Below, piece after piece: positions 1 to 64,000 of a stretch of 64,000 nt of DNA; the stretch's first letter is position 1, and the number at the start of each line of letters is the position of its first letter. Source of the stretch: Candidatus Eiseniibacteriota bacterium (GTDB lineage Bacteria; Eisenbacteria; RBG-16-71-46; JACRLI01). The notes beneath the pieces are model-generated. The model was given only the letters and a program-made list of their open reading frames with translations. It was not told the origin of the DNA and did no database searches. The stretch lies in the NCBI GenBank assembly GCA_025351485.1, contig JANXVU010000036.1, forward strand, positions 1 to 64,000, given 5' to 3'. The translations under genes were made by a program, and so were the position numbers.

Positions 1-71
1 ACCAGCGGGAGGTGATGACGGTTGCCTTGCCGGCGAACCGAACCAACCGCCTGGCCTATGCCTGCTGAGCC

Positions 72-425
72 ATGACTCTGGATGGTAACGGACAAAGGGC
101 GCGTGGGTTGCGGCGCTTCGGACACATTCTCCGAAGCACAACCTACATGTTTGAGCGCCTCGGAAGGCTCCTGGGAACCGGAAGAGGCCCAAAAGCAGCG
201 ACCGTGCTGGTCACCACCGCGCTGTTCGCGCTGGCCCACTACCATGACCAGTGGCTGGCGGGGGCGGAGCAGGCCACCATCACCGGCCTCGTCTTCGGTA
301 CCATCTTCGCCGTCACGGGCCGCATCTGGATGGTGGTGTTCGCCCACGCCGCGTTCGACCTGGTGGCTGTGGCCATCATCTATTTGAATCTTGAAGCGCA
401 GGTGGCGCATGTGTTCTTGAAGTAG
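72..425 (+). pseudogene. CPBP-family intramembrane metalloprotease, C-terminal part only (N-terminus apparently lost)
   Basis: Translation contains FERLGRLLGTGRGPKAATVLVTTALFALAHYHDQWLAGAEQATITGLVFGTIFAVTGRIWMVVFAHAAFDLV, typical of CPBP (Abi) C-terminal motifs; the upstream EExxxR motif is not present in this ORF. Confidence 0.6.
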
Positions 426-477
426 GCGCAAATTCCATCCCTTGACACCTCCCCCTGCGGGGCGTAGCGTACTTAAA

Positions 478-640
478 CATTTCCCGGGTGCCCGAAGTCT
501 TCGGGTGAAAAGGGAAGGGGGTGCAACTCCCCCACGGTCCCGCCACTGTGTTGGGCGAGTCCTGGATCGAATGCCACTGGCTCCGAAGCCGGGAAGGCGA
601 TCCAGGACGTTGAGCCCTGAGTCAGGAGACCTGCCCGGGT
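478..640 (+). ncRNA. Cobalamin (B12) riboswitch
   Basis: Contains GGTGAAAAGGGAA, GGTGCAA, CCCGCCACTGT, GCCACTGG, CCGGGAAGGC and the B12-box-like TGAGCCCTGAGTCAGGAGACCTGCC, in the canonical order; lies just upstream of a TonB-dependent receptor. Confidence 0.95.
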
Positions 641-737
641 AGCCAGGGGTTCGATGCCACACGCCGCCAGGCGTGGGGGTCGCGCCCGCGATCCGGGCCC
701 TCGGAACACCCGGAACGTCGATCCGCGGAGATCGATC

Positions 738-2780
738 GTGTGGTTCCCCATCGGGCGCGTCCACCGGCGTTGGGCGCTCGTCTTCATCCTGTCACCATCG
801 TTGTGCCATGCGGGCCCGGTCCCGGAGCGCTTTCGCGCGCCCCGAGCGGTGCTGGATACCGTGCGTGTCACAGCGCCCCGCCCCGGGGAGGCCGAGCGGC
901 TGCTGCGGGCGCCCGGATTCTCATCCTCCATTTCCACCAGGCAGATCTCCACGCCCGGCGGCGTGGCCGAAGCCGTGGGCCGCGCTCCCGGGCTCCACGT
1001 GACTTCCAGTGGCGGCCCCGGCGCGTTCGCCACCCTGTCCATCCGCGGCAGCTCCGCCCAGCAGGTGAGCTACTACCTGGACGGCGTGCCGCTGCGCTGG
1101 AGCGAGTTCGGCGCGCTCAATCTGAACGACCTTCCCTATGAATCGCTGCAACGGATCGAGGTGCACCGCGGCCACCTCCCGATGGAGCTCGGGAGCGGCG
1201 GGCCGGGGGGCGCGGTGAACCTGATCTCGGATACCGCGAACGGGCTCGCCGGGCGGTTCCACGTCGCCTCCGGAAGCTACGGAGAGCGCTGGGAGTCGGC
1301 GGGCGGCTCGCTGCGGGCCGGGGGTTGGTCCGCTCACGCCTCGCTCACACACACCGCCTACCGCGGCGACTTTGACTTCCGCGACGACCACGGCACCGGG
1401 CTGAATTCCTCCGACGACTCGCTGGCCACGCGCCGCAACAACTCGCTGGAACGCTGGCGCGGATCGATCCTGCTTTCTCGGGGCGCGCTGGGGGCCGGCT
1501 TGTACGGCTTCACCGCCGACCAGGGCCTGCCCGGGCTCGGCTACTCCCAGGCTCTGCGCACGCGCTATTCCGCCTCCGGCCAGGCGGCTCATCTCTTCTG
1601 GCGCGCCACCGGTGACGGGGAAGGTCCCCGGCTCGCCGCCGAGACGTTCTACACCCGTGGCGCCACGTACTTCCAGGATCCCAGGGGCGAGATGCGAGTG
1701 GGATTCCTGGAGTCGCGCAGCGTGGATGAAAGCGCGGGTCTTCGTTTCACGCTCGCCCGGCAGCTTGCCGCCGGAATCCATCTCGGAGCTCTCCTGCAAC
1801 AGAGCGTGGAGCGCTGGGCGCCCGAATTTCTGATTCCCCGCCGCACGGCGCGCGGGGCCAACCGCTCCTCGGGCTTGCTGCGCATGGAGCTGGAGCGGGA
1901 AACCGGCCCGGCCCGCGTCTCGGCCGGCGCTCGCGCGGAGTGGTGGAGCGACCACGGTTCTTCCATCGACCGACTGGGCCATCCCACCGCGCCGCTTCCG
2001 GGGCGCGTGGAGTCCCGGATCCTTCCGCACGGCGCGGGCTCCATCCGGCTTGGTCCGGGGCTGTGGATCAAGGGTGGGGGCGGCGCCTATCTGCGGCTCC
2101 CCAGTATGAGCGAGCGATTTGGTATCGAAGGGAGCCAGGTGGGCAGCGCCACGCTGCGCCCCGAGCAGGGCGCCGACGCAGATCTGGGCGCGACATTCAG
2201 GACGGGCGGCGCGGACCGTTTCCTGGAGGCCGAGGCCGCGCGGTTCTGGGCCCGCTCCACTGACTTGATCGTCTTGGAACCCAACAGTTCGCGCACCGCG
2301 ATTCCCCAGAACGTGGGGCGCGCCGTCACTTCCGGCGAAGAGTTCCACCTGCGGGGGCGGGCCGGCCTGGCGCGTGTCGATGCCTCGGCCACCTGGCTGC
2401 GCGCGGTGGATGACACCGACAATCCCTATCTGCGCGGCAAGCAGCTCCCGAATCGGCCGGAGCGCGAAGTGCGCGCGGAACTGGCGCTCGATCTGGGCGT
2501 GGTTTCTCCGGCGCTGCGCGTGGCGCACCTCGGATCCCACTGGTTGGACCGGGCGCACAGCCCGGGCAGCCTGCTGGCGTCGCGCACGCTGTGGGCGCTG
2601 GATCTGGACGCCCCGCTCGAGCGGGCGGGTCTCGTGTTGCACCTTACCTTCGACAATCTCACCGACCGCCGCGTTTCCGACGTGGACGGCTACCCGCTCC
2701 CGGGACGCTCCGTCCTGGTGGGGCTGACATGGGTCGCGCCCGGTCGCGATCGCGAACGCAACGGAAAGGAACAACCATGA
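738..2780 (+). CDS. btuB: TonB-dependent receptor, probable vitamin B12 outer-membrane transporter (BtuB-like)
   Basis: Plug-domain motifs (GVAEAVGRAPGLHVTSSGGPGAFATLSIRGSSAQQVSYYLDGVPL...IEVHRGHLPMELGSGGPGGAVNLIS), C-terminal beta-barrel, and an upstream B12 riboswitch. ORF is open from 654; the GTG at 738 has an upstream purine-rich site. Confidence 0.88.
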   Translation: MWFPIGRVHRRWALVFILSPSLCHAGPVPERFRAPRAVLDTVRVTAPRPGEAERLLRAPGFSSSISTRQISTPGGVAEAVGRAPGLHVTSSGGPGAFATLSIRGSSAQQVSYYLDGVPLRWSEFGALNLNDLPYESLQRIEVHRGHLPMELGSGGPGGAVNLISDTANGLAGRFHVASGSYGERWESAGGSLRAGGWSAHASLTHTAYRGDFDFRDDHGTGLNSSDDSLATRRNNSLERWRGSILLSRGALGAGLYGFTADQGLPGLGYSQALRTRYSASGQAAHLFWRATGDGEGPRLAAETFYTRGATYFQDPRGEMRVGFLESRSVDESAGLRFTLARQLAAGIHLGALLQQSVERWAPEFLIPRRTARGANRSSGLLRMELERETGPARVSAGARAEWWSDHGSSIDRLGHPTAPLPGRVESRILPHGAGSIRLGPGLWIKGGGGAYLRLPSMSERFGIEGSQVGSATLRPEQGADADLGATFRTGGADRFLEAEAARFWARSTDLIVLEPNSSRTAIPQNVGRAVTSGEEFHLRGRAGLARVDASATWLRAVDDTDNPYLRGKQLPNRPEREVRAELALDLGVVSPALRVAHLGSHWLDRAHSPGSLLASRTLWALDLDAPLERAGLVLHLTFDNLTDRRVSDVDGYPLPGRSVLVGLTWVAPGRDRERNGKEQP

Positions 2781-4171
2781 CCGCCCATCGCCGTCTCGCG
2801 CTCCTCGTGCTCGGGGCATCCCTGCTGGCTTCCTCGGCCCACGCGGCTTCCCGGGCCTTCGTCACCTGCACCGACTACGGGGTGAACGGCACCTTGAGCT
2901 CCATCCAGGACGCGAGCCCGTTCCCGGCCTCGAACATCGCCGCGACCATCGGCAGCGACGCCGTGCCGCGCTTCTACGGCGGGCTGCTCTACGTGGTGAA
3001 CCGCCAGGGCGGGGACAACATCCAGGTGCTGGACCCCTCGAACAACTTTCACACCGTGATCCAGTTCTCCACGGGCCCGGGTTCCAATCCGCAGGACATC
3101 GCGCTGGCATCTTCCACCAAGGCCTACGTGTCGCGCTACGAAAGCCCGGATCTGTGGATCATGAACCCCCAGACCGGCGCCCACACCGGAACCGTCAGCC
3201 TGGCCGCATTCGCCGATGCCGACGGGATTCCCGAGATGGCGCGCATGGCGGTGGTGGGCCGGCGGCTCTTCGTGGCGCTGGAACTGCTCGACCGGGCGAA
3301 TTTCTTCGTGCCCACCGGGCCCGGCAAGGTGGCGGTGATCGACATGGACACCGATCAACTGATCGACGCCGACCCCCAGGCGCAGGGAGTTCAAGCAATT
3401 ACCCTCACAGGTTCCAACCCGACCACCCAGTTCCAGCTGGAGCGCTCCATGGGAAAACTGCTGATCGGCGAGACCGGCAACTACGGGGTGAACGACGGGG
3501 GAGTGGAGGCGATTGATCCGGTGAGCCTGAAGGCCCTGGGGATCGGCGCCACGGAGGCATCGCTTGGTGGAGACATCCTGGCAATCTCCGCTTCGGTGGG
3601 ACCGGGAGGCGGCTGCTACGGAATCGTGGCGGACGCCAGCTTCAACACCTCGCTGGTGAAATTCGAAATGGACGGCAGCCAGGCGATCCCGGTGCACCAG
3701 GCCGCCGGGTTCGTGCTGGCCGACGTGGCCCAGGACGACGCGAACCATCTGTGGCTTTCCGACCGCACCGGGCAGTCGCCGGGGATGTGGGTGTTCGATG
3801 GAACTACCGGCCAGCCGCTAACGAATGGGCCGATTTCGACCGGGCTCCCGCCCAACACCATCGCGTTCGATGTGAGCGTTCCCACCGGGGTGACCGCGCC
3901 GCCGGCGCGGACGGGCCTGGCGGTGCGCGTCCAGGGCAGCGCGCTGTTTCGCGGCTCGGTGAGTTTCGAGGTCCAGGGAGCGGGCGCCCGTTCGAGCGCG
4001 CGGATCGTCAACGTGGCCGGGCGCGCGGTGCGCGACCTGGGCGTGCCGGTCTCGGGCGCGGTCCGCTGGGACGGTCGGGACGCCTCCGGCGCTCGCGCAC
4101 CTTCGGGCGCCTACTGGCTGGAAGTGGAAAGCGAAGGTCGAAGGGCGGGAGCGCGAGTCACCAGGCTCTAG
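2777..4171 (+). CDS. Secreted beta-propeller (YncE/DUF5074-like) protein with FlgD-type Ig-like C-terminal domain; candidate BtuG-like cobalamin-binding protein
   Basis: Sec signal peptide (MTAHRRLALLVLGASLLASSAHAA), propeller-like repeats (YGGLLYVVNRQGGDNIQVLDPSNN; GKVAVIDMDTDQLID), C-term GRAVRDLGVPVSGAVRWDGRDASGARAPSGAYWLEV; ATGA overlap with the TonB receptor. Confidence 0.75.
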   Translation: MTAHRRLALLVLGASLLASSAHAASRAFVTCTDYGVNGTLSSIQDASPFPASNIAATIGSDAVPRFYGGLLYVVNRQGGDNIQVLDPSNNFHTVIQFSTGPGSNPQDIALASSTKAYVSRYESPDLWIMNPQTGAHTGTVSLAAFADADGIPEMARMAVVGRRLFVALELLDRANFFVPTGPGKVAVIDMDTDQLIDADPQAQGVQAITLTGSNPTTQFQLERSMGKLLIGETGNYGVNDGGVEAIDPVSLKALGIGATEASLGGDILAISASVGPGGGCYGIVADASFNTSLVKFEMDGSQAIPVHQAAGFVLADVAQDDANHLWLSDRTGQSPGMWVFDGTTGQPLTNGPISTGLPPNTIAFDVSVPTGVTAPPARTGLAVRVQGSALFRGSVSFEVQGAGARSSARIVNVAGRAVRDLGVPVSGAVRWDGRDASGARAPSGAYWLEVESEGRRAGARVTRL

Positions 4172-4233
4172 AGCGGCTTGCCAAGCTCGCGCGCCCACCG
4201 GGGTCGGTCCTCAGTCTTTGACGCCGGCGGCCC

Positions 4234-4689
4234 CTAATGCCGGTGGCCGTGGTGGCCGCCGCCGCCCGGATACCCGCCGTGCCCGCGCGACCAGCCGCCG
4301 TGGCCGCCCCCGTAACCGTAGCCCCGGTAACCGCCACCCCCAAACCCGAAGTTCAGGGACAGGCGGGAGCCGTAGTACGGGTAGTTGTAGTAAGGATACG
4401 CGCCGACGTACGGGTGCTGGTAACCCGGGCCGTAGTCATCTTCCGTATCTTCCGTCCTCAACATGGCCGTGATCACTTTGTCGGATATGCCCGCGTGCTT
4501 CAGTTCCCGCAGGTCATCCGCGTCCAGGTGGAACGCCTTGCCGCCGTGCTGGATCTTTTCGAGGATGAGTTCGTCGGAAATGCTGTCCTGGTGCATCTGG
4601 ATGACGTCCTTCCATCCGAACGCGCGGGCGTGCGAAGGCAGGACGGCCAGCAGGAGCAGCGCAGCTCCCAGTATGATGAATTGTCTCAT
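4234..4689 (-). CDS. Secreted small protein with glycine/tyrosine/histidine-rich C-terminal tail
   Basis: Start MRQFIILGAALLLLAVLPSHARA signal peptide; DVIQMHQDSISDELILEKIQ...LKHAGISDKVITAML helical repeat; GFGGGGYRGYGYGGGHGGWSRGHGGYPGGGGHHGHRH tail. Confidence 0.75.
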   Translation of the reverse strand: MRQFIILGAALLLLAVLPSHARAFGWKDVIQMHQDSISDELILEKIQHGGKAFHLDADDLRELKHAGISDKVITAMLRTEDTEDDYGPGYQHPYVGAYPYYNYPYYGSRLSLNFGFGGGGYRGYGYGGGHGGWSRGHGGYPGGGGHHGHRH

Positions 4690-4792
4690 TGCAGGCCTCG
4701 CTTCAGGTTGCCGAGGATGGGTGCAGTCTACCGAAAAGAAGGATAACACCTGCCGCGCCTGCGGGCAATGTGGAGGAAAGGCGCGAGCCGGC

Positions 4793-5695
4793 CTACCCCG
4801 GAACTTCCACCGCGTACTTGAGGACTTCATCCATCCGCCGCGCGAGCATGGAAAAGTGGCCTTCGCCCGGGCACAGGATGAGCTCGCAGTCGGGAAGACG
4901 GCGGGCCTGGTGGCGGGCCATGCCGGCGGGGACGCTGGTGTCGAGCTCCGCCTGCCACAGGCGGATGTGCATGGAGATGTCTTCCGGGCGAAAATCCCAG
5001 TCGCGCGTGAGCAGCAGCGCTTCCAGGCTGGGGCCGCGGCTGCCGGATCGGAAGGATTCCAGGATGTCGTCCACCAGCAGGTTGGGCAGGTCGGTGCTGG
5101 CGAGGGCTTCCCTGTCGGCGGGAGAGAGCTCGATGTCCCATTTCCATGCGAACCTGGCGCGCCAGTCGCGAAAGAACGCGCCGGCCATGGCCCAAATCTG
5201 CTCGGCGGCCCACGGGAATTGCCGGCCGATCACGAACCCCAGGCGATACTCCACGCGCATTCCGTGGGCTTCGTCCATGGATTCAGGAGGGCCCATGCCG
5301 CACACGAACATGGCGCGCGTGAGCCGCTCCGGGATCTTCAGGGCGCACGCGGCGGCGTAGGGTCCGCCCGCCGAGAATCCCACCACCCCGAACTTTTCAA
5401 GCCCCAGCGCGTCGGCCAGTTCGATCACATCCGAGGGCCACGCGCCGATGGTGCGGTCGGCCTTGAAGGTGGATACGCCGCAGCCGGGCCGCTCCGGCGC
5501 GATCACGCGTGCCCCCACGCGCCGCCCGGGAGCGTCCGTGACGCGTCCCAGCACGTAGGATCCCGGCAGCCCGTGAAAGAACATCACGGGCCGTCCCCCG
5601 GGATCGCCGTACTCCGCGTATCCCAGCGTGCGCCCGTCGCGGAGCCGGATGGTCCGCGGGGGCGCCGGAGGCACGTTGGCTTCCGGCGGAGTCAA
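4793..5695 (-). CDS. Alpha/beta hydrolase
   Basis: TIRLRDGRTLGYAEYGDPGGRPVMFFHGLPGS and GVVGFSAGGPYAAACA nucleophile elbow. Confidence 0.88.
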   Translation of the reverse strand: MTPPEANVPPAPPRTIRLRDGRTLGYAEYGDPGGRPVMFFHGLPGSYVLGRVTDAPGRRVGARVIAPERPGCGVSTFKADRTIGAWPSDVIELADALGLEKFGVVGFSAGGPYAAACALKIPERLTRAMFVCGMGPPESMDEAHGMRVEYRLGFVIGRQFPWAAEQIWAMAGAFFRDWRARFAWKWDIELSPADREALASTDLPNLLVDDILESFRSGSRGPSLEALLLTRDWDFRPEDISMHIRLWQAELDTSVPAGMARHQARRLPDCELILCPGEGHFSMLARRMDEVLKYAVEVPG

Positions 5696-5699
5696 AGGG

Positions 5700-7325
5700 C
5701 TATCCCCGGTACTGGGCTGTGAAATGCTCGGGATTGAGTCCCTCGCCGGTGGCGTGGCGAAGCCCGTCTTCCCAGGGCCGCAGGGCGCCCGGCTCGAAGA
5801 TCTTCGACTTCAGGTAGGCGCCCACTTCCGGGCGGTCCACCAATGCGCCCAGGCCCGCTCCCGGCTTGCCCGCCACTTCGCGCTGCATGTAGGAGTCGAG
5901 CTGGGAAGCCATCATCTCGCCCAGCAGATAGTTCTGGTAGTAGACCGGGGCGAGCGCCACGTGGATCTTGGCGGCCCAGTCGGGCTGGTTGCGGCCCGGC
6001 GGGCGGGTGAGCTTCTGCAGGCGCTCGGCGTGGTCCCACCACTTCGAGTTCAGGTCGCCGTCGGGATTCGCGTACAGGTCGCGCTCGAAGTAGGTCATCA
6101 CCTGCACCCAGCGGGTGAGGATCAGCAGACCTTCCCCGAGCCGCACCCGGAGTTTCTTTCCCAGCGCCTGGGCCTCCGCGGCCGGCACGCCGGCGAACCG
6201 CTCCAGCCAGTGCGGGTCGCGCGGGAAGCGCCCGTTGATCATGGCGATGGCTTCGGTGGAAAGCGTGTGCGCCGCCTGGCGCAACACCCACGGCAGCGCG
6301 CGGTCCAGGTACTTGTCGTACACCGCGTGGCCCAGCTCGTGCAGGAGCGTTTCCATCCAGCGCTCGTTGGGCACGATGTTGCACAGCATGCGCACGTCGG
6401 CCCCGCGGTCGATGCTCATGCAGAAGGCGTGCTGGCACTTGCCCGGCTTTTCGTACAGGTCGCTGCGGGCGATGATGTCGTCCACTTCCAGGCCGATGCC
6501 CCGGTAGTGGGCCGACGAGATCGGCTCCAGCGGCTTGCCCGCGAACCAGGGATCGAGCGACAGGTCCTGCGCGGGCGCCTCCTGGAAGAACGGATCGGAG
6601 TAGTGCCACGGCATGAGCTTGTCGGCGGCCACGCCGAACCGCGTGGAAAGGCTGCGGTCCAGCTGCTTCTTGTACTCGGAGTAGGGCTCTTCGGAAAGCT
6701 CGGTGAGGCGCTCGAAGGTCTCGAACAGGCGCTTCTCGTCCAGTTCCTGCATCTCCAGGCTCATCGCGAAGTGGTCGCGGAAGCCCAGCCGGCGCGCCTC
6801 GGCGTTGCGCATGCGCGCGAGCTCGCGGACCTCCTCGGCCACCTGCGCCCCCACCTGCTTGCTGGCTTCCCAGGCGGCCTGGCGGCGGTCGGAGTTGTTC
6901 TCGTCGTGCAGGATCTTCTTGAGCTGGTTGTCGGTCACTTCCGCGCCGTCGATCTTTGCCCGGAATCGGTTGAAGCCGGCCTCCAGGGCCATCTCGCGGC
7001 GGACGATCTCGTCCAGGACCTCGGGCTTGCTCTGGTTGCCCAGATACTGCAGGTAGAAGAGGTGCACTTGACGGGCCAGCGCGGGCATTAGCGAGGCCGC
7101 AGCCCGGTCAAACGCGCGGACCTCCTCGAAGCGGGCCGAGTCGCTGTAGCGGCGGCAGATCTGCGCGCGGTACTTCGCGCTTTCTTCCTCGTATTTCTGC
7201 TCGCCGGTCACGTTCAACTGCCAGTACGCGATGTTGTGGGCCTTGCTCAGCGGCTCGATGGCATCGTTTTCCGCCTGGACCCAGGCGGCGACTTTGGATG
7301 AATCGATGGTCTCGCTCGTGGTCAA
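5700..7325 (-). CDS. M2/M3-like zinc metallopeptidase (gluzincin)
   Basis: METLLHELGHAVYDKYLD HExxH motif with downstream STEAIAMINGR glutamate region; 541 aa cytoplasmic helical protein. Confidence 0.8.
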   Translation of the reverse strand: MTTSETIDSSKVAAWVQAENDAIEPLSKAHNIAYWQLNVTGEQKYEEESAKYRAQICRRYSDSARFEEVRAFDRAAASLMPALARQVHLFYLQYLGNQSKPEVLDEIVRREMALEAGFNRFRAKIDGAEVTDNQLKKILHDENNSDRRQAAWEASKQVGAQVAEEVRELARMRNAEARRLGFRDHFAMSLEMQELDEKRLFETFERLTELSEEPYSEYKKQLDRSLSTRFGVAADKLMPWHYSDPFFQEAPAQDLSLDPWFAGKPLEPISSAHYRGIGLEVDDIIARSDLYEKPGKCQHAFCMSIDRGADVRMLCNIVPNERWMETLLHELGHAVYDKYLDRALPWVLRQAAHTLSTEAIAMINGRFPRDPHWLERFAGVPAAEAQALGKKLRVRLGEGLLILTRWVQVMTYFERDLYANPDGDLNSKWWDHAERLQKLTRPPGRNQPDWAAKIHVALAPVYYQNYLLGEMMASQLDSYMQREVAGKPGAGLGALVDRPEVGAYLKSKIFEPGALRPWEDGLRHATGEGLNPEHFTAQYRG

Positions 7326-7441
7326 CTCACACCTCTTTGAAGTTGCATGTGCGCCGTCGGGGCGGGGAAGCCGCGCCCGCGTGGACTGGCGGGAGTGGAA
7401 CTCGCCTGGAAAGACTGGTCAGGAGCCAAAACGGGAGATTA

Positions 7442-9607
7442 TCACGGAGCCGTGGGGGGAGTCAGCGAGCGAATCAGGGCCGCCTGCTGGGCCGAGTAAT
7501 TGGCGGCATCCTCCGCCCTTCCGGCGGCCCGCGCCCGGTCGGACGCCTCGCCCAGCGCGCGGGAGGCGGCCGTGCCGTCCCCGGTGCGCAACTGGCACAC
7601 GGCGAGCATCGCCCAGGACTCCGGGTCGTCGGGGGATCGCAAGGTCAGCGTCCGGGCCAGGGGAAGGGCGCGCGCGAAGTCTCCGGTGCTGCGGTAGAGG
7701 TAGGCCAGCGAACGGGTGGATTCGAAATCATCCGGCGCGCGGCTCAGCCGGTTCTCCAGGATCCCCTCGGCGTCCCGGAGCACCGCGTTGAGCGCCTGGG
7801 GCCCCCGCGGGAGGAAGGCCAGTCTGGGAAAGCGGCGTGCGGCCTGTTCGGCTCCCTGGGGCAGGTTCGCCGCCAGCCACCACCCCGAATCAACCGGGGC
7901 GACGTAGAAGGAATCGCCCTCCGACGCATGGCTCCAGAACATTCTCAGGAATTGCAGATCGGCGGCGTGCCACAGGAAGTGCGCCGGGTGGGCGGCCCAC
8001 AGCTCCACGCCGGCTGCGCGGCCGTAGGCCAGGTTCGCGCGCTTTCCGTGGGCCATGTGGCGCGGGGTGGTGAAGGGCATGCGGGCCACTCCCGAATCCG
8101 TGAGGCCCAGGCGGTCCAGCGTGCGCAGGCCCGAGAAGTAGGGGATCGCGCCTACGCAGTCCACCGCCACGCGAGCGTCCGCGGGCAGGACGCCCCGCCG
8201 CACCATGTCGCCCAGCCGGCGGCCCTCCGGCTCCTGTCCCAGCAGGAACATGCGATGTTCTTCCTGGCGCAGGCCCACCAGGTTGGCCGAGAGCGAGTCT
8301 TGCAGCTCGCGGTGAAACCGGTCCAGCGCTCCCACTCCGGGCACCGCGCGAAACGGATCGGTGTCCGCGGCAAGGTAGCGCCGGGCTTCCGGGGTGTCTG
8401 CGGGGATTCCGGGAAATCCGGCCACGTAGTGGTTCGGATACTCCGCATGGCTGCGCCAGGGGAGCGCCACGATCCCCGCAACCACCACGGCCAGCCAGGC
8501 CCAGGCGACCACCCGCGTGCGCGGCCGCTGCATCAGCCGGCGCACGCCGTCCCCCATCAACAGGTAGAGGAACGGAAAATACAGATCCAGCGGGCGGTAT
8601 TCGAAGTGGTCGCCCCCGATGGAGGCGATGTAGAGCGCGTGTGGGATGACCACCGCCGCAAAGAGCAGCGGTATGGCGGTGGACCGGCGTTCCCGGTGGA
8701 GCTTCCATCCCATGAAGAGCAGCGGAGGCCAGGCGAGCGCACCGTACTCCAGCGCAAACGAGGCAAAGTAACGGATTCCCGAGGAAAACCACACCTTTCC
8801 GCCCACCTTGGCGTAGTAGGTGTTGGGAAGCCACTCGTGGTAATAGGCCAGGCGGAACACGAGATGCGCGGCCACGAGCATCACGAACGGCAGCGCCCGC
8901 TTGAGCCAGGCCCCCGCGCGGAATTTCCCCCGGGAGCGCAGGTGGAGCCCGGCGGCGCCAAAGGCGCACAATGCCAGCAGCGGACCGTCGGGCCGGGCCA
9001 GGCTGGCCAGGCCGAAAATTACCCCGGCGAGCGGCCTCCGCGTGCCGTCCCCGTGCTCCTCGGACTCCACCTCCAGCACCAGGCGCAAGGTAGCCGCCAC
9101 CACCAGAAACTCGAAGCACCGCGTCTCCAGGCCGCTCGTGCCCCACACCGCCACGCTTCGCGTCACCGCCAGCAGCAGCGGGGCCACCAGCGCCCACGCG
9201 CCCGAGCCTTCCGAGCGCCACCGCCGGACTCCCCACCAGGCCACCAGTGCCCACAGTCCCAGGGAGAAGATCGTGGAGAGCGCGTTGGCCGCGTTCTCCG
9301 GCGCAATTCCCAGGGCGTCCAGCGCGCCCAGCGCCAGCACCCACAGGAAATTGGTGTAGCCCTCGACCCGCTCGAACCCCGGGTTGAACACCAGCCCGCG
9401 GCCGTGCGCCAGGTTGCGCGCGTACCGAAACGAGATGAAGGAGTCGTCGGTCAGGAACCAGTACTTGAAGTGGTGCAGGATGAACAGGACCAGAGTAGCG
9501 GCGAGGGCCGCGAGTAGCGCCGGATGGATCCGGCCGGGGTGGGCGCCGGAGGCGAAATGGGTCCCTTGAGGGGGGGGAGGGGGCGCGGGGCGGCGGGCAC
9601 GGGACAT
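7442..9607 (-). CDS. Multi-pass membrane protein, glycosyltransferase (GT-C/ArnT-like) with C-terminal TPR-like region
   Basis: Multiple TM helices, LTDDSFISFRYARNLAHGRGLVFNPGFERVEGYTNFLWV motif, C-terminal repeats FARALPLARTLTLRSPDDPESWAMLAVCQL. Confidence 0.75.
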   Translation of the reverse strand: MSRARRPAPPPPPQGTHFASGAHPGRIHPALLAALAATLVLFILHHFKYWFLTDDSFISFRYARNLAHGRGLVFNPGFERVEGYTNFLWVLALGALDALGIAPENAANALSTIFSLGLWALVAWWGVRRWRSEGSGAWALVAPLLLAVTRSVAVWGTSGLETRCFEFLVVAATLRLVLEVESEEHGDGTRRPLAGVIFGLASLARPDGPLLALCAFGAAGLHLRSRGKFRAGAWLKRALPFVMLVAAHLVFRLAYYHEWLPNTYYAKVGGKVWFSSGIRYFASFALEYGALAWPPLLFMGWKLHRERRSTAIPLLFAAVVIPHALYIASIGGDHFEYRPLDLYFPFLYLLMGDGVRRLMQRPRTRVVAWAWLAVVVAGIVALPWRSHAEYPNHYVAGFPGIPADTPEARRYLAADTDPFRAVPGVGALDRFHRELQDSLSANLVGLRQEEHRMFLLGQEPEGRRLGDMVRRGVLPADARVAVDCVGAIPYFSGLRTLDRLGLTDSGVARMPFTTPRHMAHGKRANLAYGRAAGVELWAAHPAHFLWHAADLQFLRMFWSHASEGDSFYVAPVDSGWWLAANLPQGAEQAARRFPRLAFLPRGPQALNAVLRDAEGILENRLSRAPDDFESTRSLAYLYRSTGDFARALPLARTLTLRSPDDPESWAMLAVCQLRTGDGTAASRALGEASDRARAAGRAEDAANYSAQQAALIRSLTPPTAP

Positions 9608-9784
9608 GGACGGAAAGTATTGGGGCGGCGGCCCGGGGTGTCAAGGAAAGGCCCTCAAACAGGCCCGAAACCGGGCCCCCGGGCACGATTACCCCGAGGA
9701 CACGCGTTTGTGCTATGATTCCGCGTTCGCCGCAGACCCCAAACTGCCACCGATTCCCCCTGAAACAGCCAGGAGATTCACGTT

Positions 9785-11602
9785 TTGATTCGCACTCGCG
9801 ACAAGATCCGCAATATTGCCATCATCGCCCACGTCGACCACGGCAAAACCACTCTGGTGGACGCCCTCCTGTGGCAGAGCGGCACGTTCCGCACCAACGA
9901 GAACATTGCCGAACGGGTCATGGACTCCAACGATCTCGAGCGCGAGAAGGGCATCACCATCATGGCCAAGAACACGGCCATCCAGTACGGCGACTACCAC
10001 ATCAACATCGTGGACACGCCGGGCCACGCCGACTTTGGTGGAGAGGTGGAACGCACCCTCACCATGATCGACGGCGTGCTGCTGCTGGTGGACGCCTCGG
10101 AAGGCCCGCTGCCCCAGACCCGCTTCGTGCTCATGAAGGCGCTGGAGCTCAAGCTCCAGCCGGTCGTGGTGATCAACAAGATCGACCGCAAGGACGCCCG
10201 CGCCAAGGAAGTGCTGGACGAGATCTATGACCTGTTCATCGACCTCGACGCCAGCGAGGAGCAGCTGGAGTTCCCGGTGCTGTACACCAACGCGCGCGCC
10301 GGCACCTGCCGGCTCAGCCCCGACGGTCCGGACACCAAGCTCACGCCGCTCTACGACGCCATCGTACGCACCATTCCGGCGCCGGTCTACGACACCGACA
10401 AGCCGCTGCAGTTCCGAGTGACCACGCTGGACTACGACGACTTCGTGGGCCGCATGGCCATCGGGCGCATCGTGAACGGCACCATGCGCAAGGGCCAGCA
10501 GGTGCTGCTGCTGGCGCACGACGGCCGGCAGCTTCCCGGCAAGATCACCGCGCTGTTCGGCTTCGAGGGGCTCAAGCGGATCCCCATCGAAGAAGCCAAC
10601 CCCGGGGAGATCGTGGCCATCGCCGGCATCGCCGAGATGACCATCGGGGATACGGTCGGAGACCCGGAGCGCCCGGAGGCCCTGGCCAGCATCCACATCG
10701 ACGAGCCCACGGTCAGCATGATCTTCAGCGTGAACACCTCCCCGCTGGCCGGGCAGGACGGCAAGTTCGTGACCTCGCGCCACCTGCGCGAGCGCCTGGA
10801 AAAGGAAATCCTGGGCAACGTCTCCATCCGGGTGGAGCCCACGGAGTCGGCCGATTCATTCAAGGTCTCGGGGCGCGGAGAACTGCAGCTGGCGATCCTG
10901 ATCGAGATGATGCGCCGCGAAGGCTTCGAGATGTCGGTGAGCCGGCCCGAGGTGATCACCAGGGTCGAGAACGGCCACACCATGGAGCCCATGGAGCTGG
11001 TGGTGATCGACTGCCCGGAGGAGTTCGTGGGCGTGATCACGCAAAAGCTCGGACCTCGTCGCGGCCGGATGACCAAGATGGTCAACCACGGCACGGGCCG
11101 CGTGCGCCTGGAGTTCCGCATTCCCTCGCGCGGGCTGATCGGGTTCCGCAACCAGTTCCTGACCGACACGCGCGGCACCGGGCTCCTGAACCACATCTTC
11201 GACGGCTACGAGCCATGGTGCGGGCCGCTGCCGAGTCGCAAGACCGGAGCCCTGGTCTCGGACCGCAACGGCAAGTGCACCACCTACGCCATCGAGCACC
11301 TGCAGGAGCGGGGCGAGATCCTGGTGCACCCCGGGGATGCCGTCTACATGGGCATGGTCATCGGTGAGAACGCCCGCGAAGCCGACATGGACGTGAACAT
11401 CACCAAGGAAAAGAAGCTGACCAACATGCGCGCCTCGGGCTCCGACGACGCGGCCAAGATCGTGCCGCCGCGGATCATGAGCCTGGAGCAGGTGATCGAG
11501 TTCCTCGGCGACGACGAGCTGGCCGAGATTACGCCGAACATCATCCGCATCCGCAAGCGGCAGCTGAGCCCGCACGACCGGCCGCGCAAGGAATTTGCGT
11601 AG
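9785..11602 (+). CDS. typA: Translational GTPase TypA/BipA
   Basis: [64 protein letters not shown] and full-length BipA-like C-terminus. Confidence 0.97.
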
Positions 11603-11636
11603 GCGGAAGAGCGGCCGGCAACTGGGCAAGAACAGG

Positions 11637-11670
11637 AACGGGCGGCTCCCTCGCGGGGCCGCCCGTTTTC
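11637..11670 (+). terminator. Rho-independent terminator downstream of typA
   Basis: AACGGGCGGC...GCCGCCCGTT perfect 10 bp stem followed by TTCT. Confidence 0.8.
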
Positions 11671-11711
11671 TATCGTGTGGCCCGCAGTGGGCCCTGTTCG
11701 CCGGGAGGCGC

Positions 11712-12116
11712 CTAGGAGGCCTTGGCGGAGGCCTCGGCCTTGGAGTGCGTCTTCACCTTGGCGTGCCGGGGCACCTTGCCAGTGGCGGATGTGGCCGTGG
11801 CCATCTTGTGCTGCACGGCGTCCATGGCGCAGCGCGGGCACTTGCCGGACGTCCCGACATCCTTGCCATCCTTGGGGCAGGTGAAGTTGAGGGCCATCAG
11901 CGCCAGCGCCTTCTTGTGGGTCGGGCAGGTCCCCGGCTTGTTGCTGTGGTATTCGCATCCGGCGGCCGGGCAGTCGTACTCGACGTCCCCGCTCTTGTGA
12001 ATGGCCCCATCCGAGGGGGCCGATGGGGCCGCGGAGTATCCGTCGGCGCGCGCTCCGGCAAAACCGAGGCACAGGACCAGCAGGGAGGCAGATGCGGCTG
12101 CGATACGGAACTTCAT
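11712..12116 (-). CDS. Secreted heavy-metal-binding-domain-like protein
   Basis: Signal peptide MKFRIAAASASLLVLCLGFAGARA; two CPxxGxxY/C...GxCPxC-type segments (YDCPAAGCEYHSNKPGTCPTH; FTCPKDGKDVGTSGKCPRCAM). Confidence 0.7.
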   Translation of the reverse strand: MKFRIAAASASLLVLCLGFAGARADGYSAAPSAPSDGAIHKSGDVEYDCPAAGCEYHSNKPGTCPTHKKALALMALNFTCPKDGKDVGTSGKCPRCAMDAVQHKMATATSATGKVPRHAKVKTHSKAEASAKAS

Positions 12117-12199
12117 GCTAGAGTCTCCTTGAAAGATGTCCAATTGCGGCCAACCTGTTCAGTCTGCACCGCCCGGTAGGGCGGGGTCAAGGAGCGCAC

Positions 12200-13261
12200 A
12201 TGAGTCGTCCCATCCGCGTCGGGCTCATCGGCACCGGCTTCGGCCGCGTGGTGCAGGGCCCCGGTTTCCTGAAGCACCCGAAGTTCGAGCTGGTGGCGCT
12301 GGCCAGCGCCCGCAAGGAACGCGCCGAGTCGGCCGCCGCGGAGCTCGGCGTGAAGTACGCCACCGACGACTGGCGCCGCATGCTCTCCGAAGTGGAGCTG
12401 GACCTGGTGAGCGTGATCACGCCCCCGGTGCACCACCATCCCATGGGCATGGCGGTGCTGGAATCCGGGCGCGACCTGCTCCTGGAAAAGCCCACCGCGA
12501 TGGACGCGCGCGAGGCCCGCGAATTGCTGGACACGGCCCGGGCCAAGGGCCGGGTGCACGCGCTGAACCACGAGTTTCGCTGGGTGCCGGAGCGTGCCGC
12601 GCTGCGCGCGCGGGTGGCCAGCGGGGCCATGGGCCGCCTGCAGCGCTTCGAAGCGAGGGCTTTCTTTGACTTCTACAATCCCCACATGAAGCGGGCCTGG
12701 GGCTGGCTCAACGACGCCACCATGGGCGGAGGCATCCTGGGCGCGATCGGATCGCACATCGTGGACTACGCCCGTTTCGTGGCCGGAGAGATCCGGACCG
12801 TTTCGGCGCAGGTGGAAACGCAGGTGAAGGAGCGCGCCGATGCCACGGGCCGGATGAAGCCCGTCACCGCGGACGACGGCTTCTCGATGCTGCTGGAATT
12901 CGAGAGCGGCGCCACCGGGTCGGTGGTGTGCTCGTCCACTTCCTCGGTCCGCAGCCAGCTCTTCGAGGCGCACGGAGAGAACGAGAGCCTGATCCTGGAC
13001 GGAGATCTCCTGTTCCGGGGCACGCCGGGCGGGCCCCGGGAGCCGTACCCCGTTCCCGAGGAGTTCCACATCCACAAGCTCGGGGCCGACGCGCTTCTGG
13101 ATCCCTTCTACGCCTTCCTGGAATCGCTGGCCCCGGCTATCGAGGGGCGGACCGAATTCCGTCCCAACCTGGAGGACGGCCTCAAGGTGCAGCAGGTGCT
13201 CGACGCCGCGCGGCTCTCCAGCTCCTCGGGCCGACGGGAGCGCGCGGGCGGCCCCATCTGA
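12200..13261 (+). CDS. Gfo/Idh/MocA family oxidoreductase
   Basis: IRVGLIGTGFGRVVQGPGF Rossmann motif; LLEKPTAMDAREARELLDTA EKP motif. Confidence 0.92.
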   Translation: MSRPIRVGLIGTGFGRVVQGPGFLKHPKFELVALASARKERAESAAAELGVKYATDDWRRMLSEVELDLVSVITPPVHHHPMGMAVLESGRDLLLEKPTAMDAREARELLDTARAKGRVHALNHEFRWVPERAALRARVASGAMGRLQRFEARAFFDFYNPHMKRAWGWLNDATMGGGILGAIGSHIVDYARFVAGEIRTVSAQVETQVKERADATGRMKPVTADDGFSMLLEFESGATGSVVCSSTSSVRSQLFEAHGENESLILDGDLLFRGTPGGPREPYPVPEEFHIHKLGADALLDPFYAFLESLAPAIEGRTEFRPNLEDGLKVQQVLDAARLSSSSGRRERAGGPI

Positions 13262-13360
13262 ACCGGCGATATTCCGGCGATTGACAGCCCCGGGATGAGG
13301 TCGCCACAATGTCCCACACTTGGAATTCACACGTATCCCGCTTCCGTCCCGAGGCTACGC

Positions 13361-14881
13361 ATGAGCGACACCACTCCCGTCGAAAGTCAGACGCTGGGAC
13401 TTCCGCAGCACCGCCTGGAGATCCTCTACCAGGTGAGCCGCTCGCTGGGGGCCCTGCTGGAGTGGACCGAGCTGGTCCAGAGCATGATGGACCTGGTGCT
13501 CCGCACCCTGAACGCCGAGCGCGGGGTGCTGTTCCTGCGTGGACCGGACGGCTCGCCGGTGCCCGAGGTGGCCCGCGGGGCCGACGAGACCACGCTGCAG
13601 GAGGCCACCGAGACCAGCCGGCGCATCCTGGACCGCGCCATGGTGCGCGGCGAGGCGGTGCTCTCGGACGACGCCCAGACCGACGAGCGATTCAAGACCT
13701 CGCAGTCGGTGCGAAATCTAAAGATCGTCTCCTTCATGTGCGTGCCGCTGCGCCGCGGCGACCGCATCCTGGGCACGCTGTACCTGGACAACCGCAGCAT
13801 CACCGCCCTGTTCAACAAAGAGGACCTGGCGTTCCTTTCGGCGCTGGCCGACCTGTGCGCCATCGCCCTCGAGAACTCGCGCCTGCACCAGGACCTCAAG
13901 CAGGAAGTGCGGCAGCTGCGCCGCGACGTGCAGGGCAAGTATCGCTTCGAGAACATCCTGGGGACCAGCGAGCGCATGGTGAAGGTGTTCAAGATCCTGG
14001 AGCGGGTGGTGGAGACCGATGCGACCATCCTGATCCAGGGCGAGAACGGGACCGGCAAGGAGCTGGTGGCACGGGCCATTCACTTCAACAGCAAGCGCAA
14101 GGAAAAGCCGTTCATCACCGTGGACTGCGGCTCGCTCCCCGAGCACCTGGCCGCGAGCGAGCTGTTCGGGCACCGACGCGGCGCCTTCACCGACGCGCGG
14201 GAAGACCGGCGGGGGCTGTTCGAGGAGGCCAGCGACGGCACGGTGTTCCTGGACCAGATCGAGGATCTGCCGCTGCCGCTGCAGCCGCAGCTGCTGAGGG
14301 TGCTGCAAGAGCGGGAAGTGCGGCGCGTAGGGGAGACCACCTACCGCAAGGTCAATACCCGCGTGGTGGCCGCTTCGCGCATCAACCTGGACGAGAAGGT
14401 CAAGAACGGGACATTCCGCGAGGACCTGTACTTTCGGCTCCGCGTGGTGCCCCTGACGCTGCCCCCGCTGCGGGAGCGTCAGGCGGACATCCCGGTCCTG
14501 GCCCAGAGCTTCCTCGAGAAGGTCAGGGACGCCCAGCCCGACGCCCCCAAGGGATTTTCCAAGGCGGCCATGGACGTGCTCCTGAAACACCGCTGGCCCG
14601 GCAACGTGCGGGAACTGCAGCACACCGTGGAGCGCGCGGCGCTGTTGGGAACCGAGAGCCGCATCCAGCCCGAGGACCTGGACCTGGAGGGCGGCACGTC
14701 CGGCCCGCCGTCCCTGACCGAGGCCCGCCGCAACACCGAGGAAGCCAAGATCCGCGAAGCCCTCCTGGAGACCGGGGGCAACGTGAGCCACGCCGCCGAG
14801 AAACTTGGCGTGGGCCGCAGGACCCTGCAGCACATGATGAAACGCCACGGCCTCAACCGCGAAGAGTTTCGCCTCCGCTGA
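13361..14881 (+). CDS. Sigma-54-dependent Fis-family transcriptional regulator with N-terminal GAF domain
   Basis: GAF region; [19 protein letters not shown] Walker A, GAFTDA, C-terminal Fis HTH ([25 protein letters not shown]). Confidence 0.92.
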
Positions 14882-15075
14882 TCCACGGGTGCGCGCCCGC
14901 TGCGTTGGGTGCGCATCGAACCGCGCATATGTTGCGCAGATTTTCGACCATTCCACCGATGCGCCCGCGCAATTCTCCAGCCATCAAAACTTCTAAAATG
15001 CTATAAGACAATGGTTTGAACACTTACCACTCTCAGGTTCCGGATATGGCACAGGCCGTGCATTTCTACTTCGTC

Positions 15076-15172
15076 AGGATGACGATGCGTCATCCTGGAA
15101 TGACAGAAGGATTGTCCGGTGGATGCACGGATCCGCCGGCCGGGCCGGCGGGGACCTCGATGAGGTTCCCGC
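15076..15172 (+). other. Cluster of strong hairpins upstream of a promoter
   Basis: AGGATGACG-ATG-CGTCATCCT (15076-15096), CCGCCGGC-CGG-GCCGGCGG (15133-15151), GCGGGGACCT-CGATG-AGGTTCCCGC (15148-15172). Confidence 0.5.
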
Positions 15173-15199
15173 CGCGCCTGTTTCATAGGTCATGGCACA

Positions 15200-15228
15200 T
15201 TGACAATAATCACTATATCGACGATAAT
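15200..15228 (+). promoter_or_regulatory. Sigma-70-type promoter for the paralogous secreted protein pair
   Basis: TTGACA (15200-15205), 17-nt spacer, GATAAT (15223-15228), about 50 nt upstream of the GTG start at 15277. Confidence 0.7.
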
Positions 15229-15276
15229 GGAATGTCTGTCCGCAAGCGTGCGCGCCCACTCAAACAGGAGGCCCAA

Positions 15277-15828
15277 GTGGCACTTCGTTCACGTGCAATT
15301 GCCTTCCTAGTCCTGCTCGGTATGATCGCAGCGGGCGCCGCTTCGGCTCAGCAGACCGTTGCGACCACGTTCACCGGCACCGCCACGTCCACGGGCGTGG
15401 TCAAGCGCACCATCATCGACATCACCAAGCCCGGCATCGTGCCCAACGGGGCCCGCAGCCAGGGCACCCAGGTTTGCGGGCTGGTCTCCTGGTCGTTCTA
15501 CATCTCGGCCCCGGCCGGCAAGACCCAGAACCAGATCGGGTTGATCTACCGCAACGCCGCCAATGCGGCGGCTGCCGCGCAGGATCCGTGCCCCGGGTAT
15601 TCCGCGTACTTCTGCTTCGCGGCCCCGGACTCTCATGCGGTGGCCTTGAACAAGCCGCTCGGCACCTACTCGATCACGGATTCGGGTGGAATTCCCGGGG
15701 TCACGATCGCCAACCAGACCTTGACCCAGAACAACGGCCCGGCGGCCTCCAGTACCGGAACTGCCGCGCTGGGATTGCTGCTGGCCGCGGCAAGCGTCGT
15801 CATTTTAAGGCGTCGAGCGCAAAGCTAG
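15277..15828 (+). CDS. Small secreted protein with C-terminal sorting-signal-like tail (NNGPAAS + TM + RRR)
   Basis: GTG start preceded by AGGAGG; signal peptide VALRSRAIAFLVLLGMIAAGAASA; C-term TQNNGPAASSTGTAALGLLLAAASVVILRRRAQS. ORF is open from 15016. Confidence 0.75.
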   Translation: MALRSRAIAFLVLLGMIAAGAASAQQTVATTFTGTATSTGVVKRTIIDITKPGIVPNGARSQGTQVCGLVSWSFYISAPAGKTQNQIGLIYRNAANAAAAAQDPCPGYSAYFCFAAPDSHAVALNKPLGTYSITDSGGIPGVTIANQTLTQNNGPAASSTGTAALGLLLAAASVVILRRRAQS

Positions 15829-15876
15829 CGCGTCTCGATCACCCGAGCCCGCATCCAGTGGAGTCCAAGGCCCGAC

Positions 15877-16446
15877 ATGGCTCTTAACCGCTCCGTTGTT
15901 CTCGTGATAACCGTCATCCAGGTTCTGTGGGCGGCGGCCGCGGTCGCCCAGACTTCCAACTGGATGAGCATGACCGGCGTCGCCACCGCTCCCGGCAAGA
16001 TCAAGCGCAGCATCATCGACATCACCAAGCCGGGCTATATCGAGGCGGTGGGCCGAAGGCGTGGCCTGGATCCCGTTCCCAGTTCGACCCGGGCCACCAC
16101 GGTGTTTTCGGTGCCGATCCAGACCGGGCAGACTCCCGCCATCGTGTGCCACAACTACCTGGATTCGGCCACGGTGGCCCTGGCGCCCCTGGGCTACGCG
16201 GTCCGCTATGTCAGCAACGCGCCCATCCCGAGCACCGTGGAAGTGGTCAAGGTCATCGGGTCGTTCACCGTGATCGACTCGATTTCGTCGCCCGGTATGG
16301 TCTTTTCCACGAAGTTCGTTCCGCTGAACAACGGCCCCGCTCTGAGTCCAGGCTGGGCCGAGGCGCTGGTCGGCCTGCTGGCCGCCGCCGCCCTGTTGAT
16401 CTTGCGCCGCCGCCGGCTCCAGCCCGCAAAGGTTCGCGGGCGTTAG
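15877..16446 (+). CDS. Small secreted protein, paralogue of the preceding CDS, same C-terminal sorting-signal-like tail
   Basis: MALNRSVVLVITVIQVLWAAAAVAQ signal peptide; shared IK(R)(S/T)IIDITKPG motif; C-term VPLNNGPALSPGWAEALVGLLAAAALLILRRRRLQPAK. Confidence 0.75.
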   Translation: MALNRSVVLVITVIQVLWAAAAVAQTSNWMSMTGVATAPGKIKRSIIDITKPGYIEAVGRRRGLDPVPSSTRATTVFSVPIQTGQTPAIVCHNYLDSATVALAPLGYAVRYVSNAPIPSTVEVVKVIGSFTVIDSISSPGMVFSTKFVPLNNGPALSPGWAEALVGLLAAAALLILRRRRLQPAKVRGR

Positions 16447-16469
16447 AGTCCGCCTCGCGGCGCGTCTTG

Positions 16470-16500
16470 AAAGGCCGGGCCCTTCGGGGTCCGGCCTTTA
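16470..16500 (+). terminator. Rho-independent terminator with UUCG tetraloop
   Basis: AAAGGCCGGGCCC-TTCG-GGGTCCGGCCTTT, 13 bp stem. Confidence 0.85.
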
Positions 16501-16562
16501 TCATGCCCGGTAAAAAGAAGACGCGCCGGGCGGCCGCGGCCCATTAGAATGTCCCCATCGCT

Positions 16563-19500
16563 ATGCGAACCCACTTCGGAAGATACTCAACCCTGAGCCG
16601 CCTCGGGGCAGGCAGCTTCGGCGACGTCTTTCTGGCCCACGACCCGGACCTGGACCGCCAGGTGGCGATCAAGGTGGTGGAGGCGAAGAACGTCGGCGCC
16701 GAGGGGCTGGCCCTGCTCACGCGCGAGGCACGCAACGCCGCGGGGCTGCAGCACCCCAACCTGGTCGCCGTCTACGACGTTGGCCGGGACGAGGAGCTGG
16801 CCTGGGTGGTGATGGAGCACGTCTCCGGGGAGACCTTGCGGGCCCGCATGGACCGCGGCCCGCTGGAGTCGGGCGAGGCGGCGCGCCTGGGGGCCGAGCT
16901 GTGCGGAGCGCTGCGCGTGGCCCACGCCCGCGGCGTGATCCACCGCGACGTCAAGCCCGCCAACATCCTGCTCACGCCCGAAGGCTCCCCCAAGCTGGCC
17001 GACTTCGGCCTGGCTCGCGCTCCGGGAGGCAGTTCCCTGTCCGGATCCGGGGGCCTGGTGGGGACGATCCTTTACGTGTCGCCCGAGCAGGCCATGGGGG
17101 AGAAGATCGACGGGCGCGCCGATCTCTTCTCGCTGGCGGTGGTGCTGTTCGAGGCCATCACCGGGCGCTGCCCGTTCGAGCGCGAGAGCGCGGTGTCGTC
17201 CCTGTACGCCATCCTGCACGAGAGCCACGAGCAGGGCGGCAAGGAAGGCGAGATCTCCGACCCGCGCCTGGCGGAGTTCTTCCGCCGCGCCCTGTCCAAG
17301 GACGTGGCCGGGCGCTATGCCGATGCCGACGCGTTCGCCGCCGCGCTGCTGGAAGCGATCGCGCCCCGCAGCCCTTCCGCCGAGGCGCAGCCCGACATCG
17401 GTCCCGCGCCGGCCCCCCGCCCGCGCTTCGAGTCCCGCCTGGTGGGCCGCGCCGTGGAGTTGGGCCGGTTGCGCTCGAGGCTCGACGAGGCGCGCGAGGG
17501 TCGTGGGGGAGCGGCCATCCTGGCCGGCGAGGCGGGCATCGGAAAATCCCGGTTGCTCTCGGAACTCACCCAGATCGCGACCTCCCAGGGCATGCGGGTG
17601 CTGCGCGGCCGCGCGGTGCTGGAAGGCGGCCCGGCCTACCACCCGTGGTCGCTCATCCTGGGCGAGGGGCTCGGCTCCAGCGGGCAGGCCGCGGGCCGCA
17701 GCTTGGATGCCTTCCTGGAACGCCATCCCGACTTTGCCGGTCCCCGCGCGGCCAGCTTGCGCCGCCTGCTTCACCTGGGCCGGGAGGGAGCTCCCGACGA
17801 CGACGTGAGCGGCCCCGACCAGATTTGGGACGCGGTGGTGGCGACGCTGCAGGCCCTATCGGCCGAGCGCCCCATGCTGGTGCTGCTGGACGATCTGCAC
17901 TGGGCCGATCCGGCCTCGCTCAAGCTCTTCCGGTACGCCGGCGCCCACGCCGAGGGGCGGCGCTGGCTGCTGCTGGGAGCCTTCCGCCCCGAAGAGGCCG
18001 AGGGCCAGCCGGGCGACGAGTCGGTGGCCGAGATCGTGCGCCTGATGGGCCGCGAGGAGGAAGTGGAGACCATCCCGCTCAAACGCCTCGACCGGGATGC
18101 CGCCGGCGAGATGCTGCTGGACCTGCTCCACGACGAACCGCGCGGCGCCAACCTGGGCGACCGGGTATACCGCGAGACCGAGGGCAACCCGCTGTTCATC
18201 CTGGAAGTGGCCAAGCTGCTGGCTTCCGGCGAAGAGGGCGCGGGCGATCTTTCCATTCCGCCGCGCGTGGTGGACGTGGTGCAGCACCGCCTGGACCGGC
18301 TCACCCAGGAGGAGCGGGACGCGCTGGAAGTGGCCGCGGTGGAGGGCGAGTTCTTCCACGTGGGCCCCATCGCCAGGGTGCTGGGGCTGACCCGGATTCG
18401 CGCGCTCAAGATGCTGCAGGGACTGGAGAGCCGCCACCGGCTGGTGAGCCCGGCCGAGCGGCGGTTCCGGTTCGACCACGCCAAGATCCGCGACGTGATC
18501 CTGATGCGCGTTCCCGAGGAACTCCGGCGCGAGTACCACCGCGCGGTGGCCGAGGCGCTGGTCGAGGAGCGCGCGGAGGTTCGCAGCGCGACGCTGGCCC
18601 AGCACTGGGACGCGGCCGGCGAGCCGGCCAAGGCGCTGCCCTACCGGCTGGCCGCGGCCAAGGAAGCCCGCCAGGTGTTCGCCAACGACGAGGCGCTGCG
18701 CCATCTGCAGGCGGCGCTGGCCACACTGGATTCCTCGAGCGCCGATCCCGAGGCGCGCCGCATGGCCGTCGGCGTCAGACTTTCCAAGGGCGAAGTGCAC
18801 CTGCTCATCGGCAACTTCAAGGAGTCGGCGGCCATGTTCGAGAGCGCCGCCAGATCCGCCGAGGCCGAAGGGCTCGCCGAGCTGCTGGCGCGCGCCCGCA
18901 TGGGCGTGGGGGAGGCGTGGTTCGCCCTTTCCGACTACGAGCCGGCCCTGCGCATGCTGGAGGATGCCGGACGGATTGCGGAATCCGCCGGCGCCAAGGC
19001 GATTCTCAACCAGGTGTTCGCCGCTACCGCCCGGCTGCACACGCGCCGCGGAGACTTTGACTCCGCGCTGGCGGCCTGCAAGCGCTCGGAGGAGCTGTGC
19101 CGCGAGCTGGGGAGCGAGGACCACCTGGTGCAGTCGCTGCTCGCCGCGGGCGACATCCTGGCCAAGCGCGGTTCCTACGAGGAAAGCCGCGGCCCGCTGC
19201 AGTCGGCGCTCGAGATCGCCTCGCGCTCTGCGAACCTGCCCGGCCAGGCCCGCGCGCACAACCTGCTGGCCGCGCTGGCCCGCGAAACCGGCGACTTTTC
19301 CGCGGCCCTTGAGCAGCTGCAGCAGGCGGGCGAGATCTGCCGCCGCATCGGCGACCGCCAGGGCGAAGCCCGCACCCTTGCCAACAGCGCCAATCTTCAC
19401 TTGAACCGCGGCAACTGGGCCGAGGCGCGCGAGGCCTACGAGTCGGCGCTCAAGAGCTTTCGCGCGCTGGGCGACCGGCACGCCGAGGCGATCGTGCTCA

Positions 19501-20444
19501 ACAACATGGCGGTGGCCTGCTCCGGAGGCGGCGACTACGAAGAGGCCAGCCGGGTGGGCGCCGATTGCCTGGACCTGATGCGGGACCTGCAAGACCGCTG
19601 GGGCACCACCGGGGCGCTGGACAACCTGGGGCTGCTGCTGCACCGCCGCGGGCGCGCCGGGGAAGCCCGCCGGCTCCTGCGGGAGGCCACCCAGACCCGG
19701 CGCGAGCTGGAAGATCCGGCCGGGTTGGTGGAAAGCCTGATCTCGCTGGCCATGGTGGAGCGCGCCCACTCCAATCCGGCCGCCGCCGCCGCCTGTGCGC
19801 GCGAGGTCCTGGAAGCCGCGCCCGAAGGGGACGAGGCCCGGGGCGTTGCCCAGGGGTTGTTGGCGCTGTGCGGAGCGGTGGAAGGCGCGCCGGCCAGACG
19901 CACCGCGGCCGAAGGTATGCTGCGCACCGCCGAGGCCGCCCGCGACCGGGGCGACGTGGAGCTGGCCTGCGGACGCTCGCTGGCCGCCCTGGAACTGCTG
20001 GCCGACCTGGGCGACTGGCGCACCGTGGAGAGCCGCGCCATGCTGGAAGCGGGCCACGCCGCGGGGCGCCGCATGCGCTACGAAGAAGCGTGGGCCCGGT
20101 TGCTGCTCGCACAGGCCTCGTTTCAGCTGGGGCGTGACGAGGGCGCGCGGCAGGAGGCCAGGCAGGCGCTCAAGCTGGCCGACGAGTCCGACCTGTGGGG
20201 GATCCACTGGGAGGTGGCCGCCTGGCAGGCCGAGCACTACGGGGAAGAAGATCCCGAGGCGTGGCGGACCGCCGGGGCCAGCATCGAGCGCTACGTGGAG
20301 TCCTTCGACTTCTTAGAGCGGGCGGGATTCCTGGAGCGGGCCAAGGTGGTGGCGCGATTGGAGGCCTGGGCGGACCGGGCCCGGCGGGTGGGGCAGGAAA
20401 GCGCGGTCAGGTCGCTCGAGGGCGCGATGATGATCCTGGGCTGA
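16563..20444 (+). CDS. Serine/threonine protein kinase with AAA-type ATPase (STAND-like) and TPR repeats
   Basis: [72 protein letters not shown] Walker A; long C-terminal TPR array. Confidence 0.92.
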
Positions 20445-20907
20445 ACTGCAGCCACCACAGCGCGGGCGGCAGCACGTGCTGCCCGCCCACCAGCAGCACC
20501 GCCAGCAGCTGTGCCGCCTGGAGCGCCGGATGACCCCCGCCCCACACGAACCGCAGCGACAGGCACACCAGCGTGACCATCTGGACCAGGAGCAGGATCG
20601 CGAGCCCGGCGCCCACGCGCCCGGGATGCGCCCGGGTGCGCTGGAGCGCCGCCGCCGAGAGCCCCAGGTAGAGCGGCCACGAAACCAGCAGGAAGGGCGC
20701 CTGCAGGCCGATGCCGCCTCCGCTCCAGGCCAGCGCCACCTGGCGGCCGTCCCACCCCAGCGAAGTGTTTCCGCCCGCGAGGAGCTGCAACACCGGGGTC
20801 GAGAGGAATGCCACGATCGCCGCGTACGCGCCCTGCGCCCAGGCGAGCAGGGCGTAGGCGCCGAGTGAAACAGCCACAAACCTAGCCGCGGGGGCGAGCC
20901 GGCGCAT
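20407..20907 (-). CDS. Small multi-pass membrane protein, probable exosortase-associated partner
   Basis: Start MRRLAPAARFVAVSLGAY; four or more hydrophobic helices; start overlaps the end of the exosortase-like CDS, so likely translationally coupled. Confidence 0.6.
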   Translation of the reverse strand: MRRLAPAARFVAVSLGAYALLAWAQGAYAAIVAFLSTPVLQLLAGGNTSLGWDGRQVALAWSGGGIGLQAPFLLVSWPLYLGLSAAALQRTRAHPGRVGAGLAILLLVQMVTLVCLSLRFVWGGGHPALQAAQLLAVLLVGGQHVLPPALWWLQFSPGSSSRPRAT

Positions 20908-21394
20908 GCTTTCCCGTCCAGGCCATCCACGCCACTCCCATCGCCAGCGTGATTCCCACCATCGCCACCTGCCACACGTACTGGTGGATCGTCTCGAAAT
21001 CATCGGGCCGGTAGATCAAGAGCGGCACCAGGGAATAGAGCCGCGCCATGTTGATCAGGAAGAGCGCCGGCAGCATCCACAGCGCCGCCCGCCCGCGCTC
21101 GCCCCAGGTGACCGGCCACGCCCACACCAGCGCCAGCAGGATTTCAACAAGCTGAAGGCCGTTGCAGGGGTCGGCGATACGAAGAAGCCGCCCGCCGAAC
21201 ATGACCACGTCACCGCTCAAGTGTACGTCGGTGCGAACCGCCATGAGCGTGTGGGCCAGCAGCCACGCCAGCGCGCGGTCCAGCCAGGAGTTGAAGTCGC
21301 GTGCCTGGAACCCCGCCAGGCTGAGCAACGCCCACGCGCCCAGGAACCGGGCGACCACGACTTTCTCCGAAGGCGTTGCGCGGCTCTCTGCCAT
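20882..21394 (-). CDS. Exosortase/archaeosortase family protein
   Basis: 170 aa, multi-TM; ADPCNGLQLVEILLALVWAWP (catalytic Cys motif), FLINMARLYSLVPLL (conserved Arg), HQYVWQVAMV (conserved His) in the order of exosortases, most like the short XrtH/XrtF type. Confidence 0.8.
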   Translation of the reverse strand: MAESRATPSEKVVVARFLGAWALLSLAGFQARDFNSWLDRALAWLLAHTLMAVRTDVHLSGDVVMFGGRLLRIADPCNGLQLVEILLALVWAWPVTWGERGRAALWMLPALFLINMARLYSLVPLLIYRPDDFETIHQYVWQVAMVGITLAMGVAWMAWTGKHAPARPRG

Positions 21395-21492
21395 GCGATC
21401 GAGTATACTCGCTTGAATTGCCCGCCGGGGAGGGATCCCTCCCCGGACAGTGAACCGCCCCCGCGCACAACAACCCTTTCAGGAGTCTCCGC

Positions 21493-22359
21493 ATGAAACT
21501 CTGGCCTTGCTTGCTGGCGCCGGCCCTCGCCGCGCTGCTGCCGCTCCAGGCCGTCGCCGCCCCCATCCCGCCCTTGGGCACCAACCCGTTGTGGAGCGAC
21601 GGCAACGCCGAGTTCTCGCTCTACTCCGGCGAATACAAGGGCCGCGACGGCACCCGCTACCCGCTGGAAGCCCGGCTGATCGTGGTAAAGGAGGACTTTG
21701 ACCGCAAGTTGCTGGTCAAGTCCGACCGCGATCCCGGCCCCAAGGTCAACTTTCCGGTGCTCAAGCAGAACCTGATCGTGGACGTGCCCAACGGAATGTA
21801 CACCATCCACCAGATGGCCTCGGCCTTTCTGGACGCCAGGACCTGGAAGCTGGTGAAGCTCAACACCAGCTCCACCGAGGGATGCGGCATCTCCACGGTT
21901 CGAGTGAAGCCCGGCGCCAGGATGTGGGCGCACAGCTCCAACTCCTACTTTGATGAAGAAGGTGACCGCGAGCTCAAGCTCCCAACATTCGTGGATGCCC
22001 AGGCGTGCGACGCCCTGCCGCTCTGGATTCGGGGCCTGGATCTGACGCAGGAAGGCGACGTACCGCTGCACCTGCTGCCGAGCCAGGTAGGAGGAAGAGT
22101 GCGCAACACCGAGATCGTCCCCGCAGTGGTGCACCTAGCGGAGGCGGAGTCGCTGACGGTCCCAGCGGGAACGTTCATGGCGAGAAGAGTCGAGGTCCGC
22201 TACAAGGAAGCAGTGGACGTCTACCACTACGACACCACGTTCCCGTTCGTATTGGTCAGACTGGAAGACCACCGGGGCATGACACTGGAACTGAAAAAGA
22301 CCCTGCGGATCGACTACTGGAACAAAACGAAGCCAGGAGACGAGAAGTTCCTACACTAG
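21493..22359 (+). CDS. Secreted hypothetical protein (DUF3108-like)
   Basis: Signal peptide MKLWPCLLAPALAALLPLQAVAA; TVPAGTFMARRVEVRYK...DVYHYDTTFPFVLVRLE pattern. Confidence 0.6.
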   Translation: MKLWPCLLAPALAALLPLQAVAAPIPPLGTNPLWSDGNAEFSLYSGEYKGRDGTRYPLEARLIVVKEDFDRKLLVKSDRDPGPKVNFPVLKQNLIVDVPNGMYTIHQMASAFLDARTWKLVKLNTSSTEGCGISTVRVKPGARMWAHSSNSYFDEEGDRELKLPTFVDAQACDALPLWIRGLDLTQEGDVPLHLLPSQVGGRVRNTEIVPAVVHLAEAESLTVPAGTFMARRVEVRYKEAVDVYHYDTTFPFVLVRLEDHRGMTLELKKTLRIDYWNKTKPGDEKFLH

Positions 22360-22517
22360 AGGATGCTCCCACCGAAGGCGCCGTCCAAGTTCCCGCAGCG
22401 GCGAATGCGAGCGAAGCCGAGCCCTGAGCCGCAAGGGAAGCTTGGGCGGCCCCTTCGGGCGACAACACCCCAAGAGCCTCAGGGAAGCAGCCACGCTCCC
22501 TCTAGCGGGTGGGATCC

Positions 22518-23450
22518 CTAGAACACCGAAATCTTAAAGTACCGCTTAGGATTCGCCTGCATATCCACGATCATCTTGTGAACTTCCTTCAGGATCCCGT
22601 CGGTCTCCTTGTACAGTCCATCGTCCTTCAGGACCTTCCCGAGGGACCCCTTGCCCGCCTGCAGGTCCGCCGTCAGGCTGTCCATGCGCGCGGAGGTCTT
22701 CGCGAAGTGATCGTACATCTCCGGATCGCGCAGCATCTTTCCCACCGAGCCGTTGCCGTTCACCTGTTTCCCGATCGAATCCACCGTGTTGCTCATCCGG
22801 ACCAGGGCGCTGGTCATGCGGTCCTGGTTGGTGTTCAGCCCGGCGGAGAGCTCTCGCAGGTCCTTGGCCAGTCCCACCATTTGATCGTGGAGTTCAGTAG
22901 AGGTGAGGGCCTTGCCGATCGAGCCCTGGCCGCGGGCGGTGCGGGCGGTGATGGTGTCCACGTGGGCCATGACCGAGGTCATGGCCTTCATGGGCCCGTC
23001 CTCGGCGCCCAGGGTTTCCATGAAGTCCTTCGGCTCGGAGGCAAGGATGAACTCGTCGTCCTTGAGCTCAGGCATGTTGTTCGATCCGGCGGTGATCGAA
23101 AGCAGCTTATCGCCGAAAAAACCAACGCCGGTGATGGTGGCCCTGGAGTCGCTCCGCAAGAGCTTCCAGGCGGATCGGTCCACCTGTACCGTGACCTCGA
23201 TCTGCCGTGTCTCGGGAAAGCTCTTGAACGAAATGTCCTTCACCTGCCCGACTTCGAATCCATTCAGTTTGGCGGGCGCGCCAACGACCAGTCCCTTCAC
23301 GTCGTGGAAGCGCATCTTCACCCGGTCTCCGCCGGTGCTCCACATGTTCTCGCCGCCGCGCATGGACGCCCAAATCAGGAATCCGGCCGCGGCGGCGACA
23401 ACCAGCCCGATTTGCAGCTGGCCCCACTTGATGTCGCCGGATCTCTTCAT
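22518..23450 (-). CDS. MlaD/MCE family lipid-transport protein
   Basis: Single N-terminal TM then VKMRFHDVKGLVVGAPAKLNGFEVGQVKDISF MCE motif. Confidence 0.92.
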   Translation of the reverse strand: MKRSGDIKWGQLQIGLVVAAAAGFLIWASMRGGENMWSTGGDRVKMRFHDVKGLVVGAPAKLNGFEVGQVKDISFKSFPETRQIEVTVQVDRSAWKLLRSDSRATITGVGFFGDKLLSITAGSNNMPELKDDEFILASEPKDFMETLGAEDGPMKAMTSVMAHVDTITARTARGQGSIGKALTSTELHDQMVGLAKDLRELSAGLNTNQDRMTSALVRMSNTVDSIGKQVNGNGSVGKMLRDPEMYDHFAKTSARMDSLTADLQAGKGSLGKVLKDDGLYKETDGILKEVHKMIVDMQANPKRYFKISVF

Positions 23451-23470
23451 GCTTCTATCCCGTCCTCGGG

Positions 23471-24250
23471 TTAGTTACCCAGCTCCGAATGCAGGCTCGT
23501 GAACGAGGCCCGGAGCGTCTTCTTGAATGGTTCCAGGAAACTCATGACCATGGGAATGGTGCATTTGGCCAGCGCCTCGGCGCTACCGTCGAATACCACC
23601 TTGCCACCCGCAAGTATCAGGAACGAGCTGCCCACCTTGAGTGCGTCGGGGATCTGGTGGGTGACCACCACCGAGGTCATGTGCATCTTCTCTTGCAGCT
23701 CCACGATGATGTCGGTGATGGTCTCCAGCGTCACCGGATCCAGGCCGGTGGTGGGCTCGTCGTATAGCATGATCTCGGGATTGCAGGCGGCCAGGGCGCG
23801 GGCGATGGCCACGCGACGCTGCATCCCGATCGAGAGTTGGTCGGGAAGCTGGTCCAGAATTCCAGGATCCAGCCCCACCTGCGCCAGGAACTCGCGCACC
23901 TTGGCTTCCACCTCGTCGATGGGCATGCCACCGCGCTCCAGGAACGAGTAGCCCACGTTTTCACCCACGGTGAGAGAATCGAACAGCGCGCCGTCCTGGA
24001 ACACCATGCCGATCTTGCGGCGCACATCGTTCATTTCGCTGCGCTTGGCCTGGCCCACGTCCACGCCGTCCACGATCACCTGGCCCGCGTCGGGCTTGAG
24101 CAGCCCCAGCATCAGCTTGAGCAGGGTGGACTTGCCGGTTCCCGAGGGGCCCATGATCACCTTGGTGCTGCCCCTGTTCACATGAAAGGATACCCCGTCG
24201 AGCACCAGCAGACTGCCGTACTGAAAATGCACATCCTTGAATTCGATCAT
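23471..24250 (-). CDS. ABC transporter ATP-binding protein, MlaF-like
   Basis: MIEFKDVHFQYGSLLVLDGVSF, GPSGTGKSTLLKLMLGLL, LSIGMQRRVAIARAL, ILYDEPTTGLDP-like motifs. Confidence 0.94.
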   Translation of the reverse strand: MIEFKDVHFQYGSLLVLDGVSFHVNRGSTKVIMGPSGTGKSTLLKLMLGLLKPDAGQVIVDGVDVGQAKRSEMNDVRRKIGMVFQDGALFDSLTVGENVGYSFLERGGMPIDEVEAKVREFLAQVGLDPGILDQLPDQLSIGMQRRVAIARALAACNPEIMLYDEPTTGLDPVTLETITDIIVELQEKMHMTSVVVTHQIPDALKVGSSFLILAGGKVVFDGSAEALAKCTIPMVMSFLEPFKKTLRASFTSLHSELGN

Positions 24251-24252
24251 CG

Positions 24253-25038
24253 CTACCAGCCCAGCCAGGTGAAGATGACGCGCGTGAGCACGAAGTCGGT
24301 GATCAGGATGCTGACCACGCAGATGACGACCGTTTCGGTGGTGGACCGGCCGACCCCGCGCGTTCCGCCCTCGGTGGTGAAGCCCTTCCAGCACGAGACG
24401 ATGGAGATGATGAACGCGTAGGCCACCGGCTTGACCATGCCCACGGTGATGTTTTCCGGGGTCAGGTAGGCGCGCACCATGGACCAGTAGGAAATGGCCG
24501 AGACGTGCGCCTGGTAGACCGAGACCAGGCTGCCGCCGAAGAGCGAGACCATGTCGGCGATCAGGGTCAGGCAGGGCAGCATCACCAGCAGCGCCAGCAG
24601 CCGCGGGACCACCAGCTTGCGGCCCGGGTCGGTACCGAAGGCGATCAGGGCGTCGATCTGGTTGGCGCTCTTCATGGAGCCGATCTCGGCGGTGATGCCC
24701 GCCCCGGTCCGGGAGGCTACCACGATGCCGGTGAGCGTCGGCCCAAGGGCCCTGACGATCGCCACCACCATCAGTTTGCCCAGGTACATCTCGGTGCCCA
24801 TGGAACGCAGTTCGCGCACGAACTGGATGGCCATGCCCTGGCCGGCGAAGAACGTCGAGAGCACCACCAGGTGCAGGGAGCCCACGCCCATAAAGTGGAG
24901 TTGCTCGTACAGGTCATGGACGTAGAAGGGCCCGCTGACCGACAGGCCCAGGATGCGCACGGAAAACAGGGTCAGATCCTGCAGCCCGAGCAACTGCTCC
25001 TTGATACGACTTTCGAAGCCATTGAGCGCCTTGAACAA
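24253..25038 (-). CDS. MlaE-like ABC transporter permease
   Basis: MlaE signature RALGPTLTGIVVASRTGAGITAEIGSMKSANQIDALIAFGTDP; TTG start preceded by GAGGAG. Confidence 0.92.
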   Translation of the reverse strand: MFKALNGFESRIKEQLLGLQDLTLFSVRILGLSVSGPFYVHDLYEQLHFMGVGSLHLVVLSTFFAGQGMAIQFVRELRSMGTEMYLGKLMVVAIVRALGPTLTGIVVASRTGAGITAEIGSMKSANQIDALIAFGTDPGRKLVVPRLLALLVMLPCLTLIADMVSLFGGSLVSVYQAHVSAISYWSMVRAYLTPENITVGMVKPVAYAFIISIVSCWKGFTTEGGTRGVGRSTTETVVICVVSILITDFVLTRVIFTWLGW

Positions 25039-25149
25039 ACATTCTCCTCGGACGGACCTCGAGTGGCCGGAAACACGAAGAATAGGCCAATTCCGAACTT
25101 CCGGCCAGCGCATTACGCCCCGCGGGGCCGCATGCACTATACTCCCCGG

Positions 25150-26499
25150 ATGCCCGAATTCCTGGTGCAGACCGAAGCCATCCTGACCATGGACCCCGCC
25201 CGGCCCTTCGTGCCGGGGGGGATGCTGCTGGTCGAGGACGGGAATATCAAGAAAGTCGTCGAGCCCACCGCCGTCGAGGCCTTCGACCCCGACTATCCCC
25301 GGGTGGACCTGTCCTCGTGCGTCGCCATCCCGGGGTTCGTCCAGACCCACCTGCACACCTGCCAAACCTTGTTCCGCGGGCTGGCGGACGACCGCGACCT
25401 GCTCCACTGGCTGCGCGAGAAGATCTTTCCGCTGGAGGCGGCCCACGACAGCCGGTCGCTGCGCGCCTCCTCCCGGCTGGCGCTGTGGGAGCTTAGCCGT
25501 TCCGGGACCACCACCTTCATGGACATGGGCACGGTGCGCCACACCGACGTGCTGGCCCGCGAGATCGACGCCTCGGGCCTGCGGGCCTTCTTCGGCAAGG
25601 CCCTGATGGACATCAATCCCGGATGCCCCGAGCTTTCCGAGCCGGCCGATGCGGCCATGCGCGGAGCGATGGAGCTGGCGCAGGCGTACCACGGCACCGC
25701 CGGAGGGCGCCTGCGGTTCGCGTTCACGCCGCGCTTCGTGCTCTCGTGCACCGACCGGTTGCTGCGCGAGTCCTTCGAGGCCATGGCCGACTTCGGGCAC
25801 TCGCGCTGGCACAGCCACGCATCCGAAAGCCCCGGGGAGATGCAGGAGGTCCGCTCGCGCTGCGGGTGCGGCAACGTGGAGCACCTGGACCGGCTGGGCA
25901 CGCTTTCCCCGGAAAGCTGCCTGGCGCACTGCGTCCACCTGGAGCCCTCGGAGATCAACATCCTGGCCCGCACCGGGACTCACGTGCTGCACTGCCCGTC
26001 GTCGAATCTGAAATTGGCCTCCGGGATCGCCGACGTGCCGGCCCTGGTGGGCCGGGGGATCTCGGTCTCGCTGGGCTGCGACGGGGCCGCCTGCAGCAAC
26101 GCGCTCGACATGTTCACCGAGATGCGCCTGGCGGCGCTGATCCAGAAGCCCCGTCACGGCCCCGAGGCGATGCCCGCCCGCCAGGTGCTGGAGATGGCCA
26201 CGCTGGGCGGGGCGCGCGCCCTGGGATGGGAAGACGAGATCGGCAGCCTCGAGCGCGGCAAGGCCGCGGACGTGGTGTTCGTGGACCTGAACCGCGCCTG
26301 GAACCCGGTTTCGCCGGGAACGGAGGCCGAATATGCGGGCGCCATCGTGTACTCCGCACGTCCCGAGAACGTGAAGGCGGTGCTGGCGAGCGGCGAGTGG
26401 GTGGTCCGGGAAGGCCGCGTGCTGCGGTTGGACGAACTGGAAGTGCGCACCCGGGCGCGCGAGGAACTGGTTTCGCTCAGGCGTCGGGCCGGGGTGTAG
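25150..26499 (+). CDS. Amidohydrolase family protein (5'-deoxyadenosine/S-adenosylhomocysteine/guanine deaminase-like)
   Basis: IPGFVQTHLHTCQTLFRG metal motif, SRWHSHASES, LAHCVHLE, LGCDGAACSNALDMFTEMR. Confidence 0.9.
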   Translation: MPEFLVQTEAILTMDPARPFVPGGMLLVEDGNIKKVVEPTAVEAFDPDYPRVDLSSCVAIPGFVQTHLHTCQTLFRGLADDRDLLHWLREKIFPLEAAHDSRSLRASSRLALWELSRSGTTTFMDMGTVRHTDVLAREIDASGLRAFFGKALMDINPGCPELSEPADAAMRGAMELAQAYHGTAGGRLRFAFTPRFVLSCTDRLLRESFEAMADFGHSRWHSHASESPGEMQEVRSRCGCGNVEHLDRLGTLSPESCLAHCVHLEPSEINILARTGTHVLHCPSSNLKLASGIADVPALVGRGISVSLGCDGAACSNALDMFTEMRLAALIQKPRHGPEAMPARQVLEMATLGGARALGWEDEIGSLERGKAADVVFVDLNRAWNPVSPGTEAEYAGAIVYSARPENVKAVLASGEWVVREGRVLRLDELEVRTRAREELVSLRRRAGV

Positions 26500-26506
26500 G
26501 GGAGCG

Positions 26507-28180
26507 GTGCGTATCGCCCGGATGGCCCCGTCCGTATTCGTAGCGCTGTGGCTGTGTTCGGGCTGCGGCTCGAACGGTCCTTCGCCCTCCTCCTATCCGC
26601 CCGGGCCGGAGTCCGGCAAGCCGCTGCATGGCGGCAAGCTCATCTTCCTGCGCGAGACCGACCCCGACTACCTGGATCCGGGCCTTGCCTACACCATCCT
26701 CGGCGCCCCGCTGGTGCAGGCATGCGGCCGGACCCTGCTGGGCTATCCGCGCCGCCCCGGCCCGGACATGAACCACCTCGAGCCGGACATGGCCCAGAGC
26801 ATGCCCGCGGTGCTGGAGGGCGGCCGGGTCTACGCGCTCAAGGTCCGTTCCGACGAGCGCTTCGGCGCACCGGTGCTGCGCCATGTCACGGCGGCCGATT
26901 TCAAATACGCGATCGAGCGGCTGTTCCGGGTGGACTCCCCGGGGCTCAGCTTCTTCATGAACATCGAGGGCGCCTCCGACTTTCAGCTGCACAAGGCGAA
27001 AGAGATCCGAGGACTCGTTGCCCGGGGCGACTCGCTCTACATCCGGCTGGACTCCCCGCGGCCGGCCCTGCTCTACGCGCTGGCGATGAATTTCGCGATC
27101 CCGGTCCCGCCGGAGGTGGGGGAAAAGCACGCACAGGACTACTCGCAGCACATCGTGTCGACGGGGCCGTTCAATCTGGCCGAGTACAGCCCGCGCCGCC
27201 GCGTGGTCTTTGTGCGCAACCCGGTGTGCCGGGTGCAGCCGTTCGCGGACACGGTGGAGGTGCGCCTCGGGGTGACCGCGGAGAATGCCGTGGCCCAGAT
27301 CCGGAAGGGCCAGGCGGACGGCGGCTTCTTCGAGCTTCCCGCCTCCGAGTATGCGCGCCTGCGGCGCGACCCCCAGGAGCACGACCAGGTGCAGGTGGCC
27401 GATGACCTGTCGGTTTACTATCTGGCGCTCAACATGCGGATCAAGCCCTTCAACGACCTCCGGGTGCGCCAGGCCGCCGCCTGGGCCATGGACCGCCGGG
27501 CGCTGGTCAAGGTGTGGTGCGGCAAGGGCGACGTGGCCTACGAGGTCTTGCCCGATGGCATCCCGGGATATGCCCCCGGGGAGCTCTACCACGTGCCCGA
27601 CCTGCCGAAGGCGCGCGAGCTGCTGCGCCAGGCGGGCTATCCGGGCGGCGTGGACGTGACGCTGTACGCCCGAAACGAGGAGCCCGATCCGCGCACCGCC
27701 GAAGTGTTCCAGGCGCAGCTCGCCGAGGCCGGGTTCCGGGTCAAGATCGAAATCATCGATGGCGCTTCCTTCTATGCCGAGGTGGGCCGTCCGTCCAACA
27801 ACTTCCAGCTGATGCTGGGTAGCTGGATCATGGATTTTCCCGAGGGCTCGGATTTCATGGACGTGCTGCTGAACGGCGAGCGCATCACCGACCAGCACAA
27901 CAACAATCTCTCGCTGTATGACAACAAGGCCGTGAACGCGGCCATCGACCGGAACCTGGCCGAGGCCGACATGCCGAAGCGGGCCGCCGAATGGGCCCGC
28001 ATCGACAAGGCGGTGATGCGGGACTGCGCCGTGGTGCCCTACCTGCACGCGCGCAACACCCGCTACTACGCCCGCCGGCTGGGCGGATATTTCTATCATC
28101 CGATCCGGGTGCTGTACCTGGACCGGGTGTACATCAAGGAGCCGCGGGCGGCGGCCGCAGCTTTCAAGGCCGCTCGATGA
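26507..28180 (+). CDS. ABC transporter substrate-binding lipoprotein, SBP family 5 (oligopeptide type)
   Basis: Lipobox-like LWLCSGC; RETDPDYLDPGLAY, VTAADFKYAIERLFRVDSPG, YSPRRRVVFVRNP, FNDLRVRQAAAWAMDRRALVKV. Confidence 0.9.
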   Translation: MRIARMAPSVFVALWLCSGCGSNGPSPSSYPPGPESGKPLHGGKLIFLRETDPDYLDPGLAYTILGAPLVQACGRTLLGYPRRPGPDMNHLEPDMAQSMPAVLEGGRVYALKVRSDERFGAPVLRHVTAADFKYAIERLFRVDSPGLSFFMNIEGASDFQLHKAKEIRGLVARGDSLYIRLDSPRPALLYALAMNFAIPVPPEVGEKHAQDYSQHIVSTGPFNLAEYSPRRRVVFVRNPVCRVQPFADTVEVRLGVTAENAVAQIRKGQADGGFFELPASEYARLRRDPQEHDQVQVADDLSVYYLALNMRIKPFNDLRVRQAAAWAMDRRALVKVWCGKGDVAYEVLPDGIPGYAPGELYHVPDLPKARELLRQAGYPGGVDVTLYARNEEPDPRTAEVFQAQLAEAGFRVKIEIIDGASFYAEVGRPSNNFQLMLGSWIMDFPEGSDFMDVLLNGERITDQHNNNLSLYDNKAVNAAIDRNLAEADMPKRAAEWARIDKAVMRDCAVVPYLHARNTRYYARRLGGYFYHPIRVLYLDRVYIKEPRAAAAAFKAAR

Positions 28181-29901
28181 AGGGCGCCGGGTGCACCTCC
28201 CGCCTGCGCGTGGCGATCCGCCGCGGCCGCGCCGCCTGCCTCTCCTGTGCGCTGCTCGCCGCCACGCTGTCCTGCGCCGCCCCGCGGGCCACGCCGCCCT
28301 ACCCGCCTGGCCCGACCAGCCCCGGCGGTCCCACGCGCGGCGGCAAGGCCATCTTTGTGCGCGAGGAAGATCCCGACTATCTGGACCCGGCGCTGTCCTA
28401 CGGTACGTACACCGGGCCGCTGAGCGAGGCCATCTTTCACACCCTGCTCGACTACACGGACGCTCCGGGGATCGCCGGCTACAAGCTGATCCCCGACCTG
28501 GCCGAGAGCCTTCCCGACGTGCGCGAGGGCGGCACGCTGTACTGTTTCAAGGTGCGCAAGGACGCCCGCTTCGGATCGCCCCTTCACCGGCACATTACGG
28601 CGGCGGACTTCAAGTACGCGATCGAGCGGCTCTTCAAGGTGAGCTCTCCGGGGGTCACCTTTTACGGGAATATCGTGGGCGGTGAGCGCGCCCTGGCCGG
28701 CCAGGACAGCGTCCTTCCCGGGGTGATCGCCCGCGGGGACTCCCTCTACATCCGCATCCGAAAGCCCGACCCGGTGTTCGTGCACATCCTTTCCATGACC
28801 TTCACCTCGCCCATGGCGCGCGAGATCGTGGACAAGTACCCCAACGCCACTTCGCAGCACACCGTGGCCACCGGGCCGTTCGAGGTGGCCGAGTTCGTGC
28901 CGCGCCGCCACGTGCTGCTGGTTCGCAACCGCGACTACTGTGGCGTGCCGGCCTTCCTGGATACGTTCGAAATGCGCCTGGGGGTGACCGCGCTCAACGG
29001 CGTGGCGATGATCCGCAAGGGGCTGGTGGACGGAGGCATCTTCGAGGTGCCCGCTTCCGAGTACGTCCGGCTGCGCAAGGATCCATTCTGGAAGCAGCAG
29101 CTGGGCGTGGCCGATCCGCTGCTCACCGAGTATCTTTACATGAACTGCCAGCGGCCGCCCTTCGACGACGTGCGGGTGCGGCAGGCGGTGTGCTGGGCGC
29201 TGGACCGCCGGGCGCTGGTCAAGGTCTACAGCGGCAAGGCGGTTCCGGCCGGGGAACTCCTGCCGCCGGGGATGCCGGGCGCGGTGAAACTGGGCCGCTA
29301 TGACGGCCCCGATCCCGCGCGGTCCCGCGAGCTGCTGCGGCAGGCGGGCTATCCCAACGGACTCGACATCAAGCTCTACGGCTGGACCACCGAACCGGGG
29401 CCGCGCGAGCTCAGCATCATCCAGAAGCAGCTGGAGGAGGCGGGCATCCGGGTAAAGCTGGACCTGGGAGAGGCGGGCCCCTACAGCGTGGTGGCCAGCG
29501 ACACCTCCAGGCACCTGGAGTTCGGCATCTACAGTTGGTCGGCCGACTACCCCAACCCGTCCAATTTCTTTGATGTGCTGCTGAACGGGAAGCGGATCAC
29601 GGCGCGCCACAACAACAACCTGAGCCGCTTCGACGATCCAGCGGTGAACGCGCTGATCGAGCGCGCGCTGGTCACCCTGGACGATTCCCAGCGCACTGCG
29701 ATCTGGCAGGAGGTGGACCGCAAGGTGATGGACAAGGCGGCCGTGGCCATGACGATCCACTATCTGGACAGTCGGCTCTACGCGCCGCGGTTGGGCGGCT
29801 GGTACCGGCACATCACGCGAATCCTCAAGCTGGACAAGCTCTACATCAAGTCCCTATCGCCCGCGGCCCCGGTGGCCGCGGCGGGCAAGGAGCGTTCATG
29901 A
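28177..29901 (+). CDS. ABC transporter substrate-binding lipoprotein, SBP family 5, paralogue of the preceding CDS
   Basis: LAATLSCAAP lipobox-like; ITAADFKYAIERLFKVSSPG; FDDVRVRQAVCWALDRRALVKV; ATGA overlap with the upstream gene. Confidence 0.9.
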   Translation: MKGAGCTSRLRVAIRRGRAACLSCALLAATLSCAAPRATPPYPPGPTSPGGPTRGGKAIFVREEDPDYLDPALSYGTYTGPLSEAIFHTLLDYTDAPGIAGYKLIPDLAESLPDVREGGTLYCFKVRKDARFGSPLHRHITAADFKYAIERLFKVSSPGVTFYGNIVGGERALAGQDSVLPGVIARGDSLYIRIRKPDPVFVHILSMTFTSPMAREIVDKYPNATSQHTVATGPFEVAEFVPRRHVLLVRNRDYCGVPAFLDTFEMRLGVTALNGVAMIRKGLVDGGIFEVPASEYVRLRKDPFWKQQLGVADPLLTEYLYMNCQRPPFDDVRVRQAVCWALDRRALVKVYSGKAVPAGELLPPGMPGAVKLGRYDGPDPARSRELLRQAGYPNGLDIKLYGWTTEPGPRELSIIQKQLEEAGIRVKLDLGEAGPYSVVASDTSRHLEFGIYSWSADYPNPSNFFDVLLNGKRITARHNNNLSRFDDPAVNALIERALVTLDDSQRTAIWQEVDRKVMDKAAVAMTIHYLDSRLYAPRLGGWYRHITRILKLDKLYIKSLSPAAPVAAAGKERS

Positions 29902-30872
29902 GCGCCACCGCGCTGGATCCGGGCTCCGCCGCCGCGGAGCAGGTTGTCGCTCCATTCAGGTCGCCGTGGCGGGACACCCTGCGCCGCTTCGGGCAGGACC
30001 GCTGGGCGCTCGCCGGGCTGGTGTTCCTGCTGGCGCTGCACCTGCTGGCCCTGGGCGCTCCGTGGTTCGTGCCGCACGTGCTGGGCCAGGACGCCTTTCG
30101 GCAACACATGATGGACAAGATCACGGTGGCCGGCCGGCCGGTGGACGTGGTGAGCGAGGATGGGCTCCCGATCGGCCCCTCGCCCGGCTTTCCGCTGGGG
30201 GCGGATCTTTCGGGGCGCGACGTGCTCTCCCGCGTGATCTACGGGGCGCGGGTTTCGCTGCTGGTGTCGCTGCTCGGAACCGCGCTGGCGCTGGCGCTGG
30301 GACTGGTGGTGGGGCTGATCTCCGGCTTCTACCGCGGGATCGCCGACACCATCCTGTCGCGCTTCGTGGACGCCATGATGGCGATCCCCATTCTGCTGCT
30401 GGCCATCGCGCTGGCCTCGGTGCTGCGCGGGGGCAGCGTGTGGATCGTGATACTGATCCTGGGGCTGGTGAACTGGACCTACCTGGCGCGCATCATTCGC
30501 GCCGAAGTGCTCTCGCTGCGCGAGCGCGACTTCGTTGAGGCCGCTCGCGCGGTGGGGGCGGGCGATGCGGCCATCCTGTTCCGGCATCTGATGCCCAACC
30601 TGGTGGGACCGGTGATCGTGTTCGCCACGCTTTCCATGGCCGGAAACATCCTGCTGGAAAGCGCGCTGTCGTTCCTGGGGGTGGGCATCCAGCCGCCGGT
30701 GCCGTCCTGGGGCAACATGATCCAGGAGGGGATGTCCTTCTACAACGTGGCCTGGTGGATCACCCTGTTCCCCGGGCTCGCGATCCTGCTCACCGTGGTG
30801 AGCTTCAACCTGGTGGGCGATGGCCTGAGGGACGCCATCGAGCCCGGCTCGCGGGACCGGAGGATGTCATGA
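29898..30872 (+). CDS. ABC transporter permease, DppC/OppC-like
   Basis: GADLSGRDVLSRVIYGARVSLLVSLLGT; EAARAVGAGDAAILFRHLMPNLVGPVIV EAA loop. Confidence 0.94.
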   Translation: MSATALDPGSAAAEQVVAPFRSPWRDTLRRFGQDRWALAGLVFLLALHLLALGAPWFVPHVLGQDAFRQHMMDKITVAGRPVDVVSEDGLPIGPSPGFPLGADLSGRDVLSRVIYGARVSLLVSLLGTALALALGLVVGLISGFYRGIADTILSRFVDAMMAIPILLLAIALASVLRGGSVWIVILILGLVNWTYLARIIRAEVLSLRERDFVEAARAVGAGDAAILFRHLMPNLVGPVIVFATLSMAGNILLESALSFLGVGIQPPVPSWGNMIQEGMSFYNVAWWITLFPGLAILLTVVSFNLVGDGLRDAIEPGSRDRRMS

Positions 30873-31819
30873 CCGCCTGGCTCGTGCGCCGCCTGCTGTG
30901 GAGCATGCTGGTGCTGGTGATCGTCTCGGGCGTCACCTTCACCATCTTCTTCGCCATTCCCGCCAATCCCGCCGAGCTGATCGCCGGCAAGTACGCCAGC
31001 AAGCAGACCATCGCGAGCATCGAGAAGCGCCTGGGCCTGGACCAGCCCAAGCCGGTGCAGTTTGTCCGGTTCCTCGGGCGCGCCGCGATCGGCGACTGGG
31101 GCTTTTCCTACACCAGCCAGCAGCAGGTGAGGGAAGCCATCGGGCAGGCATTTCCCAAGACGCTCTCGCTGACCTTCGGGGCTGTGGTGGTGTGGCTGCT
31201 GCTGGGGATCCCGATCGGGGTGATCAGCGCGCTCAAGCCGCGCTCCCTGTGGGACCGCTTGGCGATGATCTTTGCGTTGATCGGGATTTCGGCGCCCGCG
31301 TACTGGCTGGGGCTGGTGTTCTTGAAAGTGTTCTCCGACATGCTGGGCTGGTTTCCGCTGGGCGACTACGCCGAGATCGCGCAGGGCGGCTGGGGCGCGT
31401 GGGCCCATCACCTGGCGCTGCCGTGGGTGACCCTGGCCCTGCTCTACGCCGGCTGGTACGCGCGCATGACCCGGGCCGAGGTGATGCACGTGTCATCGAT
31501 GGACTACGTGCGCACCGCGCGGGCCAAGGGCCTGTCCCCGTCCACGGTGGTGTGGAAGCACGTTCTGCGGAACGCGCTGCTGCCGATCGTGACCATGCTG
31601 GGAATGGACGTGGCCTACCTGTTCGGGGGAGCGGTGCTGACCGAGACGGTGTTCGGCATTCCGGGGATCGGGGGGCTGGCCTGGCGCGCCATCCGCCAGC
31701 GCGACCTGCCCATGGTGATGGGCACGGTGCTCTTCGCGGCCATCTTCATCGTGGTGGCCAATCTGCTGGTGGACATCGTGTACACCTTCCTGGATCCCCG
31801 GATCAAGGTGGAGGCGTAG
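30869..31819 (+). CDS. ABC transporter permease, DppB/OppB-like
   Basis: MTAWLVRRLLWSMLVLVIVSGVTF; VRTARAKGLSPSTVVWKHVLRNALLPIVTMLGM; ATGA overlap with the upstream permease. Confidence 0.94.
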   Translation: MTAWLVRRLLWSMLVLVIVSGVTFTIFFAIPANPAELIAGKYASKQTIASIEKRLGLDQPKPVQFVRFLGRAAIGDWGFSYTSQQQVREAIGQAFPKTLSLTFGAVVVWLLLGIPIGVISALKPRSLWDRLAMIFALIGISAPAYWLGLVFLKVFSDMLGWFPLGDYAEIAQGGWGAWAHHLALPWVTLALLYAGWYARMTRAEVMHVSSMDYVRTARAKGLSPSTVVWKHVLRNALLPIVTMLGMDVAYLFGGAVLTETVFGIPGIGGLAWRAIRQRDLPMVMGTVLFAAIFIVVANLLVDIVYTFLDPRIKVEA

Positions 31820-31861
31820 GCCGCAGCGGCGCTCCGCGAGCACGGAACTCCACAAACAATC

Positions 31862-31892
31862 AGGCCCGGGGCGCGAGCGCACCCCGGGCCTT
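31862..31892 (+). terminator. Rho-independent-like terminator after the oligopeptide ABC operon
   Basis: AGGCCCGGGG...CCCCGGGCCT, 10 bp perfect stem followed by TTACTTG. Confidence 0.6.
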
Positions 31893-32441
31893 ACTTGCTT
31901 CCGACGGAGGAAGATGAAAATGCCGGATCGAGGAAGACGCCCCCAAGGCCGTCGTCGTCACCGCTGCGTGGGGCCGCGGCTGGACTTCTGTCTCGTGGTG
32001 TCCCCTCGATCCGGCGCTACCACCGCATGTGTGGGGCACACGATGGCAAGTACAACAGGAAGCGCCGCCTGATGGCCCGCAGGGGCTCACTCCATACCGA
32101 ACCACGGCGGCGGCTTCCAACACGGAATCGTGGGCAGTGAATGGAACAGGTGACCAACCCGGGCCATCCCTCTGCTTAAAGGATGCACAGATAGGTATTG
32201 CAATAACGGGGCCAGTTGGGTTTCCGGCGAGCAATTCGTTGTATGGCAATGGTTTAGCATGAAAAGAGCTGCGCGAATGTTGCGCAGTGACCTCGAGAGT
32301 AGTGCGCACTAAATGCGCATGCGTTGCAGGAGATTCGGCGTAATTCTTTACTGGATTGAAACTTGCGGAACTGCGTCATTTGTGCGCATTCAACGGGCTG
32401 AGGGTGCGCACATGCTCGGCCCGGGCAGGCCGCACCACCCA

Positions 32442-34679
<2,238 letters not shown>

Positions 34680-34833
34680 GCAACGGGTTTACCCTACGGG
34701 GGGCGGGGGGTCAAGCGGGGCGCGGGGAAGCCCGGGCGGATCAGGGGCGTGACGGCCCTCGTGCGCCACCACCACGACCCCGCCGCAAAGCTCCGGAAAC
34801 AAGACAGGCTGTGTTGGCGTAGACTCGGGCGTG

Positions 34834-34962
34834 CGAAGGCCTCCCCGGGGAGAGAAAGTGGCGTGGGCAACCGCCCTTCACCCCAGGGAGGCCTTCGTAC
34901 CGCTGCTCAAGGGGCCCGTCTCACGACGAATGGAGGTTTGCGCCTTCGGCCTTCGTGAGATG
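34834..34962. other. Intergenic region with two strong inverted repeats (possible structured RNA)
   Basis: CGAAGGCCTCCC (34834-34845) / GGGAGGCCTTCG (34886-34897); TCTCACGA/TCGTGAGA around 34920-34961. Confidence 0.4.
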
Positions 34963-35132
34963 GATTCCATGCGTCCATGATGCCGTGAGGGACCGGAATG
35001 ACCATCCGCACAATCGACGAGTCAGAGCGAGAAGCGGCGAGAGCCGTGGGAATCTCATACTTGCTTGCTAAGGGGCCGCTTCGCCCGCCACGCGATGAGC
35101 GCTTGGAGCCTTTGTGACCCCGGGGAACACGC

Positions 35133-37457
35133 CTATCGGGCGGCGGAATGCCCCTCCCGTGCCACCACCGGCGAAGCGGTGAGCGAATCCAGCGAGATCA
35201 GCTGCCCCGCCGGCGTCACCCGCCCGAACTGCAGCACGCCGGTGGGGCAGCTCTGCACGCATGCGGAGCAGCGCACGCACTCGGGGTCCTGCATCGGCAG
35301 GCCCTTGTTGGCGAAGTTCATCACGTCGATGCCCTGGTGGCACACCGAAGTGCATACGTTGCAGGAAATGCACTTCTTCTTCTCGGGCACGATGGCGAAC
35401 GAGCTGAACCGCGCGTAGACGTGCATCAGCGCGGCCAGCGGGCAGGCAAAGCGGCACCACACCCGGCCCGAGTACTTGAAATACAGGCCCACCCCCAGGA
35501 TCCCGCCGAACAGGACGTCCACGATCCACTTGTAGCTCACGGGGTTCACCAGCTTGTGGTCGGCGTTCTTGCCTTCCAGGAGCAGCGTGAACAGGTTGCC
35601 CAGGGTGGAATCCGGCATCGCCCACGCGGCGATGCGCAGCGCCAGCAGGCCGAAGGCAAACGCCAGGAACACCTGTCCGATCATGTTGACCCGGTTCCAC
35701 GCGGGGCCGTGGGGCATTTTGGTGCGCTGCTGGTCGCCCATGGTCTCGGCCAGCGCCCCGCACGAGCAGATCCAGCCGCAGTACACGCCCTTGCCCCAGC
35801 GGTAGATCGCCAGCGGCAGCAGCACGAAGGTCTGCAGGAAGCCGATCACCAGCCACCACGCCATGGGCTTGTCGGTGAACACGTTGTACACGCTGAGCGG
35901 CCAGGCAAGGATGAATCCATAGGCGCGCCAGTAGGCCCGCGGGTGGCCCCAGTCGGGCCAGTGGCGCGCGGCGTAGTCGACGGCCGGGATGTAGCTCTCG
36001 AACAGGTGGTCGGCGATGACCTTGCCCGTGCCGGCGGAGAAGAGGCCGTTGTAGCCCATCCACGGCAGCACCACTTCGGGCAGCAGGAACAGCGGGATCG
36101 CCTGCACCAGGAACAGGCTCAGCGTCTGCAGCATCACGTAGGGGGTGTTGCGCCGCTGGATCCGCTGCAGGCCGAACACGCCGATGAGCGAGGTGTAGAC
36201 CAGGGTGTAGTAGAACGAGCGACTCTTCATGGACACCGCCACCGTTCCCAGCAGAGTTGCGCGGTCGGCGACCTGCGACTGCCACCAGCCACCCAGGCCC
36301 GCGAGCAGGTCCGGGGCCAGGCCGGGCCACGCGAACTTCGACCAGATCGCGGTTTCCAGGAAACCGCCGGCCTTCCAGTCGTACATCAATGCCAGGAAAC
36401 CCACGAAAAGTGCCAGCAGCGCCCAGCCGAGCAGGGATCCCTCGCCGTGGATGCGGATCCGCGAGCGGCGGAAGAACTCCAGGGGCGCCTCGCGGCCGAT
36501 CAGGCTGAACACCACGTCGTTGGGCAGCAGCAGCTCGCCCGAGGGGCCGGAGAGAGTCACCGAACCTTCCGCGATGGCCTTCACCTGCGTCCCCAGCTGC
36601 AGCGACAGCGCGCCGCTCTTTCCCAGGTCCTCCAGGGCCTCGCGGTTTTCCGGCTTGGGGCGGGAGAGCTCGCTCTTGCGGTAGGACAGCGTCACCTTCG
36701 CGCCCTTCCGGGCCAGGGCGATGGCGGTCTCCACGGCGGAGTCCCCGCCGCCCACCACCATGCAGTCGCGACCCGCGAACTCGGCCGGGTCGTGCAGGCG
36801 GTTGTAGACCTTGTCCAATTCTTCGCCCGGGCAGCCCAGCTTGCGGAAGTTGCCGCTCCGACCGATGGCGATCAGCGCACGCCGGGCGCGCATCGTTTTG
36901 CCGCCCATCAAGTGCAGCACAACGCCATCCGCGTCCCGCGAAATCCGCTCCACGAAGGCCGCCGTCACCTGGATCCCGGCCGCGGAGACCTGCGCCCGCA
37001 GCTCGTCCAGAAGCGCTTCCTTGACCTCGGCGCTTACTTGCAAACTCCCGGCGGGCTTCATCTCGCGCGGGTAGGTGTAGATCGGCTTGGCCTTGGGGAA
37101 ATTGACGATGGTGGTGAAGGGCTCGGAGGCTTCGATCACCTGGAACTTCAGGCCGAGGCGCGCCGCCTCCACCGCCGCGGCCATGCCCGCCACGCCGGCC
37201 CCGATGATGGCCAGGTCGGGCATGTCGGAATCCGCGCCCCCGGAGCGGAGCGCGGGGTCCTTCGCAATTCTCTGCACCACCTGCGCGCCGGTATCGAGCG
37301 AGAACTTGAGCAACGGCACGCCGGCCAGGTCACCGGCCACGTACACCCCGGGCACGTTGGTGCTGCCGTCCTCCCGGACCTCCGGGAGCTTCTCGACCTT
37401 TCCGGCGGGCCAGTGGCCGTGCAGCCAGCGGGTGTAGGCGGCGATGGGGTTCGGCAA
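35133..37457 (-). CDS. Fusion protein: FAD/NAD(P)-dependent oxidoreductase (TrxR-like) + membrane NapH-like polyferredoxin
   Basis: DLAIIGAGVAGMAAAVEAARLG and VVGGGDSAVETAIALARKGAKVTL (two Rossmann folds); multiple TMs; CGWICSCGAL, WCRFACPLAAL, CISCNVCTSVC, CVRCSACVQSCPTG iron-sulfur motifs. Confidence 0.9.
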   Translation of the reverse strand: MPNPIAAYTRWLHGHWPAGKVEKLPEVREDGSTNVPGVYVAGDLAGVPLLKFSLDTGAQVVQRIAKDPALRSGGADSDMPDLAIIGAGVAGMAAAVEAARLGLKFQVIEASEPFTTIVNFPKAKPIYTYPREMKPAGSLQVSAEVKEALLDELRAQVSAAGIQVTAAFVERISRDADGVVLHLMGGKTMRARRALIAIGRSGNFRKLGCPGEELDKVYNRLHDPAEFAGRDCMVVGGGDSAVETAIALARKGAKVTLSYRKSELSRPKPENREALEDLGKSGALSLQLGTQVKAIAEGSVTLSGPSGELLLPNDVVFSLIGREAPLEFFRRSRIRIHGEGSLLGWALLALFVGFLALMYDWKAGGFLETAIWSKFAWPGLAPDLLAGLGGWWQSQVADRATLLGTVAVSMKSRSFYYTLVYTSLIGVFGLQRIQRRNTPYVMLQTLSLFLVQAIPLFLLPEVVLPWMGYNGLFSAGTGKVIADHLFESYIPAVDYAARHWPDWGHPRAYWRAYGFILAWPLSVYNVFTDKPMAWWLVIGFLQTFVLLPLAIYRWGKGVYCGWICSCGALAETMGDQQRTKMPHGPAWNRVNMIGQVFLAFAFGLLALRIAAWAMPDSTLGNLFTLLLEGKNADHKLVNPVSYKWIVDVLFGGILGVGLYFKYSGRVWCRFACPLAALMHVYARFSSFAIVPEKKKCISCNVCTSVCHQGIDVMNFANKGLPMQDPECVRCSACVQSCPTGVLQFGRVTPAGQLISLDSLTASPVVAREGHSAAR

Positions 37458-37609
37458 AGAGGCTCTCCCGCGGGTGTGTAGGGGGCGGTGCGCTCCGCAC
37501 GGTGCGGGGCAGTTGACCCGGAAGAACTACGTCGGTTCAAGGGGTTCGTGACCGTCGGGCCATCGGCGCAGGCGGGGTTCCGGCATTCGTCCCCTTGCCC
37601 TCGCCTGCA

Positions 37610-38827
37610 TCAGCCCGCGTACATCTGGAGGTCGGTGCCCACCCGGTCGGCGATGTGGAGCGTGGTCTCAAGATCCGGGTGGCGGACCACCACCATGCCA
37701 TCGGAGGTCAGGGTCTGGAGCCAGTTGCGCCGGGGCGCGCCGACGGGCAGCAGGTCCACGTTCACGATGTGCGGGCCGAACTCGGCCATCAGCCGGCCCA
37801 TGCCCTCGATGCGCTGGATGCGACCCTGGCCGACGGCGCGCTTGAAAATAGACGCGCAATTGTACTTGCGGCTCAGGTCCTGCGAAAGCGTGCCGTGGCA
37901 CACCGCCTCGGCCCAGCCGGTGAACAGGTCGATGTCCGAAACAAAGTTCATCAGGTCCACCGTGCGCGCCCCGGGTGGCCGGGCGCCGATCTCTCCGAAC
38001 ACCACTTCGCCGTCCGCCTTGCGGTGCCATTCCATGTGCGTGAAGCCGTCGCGGTAGTTCATGGCGCGGATCACTTCGTGGCCCATCCGGATGCCCGCCT
38101 GGAGGCCCGGGTCGGACAGGTCGCGCAGCGCCACGGTCTGCGGGCTGATCCACTCCTGCTGGCGCGCGATAAGCGGCCGGGGCCGATACATGCACACGTT
38201 CTGGTACAGGATCCTTCCGCGGCCGCACACGGTGTCGTAGGTGAACTCGTCCGCTTCGATGAACTCCTCGACGCTCACCTCGGTCACATGGCGCAGCTGC
38301 GGCAGGATCCGGTCCAGCTCCTCGCGGCTCCCCACCCGGTGGGTGTCCGCGGAGCCCGCGCCGGCGATGGGCTTGACGATGATGGGATAGCCGATCTTTC
38401 CGGCTGCTTCGATGACCCCGGAGGCGGTGGTGGCGCTGTAGTGGTGCGGAGTGCGGATGCCCGCCTGGTCCAGCACCTGCTTCATGCGCTCCTTGTCGCG
38501 GAACGGGACGGTCTCCGCCACAGTCATGCCCGGCAGCCCCAGGGCCTCGCGGATCCGGGCCGCCAGGAGCATCAGCGGCTCCCACTGCGATTCCACGCGG
38601 TCGATGCGCATGTGGCGGGCGCTCTGCTTGACCTGATCGACGATGGCGTCCTCGTTGGAGTACGAATCCACCTGGAGGTAGGCGGAAAGGCTCGAGAGGG
38701 CGACGGCGGGAAGCGCGGACTCGGACTGGTCGGCCAACCCGATCACGCTCGCGCCCACGCGCTGCAGGCCGCGGGTGAAGTAGGGCATCTCGGCGGGGTA
38801 GCCCGGCGCCAGCATCAGGACGTTCAA
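37610..38827 (-). CDS. ATP-grasp domain protein (paralogue 1)
   Basis: RDKERMKQVLDQAGI, GYPIIVKPIAGAGSADTHRV, SVEEFIEADEFTYDTV, THMEWHRKADGEVVFGEIGARPPGA. Confidence 0.9.
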   Translation of the reverse strand: MNVLMLAPGYPAEMPYFTRGLQRVGASVIGLADQSESALPAVALSSLSAYLQVDSYSNEDAIVDQVKQSARHMRIDRVESQWEPLMLLAARIREALGLPGMTVAETVPFRDKERMKQVLDQAGIRTPHHYSATTASGVIEAAGKIGYPIIVKPIAGAGSADTHRVGSREELDRILPQLRHVTEVSVEEFIEADEFTYDTVCGRGRILYQNVCMYRPRPLIARQQEWISPQTVALRDLSDPGLQAGIRMGHEVIRAMNYRDGFTHMEWHRKADGEVVFGEIGARPPGARTVDLMNFVSDIDLFTGWAEAVCHGTLSQDLSRKYNCASIFKRAVGQGRIQRIEGMGRLMAEFGPHIVNVDLLPVGAPRRNWLQTLTSDGMVVVRHPDLETTLHIADRVGTDLQMYAG

Positions 38828-38843
38828 CGGCTCTCCTCGGGGT

Positions 38844-40064
38844 TCATCCCAGTTCCACCCGGATCACGCTCACCAGGCGGCGCAGCGCGCGGTCCACCAG
38901 GTCGGTGTCGGTGTGCCTCAGCACCACGTAGCCGTCGCCTTCGTAGCTGGAGGAGGGGGCCTGGCCGGGGCGGGGCAGGCGTGATTCCACCACCAGGGAT
39001 CCGATCTCGGAGCCGGCGGTCTCGAGGCCGTGCACCGCCAGCACCCGCCCGCTCCCCTGCCCGCGAATGAACGCGGCCCCGCACGCGTACTGGCGCGGCG
39101 GCGGATCGAACTCCTCGAACACCATGAGGCTCGCCCACAGGCGGTAGAAATCCGCGTCGTGCGCGTAGGAAATCAGAGTCATGAACTGTGCGCCCGGCGG
39201 GCGAACCGCCACTTCCGAAATGGCCACGCTTCCATCGGGACGGAAGAACCACTCCATGTGGGTGAGGCCGGTCTCGAGCCCGAGGGCCTTGAGGCCCCGG
39301 AACGCCGCGTCCCGGATCGGGTCGAACTCGCTCCCGCCGATGTCGCGGGGGAGCAGCACGCACCACTGGATCCACGGGTTCTGCAGCACGTCGAGCGGCG
39401 TGGGGTCGTAGCGGCTGATGGAGTGCCACACCGGTTTGCCGCGCACCATGATGCTGTCGAAGGAATGTTCCTGGCCCACGATGAACTCTTCCAGCAGCAC
39501 CGGCTGCTGCGGCCCCGGCGGATCCACCTCCAGCCAGCGCTCCAGCGCGTCCCTGTTATCCAGGCGAAAGGTGTTCCGGGCGCCCGCGCCGGCCGGCGGC
39601 TTGACCACGATGGGGAGCCCGCTGGTGCGGGCGAACTCGCGCACATCCTCCGCCCCGCGGGCCAGGCGGTGCCGGGCGCACGGCAATCCCGCCGCGCGCA
39701 GCACGTCCTTCATGCGGGCCTTGTCCCGGAAGTTCCGGGCGGTCTCGACGCCCATGCCCGGGATCCCCAGCATGGCCCGCACCTCGGCGAGCGGCACCTG
39801 CAGCTCTTCCAGCGCGCCCATGATCCGGTCCACCGGTCCCAGCCGGGCGGAAATAATACGGACGGCATCCGCGATTTGAACAGGATCGAGGCCGTTTTCG
39901 ATGCGGTAGTGCCCGGCCAGCCGCGCCCGCAGGCGCGGGGGCAGCTTATCTTCCACGTCCTGGCTGACCACCGCCAGCTGGGCGCCCGGAAGGCCGGAGG
40001 CGGCATCGATGAAACGCAGCGTCGCTTCCAGGAAGAAGGGCGCCACGAAGACCACGGTTGGCAT
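38844..40064 (-). CDS. ATP-grasp domain protein (paralogue 2)
   Basis: RDKARMKDVLRAAGL, GLPIVVKPPAGAGARNTFRL, LLEEFIVGQEHSFDSI, THMEWFFRPDGSVAISEVAVRPPGA. Confidence 0.9.
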   Translation of the reverse strand: MPTVVFVAPFFLEATLRFIDAASGLPGAQLAVVSQDVEDKLPPRLRARLAGHYRIENGLDPVQIADAVRIISARLGPVDRIMGALEELQVPLAEVRAMLGIPGMGVETARNFRDKARMKDVLRAAGLPCARHRLARGAEDVREFARTSGLPIVVKPPAGAGARNTFRLDNRDALERWLEVDPPGPQQPVLLEEFIVGQEHSFDSIMVRGKPVWHSISRYDPTPLDVLQNPWIQWCVLLPRDIGGSEFDPIRDAAFRGLKALGLETGLTHMEWFFRPDGSVAISEVAVRPPGAQFMTLISYAHDADFYRLWASLMVFEEFDPPPRQYACGAAFIRGQGSGRVLAVHGLETAGSEIGSLVVESRLPRPGQAPSSSYEGDGYVVLRHTDTDLVDRALRRLVSVIRVELG

Positions 40065-40205
40065 GGGGGCATCCTACCCTCTTGGCCTCCGCGGCTCAAG
40101 ACACGCCGGACCGGGGATGGTAGAATGACGCCCGTCGCGCTTCCGGCGACCCCAAGGCGCCCTCCCGGGACGCCCTCCCGTCCACACCTTCGAGGCCACA
40201 GCCCC

Positions 40206-41429
40206 ATGAACGTCATCTTCATCGAGCCGAGCTTTCCCGCCAACCAGGCGCAGTTCGTGCGCGCGCTGCACGAGGTGGGCGCGACCGTGATCGGGGTCGG
40301 CGAGTACCCCAAGGAGAACCTCACCGACGACCTGAAGCGCCAACTCACCCACTACGAGCAGGTGCCTTCGGTGGTCAACGAGGAGGCGCTCCGCCACGCG
40401 GTGAAGTGGATCCAGGGACGCGTATGGGTGGACCGCCTGGAGGCCACCGTCGAGGCACACATCATGTCCGCCGCCCGGGTGCGCGAGAGCTGCACCATTC
40501 CCGGCACCTCGGTTCGCACCGCGTACCTGTGCCGCGACAAGCCGGCCATGAAGGAAGTGCTGCGCGAGGCGGGCATTCCGTGCGCGCAGTCCACCGCGGC
40601 CTCGTCCGCCGAGGAAGTGCGCGCGTTCGCCGCGCAGGTGGGCTTTCCCCTGATCCTCAAGCCGCGCGACGCCGCGGGCGCCTCGGGCACCCACAAGGTG
40701 GACAACGCGGAGGAGCTGGAGGCGGCCATTCGCGTGACCGGCGTGGACCGGGGGGCGGGCTTGGCGGTGGAGGAGTTCATCGAAGGGCACGAGGGCTTCT
40801 ACGACACCATCGCGGTGAACGGCGAGGTGGTGCACGAGTTCGTCTCGCACTACTACCCGAACGTGCTGGAGGCCATGCGCACCCGCTGGATCTCGCCGCA
40901 GTTCATCGCCACCAATCGCCTGGACAGCGTCGCCGATTACGGGGAGCTCAAGGACATGGGCCGGCGGGTGATCAAGGCGCTGGGGATCGGCACTTCGGCC
41001 AACCACATGGAGTGGTTCTACGGGCCCAAGGGGCTAAAGTTTTCCGAGATCGGCTGCCGGCCCCCGGGAGTTCGCGCCTGGGACCTGTACGGGGCGGGCA
41101 ACGACATGGACATCTATCGCGAATGGGCCATGGCCGTGGTGCACGGCCATCCCGGCTCCAAGGCCTCGCGCCGCTTCGCCGCGGGCCTGATCGCCTTGCG
41201 TCCCGACCGCGACGGCCAGATCGCGGGATACGAGGGCCTGCAGGAGATCCAGCGCAAGTATGGCGAGTGGATCCTGGACTTCCATCTGCCGCCGGAGGGA
41301 ACTTCCACCCAGGGCGTGGAGGCCGGGTACATGGCCAACGCTTGGGTCCGGATGCGGCACCCGGACTACGACGCGCTTCACGGCATGCTGGACGAGGTGG
41401 GCCGCACGGTAAAGGTGCGCGCGCGGTGA
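40206..41429 (+). CDS. ATP-grasp domain protein (paralogue 3)
   Basis: RDKPAMKEVLREAGI, GFPLILKPRDAAGASGTHKV, AVEEFIEGHEGFYDTI, NHMEWFYGPKGLKFSEIGCRPPG. Confidence 0.9.
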   Translation: MNVIFIEPSFPANQAQFVRALHEVGATVIGVGEYPKENLTDDLKRQLTHYEQVPSVVNEEALRHAVKWIQGRVWVDRLEATVEAHIMSAARVRESCTIPGTSVRTAYLCRDKPAMKEVLREAGIPCAQSTAASSAEEVRAFAAQVGFPLILKPRDAAGASGTHKVDNAEELEAAIRVTGVDRGAGLAVEEFIEGHEGFYDTIAVNGEVVHEFVSHYYPNVLEAMRTRWISPQFIATNRLDSVADYGELKDMGRRVIKALGIGTSANHMEWFYGPKGLKFSEIGCRPPGVRAWDLYGAGNDMDIYREWAMAVVHGHPGSKASRRFAAGLIALRPDRDGQIAGYEGLQEIQRKYGEWILDFHLPPEGTSTQGVEAGYMANAWVRMRHPDYDALHGMLDEVGRTVKVRAR

Positions 41430-42358
41430 AGGTCGTCCTCCTGGGTCCCCAGCGGCACGATCCGAATCTCGGCGCCACGGTGCGCTCGCTCGAATTCCAG
41501 GGCCGGGTGGCCACGGTGACCGCGGGCTGGCAGGAGCGCGAGGCGGACGACGCGGAACTGTGCGAGCACCTGGGCCACCGGTGCGTGAATCTCGAGCTGT
41601 ACCGCCGCGCTTCGGATGTGTTCCGGCGCGACCCGGAGCTGGACGCGGCCCACCAGGCACGCCAGGAACGGCTGCACCGCATGCAGGACCTCTACACCAT
41701 CCGGCTGAACCACGCCGCGGACGCCTGCCACGCCCTGGCCTCGAGCGATGCGCCCGACACCCTCAAGCTGCAGGAGCTGGCCGGGGCGGTGGAGGCGCTG
41801 CGGACGCTGGACCGGGAGCACCTGGGCCACGTCGCCGAGGTGCACGCGGAATTCGTCGTACGCTTCCGGCCGCTGGAGCGCGAAGGCGTGGCGTCCATGC
41901 GGGGCGAGCTGGCCGCAATCCTGAGAGACGTGTCCGCGCTGGTGGTGGCCGGAGGCCACGTGGCGGTGCTGCTCAACCGGCTGCGCCTGTTTGGAATCGT
42001 GGAATTGCTGGGGGACCGTCCGGTCATCGCCTGGTCCGCCGGCGCCATGGCGGTGAGCGAGCGCGTGGTGCTGTTCCACGACGATCCGCCGCACGGGCCC
42101 GGCCATCCCGAGGCGCTGGAGAACGGACTGGGGCTGATCCCGCGCGTGGTGCCTCTTCCGCATGCCCGGTACCGGCTCCATCTGGACGACCCGGGGCGCG
42201 TTTCGCTGATGGCGCGACGCTTCGCGCCGGCCGCCTGCGTGCCGATGGACGGGGGCGCCCGCCTGGACTGGAACGGCGCTGCGCTGTGGGCCCCGCCGGG
42301 CAACTACCTGATGGAAGAAAGCGGCGCCATCCGCGAGCTGGCGGAGGCCTCCGCGTGA
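41426..42358 (+). CDS. Peptidase S51 (PepE/cyanophycinase)-like, class I GATase-fold protein
   Basis: RPVIAWSAGAMAVSERVVLFHDD Ser-type nucleophile elbow; GTG start overlapping the upstream stop (GTGA). Confidence 0.6.
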   Translation: MKVVLLGPQRHDPNLGATVRSLEFQGRVATVTAGWQEREADDAELCEHLGHRCVNLELYRRASDVFRRDPELDAAHQARQERLHRMQDLYTIRLNHAADACHALASSDAPDTLKLQELAGAVEALRTLDREHLGHVAEVHAEFVVRFRPLEREGVASMRGELAAILRDVSALVVAGGHVAVLLNRLRLFGIVELLGDRPVIAWSAGAMAVSERVVLFHDDPPHGPGHPEALENGLGLIPRVVPLPHARYRLHLDDPGRVSLMARRFAPAACVPMDGGARLDWNGAALWAPPGNYLMEESGAIRELAEASA

Positions 42359-43509
42359 GCGGGACCGCGACCGTCGGCCTGGCCATCCACGACCTTGCCA
42401 CCCGCGGGGGCGCGCGCCCCGAAGCGGTGGACGCGTTTCTTTCCGCGCACCGCTTTCCGCTGGTGGAAGGCTCGGGCTGCACGTTCGTCTTCCGGGGCCA
42501 GGCGGACGGCGTGAACCTCAAGCACTGGGTGTTCGGCCTCCCGGCCTCGCAGGCCTTTCACCGGGTGAACGGAACCGACCTGTGGTACCTGGTGGTGGAG
42601 CTGCCGCCGCGCTCAAGGGTGGAATACAAGTTCGAAGTGGTGCGGGGCGGCAACGGGACGTGGATAGAGGACCCGCTCAACGACCAGCACGCCCACGATC
42701 CGTTCGGGTCCAATTCGGTGGTGCACGGCGCGGGCTACGAGGAGCCTGACTGGATCCGGCCCAATCCCACCACGCGCCCGGGCTCGCTCAGGTCCATGGT
42801 GTTCCGCAGCCCGGCCCTCGGGGGAGACCGGCAGGTGACGCTGTACCTGCCGGCGCGCTACCGGACCACCCGGCGCTACCCGCTGCTGGTGGTTCACGAC
42901 GGATCCGACTACCTGCGGTTTTCCAGCATGCAGACGGTGCTCGACAACCTGATCCACCGGCTCGACATTCCCGAGATCATCGTGGCGCTCACCGACCCGG
43001 GCGACCGCCTGGCGGAGTATGCGAATCTGGAAGCGCACTCCCGCTTCCTGGTGGAGGAACTGGTGCCCCAGCTGGAGAAGGAGCTGCCGCTGGCCGCCAC
43101 GCCGGACTCGCGGTGCCTGATGGGAGCCAGCTTTGGCGCGGTGGCGACCCTTTCCACGGCCGTCCGCCGCCCAGGCTACTTCGGCCGCCTGATGCTCCAA
43201 TCGGGCTCATTCGCGTTCACCGACATCGGGCCCAGCCGGCGGGGCCCCGTCTTTGAGCCGGTGGTGGAGTTCGTGAACGAGTTCCGCGCGCGGCCCCGCA
43301 AGGTGGCCGACCAGGTGTTCGTGAGCTGCGGCACCTACGAATCGTTGATCTACGAGAACCGCTCCCTGGTGCCGGTGCTGCAGTCCACCGGCATGGAGGT
43401 CCGGTTCGTGGAGGCCCGCGACGGGCACAACTGGGAGAACTGGCGGGACCGCATGCGGGAAGGCCTTTCGTGGCTATTCCCCGGCCCCCTCCGGATGGTG
43501 TATGAATAG
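42355..43509 (+). CDS. Esterase family protein (enterochelin esterase/Fes-like, N-terminal E-set domain)
   Basis: N-term VNLKHWVFGLPASQAFHRVNGTDLWYLVVELPPRSRVEYKFEV; RTTRRYPLLVVHDGSDY; RCLMGASFGAVATL GxSxG; DGHNWENWRDRM His motif. Confidence 0.88.
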   Translation: MSGTATVGLAIHDLATRGGARPEAVDAFLSAHRFPLVEGSGCTFVFRGQADGVNLKHWVFGLPASQAFHRVNGTDLWYLVVELPPRSRVEYKFEVVRGGNGTWIEDPLNDQHAHDPFGSNSVVHGAGYEEPDWIRPNPTTRPGSLRSMVFRSPALGGDRQVTLYLPARYRTTRRYPLLVVHDGSDYLRFSSMQTVLDNLIHRLDIPEIIVALTDPGDRLAEYANLEAHSRFLVEELVPQLEKELPLAATPDSRCLMGASFGAVATLSTAVRRPGYFGRLMLQSGSFAFTDIGPSRRGPVFEPVVEFVNEFRARPRKVADQVFVSCGTYESLIYENRSLVPVLQSTGMEVRFVEARDGHNWENWRDRMREGLSWLFPGPLRMVYE

Positions 43510-43585
43510 GGGCTCACTTTTCCTGGAATCCATTCCCAGCCCGGGGGGCCGGCTTGCCCTCGACCCCCGGAATCCGAGGTAGCCC

Positions 43586-44854
43586 ATGGCCACCGTGGTT
43601 CGCAAAATAGGCCTGTCGCTCGGGGCCGACATCTGTTGGCCGATCTGCTACGAGGAGATCCTCAAGCGGCTGGACCTCGGCGTTCCCTCGGGCACCGACA
43701 CGCTGCGCTTCGAGACTGAGCGGGTGACCATCGAGCCGTTCGACCTGCGCCAGCCCTGCCAGTACGACCTGGTGATCGACCGTCTCACGCACTGGTACCA
43801 CACCAGCCGCGAATGGATCAAGAAATCGGTGGTGATGGACGGGCTCTACGTGTTCAACAATCCGTGGGCGGTGCAGGCCATGGAAAAGCACACTTCCTAC
43901 TGCGCCATGATGCGCCTGGGATTTCCCATCCCCGACACCTGGATGGTCCCGCCCAAGGAATACGAGCCCAAGCCCGACCTGGACGTGACGCTCAGTCGCT
44001 ACGCGCAGCTGTTCGACCTGGGCAAGATCGGCGCCGACGTGGGCTATCCCATGTTCATGAAGCCCTACGACGGCGGCGGCTGGGCCGGCGTGAGCCGCAT
44101 CGACGACGAAGAGGCGCTGCGATCCGCCTACGACAAGAGCGGCCGCCACCTGATGCACCTGCAGCGCGCGGTGGACCCGCACGACCTGTTCGTGCGCTGC
44201 ATCGGGCTGGGCCCCCAGGTGCACTTCGTGAACTATGATCCGGCCCGGGCGTTGCACGACCGCTACACCATGGACCTGGATTTCCTGGGGGAGGGCGAGA
44301 GGTCCCTGCTCCGCGACATGACGCTCACCATCAACAGTTTTTTCGGATGGGACTTCAACTCGTGCGAAGCCCTGCGGCAGGGCGGGACCTGGCATCCGAT
44401 CGACTTCGCCAACGCCTGTCCCGACTCGCAGGTCACCTCGCTCCACTACCACTTCCCATGGCTGGTGAAGGCGAATCTCCGGTGGTCGCTGTTCTGCGCC
44501 GCCACGCGGCGCCCCATGCGGGTGAACCAGGACTGGCAGCCCTTCTTCGACGTGGCCGAGACCGACCTGCCGTTCCGCGAAAAACTGCGCCAGTACGCGG
44601 CCATCGCCGAGAAGCGCTTTGACACTGCCAAGTTCGAGAAGTTCTGCGACAAGCACCTGGCAGGGCTGGACGAGGCGGCGTGGGAGTTCTTCGGGACCGA
44701 CCTGGCCCGGGACGCGGTGCGCCAGAAAGTTTCCGCGCTCTTCCCGGCCCACGAGGTGGAGGAGTTCACCGGGATGTTCTGGGCCCGCATCCAGGGCTGG
44801 CGCGAAGACAACAGCCCCAGGGCGGCCGCCGCTGCGGTGCGGAGGAAGCCGTGA
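43586..44854 (+). CDS. ATP-grasp family protein (divergent, RimK-like region)
   Basis: VVMDGLYVFNNPWAVQAMEKHTSYCAMMRLGFPIPDTWMVP; GYPMFMKPYDGGGWAGVSRIDDEEAL; HPIDFANACPDSQVTSLHYHFPWLV. Confidence 0.75.
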   Translation: MATVVRKIGLSLGADICWPICYEEILKRLDLGVPSGTDTLRFETERVTIEPFDLRQPCQYDLVIDRLTHWYHTSREWIKKSVVMDGLYVFNNPWAVQAMEKHTSYCAMMRLGFPIPDTWMVPPKEYEPKPDLDVTLSRYAQLFDLGKIGADVGYPMFMKPYDGGGWAGVSRIDDEEALRSAYDKSGRHLMHLQRAVDPHDLFVRCIGLGPQVHFVNYDPARALHDRYTMDLDFLGEGERSLLRDMTLTINSFFGWDFNSCEALRQGGTWHPIDFANACPDSQVTSLHYHFPWLVKANLRWSLFCAATRRPMRVNQDWQPFFDVAETDLPFREKLRQYAAIAEKRFDTAKFEKFCDKHLAGLDEAAWEFFGTDLARDAVRQKVSALFPAHEVEEFTGMFWARIQGWREDNSPRAAAAAVRRKP

Positions 44855-45585
44855 AGGAGACTTCGCGCTGGCACAGCCAGCGGCTCGGACGCGAGGTCAC
44901 GCTGGCCCGCTGGGGCAGCTTTGGCGTGCCGGTCCTGATCTTTCCCACCGCCGGAGGGGACGCGGAGGAGATCGAGCGGTTCCACATCATCTCGGCGCTG
45001 GGGGACCTGATCGGAGCGGGCCGGATCAAGGTGTACTCGTGCGACAGCGTCGCCGGCCACGCGATGGTGACCCAGGAAGGCTCTCCGCGGCACCGCATGT
45101 GGATGCTGAACCAGTTCCAGGAGTACGTACGCCACGAAGTGGTGCCGGCCATCCGCATGGACTGCCGATCCGAGGGCATCGAGATTGTGAGCGCGGGCGC
45201 CTCCATCGGGGCGTTCAACGCGCTGGCGGTGCTGTGCCGCTATCCGGACGTCTTTTCGCGTGCCATCTGCCTGTCCGGCACCTACGACCTGCAGCGCTTT
45301 CTTGAAAATGCGTGGAGCGACGATTTCTACGTCGCCTCGCCGCTCCACTATCTGCCCAACCTCGAGGGGCCGCACCTGGAGGCGCTCCGCAAGCGCCTGG
45401 TGATCCTGGCTTCGGGCCAGGGCCGCGCCGAGGACATCGGCGAATCCTGGCGCGCGGCGCAAATACTGGGCTCCAAGGGCATACCGAACCGCGTCATGCC
45501 GTGGGGCGAGGAGTGGCCGCACGACTGGCCGACGTGGCGCAAGATGCTTCCGATCTATCTGGGCGAGCTGGATTCGCAGGCTTAG
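44851..45585 (+). CDS. Alpha/beta hydrolase, esterase family
   Basis: VLIFPTAGGDAEEIERF; EIVSAGASIGAFNAL nucleophile elbow; YPDVFSRAICLSGTYDLQRF; GTG start overlapping the upstream stop. Confidence 0.85.
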   Translation: MKETSRWHSQRLGREVTLARWGSFGVPVLIFPTAGGDAEEIERFHIISALGDLIGAGRIKVYSCDSVAGHAMVTQEGSPRHRMWMLNQFQEYVRHEVVPAIRMDCRSEGIEIVSAGASIGAFNALAVLCRYPDVFSRAICLSGTYDLQRFLENAWSDDFYVASPLHYLPNLEGPHLEALRKRLVILASGQGRAEDIGESWRAAQILGSKGIPNRVMPWGEEWPHDWPTWRKMLPIYLGELDSQA

Positions 45586-45611
45586 GACTTGGGCATGAAG
45601 GCGGAGGCCTG

Positions 45612-47525
45612 ATGGGCACCCACAAAATCCAGGGCGAATTCCAGGGCGAAGAGCGGCGCGTGTTCATGCGCTACCTGCTCCGGGACCTGCGCGCCATGGA
45701 GCACATCCTGGCCAACGGCCTGCTGGAAGAGGGCGTGCGCCGCGTGGGCGCCGAACAGGAGATGTTCCTCCTGGACCGCCACAACCTGGCCGCGCCCGCG
45801 GCGCTGGACGTGCTCAAGCGCGTCAACGACCCTCATTTCACCACCGAGCTGGGACTGTTCAATCTGGAAATGAACCTGGACCCGCTGCTGTTTGGCGGGG
45901 ACTGCCTGAGCCGCATGGAGGAGCAGCTCCAGGGCCTGCTCGGCAAGCTCCGCGCTTCCATCGCCGACCTGGACGTGAAGGCGCTGCTCACCGGCATCCT
46001 GCCCACCATTCGAAAATCCGACCTGGGGCTCGAGAACATGGTGCCGCTGCCCCGCTACCAGGCGCTCAACCAGGCCATGAGCCGGATGCGCGGCGGGGCC
46101 TACGAGTTCTACATCAAGGGGCTGGACGAAATCCTGGTGAAGCACGACTCGGTCATGGTGGAAGCGTGCAACGCCAGCTTCCAGGTGCACTTCCAGGTGG
46201 GCGCCTCGGAATTCGCCAACCTCTACAACATCGCGCAGGTGGTGGCCGGGCCGCTCCTGGCGTGCGCCACCAACTCGCCGCTTCTGTTCGGCCGAAGGCT
46301 GTGGGCGGAGACGCGCATCGCCCTGTTCCAGCAGGCCGTGGACACCCGCTCGGTGGGCCACCACCTGCGCGAGAGCAGCCCGCGCGTGACCTTCGGCAAC
46401 AGCTGGGTGAAGGAATCGGTGCTGGAGCTCTACAAGGAAGACATCTCGCGCTTCCGCACCCTGGTCGGCACCGGGCTGGACGAGGATCCGTTCGAAGCGC
46501 TGGCCAGGGGCGAGGCCCCGCAACTCAAGGCGCTGCGGCTGCACAACGGCACCGTGTACCGCTGGAACCGCGCCTGCTATGGGATCATGAACGGCAAGCC
46601 GCACCTGCGGATCGAGAACCGGGTGATGCCCTCGGGGCCCAGCGTGGCCGACGAGATCGCCAACGCCGCGTTCTGGTTCGGCATGGTGAGTGGCCTGGCC
46701 TTCAAGTACGAGGACATCACCAAGGTCACTGAGTTCGAGCACGCCAAGATGAACTTCGTGGCCGCCGCCCGCGGCGGCCTGGGCGCGCACATGACCTGGC
46801 TGGAGGGCGAGGAGTTGCCCGCGCCCCGGCTCATCCTGGACCGCCTCCTGCCGCTCGCGGAAGAGGGCCTGGCCAAGGCCGGCGTGGACCAGGCTGACCG
46901 AGACCGCTATCTGGGCCTGATACGGGAGCGCGTGGGCTCGGGCCGCACCGGAACACGGTGGATATTACAGTCGCTCGCGGGAATGAAGGAGCAGGGCACC
47001 CAGGGGGAGCGCCTGAACGCCGTGACCGCCGCCATGCTGGAGCGCCAGCAGGAGGGAACTCCGGTGGCCGCCTGGGAACTCGCGTCCCTCGCCGAAGGCG
47101 GCGGCTGGAAGCAAAACTACTTGAAGGTGGAGCAGTACATGACCACCGACCTGTTCACGGTGCACGCGGACGATCCGGTGGACCTGGTGGCCAACCTGAT
47201 GGAGTGGCAGCGCATCCGCCACGTGCCGGTGGAGGACTCCCAGCACAAGCTGATCGGGCTGATTTCCTACCGCGCCATCCTGCGCCTGATGGCCCGCGGC
47301 ACCCTGGAGCGCAACCGCGACGGCCTGTGCGCCGCCGACATCATGAAGCGCGACCCGGCCGTGATCGGCCCCGAGATGTCCACGCTGAGGGCCATCGAGC
47401 TGATGCGCCGACTCGCGGTGGGGTGCCTGCCGGTGGTGCAGGACGGCAAACTCGTGGGCCTGGTCACCGAGCACGATTTCATGGACATCGCCGCCGAGCT
47501 GCTGGAACAGAAGCTGAAGGAATGA
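45612..47525 (+). CDS. Carboxylate-amine ligase (GCS2 family, glutamate-cysteine-ligase-like) fused to C-terminal CBS domain pair
   Basis: VGAEQEMFLLDRHNL, TTELGLFNLEMNLDPLLFGGDCL, CNASFQVHFQV, PHLRIENRVMPSGPSVADEIANAAFW; C-term VEQYMTTDLFTVHADDPVDLVANLMEWQRIRHVPV...ADIMKRDPAVIGPEMSTLRAIELMRRLAVGCLPVV. Confidence 0.92.
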   Translation: MGTHKIQGEFQGEERRVFMRYLLRDLRAMEHILANGLLEEGVRRVGAEQEMFLLDRHNLAAPAALDVLKRVNDPHFTTELGLFNLEMNLDPLLFGGDCLSRMEEQLQGLLGKLRASIADLDVKALLTGILPTIRKSDLGLENMVPLPRYQALNQAMSRMRGGAYEFYIKGLDEILVKHDSVMVEACNASFQVHFQVGASEFANLYNIAQVVAGPLLACATNSPLLFGRRLWAETRIALFQQAVDTRSVGHHLRESSPRVTFGNSWVKESVLELYKEDISRFRTLVGTGLDEDPFEALARGEAPQLKALRLHNGTVYRWNRACYGIMNGKPHLRIENRVMPSGPSVADEIANAAFWFGMVSGLAFKYEDITKVTEFEHAKMNFVAAARGGLGAHMTWLEGEELPAPRLILDRLLPLAEEGLAKAGVDQADRDRYLGLIRERVGSGRTGTRWILQSLAGMKEQGTQGERLNAVTAAMLERQQEGTPVAAWELASLAEGGGWKQNYLKVEQYMTTDLFTVHADDPVDLVANLMEWQRIRHVPVEDSQHKLIGLISYRAILRLMARGTLERNRDGLCAADIMKRDPAVIGPEMSTLRAIELMRRLAVGCLPVVQDGKLVGLVTEHDFMDIAAELLEQKLKE

Positions 47526-48538
47526 ACTCCCCCTCATCTTCCCACGCCTCCCGCCCGGAAGACGGGCCGGCCCTGAAACGGCTGCTCGGCCGCGTGCGCG
47601 GGGAGCGTCCCGGCCCCACCCTGATCGCCATCGGCGGGATGCACGGCAACGAGCCCGCCGGAATCGGCGCGGTCCGGCGCGTGCTGCCGGCGCTGGAGCC
47701 GCTCGCTTCCGGCATGCGCGGCGAGTTCGTGGCCCTCGCGGGCAACCTGGGCGCGCTGGCCCGGAACAAGCGGTTCCTGGCCAGGGACCTGAACCGCCAG
47801 TGGACCCCCGAACGCATCGCCATGCTTCGCGCGGCCGGCAACCTGTCCGCGCGCGAGAGCGAAGACCGCGAGCAGCTGGAACTGTTGGACGCGCTGGAAG
47901 AGATCCTTCTCCGCTCGCGCGGCCGGGTGTACCTGCTGGATATGCACACCACCTCCGCCCAGGGCGTGCCGTTCTCGGTCGCGGGAAGCGAGGCGCGCGC
48001 GCTGGACTTTGCGCTCCATTTTCCCAGCGTGATCCTGCTCGGGCTGCAGGGAGTCCTGGGCGGCGTGCTCACCGAATACCTTGCCTCGCGCCACTGCGTG
48101 GCGCTGGCGGTGGAGGGCGGCCAGCACGAATCGGCCACCGCCGTGGACTGTCACGAGGCGCTGCTGTGGATGGCGCTCGCCGCGGTGCACATGCTGCCGC
48201 GCTCGCGGGTGCCTGCCCTGGAACGTTACCGAGGCATACTGGAAGAGGCGCGGGGTTCCCTGCCCCGGGTGATCGAGGTCCTGGACCGGCATGCCATCGC
48301 CCCCGAGGACCAGTTCCGGATGGAGCCGGGGTACGCCAATATCCAACCCGTCCGAAGGGGCGCCCTGCTGGCGCGTGACCGCTCGGGCGAGATTCGTTCG
48401 CCCGGGGACCGGCTCATCGTGATGCCGCTCTATCAGGCGCTGGGCGACGACGGGTTCTTCCTGGGCCGCGCCAAGTGGTGGTGGCGGCTCCGGGTCAAGG
48501 TGGCGCTCCGGATCCTTAAAGGAGAGTTGCTCCGCTGA
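47522..48538 (+). CDS. Succinylglutamate desuccinylase/aspartoacylase family zinc hydrolase
   Basis: LIAIGGMHGNEPAGIGAVRRVLP, RDLNRQWTPERI, YLLDMHTTSAQGVPFSV, LAVEGGQHESATAV; ATGA overlap with the upstream gene. Confidence 0.9.
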   Translation: MNSPSSSHASRPEDGPALKRLLGRVRGERPGPTLIAIGGMHGNEPAGIGAVRRVLPALEPLASGMRGEFVALAGNLGALARNKRFLARDLNRQWTPERIAMLRAAGNLSARESEDREQLELLDALEEILLRSRGRVYLLDMHTTSAQGVPFSVAGSEARALDFALHFPSVILLGLQGVLGGVLTEYLASRHCVALAVEGGQHESATAVDCHEALLWMALAAVHMLPRSRVPALERYRGILEEARGSLPRVIEVLDRHAIAPEDQFRMEPGYANIQPVRRGALLARDRSGEIRSPGDRLIVMPLYQALGDDGFFLGRAKWWWRLRVKVALRILKGELLR

Positions 48539-49449
48539 TGCGATTTCCGCTCCTGCTTCGCCCGCTGGTGCTGCTTCTTCCCGCCCTGCTCCTCGCCACT
48601 TCCACGCCGGCCCGCGCTTCCAACAGGCAAAGTCCCCACGCCGGCCCGGCCCTGGTCCTTGATCCTGCGCGTCCCGGCGTGGGCGACCTGGCGCTCGCCA
48701 CCCTGCGCGGCGCGCCCCCGCTGCGGTCTCTGAAGGGCGAGTGGCTGGGGCACACCGTGGAGTTCGAACGGGGCGCACGTTCGGCCACGTGGCACGCGCT
48801 GATCGGCTCCGGGCTCACGACGGCCTCGGGGGAATACCCGCTGAAGCTGACCGGCGAACTCCCGGGCGGAACCCCGTTCGAGTTCGCGCGCCAGGTTCGG
48901 CTGCAGGAGGTGCGATTCGCCACTTCCCGCCTGCGGGTGGCCGAAAAATTCGCGTCGCCGGACTCTCAGCAGCAGCTGCGCATCCAGGCCGAGCGTGCGC
49001 TCAAGGACAGCCTGTTCCACCACGGCGCGGATTCCTCGCTATGGTCGGGCCGGTGCGTGACTCCAGTGAAAGGAAGAACCTCGGAGCGCTTCGGAACGGC
49101 GCGGGTGTTCAACGGGGAAAAGCTTAGCGTGCACGAAGGGTTGGATTTTCGCGCCCTGCGGGGCACTCCGGTGCGCGCGGTGAATTCCGGGAAGGTGCTG
49201 CTGGCCCGGGCGCTCTTCTACGAAGGGAACTGCTTGGTGCTGGACCACGGAGCGGGGCTGTTCACGGCCTACATGCACCTCTCGAAGTTCCAGGTGCGAG
49301 AAGGCGACCCGGTGCGCAAGGGCCAGCGCCTGGGGCTGAGCCGCGCCACCGGCCGGGTGACCGGCCCGCACCTGCACCTGTCCGCCCGTTGGGACGGCGT
49401 GCCGGTCAATCCCTCCACGCTGCTTTCACTCCACCTTCCGGTCCGCTGA
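48538..49449 (+). CDS. Secreted M23 family peptidase (LytM-like)
   Basis: Signal peptide; VHEGLDFRALRGTPVRAVNSGKVLLARALFYEGNCLVLDHGAGLFTAYMHLSKFQVREGDPVRKGQRLGLSRATGRVTGPHLHLSARW. Confidence 0.95.
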   Translation: MRFPLLLRPLVLLLPALLLATSTPARASNRQSPHAGPALVLDPARPGVGDLALATLRGAPPLRSLKGEWLGHTVEFERGARSATWHALIGSGLTTASGEYPLKLTGELPGGTPFEFARQVRLQEVRFATSRLRVAEKFASPDSQQQLRIQAERALKDSLFHHGADSSLWSGRCVTPVKGRTSERFGTARVFNGEKLSVHEGLDFRALRGTPVRAVNSGKVLLARALFYEGNCLVLDHGAGLFTAYMHLSKFQVREGDPVRKGQRLGLSRATGRVTGPHLHLSARWDGVPVNPSTLLSLHLPVR

Positions 49450-49897
49450 TTCACCGCGCCGCGCCCCGCGAATCCGGGAGGCCGCCGGCGGGGTGGTCGG
49501 GTTCTTCCGCCGCCGCACTTGCTCCGGTTGCATTCACTTCCAATCCGTTCGGCCCGATTCTCGGGTTCCATTTCGCTGGAATCTCAGGCAGGGCCCAGGC
49601 GGCGAGTCTCCTCGGCCGCCCAGGCCCCCCTGGGAACCCGCGCCCGGGAGTCCAAGGGTTGTAGTTCCTTTTGGGTGGATCCCGTTGCTGGGCTACGCTT
49701 CCCTTCAAGCGCATGAACCGGGCCAATCGTCTTCCGGACGCGCAACTCCAATCGCGCGGCCAAGATGCTGCAAAGAGGCCGCGGCGAAGGCGCTCCGGGC
49801 GGCCCGAAATGTGCGCAGCCCGCTGCGCACCGCGGCGCGCACGTGCGCAGCGCGGGACGGCCGCTGGCGTTCGCCGCCTGCCGGCGCGGGCAAAGAA

Positions 49898-49929
49898 GAA
49901 GGGGGACGGGCTCGTGCCCATCCCCCTTC
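49898..49929 (-). terminator. Terminator-like hairpin downstream of the aminotransferase gene
   Basis: GAAGGGGGACGGGC-TCGT-GCCCATCCCCCTTC stem with one mismatch; minus-strand continuation TTCTTTG. Confidence 0.6.
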
Positions 49930-49955
49930 ATGCTGTTGCGAATCTGCCGCCGGAG

Positions 49956-51311
49956 CTAGTTCTTCAGCAACTTCTCCGTCTCCGTGAACACCTCTTCCAG
50001 GATGTCCAGCCCTTCCATGGCAGTGGCTTCGTCCAGCACCAGCGGCGGGTTGATCCGGAAGCTGTTGGTGTAGGCCATGGTCAGCAGACCCTTCTGGATG
50101 GCGCGCAGGAAGATGCCTTCGCAGATCTTCTTGTCCAGGCGCTCCCTGGTGTCCTTGTCCTTCACGAACTCGCAGCGGATCAGCATGCCCTTGCCATCCA
50201 CTCCGCCGATGAACGAGAACTTCTTCTCGAACTCCTTGACGCGCTCCAGCATCTTCGCGCCGACCCGTTTGGAGTTTTCCACCAGCTTCTCGTCCCGGAT
50301 GATCTCGATGGAGGCGCGCGCGGCGGCGGCGGCCATCGGGTTGCCGCCGTAGGACGACGAGCTGCCCGAGGCGTTGCTCCACGGCGGGGTGAAGGCGATC
50401 TTGTCGGTGGTGATCACGCCGGCCAGCGGGAAGCCCGCGGCGAAGCCCTTGCCCACGGTCATGATGTCGGGAACGATGCCGTCGTGGTTCACCCCGAACC
50501 ATTCACCCGAGCGGCCGAAGCCGGTGATCATCTCGTCGGCGATCAGGAGCGCGCCGAATTCCTTCGCGATCTCCTGGATCTTCTTCATCGCGCCCGGAGG
50601 CGGCACCACGTTGCCGTTGGTGCCCTGGATGGGCTCCACGATGATCGCGGCCACCGAGTTGGTGGTGGTGGTCTTGATCAGGTCGCGGGCGAAGTCCAGG
50701 CAATGCAGGTTGCAGGTCGGGAACTTCATCTTGAACGGGCAGCGGTAGCAATCGGGGTAGGGGGTCGAGTACAGGCCCGGCATGAGCGGTCCCATGCCGT
50801 GCTTGAAGGTGGAGCCCAGCACTCCCAGGACGCCGCCGGTCTTGCCGTGAAACCCGCCCCAGAATCCCACCACCTCGAATTTCTTGGTGTAGGCCTTGGC
50901 CAGCCGGATGGCCGCCTCGACCGCCTCGGCGCCGCCGCTGTAGAACTGCACGCGGTTCAGGTCGCCCGGGGTCACTTCGGCCACCAGCTCGGTCACTTTG
51001 ACGCGGTTCTCGGAAGTGAAGCTGCCCACCGCCACGCGCTTGATCTGCCCGGTGAGCATTTCCACCCACTTGGGGTGCGAGTGGCCCAGGGCCGCCACGT
51101 TGATGCCGGCGATGAAGTCGATGTAGCGGTTGCCGTCCACGTCGGTGAGCGTGGAGCCCTCGCCGTGGTCCATCACCAGCTGGGACATCAGCGCGAAGCC
51201 CTGCGTGCCCGGGGCCAGGTGCTGCTGCTCCTCCTGGAAGAGCGCCATGGACCTGGGTCCGGGGATGGCGGTCTTCCGGATGACGGCGGGGGTCTTAGTC
51301 GATTCTGCCAT
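49956..51311 (-). CDS. Class III PLP-dependent aminotransferase
   Basis: YIDFIAGINVAALGHSHPKWVEML; QFYSGGAEAVEAAIRLAKAYT; GALLIADEMITGFGRSGEWFGVNHDGIVPDIMTVGKGFAAGFPLAGVITTDKI. Confidence 0.95.
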   Translation of the reverse strand: MAESTKTPAVIRKTAIPGPRSMALFQEEQQHLAPGTQGFALMSQLVMDHGEGSTLTDVDGNRYIDFIAGINVAALGHSHPKWVEMLTGQIKRVAVGSFTSENRVKVTELVAEVTPGDLNRVQFYSGGAEAVEAAIRLAKAYTKKFEVVGFWGGFHGKTGGVLGVLGSTFKHGMGPLMPGLYSTPYPDCYRCPFKMKFPTCNLHCLDFARDLIKTTTTNSVAAIIVEPIQGTNGNVVPPPGAMKKIQEIAKEFGALLIADEMITGFGRSGEWFGVNHDGIVPDIMTVGKGFAAGFPLAGVITTDKIAFTPPWSNASGSSSSYGGNPMAAAAARASIEIIRDEKLVENSKRVGAKMLERVKEFEKKFSFIGGVDGKGMLIRCEFVKDKDTRERLDKKICEGIFLRAIQKGLLTMAYTNSFRINPPLVLDEATAMEGLDILEEVFTETEKLLKN

Positions 51312-52116
51312 GGGCACGGGCCTCTTTCAGGATCTGGTCGGCGATCTTCACCGAAGCGCGGTCGCGGAAGCGGGCGAAGCTCGGCCAGTCGTTCAGGTCA
51401 ATCAGGGTGATGCCGCGATCGTGCACCACCAGGTCTCCGCCGTAGATGGACAGTCCCGTGGCCCCGGCGGCGCGTTCGGCTTCCTCGCGCAGGACCTCGG
51501 GGTCCACCGGGCGGGTGCCCGGACCCTCGGAGTGATACCACTCGAAGAACCCGTTCTTGTGAATTCCATAGAACTTGATGACGTCCCCGACGATATGCTC
51601 CTGGAGCACCGCCCGGTCGATGCCGCGCTCGCTCATGGCCTTGAGCACCGCGCCGGCCTCGCCGACGCCGTCCACCTTGACCACGTCGGACTTCTGGGTG
51701 GCGTGCACGTCGCCGCGCTTGACCCACATGGAGCCCATCTCCGCGGCCTCCCCGGGGAGCCGGTCGTCCGCGGTGTCCACCACCAGGGTGCGCGGGAAGG
51801 GAACCCCGGCCTCGGCGAAGCGCTCGGTCATGTAGGTGCGGTAGCAGTTGCGGACCGAGCCGTAGGAGTTGATCAGGAGCTTGCCCTGCTCTTCCAGCCG
51901 GTTGAGCCAGGCCATGCTGCGGGGCCCCTGGCACATGTGGAAGACCACCGGGCCCTGGATGCTGGCCGTGGGCAGGTCGTCCTCGCTCACCATGTCCACG
52001 CGATACCCGCGGGCCTCGATGGCCTCGCGGGTGAGTCGCATGATGGCGGCGTCATTGGATTCGTGGTTCGGGGAAAACTCGACGGATCTCGCGATCCCCG
52101 TAAAATGTGGGGTCAT
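51295..52116 (-). CDS. ATP-grasp-like (RimK/D-ala-D-ala ligase-type) protein
   Basis: Start MTPHFTGIARSVEFSPNHESNDAAI; INSYGSVRNCYRTYMTERFAEAGVPFPRTLVV; MWVKRGDVHATQ; YGGDLVVHDRGITLIDLNDWPSFARFRDRA; 4-nt overlap with the next gene. Confidence 0.75.
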   Translation of the reverse strand: MTPHFTGIARSVEFSPNHESNDAAIMRLTREAIEARGYRVDMVSEDDLPTASIQGPVVFHMCQGPRSMAWLNRLEEQGKLLINSYGSVRNCYRTYMTERFAEAGVPFPRTLVVDTADDRLPGEAAEMGSMWVKRGDVHATQKSDVVKVDGVGEAGAVLKAMSERGIDRAVLQEHIVGDVIKFYGIHKNGFFEWYHSEGPGTRPVDPEVLREEAERAAGATGLSIYGGDLVVHDRGITLIDLNDWPSFARFRDRASVKIADQILKEARAHGRID

Positions 52117-52820
52117 GAAGATGGCTCCCAGAGGGCCACGTATTCCTCGGCGGCCCTCACGTCCTGCGGTCGGTCCACGTCGACCGTCTTGGGAAGGCGG
52201 TGACCGTGGAGGCGGAAGCCCGAGTCGACAAGGTGTCCCAGGAAATTCCGCATCTTTTGGATGCCCAGCGACTCGGCCCTTTCGAGTTCGGGCCAGATGC
52301 AGGGTGTGAAATAGTAAATGCCCGCGGTGACCCATCGGGCGCCGCGGAGCCCCGTTCCCAGGCGGGTGATCCGATCACCCCGCATCCGCACGCACACCGG
52401 CTTCTCGTCGTCCACGAAGGATGTCAGGGCGAGCGTGCCGTGCGATCCGCGCCGGGCCCTGGCGGCCGCTGACATATCCGCGAGCGCCCCGGGGGGCATG
52501 ATGGAATCGACCATGGCGACCAGCGCGTCCTGATCCCGAAAGAAGGGACTCAGTTCCAGGAGGCTGTGCATGGAACTAAGTGTCGACCGTACCACAAAGT
52601 GGATGGGAAGCGGTAGCCCGAGGCCCAGAACCCGGTCGCGGACCGCAGTGGAAGCCTCGTTGACAATAATGTGAACGGATTCGGCGCCGGCGGCGTGGAG
52701 TTGCTCGATCGTCCTGTGAATCAACGACTTACCGCCGATTTCCAGCAACGGTTTCAGCACCGGCTCGCCCTGGCCCTGAAGGCGGAGCCCCTCGCCGGCA
52801 GCCAGGATCCCGGCCTTCAA
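52113..52820 (-). CDS. Nucleotidyltransferase family protein (sugar-phosphate/phosphoalcohol cytidylyl- or uridylyltransferase type)
   Basis: MKAGILAAGEGLRLQGQGEPVLKPLLEIGGKSLIHRTIEQLHAAGAESVHIIVNE; VAMVDSIMP. Confidence 0.88.
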   Translation of the reverse strand: MKAGILAAGEGLRLQGQGEPVLKPLLEIGGKSLIHRTIEQLHAAGAESVHIIVNEASTAVRDRVLGLGLPLPIHFVVRSTLSSMHSLLELSPFFRDQDALVAMVDSIMPPGALADMSAAARARRGSHGTLALTSFVDDEKPVCVRMRGDRITRLGTGLRGARWVTAGIYYFTPCIWPELERAESLGIQKMRNFLGHLVDSGFRLHGHRLPKTVDVDRPQDVRAAEEYVALWEPSS

Positions 52821-53509
52821 ATTGTTTCACCCCAAAGGCTTGGGAATTCGCGGACACTTTCCAGGGTGTGGTCGGGACGAAAGTCGGTGGCGCGTGGGAT
52901 GACGCCCTGGATCCAGACCGTGCTGAGCCCCAGGGCGCCGGCCGGCCGGAGGTCCATGTCCACCGAGTCTCCCACCATGGCCGTCTCCCCGGGCGCGGCG
53001 CCCAGGGTGGCGAGGGCATGCCGGAAGAAGGCCGGGTCGGGCTTTCGAAGCCCCACCACCGCCGAATCGAACACCGAGTCGACCAGGGCCAAGAGCCCCT
53101 CTTCCCGCAGGATGATCTCGAGGTTGCCCGTGAAATTGGAAAGGATGCCCGTCTTCACGCGCCCTTTCAGGAGCCTTAACACGGCCGAATTGCGGGCCAG
53201 GTAGTCTCGGGTCTCGAGGGTGAGCCTCCGACCGGCCTCGTCCGCCACCGCTTCGGTGGGATGGCCGAGGTCCCTGAGCATCAGCGCGCATTGATAGCGG
53301 ATGACGGCAGGAAGGTTCATCGCTTTGACCGCGGGGTCGGAATTGACCACGCGCTCGGAGGCCCTGAACACGTCGTCCAGGGCCTCCGGGGCGTAGCTCA
53401 GTTCCATGGAGCGGAAGGTGGAGTCGAACCGGCGGCTCCAGTGGATCCCGTCGCCGTCGAGTGTTCCGCCGAAGTCGAACAGCACCGCGGCCCAGCGGAG
53501 AGAGTTCAC
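52817..53509 (-). CDS. HAD-superfamily hydrolase
   Basis: AAVLFDFGGTLDGDGIHW motif I; TGILSNFTGN motif II; GLRKPDPAFFRHAL; MVGDSVDMDLRPA; GTG start overlapping the upstream stop. Confidence 0.9.
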   Translation of the reverse strand: MNSLRWAAVLFDFGGTLDGDGIHWSRRFDSTFRSMELSYAPEALDDVFRASERVVNSDPAVKAMNLPAVIRYQCALMLRDLGHPTEAVADEAGRRLTLETRDYLARNSAVLRLLKGRVKTGILSNFTGNLEIILREEGLLALVDSVFDSAVVGLRKPDPAFFRHALATLGAAPGETAMVGDSVDMDLRPAGALGLSTVWIQGVIPRATDFRPDHTLESVREFPSLWGETI

Positions 53510-54486
53510 CGCACTCCGGCCATGGTGGGCCGGCCGGCGTGGGCCGGGTCCGGGGTCGGCGATTCGGCCCGCAGTTCCGTCAGCAGCCGGCCGCTGGGGC
53601 CCCGCTGGATGGCCGTGAGGATGATGGCGTATGCGGAAAAGCCCACCGCGGTGATCCAGAGGTAGGCCTCGGGGCGGCGGCTCAGGATGCTGGCGGAAAG
53701 CGCCACCAGGTGCATATTCGATCCAAGGTAGTTCCACCACCGCACCATCTTGCGCTGCTCATGCCCGTAGCGCGCCGCGAAGGATTCCGAAACCTGCCCG
53801 CCCTGGAAACGCTCCTCGATGGCCATCTTGAGCGGTTGGTAGGTGGGAGTGGTCCGCGCCAGGCGGCGGGCGTACGACTTGTACAGGCCCAGCATCAGCC
53901 TCTTCCCCAGGGACTGGCCGGCGGCCTCGTCGCGCTGGGCGCGTTCCAGGGCCTGCAGCGAGTCCTCGTCGGCGGCTTCCCGCTTCTTCACCACGCGGAT
54001 GTACTCGGTTCGGTAAAAGTCATAGAGGGAACTCTGGAAGGAATGGGCGAACAGGGCCGCCAGGGCCAGGAGCGGGTAGGTCCAGTCCCCGGTGTCCAGG
54101 TACAGGCCGATTCCCAGGACCGTGTAAATGGTCAGGAACAGGGCCATGCTGCACATTCCGTCGATGATCCGGCCGTACCGGGATGGGCGGGTGGAAAGCC
54201 GGGCCAGCTGGCCGTCGGCCGCGTCCAGCACTTCGGAAGTCCAGAGCAGCACCACCGCCAGGACCAGCGCCGCATAGGACGGTCCGAAAAGGAAGAACGC
54301 CGAGGCCATGCCGATGAGCATGCCGCCCACGCTGACCTGGTTCGGGGTGATCTTCAGGGGCAGGAAGGCGGCGGTGAAAAGCACCGCCACGGGCCGGCAG
54401 AAGTACCGGTCCAGGTTCTCCTCGATCTCCCAGGCTTTGAACACCTGTCGGGACTCGAGTTCTTCCCGAAGGCTGCGAAGGCTCAT
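53506..54486 (-). CDS. CDP-alcohol phosphatidyltransferase family membrane protein
   Basis: SEVLDAADGQLARLSTRPSRYGRIIDGMCSM matches DxxDGxxARx8GxxxD of the family; multiple TMs. Confidence 0.85.
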   Translation of the reverse strand: MSLRSLREELESRQVFKAWEIEENLDRYFCRPVAVLFTAAFLPLKITPNQVSVGGMLIGMASAFFLFGPSYAALVLAVVLLWTSEVLDAADGQLARLSTRPSRYGRIIDGMCSMALFLTIYTVLGIGLYLDTGDWTYPLLALAALFAHSFQSSLYDFYRTEYIRVVKKREAADEDSLQALERAQRDEAAGQSLGKRLMLGLYKSYARRLARTTPTYQPLKMAIEERFQGGQVSESFAARYGHEQRKMVRWWNYLGSNMHLVALSASILSRRPEAYLWITAVGFSAYAIILTAIQRGPSGRLLTELRAESPTPDPAHAGRPTMAGVR

Positions 54487-54570
54487 TGACTCTCCATGGA
54501 TGGTCGGTATCCAGCGGAGGCATCATCCCAGAGCCGGGACCCGAGGGCAAGGGCGCCCCGGGCCGGGCCC

Positions 54571-55608
54571 TCAGGCGGGGAGGCGCTCCCCGGAAAGCTC
54601 GATGGTCCGGCCCTCGGCGCTGGAACGGTAGCAGGCCTCCAGCGTGCGCACGGACGACCGGGCCTCTTCCCAGGCATCCCGGGAGTAATCCCCCTTTTCC
54701 ATGCGGCCCGCGAATTCCCGGAACATGGGCACGAACCACTCCGAGTGGGACGAATTGGCCGACATCCCGGACTCGAACTTCAACTCCTGTTCGGTGCCGC
54801 CCGAGACCAGCACGATCCGGTCGTCGGACACCCGGATTTCCCCGGTGGAGCCCACCAGGCGGCTGGTGATCTCGCGCACCGGCGAGGCCCAGGTGAAGCC
54901 CAGGCGCGCCACGGCGGCCGGGTATTCCAGGATCACGCTGGCGGTGTCCTCCACCGCGTAGGCCTCGGGGCGCAGCGACTGCATGCGCGCGGTGACCCGG
55001 ATCGGATCCCCCAGCACCGAGCGCAGCTGGTAGACCACGTGGGCGCCGTGGTCCATCATGATGCCGCCGCCCGCGCGAGCGGGATCGGTGCGCCACGAGG
55101 GGTCCCAGGCCGAGTTTCCAGGGTTGGCCTCTTTCCGCCACACGGTCCATTCCACGAAGCGAAGTTCGCCGATTGCCCCCGAGCGCACCGCCGCGACCAC
55201 CGCCTTCCAGGGCGGGGCGTGGTGGTACTGGTGGCCCACCATGAACACCAGCGGCTTGCCCTCCAGGACCACGGCCAGCTCGTCGGCCTCGGCGGAGGTG
55301 CGGCACAGCGGCTTTTCACAGAAGATGTGGGCGCCCCTGCGGGCCGCCTCGCGGATCATGGCGCCGTGGGTCGAGGGAGGAGTGCAGATGTCCACGAAGT
55401 CGGGTTTTTCGGCGGCCCACAGGGCGTCGGAGGAATTGTAGGTCCGGATTTCAGGCCAGGCCTGCCGGATCGCTTCCAGGTTCGACGGCGCCAGGTCGCA
55501 GCACGAGGTGATCGACATTCTTTCCCGCAGGGCGGGATCGGAGGCCAGGGCCTCCAGGTGTCCGCGGCGGGCGATGTTGCCGGCGCCGAACAGCGCTCCT
55601 TGAAGCAT
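54571..55608 (-). CDS. Gfo/Idh/MocA family oxidoreductase
   Basis: MLQGALFGAGNIARRGHLEAL; HIFCEKPLCRTSAEADEL. Confidence 0.92.
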   Translation of the reverse strand: MLQGALFGAGNIARRGHLEALASDPALRERMSITSCCDLAPSNLEAIRQAWPEIRTYNSSDALWAAEKPDFVDICTPPSTHGAMIREAARRGAHIFCEKPLCRTSAEADELAVVLEGKPLVFMVGHQYHHAPPWKAVVAAVRSGAIGELRFVEWTVWRKEANPGNSAWDPSWRTDPARAGGGIMMDHGAHVVYQLRSVLGDPIRVTARMQSLRPEAYAVEDTASVILEYPAAVARLGFTWASPVREITSRLVGSTGEIRVSDDRIVLVSGGTEQELKFESGMSANSSHSEWFVPMFREFAGRMEKGDYSRDAWEEARSSVRTLEACYRSSAEGRTIELSGERLPA

Positions 55609-55616
55609 GGTTTCTC

Positions 55617-56636
55617 CTAGGCCCTCGGGGGCGCCGGGCCCGCACCGGCGGGCTGACCGGGCTGCAACGGCAACGGCGAGTCCAACATCTCCGCCTCCAC
55701 CTGGATGGGCGGGTTGGCGGTGCGCCGCACCATCAATTGGAAGATGTCCGGCCGGCTGTAGTGCCCGGCCACGTCCAGGCGCGATCTCACGTCCACGGCC
55801 AGCCTGGGGTCGATCTCCGCGTACAGGATCTCTTCCTTCTTGTTCAGCGGTCCCGCGATGAAATTGCCCAGCGGATCCACCACGGCGCTGTCGCCCACGT
55901 TGATCCACTCGTTCTTGTAGTCCTGCTTGAACTCGTAGCGGTCGGGGATGTCGTCCCGGCGCAACGCCATGCACGCGCCGATCACGTACATGCCGCCCTC
56001 GCGCGCCATGTGGCGCAGCGTGGACAGCCACGGCTCGCCGCGGTCCCAGGTGGCCGCCACATAGATCTGCACGCCCTGGGCGCACATCGCGTAGCGCGCC
56101 AGCGGCATGTAGTTCTCCCAGCAGGTCAGGCCGCCCAGGCGGCCGAAGGGGGTGTCGTAGACCTCCATGGTGCTGCCGTCGCCGCTGGCCCAGATGAGCC
56201 GCTCGCCCCCCGTGGGCACCAGCTTGCGGTGCCGACCCAGCACCTCGCCGTCGGGGCCCATGTACAGGAGCGTGTTGTAGATGCTGGCGCCGCTGCCCTC
56301 GGAGTTGATCTCGTTGATCCCCATCACCAGGTGCAGGCCTGCTGCTTTCGCGGCCTGGCCCAGGCGCCGGGTGGATTCATCCCCGATCCGCACCGATTGC
56401 CGCACCAGTTCTCCGTACAGGGCGTTGTGGACGGCCCGCTTGCCCGCGGGAATGGACCACACCCAGTCGGGATAACCGGGAAGGAAGGCCTCCGGAAACA
56501 CGACCAGCCTGGCGCCGGCGCGGCCGGCTTCGGCGATCAGCCCGCAAGCCTTCTCCACGGTGGCGTCGCGGTCCATGAACACCGGGCTGGCCTGCGCCAC
56601 GGCGATGCGGACGGTGGGGGAGTTGGATTCGCTCAT
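55617..56636 (-). CDS. Nitrilase / carbon-nitrogen hydrolase family protein
   Basis: VRIAVAQASPVFMDRDATVEKAC; VVFPEAFLPGYPDW; GRHRKLVPTGGERLIWASGDGST; GGLTCWENYMPLARYAM (catalytic Cys). Confidence 0.94.
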   Translation of the reverse strand: MSESNSPTVRIAVAQASPVFMDRDATVEKACGLIAEAGRAGARLVVFPEAFLPGYPDWVWSIPAGKRAVHNALYGELVRQSVRIGDESTRRLGQAAKAAGLHLVMGINEINSEGSGASIYNTLLYMGPDGEVLGRHRKLVPTGGERLIWASGDGSTMEVYDTPFGRLGGLTCWENYMPLARYAMCAQGVQIYVAATWDRGEPWLSTLRHMAREGGMYVIGACMALRRDDIPDRYEFKQDYKNEWINVGDSAVVDPLGNFIAGPLNKKEEILYAEIDPRLAVDVRSRLDVAGHYSRPDIFQLMVRRTANPPIQVEAEMLDSPLPLQPGQPAGAGPAPPRA

Positions 56637-56767
56637 GGGCACAAAATACCACAGCGGGTCGGGATAGCGCACCTGTTCCGCCCCCCGTTCCGGCCCCTTG
56701 TACGCCGGGCGGCCGCGTGGCAGAATCCCTCCCTCGAACCCAACCCGTTCCTCCGATCGAGAGGCCT

Positions 56768-58858
56768 ATGCTCGCGCTTGCTGCCTTTTTGCCGTGGCTC
56801 CTCGCGGCGTCCGTGTCCAACCACTCCACGCCGGTCTTTGACGGCCGCTTCGCCCGGGACCTGGACCTGATCCTGAGTTCCGACTCCCTGGAAGGCCGCA
56901 AGACCGGCCAGCCGGGGGGGCGCCGCGCCGAGGAGTTCGCCGCCGCACGCTTTCGCGAGTGGGGACTTCGGCCGGGCGTCGGGGACACCAGTTACTTCCA
57001 AACCTACAAGTTCCTTTCCACCCAGGTCACCGGGACTCCCGAGCTGACCTTCACCGACTCCCCGGTGGGCGCGCTCAACTACGCGTACGGCAGCGACTAC
57101 GTGGTGTTGCTCTATTCGGGCTCGGGCTCGGCCACCGCCGAAGCCGTCTTCGTAGGTTACGGCATCAGCGCCGCCGACAAGGGCCACGAGGACTACGCCG
57201 GCGTGGACGTGACCGGCAAGGTAGTGATCGCGCTGCGGGGAGCCCCCAGGGACGGCAAAACCTGGGTGGACGAGCGAGCCATGGGCTACAAGGTGCGCAA
57301 CGCCCAGCGGCACGGCGCCAAGGGGGTCCTGATTTGCGAGAACGAGGCGCCCCTGCTGGGCACCATCCAGGAGCGGTTCTTCGAGGAGGACATGCCGGGA
57401 CTGTTCGTGTCCGCCCGGGTGGTGCGCGACCTGTTGATCGGGACCGGTAGATCGTTCGAGGAGCTCAAGACCGAGGCCGGCCAGGGCCGGAACGTCAGTT
57501 TCGGCACGGGTCACGCTGTAAAGCTCGCGGTGAGCAGCGAGGTGCTGCGGGAAGCGCGCGGCCGCAACGTGGTGGCCAGGATCCCGGGCACCGACGCATC
57601 GCTGAAGCGGGAGTGCGTGGTGGTCGGTGCGCACCTGGACCACCTGGGGCGCGACGCGGCCGGACACATCTACCCCGGCGCCGACGACAACGGCTCGGGG
57701 GCCTCCACGGTCCTGGCCATGGCGCGCGAGCTGGCGCGCTCGGGCTGGAAGCCGCGCCGCACCATCTACCTGACGCTGTTCACCTGCGAGGAGCAGGGGC
57801 TGCAGGGTTCCACCTGGTTCGCCGAACACCCGCCCGCCGAGAGCATCGCGGTGATGCTGAACATGGACATGGTCGGCGTGGGCTCCGTCGTGCCCAACAT
57901 GGGCGGCGTGGACCGCTACCCCGAGCTGGTGCGGCTGGCCCGAGCCCTGGTGCCGGACTCGGTGCGCAGCCGGGTGGAGATCGGCGGCAGCGGCCCCGAC
58001 TCGGACCACTGGCCCTTCTCGGAGCGCGGCATCCCGTCGCTGTTCACGCTTTCGGGCGGCTCGCACCCCAACTACCACCAGGTGGAGGACAAAGGCTGGC
58101 GCCTTCAGCCGGAGGTGCTGGACGCCGTCGGCAAGTTCGAGTTCCGGGTGCTGCAGGCGGTGGCCGACACCGCCGCGTTCCGCGTGGACCCGCACCGCAT
58201 GGCCCGGCTGGCAGCGCACATGGCCCGCCCGCTGGCCCGGGCGCGCTACGACGACCGGCGCCACGGGCTGCACGAGGCGGCTTCGCGCGGGGCGGGCGTC
58301 ATCCTGCTGCAGCTGCCGCCGGCCGAGCCGCTCCTTATGTCGGCGCGCGTCTCCAGGCTGGAAAAGGAATTCGCGGTGGACAGTTCGCTGTTCCGGCTGG
58401 CCCGTTCCGCTGCCGATCTGGACGAGCACGCGCAGCGGGGCAAGGTGAGCGTGATCCTGGAGGCGGAAGTGGGCGCATTCGATCTTCAAGACAGCCTGCT
58501 GATCCTGTTCCTGAAACAGCAGGGTGTGCGCGCGGTCCTGCCCGATGGCACGCCCAACGCCACGGAGGCCCACTTCATCGGCAACTCCGGGCTGCTGCTG
58601 GACCAGACGCTGCTGCGCTCGCCGCTCGCGTCGGATCACCCCTCGCTCTACTCGGGCCGGGTTCCGGCGGGCGCCGCGCGGGGATTCGAGTTCGACTCCC
58701 CGGCGGATGCGCGGAGCGAGTCGCCTCGCACCGGCTACCTGCTCGGAGAGGACCCGGTGAAGGTGGCGTCCAGGCTGCTTCAGAAGAAATGGACCCGGGA
58801 GTCGGTGATCAATTGGATGGGACTCAACTTCGCCAAGTTCTGGAAGGAAAACTCATGA
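56768..58858 (+). CDS. Secreted M28 family zinc peptidase
   Basis: VVGAHLDHLGRDAAGHIYPGADDNGSGASTVLAMAREL; TLFTCEEQGLQGSTWF; SDHWPFSERGIPSLFTLSGGSHPNYHQVED; signal peptide. Confidence 0.94.
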   Translation: MLALAAFLPWLLAASVSNHSTPVFDGRFARDLDLILSSDSLEGRKTGQPGGRRAEEFAAARFREWGLRPGVGDTSYFQTYKFLSTQVTGTPELTFTDSPVGALNYAYGSDYVVLLYSGSGSATAEAVFVGYGISAADKGHEDYAGVDVTGKVVIALRGAPRDGKTWVDERAMGYKVRNAQRHGAKGVLICENEAPLLGTIQERFFEEDMPGLFVSARVVRDLLIGTGRSFEELKTEAGQGRNVSFGTGHAVKLAVSSEVLREARGRNVVARIPGTDASLKRECVVVGAHLDHLGRDAAGHIYPGADDNGSGASTVLAMARELARSGWKPRRTIYLTLFTCEEQGLQGSTWFAEHPPAESIAVMLNMDMVGVGSVVPNMGGVDRYPELVRLARALVPDSVRSRVEIGGSGPDSDHWPFSERGIPSLFTLSGGSHPNYHQVEDKGWRLQPEVLDAVGKFEFRVLQAVADTAAFRVDPHRMARLAAHMARPLARARYDDRRHGLHEAASRGAGVILLQLPPAEPLLMSARVSRLEKEFAVDSSLFRLARSAADLDEHAQRGKVSVILEAEVGAFDLQDSLLILFLKQQGVRAVLPDGTPNATEAHFIGNSGLLLDQTLLRSPLASDHPSLYSGRVPAGAARGFEFDSPADARSESPRTGYLLGEDPVKVASRLLQKKWTRESVINWMGLNFAKFWKENS

Positions 58859-59403
58859 GACCCCGCGCATGCGCCCTGGCGATCCTGCTGCTCGCGACTC
58901 TGTATTCGGCGGCATTTTCCCAAACCGCGGCGCCCGCGCCCGCGGCGGCCCCGGACACTTCGAAGGCCGCCCTCGCCACCGCCGACTCCATGCTCGACGG
59001 CCTTGCGGGAATGTGGGAGGGCCAGTTCAGCGGCGGGGGCCTCTACGGCGTGGACCGCCTGATCGCCACCTGGAAGTACGACCGGCGGATCTTGCAGCTC
59101 CAGAGCCGCGCCAGCACCGGGCCGCGCAAGGACTTTGAAGTGATCGCGTTCATCCGGCGCGACGGCGACCAGTACTTCATGATCTACGTGGACGCCAACG
59201 GCCAGTTGGCCCATCTGGACGGCAAGCTCCTGGGCCGGGTGCTGGAGTTCCAGGGCGAGAGCCCGTCCGGCCGGCTGCGCCTGCGATACGACTTTTCGAG
59301 GCCCAAGCGCCTGGCGCTCAGCCGTGAAGAGGCGGCGCCCGACGCCGACTGGCGAAAGATCTTCGATGTCATGTACGCGCGCGGCCGGGTGAAGCGGCCG
59401 TAG
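58855..59403 (+). CDS. Secreted hypothetical protein
   Basis: Signal peptide MRPRACALAILLLATLYSAAFSQ; ATGA overlap with the upstream peptidase. Confidence 0.7.
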   Translation: MRPRACALAILLLATLYSAAFSQTAAPAPAAAPDTSKAALATADSMLDGLAGMWEGQFSGGGLYGVDRLIATWKYDRRILQLQSRASTGPRKDFEVIAFIRRDGDQYFMIYVDANGQLAHLDGKLLGRVLEFQGESPSGRLRLRYDFSRPKRLALSREEAAPDADWRKIFDVMYARGRVKRP

Positions 59404-59458
59404 CGCGATCGAGCCGGGCACCGGCCCTGGTCCCGCAGAAACCTCAGAAAGGTCCCCC

Positions 59459-60049
59459 ATGGGAATCCGGATCACCCGCGTGTACACCAAGGCCGGAGAC
59501 GGCGGCCAGACATCCCTCGTGGGAGGCCAGCGCGTGGACAAGGACTCGCTGCGCATCGAGGCCTACGGCACCGTGGATGAGCTGAACTCGATCCTGGGGC
59601 TGGTGCGTGATGCCAACCGCATGCCCGGCGCTCCGGCCGTGGAGGCGGGGTCCATCGAGGGCATGCTGCAGCGCATCCAGAACGAGCTATTCAACCTGGG
59701 CAGCGACCTGGCGACTCGCCTCGCGGACCGGCACCCGCAGCAGCCGGTGATCGAGGAACGGCACGTCAAGCACCTGGAGGACGATCTGGACCGGATGAAC
59801 TCCGAGCTTCCCGAGCTCCGGAGCTTCGTGCTGCCGGGGGGGGGCTGGGTGAGCGCCTACTGCCACCAGGCGCGCACGGTGTGCCGGCGCGCGGAGCGGC
59901 TGGTGGTGAAGCTGGCGAAGGAAGAGGAGATCTCTGGGCACGACCTGCCCTACTTGAACCGCCTCAGCGACTATCTGTTCGTGCTCGGCCGGTGGGCCGC
60001 CAAGGCCTACGGGGAAGCCGAGTCGCTTTGGAAGCCGGAGACAACCTGA
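59459..60049 (+). CDS. Cob(I)yrinic acid a,c-diamide adenosyltransferase, PduO type
   Basis: VYTKAGDGGQTSLVGGQRVDKDSLRIEAYGTVDELNSILG; ARTVCRRAERLVV; LNRLSDYLFVLGRWA. Confidence 0.96.
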   Translation: MGIRITRVYTKAGDGGQTSLVGGQRVDKDSLRIEAYGTVDELNSILGLVRDANRMPGAPAVEAGSIEGMLQRIQNELFNLGSDLATRLADRHPQQPVIEERHVKHLEDDLDRMNSELPELRSFVLPGGGWVSAYCHQARTVCRRAERLVVKLAKEEEISGHDLPYLNRLSDYLFVLGRWAAKAYGEAESLWKPETT

Positions 60050-60069
60050 GAGCCGAAAGAGGGGAAACC

Positions 60070-60534
60070 ATGCTCGAAGCCCCCCGCATTGTGGAGACCG
60101 AGGCCCAGGCGACCGCCGCGATCCACCTGGTCATTCCGCGCGCCGAAATGCAGAAGGTCTTCGGACCTGGAATCGGCGAGCTGATGGCGGCGATCGCCGC
60201 CCAGGGCCTCGCCGTCACCGGGCCGGTGATCAGCCGGCACCTGAGAAATCCGACGGACACTTTCGACTTTGAGATCTGCGTGCCGGTCTCTTCGGCCGTC
60301 ACGCCCGTGGGCCGGGTCCAGCCAGGACGCCTGCCCGCCACCACCGTGGCCCGCACGGTCTATCGTGGCCCGTACGAGGGCCTGGGCGCCGCGTGGGGCG
60401 AGTTCACGCGCTGGATCAAGGAGCAGGGTTACACGGAGGGTGCAGAGCTGTGGGAGTGCTACGTGGAAGGACCGCACTCCAGCCCCGATCCTTCCACCTG
60501 GCGAACGGAGTTCAACCGGCCGGTGACCCGCTAG
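60070..60534 (+). CDS. GyrI-like/effector-binding domain protein
   Basis: PATTVARTVYRGPYEGLGAAWGEFTRWIKEQGYTEGAELWECYVEGP, typical AraC-effector/GyrI-like fold sequence. Confidence 0.85.
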   Translation: MLEAPRIVETEAQATAAIHLVIPRAEMQKVFGPGIGELMAAIAAQGLAVTGPVISRHLRNPTDTFDFEICVPVSSAVTPVGRVQPGRLPATTVARTVYRGPYEGLGAAWGEFTRWIKEQGYTEGAELWECYVEGPHSSPDPSTWRTEFNRPVTR

Positions 60535-62348
60535 AAGCCAGGGGGTCCCGGCGCCGGCTCGTCGTCCTGCCGGAACTGTTCCTGGTAGAGCTTCGAGTAG
60601 AGCCCTCCGCGGGCGAGCAGCTCGGCGTGCTTGCCGTGCTCCACGATGCGGCCCTGGTCCATGACCAGGATCTGGTCGGCCTTGCGCACGGTGCTGAGCC
60701 GGTGGGCGATCACCAGGCTGGTGCGCCCTTCGAACAGCGGCTCCAGGGCGGCCTGGATGAGCGCCTCGGAACGCGAGTCCAGGGAGGACGTGGCTTCGTC
60801 CAGCACCAGCAGCCTCGGATTGCGCAGCACCACCCGCGCGATGGCCACGCGCTGCTTTTCCCCGCCCGAGAGCTTGTAGCCCCGCTCGCCCACCACCGTT
60901 TCGTAGCCCTCCGGCAGCGCCGCGATCACATCGTGGATCTGGGCCACGCGGCAGGCATCTTCGATCTCGGCGCGGGTCGCATGGGGCCGCGCATAGCGAA
61001 GGTTCTCCTCCACCGTGGCGTGGAAGAGCGTGGTCTCCTGCGTCACGGTCGAGGTGAGCGCCGCCACGTCCGCAAGGCGCAGATCCCGCAGGTCGATCCC
61101 ATCCAGCGTCACGCGCCCCTTCGCGGGGTCGTACAGCCGGCACGCCAGGTAGGTCATCGTGGTCTTGCCCGCGCCGCTCGGCCCCACCAGCGCCACCATC
61201 TCCCCGGGGCGCGCCTCGAACGACACATCTTGAAGAGTCCACGTGCCTTCGTTGTAGCCCATCCACACAGACTCGAACCGCAGCTCGCCCCGGGGCGAGG
61301 TGATGGCGGCCGGCTTCTCGGGGTCGCCGATTTCGAGCGGCAGGTCCAGGTATTCGAAGATGCGCCGAAAGAGCGAAGCGGCGCTCATGATGTCCACGTG
61401 CACGTTGACCAGCCCGGAAAAGGGTCCGTACAGCCTTCCCAGGTACGTCACGAACGCGAAGATCGTTCCAACCGTGATCCGCCCGGCGATGGCCTCGTGC
61501 CCGCCGAACAGGAAGATCAGCGCCGGCCCCACGCTGGCGAACATCATCAGGAACATCAGGAACCACCGGCCCAGCATGTTCTGCTTGATCTGCAGATCCC
61601 GCACCGCGCCGGCCCTTTCGCGGAACCGGCCGCGCTCGTACTCCTGCGCCCCGAAGAGCCGGGCCAGCAGGTAGCCGCTCACCGAGAGCGTCTCCTGCAC
61701 GTAAGACGTGAGTTCGGCCAGCCGTTCCTGGGTTTCTTTGGACAGCTTCTTGCGGATCTGGCCCACGCGCCGAGTCGGCAGGATGAACACCGGCAGCACG
61801 CCCACCGCGATCATCGAAAGGCGCCAGTCCATCCCGAAGATCACGATCAGGGTGCTCGTCACCATGAACACGTTGGTGGCGAGCGCGACCATGGTGCCGG
61901 TGACCACGCCCTGCACCCCGCCCACGTCGTTCTGGATGCGGGAGAGCACCTCGCCTGACTTGGTGTTGGTGAAAAAGCGCAGCGATTGGCGCAGCAACCG
62001 GTCGTACATGTCGTTGCGGATGGTGAACATCACGTTCTGGCCCATGACCGTGACCAGGTAGTTCTGCCCCACCCCGATAAGCCCGGAGAAGAGCGAGGCC
62101 CCGATCATCCCGGCCACCATCCAGTTGAGCCCCGCGAGGTCCTTGTGGGGGATGGCCTTGTCTATGATGTCGCGCATGAACAGGGCCGGCAGGAGACCCA
62201 GGATCGAAGTGCTGGCGATGCAGACCAGGATCAGCATGGAGGGCTTCCATGCGGGCAACAGGTAGCGGCCGATCCGGCGCGTATCGTCCATCCGGATCCT
62301 GGTGCCCGGCGTGGGCGGAGGTGAGGAACTCATCCAGTGCATGCTCAT
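60531..62348 (-). CDS. ABC transporter, fused permease and ATP-binding protein (MsbA-like exporter)
   Basis: Six-TM exporter region; GPSGAGKTTMTYLACRLY, LSGGEKQRVAIARVVLRNPRLLVLDEATSSLDSRSE. N-terminal start uncertain. Confidence 0.94.
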   Translation of the reverse strand: MSMHWMSSSPPPTPGTRIRMDDTRRIGRYLLPAWKPSMLILVCIASTSILGLLPALFMRDIIDKAIPHKDLAGLNWMVAGMIGASLFSGLIGVGQNYLVTVMGQNVMFTIRNDMYDRLLRQSLRFFTNTKSGEVLSRIQNDVGGVQGVVTGTMVALATNVFMVTSTLIVIFGMDWRLSMIAVGVLPVFILPTRRVGQIRKKLSKETQERLAELTSYVQETLSVSGYLLARLFGAQEYERGRFRERAGAVRDLQIKQNMLGRWFLMFLMMFASVGPALIFLFGGHEAIAGRITVGTIFAFVTYLGRLYGPFSGLVNVHVDIMSAASLFRRIFEYLDLPLEIGDPEKPAAITSPRGELRFESVWMGYNEGTWTLQDVSFEARPGEMVALVGPSGAGKTTMTYLACRLYDPAKGRVTLDGIDLRDLRLADVAALTSTVTQETTLFHATVEENLRYARPHATRAEIEDACRVAQIHDVIAALPEGYETVVGERGYKLSGGEKQRVAIARVVLRNPRLLVLDEATSSLDSRSEALIQAALEPLFEGRTSLVIAHRLSTVRKADQILVMDQGRIVEHGKHAELLARGGLYSKLYQEQFRQDDEPAPGPPGF

Positions 62349-62593
62349 GGAGAGGGACTCTAGCACGGTGCCCATGAGTCGCCCGGCGGGAACGGGCCCG
62401 GGAAGAGGTTGGAGGTGGCAAGTTAGTGCGCTAAAATACGTTACGTCGAATATGGAGATGTCCACCCGCGTTGACGCCTCCCGAAATTCGTGCTAACCTT
62501 CCTTTTTGCCGAAACTTACGCGCCAGCGTCGTTCGTGGCGATGGCGCGGGCTTTTGGTTGCCCGCCAAGGGCACGGCTTCTGCAGGGAGGAAC

Positions 62594-63553
62594 TTGGATC
62601 CGCTCGTCGAAAGGGTGCTCCAGGGCGAAAAGTCCGCCCTCGCCAGGGTGATCAGCCGGATCGAGAACCGTGAGCCCCAGGCGGTCGCGCTGCTGGACGA
62701 GTTGTTCCTGCACCAGAAGGCCGCCCCGCGGATCGGCGTGACCGGGCCCCCGGGCGCAGGCAAGAGCACCCTGGTGACCGGACTGATCCGGATCCTGCGC
62801 GAGCAGGGACACCGCGTGGGCGTGGTGGCCGTGGACCCCACCAGCCCCTTCAGCGGGGGCGCGGTGCTGGGAGACCGGGTGCGCATGAACGAAGTGGCGC
62901 TGGATCCCGGGGTGTTCATCCGGAGCATGGCCACCCGCGGCAGCCTGGGCGGGCTGGCTTCCACCTCGCGGGAGGTGTGCGAGGCGCTGGACGCCTTCGG
63001 CTCGGACCGGATCCTGCTGGAGACCGTGGGCGTGGGGCAGTCCGAGCTGGACGTGGCGCAGGCGGCCGACAGCACCGTGGTGGTGGTGGTGCCCGAATCT
63101 GGCGACTCGGTCCAGGCCCTGAAGGCCGGGCTGATGGAGATCGCCGACATTTTCGTCGTGAACAAGGCCGACCGCGAGGGCGCGGACCGGATGGTGCACG
63201 ACCTGGAGAGCGCGCTCTCCCTGAAGAACTGGAAGGACCGCTGGAAGCCGCCGGTCTTGAAAACGGTGGCCTCGCGCGGCGAGGGGATCCGGGAAGTGAA
63301 CGAAGCGCTGGAGCGGCACGCCGCCTGGCAGCTCGAGACCGGGCAGCTCTCGCACCGGAGGCGCGAGTCGGTGGGCGCCCGTATCCTGGAATTGACCCGC
63401 GAGGCGGTGACCCGCGCGGTGCTCGCGAAGGCCGGAAGGCCGGAGCTGGAAGCGCGCGTGGACGCCGTGCTCAAGGGAGTGGAAAGCCCGTACCGGGCGG
63501 CCGAGCGGTGGGCCGCCGAATTGCTGGACACCGCGAACGCGCCCAGCCCCTGA
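62594..63553 (+). CDS. meaB: Methylmalonyl-CoA mutase-associated GTPase MeaB
   Basis: [66 protein letters not shown] start after AGGGAGG. Confidence 0.94.
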
Positions 63554-63588
63554 GAGCCGGTCCGGCCCAGGAACCCCAAGGAGAACCC

Positions 63589-64000
63589 ATGGCGACCCCC
63601 AGGAAGACGATGGAACTGCCCGAGAGCAGCCCCTCCGGGGCCGAACTGGACGAGAAGCTCCAGGCCCTCAAGAAGGCCTTGGAAGCCTACGACCAGGCCG
63701 TGGCCCGCAACGCCGGCACCCATCGCCATGTTTCTTACGACACCATCTCGGGCGCGCCCAACAAGCTGCTCTACACGCCGCTCGACACCGCCGGCATGGA
63801 CTACGCGCGCGACCTGGGAATGCCCGGCGAGTATCCGTTCACCCGTGGCATCCACCCGAGCCTCTACCGACACAAGCTCTGGACCATGCGCCAGTTCTCG
63901 GGCTTCGGCTCGGCGCGCGACACCAACCAGCGCTTCAAGTTCCTGCTGGGCCGCGGGCAGACCGGGCTCTCGGTGGCGTTCGACAACCCGACCATCATGG
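63589..64000 (+). CDS. Methylmalonyl-CoA mutase large subunit, N-terminal part (runs off the window)
   Basis: Reading from ATG 63589: ...[77 protein letters not shown], classic MCM N-terminus. Confidence 0.95.

Follow-up and report, generated by a model that had tools for sequence, protein, structure and literature searches.

An amino-acid ligase and hydrolase gene system conserved across bacterial phyla, with a possible link to glycogen

The window analysed here, a stretch of 64,000 nucleotides from a Candidatus Eiseniibacteriota genome, contains a run of eight plus-strand genes (A to H) at 40206-49449. All eight are real and stand in the order given by the first-pass annotation, which had also assigned the ligase and hydrolase classes correctly. 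Overlaps of 1-4 nt are present at five of the seven junctions (A/B -4, B/C -4, D/E -4, F/G -4 and G/H -1), while C/D and E/F are separated by 76 and 26 nt, respectively. Orthologues in other genera and families are 50-77% identical, which rules out chance coding calls. The extent of the operon was right for the eight genes, but the conserved divergent arm upstream of them (37610-40064, minus strand) had been overlooked; it holds two further ATP-grasp genes, m2 (37610-38827) and m1 (38844-40064). The two arms are separated by an intergenic region of 141 bp (40065-40205), the site at which two relatives (L025 and L026) carry a glycogen-synthase paralogue, GlgA-II, between m1 and A. As judged from conservation among genomes, the system consists of seven of the eight operon genes, all except the peptidase gene H, together with m1 and m2.

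The first gene of the operon, A (40206-41429, plus strand), and both genes of the divergent arm encode ATP-grasp ligases of the L-amino-acid-ligase type. For A the closest solved structures are 4wd3, 3vot and BacD, and the A/m family matches 4wd3 at profile positions 46-399 of 407 (E 6.5e-41). Similarity of A, m1 and m2 to the L-amino-acid ligases (4wd3, BL00235, BacD) extends over most of their length, so that ATP-dependent ligation of the dipeptide type is the expected reaction for all three. L-amino-acid ligases produce free dipeptides. In contrast to those enzymes, three co-conserved paralogues occur here in one system, accompanied by a glycogen synthase. Within the family m1 and m2 each form a clade of their own (support 100/100 and 100/99, respectively); orthologues of m1 in L025 and L026 are 61-62% identical, and that of m2 in L026, where it lies beside m1 and the branching-enzyme gene glgB, is 67% identical. 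Against the NCBIfam cyanophycin synthetase model A scores 43 bits, with a cut-off of 877, and does not qualify as CphA.

A fourth ligase, D (43586-44854, plus strand), is the best marker of the system. Its ATP-grasp fold is shared with RimK (5zk6), ArgX and D-Ala-D-Ala ligase (Ddl), which are its nearest matches. In contrast to RimK, D is about 420 aa long with a long C-terminal helical part, has no Pfam match and is only 15% identical; its score of 21.5 bits against the NCBIfam rimK_fam model (cut-off 143.4) limits the likeness to the fold. The fifth, F (45612-47525, plus strand), is a GCS2 carboxylate-amine ligase fused to a CBS pair (Pfam 9.7e-6 and 1.7e-26, respectively). The GCS2 assignment holds at 25.6 bits against a gathering cut-off of 21, and in a structure search the best 60 matches of F were CBS-domain structures only. 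The adjacent gene G (47522-48538, plus strand) encodes a Zn hydrolase of the AstE/aspartoacylase type that matches AstE (1yw6) and keeps the expected catalytic set: H41, E44, H142 and E198 (the Zn ligands H-x-x-E and H, plus the catalytic Glu) are invariant in 10 homologues.

The remaining hydrolases differ in how well their class is defined. The assignment of B (41426-42358, plus strand) as Peptidase S51/cyanophycinase-like stands as a weak likeness, at 22.0 bits against the Pfam gathering cut-off of 23.9 (26.6 for the homologue in L062), but B is not a uniform S51 peptidase: the presumed catalytic Ser is kept in 25 of 31 homologues and the His in 19, residues being assigned by motif rather than structure. 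B has no NCBIfam match that would mark it as a true cyanophycinase. C (42355-43509, plus strand; Pfam Esterase 4e-23) is an esterase of the carbohydrate-esterase-1/Fes type with a CBM48-like N-terminal domain, and its AlphaFold model (pLDDT 86.8) matches CBM48-CE1 esterases and Fes. With Fes and the CBM48-CE1 feruloyl and acetyl-xylan esterases it shares the two-domain fold and the catalytic layout, but C is linked to ligases and GlgA-II, no signal peptide is seen in its sequence, and in three Alteromonadaceae genomes its homologues carry a CBM20 starch-binding domain in place of the N-terminal domain. Xylan esterases and Fes, neither of which acts on glycogen, have domains of the CBM48 type as well. 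E (44851-45585, plus strand; Pfam Esterase 4e-9) is a second alpha/beta-hydrolase esterase in which GxSxG and HDW are invariant.

The last gene, H (48538-49449, plus strand), encodes a secreted M23 peptidase (Pfam 9e-29) and overlaps G by 1 nt. It had been counted as part of the gene set, but it is missing from the related clusters and we do not regard it as a member. Nor is the downstream pair of a class-III aminotransferase gene and an ATP-grasp-like gene (49956-52335) conserved with the system. Suf genes and a gene for a 1057-aa protein lie beside the Acidobacteria clusters, in only 5-7 loci of one shared neighbourhood, and are not partners. No plasmid-borne relatives were found at 1e-10.

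Conservation beyond close relatives had been set as a check beforehand, and the gene set is indeed shared across phyla. Core genes recur in the class of the window genome, in the phylum Acidobacteria and in a third phylum, to which the 'Proteobacteria' MAG L004 belongs; Alteromonadaceae have them as well. The order GlgA-A-B-C-D-E-F-G is found with m1 divergent in L025, of the same class as the window genome, and through F in L026, where the contig ends; in the phylum of L004 it is complete in L123, L125 and L126 and kept through F in L127. Among the 47 genomes of the window's class, D and F are present in the identical seven (Fisher 1.6e-8). Over the surveyed loci D was counted 42 times, followed by C (32), B (31), E (26), A/m (23), F (13), G (11) and GlgA (9), and in some genomes F-G or D-E-m1 is found alone.

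Several features tie the system to glycogen, although the link (GlgA-II, CBM20/CBM48, GlgB) is not visible from the window alone. GlgA-II matches the starch-synthase catalytic domain of GlgA (GT5; E 5e-75) and has the KTGGL and EPCG motifs; unlike ordinary GlgA it forms a distinct clade (support 100/100) and is operonic with A. It is an extra copy, since an ordinary GlgA is present separately in several genomes with the operon. GlgA-II lies directly beside A in approximately 20 genomes of three phyla, and it stays there even when the B-C-D block is elsewhere (G028, G045, G921). In the window's class it occurs in five of seven D-positive and none of 40 D-negative genomes; three D-negative genomes of family f10 have partial GlgA matches (53-59%), but these group outside the GlgA-II clade and are no exceptions. 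In another phylum D is present in 30 of 32 genomes with GlgA-II (p 1e-15, uncorrected for shared ancestry). The window genome itself has just an ordinary GlgA, on another contig, and GlgA-II is missing from many D-positive genomes (68 of 98 in one comparison); the glucan link is thus not obligatory. The gene for the branching enzyme GlgB (32442-34679, minus strand) is separated from m2 by one gene here, while its homologue in L026 lies directly beside m2. In L146, GlgC-GlgA and an amylase are encoded close to the B-E block.

Taken together, the genes probably form a pathway that joins amino acids together and takes the joined products apart. Our preferred reading, to which we give a probability of roughly 0.45, is that the window encodes the greater part of a conserved but uncharacterised pathway for ligating amino acids or peptides, and that this pathway is coupled in function to a glycogen-like alpha-glucan polymer. 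As many as five ligases (the three ancient paralogues A, m1 and m2, with D and F) would link amino acids or related carboxylates through amide or ester bonds, the CBS pair of F could gate its GCS2 ligase, possibly by energy sensing, and C (with its CBM48 or CBM20), E, G and the S51-like B would trim or release the product. The presence of a dedicated GlgA-II in the same operon of many relatives makes it likely that this product is bound to an alpha-glucan, primed on one or stored together with it. Comparison establishes the families, the catalytic motifs, the gene order, the co-occurrence and the GlgA-II clade, whereas the product's chemistry, a covalent bond to the glucan and energy sensing by the CBS pair are inferences. 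A bolder form of this proposal, which we consider rather doubtful, is a new class of biopolymer, in which an alpha-glucan would bear amino acids or short non-ribosomal peptides as substituents or primers, made by the dedicated glycogen synthase together with as many as five ligases and reshaped by the glucan-binding esterases.

The system might instead make and degrade a soluble, non-ribosomal oligopeptide-like metabolite (a stress protectant, an osmolyte or a nitrogen/carbon reserve), with glycogen co-regulated and not covalently linked. We regard this as a possible, if not the favoured, account: free dipeptides are what L-amino-acid ligases yield, pairs of GCS2 and ATP-grasp enzymes produce glutathione-like peptides, GlgA-II is missing from many D-positive genomes, and F-G or D-E-m1 can stand alone. 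It leaves unexplained, however, why a separate GlgA-II clade is tied to A and why C bears CBM20 and CBM48-like domains. A tagging system, in which RimK-like D and its fellow ligases would attach amino acids to a protein or a ribosomal peptide and the hydrolases would take them off again, appears improbable. The fold of D resembles that of RimK and ArgX, enzymes that add residues to proteins, and amidoligase clusters are linked to tagging in the literature, but no shared family of short precursor ORFs emerged from the clustered neighbours (proteins of at least 70 aa), and three amino-acid-ligase paralogues with a glycogen synthase would not be expected.

A known pathway in diverged form (cyanophycin, glutathione, ergothioneine or enterobactin hydrolysis) is a very slim prospect: single genes weakly resemble cyanophycin synthetase, GCS2 and Fes, but all NCBIfam scores lie far under the cut-offs, with no equivalog above them, and none of these pathways is complete in the operon or its conserved neighbours. 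In none of the libraries used does the set map to a characterised pathway, in keeping with the first-pass annotation; it is not a known anti-phage defence system either, as nine proteins gave no match in PADLOC. Unrelated housekeeping genes brought together by chance or local inheritance would agree with the lack of conservation of the M23 peptidase and the flanking genes, but this explanation has almost nothing left to commend it and is refuted by the co-occurrence results, with order and co-occurrence preserved across four groups that belong to different phyla, some of their genomes having the parts separated.

Iyer et al. 2009, the principal previous work on amidoligase clusters, is reported to have predicted such clusters and linked them to tagging; they are of the same kind, combining ATP-grasp and GCS2 ligases with peptidases. 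Literature searches for the present gene set returned nothing relevant, but they did not cover Iyer et al. 2009, and an earlier description is possible. No connection of ATP-grasp ligases with bacterial glycogen synthesis was found in the literature searched, and terms for these ligases are absent from the part searched of a large review of prokaryotic alpha-glucan enzymes from 2024 (PMC11046441). Amidoligase clusters are known in principle; here a set of as many as five ligases and four hydrolases is conserved in four or more bacterial groups from different phyla, and in three of these groups it is tied to a glycogen-synthase paralogue of its own. As several distantly related groups have their own extra glycogen-making enzyme with it, the system may build an amino-acid compound that is attached to glycogen or stored alongside it. 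If the coupling is real, it would mean an amino-acid product carried by, or accompanying, bacterial glycogen or a relative of glycogen.

The window carries eight genes (A to H, plus strand, 40206-49449) in the order proposed by the first-pass annotation, encoding an ATP-grasp protein (A), an S51-like protein (B), an esterase (C), a second ATP-grasp protein (D), a second esterase (E), a GCS2-CBS protein (F), an AstE/AspA protein (G) and an M23 protein (H). The overlaps of 1-4 nt that it had described at several junctions are present at five of seven; the C/D and E/F junctions are gaps of 76 and 26 nt, respectively. Across a 141-bp divergent region, the opposite strand carries another pair of ATP-grasp genes, m1 (38844-40064) and m2 (37610-38827). 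The operon is adjoined by a minus-strand island (49956-56672) encoding a class-III aminotransferase, an ATP-grasp-like ORF without a Pfam match, a HAD hydrolase, a CDP-alcohol phosphatidyltransferase, a GFO/IDH/MocA oxidoreductase and a nitrilase-family protein, which may be a separate biosynthetic cluster.

The best matches of A, m1 and m2 are solved L-amino-acid ligases (4wd3, E 6.5e-41), and the three form distinct, well-supported clades. As each clade is found in more than one phylum, these paralogues are old. D has no match in Pfam, and its AlphaFold model (pLDDT 75.9) resembles RimK, ArgX and D-Ala-D-Ala ligase. In F, both the GCS2 domain and the CBS pair are present.

C matches Esterase and, weakly, Enterochelin_N, and its predicted structure (pLDDT 86.8) resembles CBM48-CE1 esterases and Fes; in three Alteromonadaceae genomes its N-terminal domain is CBM20, a starch-binding domain. 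E retains the GxSxG and HDW motifs; in G, the Zn ligands and the catalytic Glu expected of an AstE/aspartoacylase are kept. The role of B is uncertain, since its likeness to S51/cyanophycinase proteins is weak, and the presumed catalytic Ser and His vary. H is a real gene, but its proposed membership of the cluster does not extend to related clusters, from which it is missing.

Outside close relatives the gene set is co-conserved, with core genes recurring in other phyla. Genomes deposited under the names Acidobacteria, Alteromonadaceae, Glaciecola and 'Proteobacteria' (L004) encode close relatives of F (47-58%). In the window's class, 7/47 genomes encode a full-length or nearly full-length F, and exactly these seven also have D (Fisher 1.6e-8), including where the two lie on different contigs (G028). 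D is further present in ~98/331 genomes of the L004 phylum, in 17/347 of the Acidobacteria phylum (full-length) and in 3/250 of the family to which the Alteromonadaceae MAG belongs; as the genome samples do not overlap, the window's class and the L004 and Acidobacteria phyla probably represent three different phyla. Shorter D-like ATP-grasp proteins (~300-440 aa, E ~1e-40; L115-L122 and others) are common in the Acidobacteria phylum, one genome of which encodes a sulfotransferase and glycosyltransferases immediately after A (L144:13176-17651).

Among the surveyed loci whose neighbourhoods were read, D was counted 42 times, C 32, B 31, E 26, A/m 23, F 13 and G 11. In Alteromonadaceae, D-C-A-E share a strand, with F-G on the opposite one. 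The system is modular, as F, F-G or D-E-m1 also occur apart from the other genes. F is solitary in L002, L003 and L004, with no other cluster genes nearby in the DNA examined, and may have a wider role. A CBS-less GCS2 protein, 30-39% identical to F, occurs in 25/296 genomes sampled from the Alteromonadaceae MAG's order (including L033 and L034-L052).

Several arrangements connect the cluster with glycogen synthesis. Where the window has just 141 bp between m1 and A, L025 and L026 encode a glycogen synthase; the branching enzyme gene GlgB adjoins m2 in L026 and is one gene apart from it in the window. Beside the window's GlgB, a putative peptide-type ABC transporter (26522-31819, plus strand; two lipoprotein-like and two permease-like ORFs), which could import peptides, was assigned by reading alone. 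Three genes elsewhere in the window (22518-25038, minus strand) were likewise read as MlaD-, MlaF- and MlaE-like, a putative lipid transport set of the Mla/MCE type. The order GlgA-A-B-C-D-E-F-G is identical in L123, L125 and L126 of the L004 phylum, and in L146 GlgC and GlgA lie a few genes from a B-E block, with an amylase on the opposite side.

In a maximum-likelihood tree, the synthases of L025, L026, L123, L125, L126, G025, G028, G045 and G921 group in a single clade (GlgA-II, 100/100) that is separate from their genomes' ordinary GlgA; most of these genomes also keep another GlgA-type copy. A immediately adjoins GlgA-II in ~20 genomes of three phyla, including where the B-C-D block sits elsewhere. 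In the window's class, with a clear score gap (at least 570 versus at most 425 bits), GlgA-II is found in 5/7 D-positive versus 0/40 D-negative genomes, and in the L004 phylum, where it was assigned by score (E at most 1e-125) rather than from a tree of all 32, 30/32 GlgA-II genomes are D-positive, both comparisons being uncorrected for shared ancestry. The window genome itself lacks GlgA-II and has only an ordinary GlgA, on another contig.

Beyond the observed protein families, motifs and gene linkage, we infer a product, its covalent link to glucan and its regulation. By forming amide or ester bonds, the ligases would build an amino-acid-based product, to be hydrolysed or trimmed by C, E, G and perhaps B; GlgA-II would supply alpha-glucan, bound by C through its CBM48-like or CBM20 domain, and the CBS pair of F could tie ligation to the adenylate level. 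The strongest rival is a soluble peptide-like metabolite merely co-regulated with glycogen, because GlgA-II is missing from 68/98 D-positive genomes of the L004 phylum. Protein tagging is possible given the likeness of D to RimK and ArgX, but no common precursor-peptide family emerged among the neighbourhood proteins of at least 70 aa. Known pathways are unlikely, every NCBIfam score being far below cut-off.

Amidoligase clusters, reportedly defined by Iyer et al. in 2009, are an already known kind of prediction. Our literature search found no paper joining ATP-grasp ligases to bacterial glycogen synthase, and the accessible part of a 2024 review of prokaryotic alpha-glucan enzymes (PMC11046441) does not mention ATP-grasp. 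The cluster raises the possibility of a new kind of polymer.
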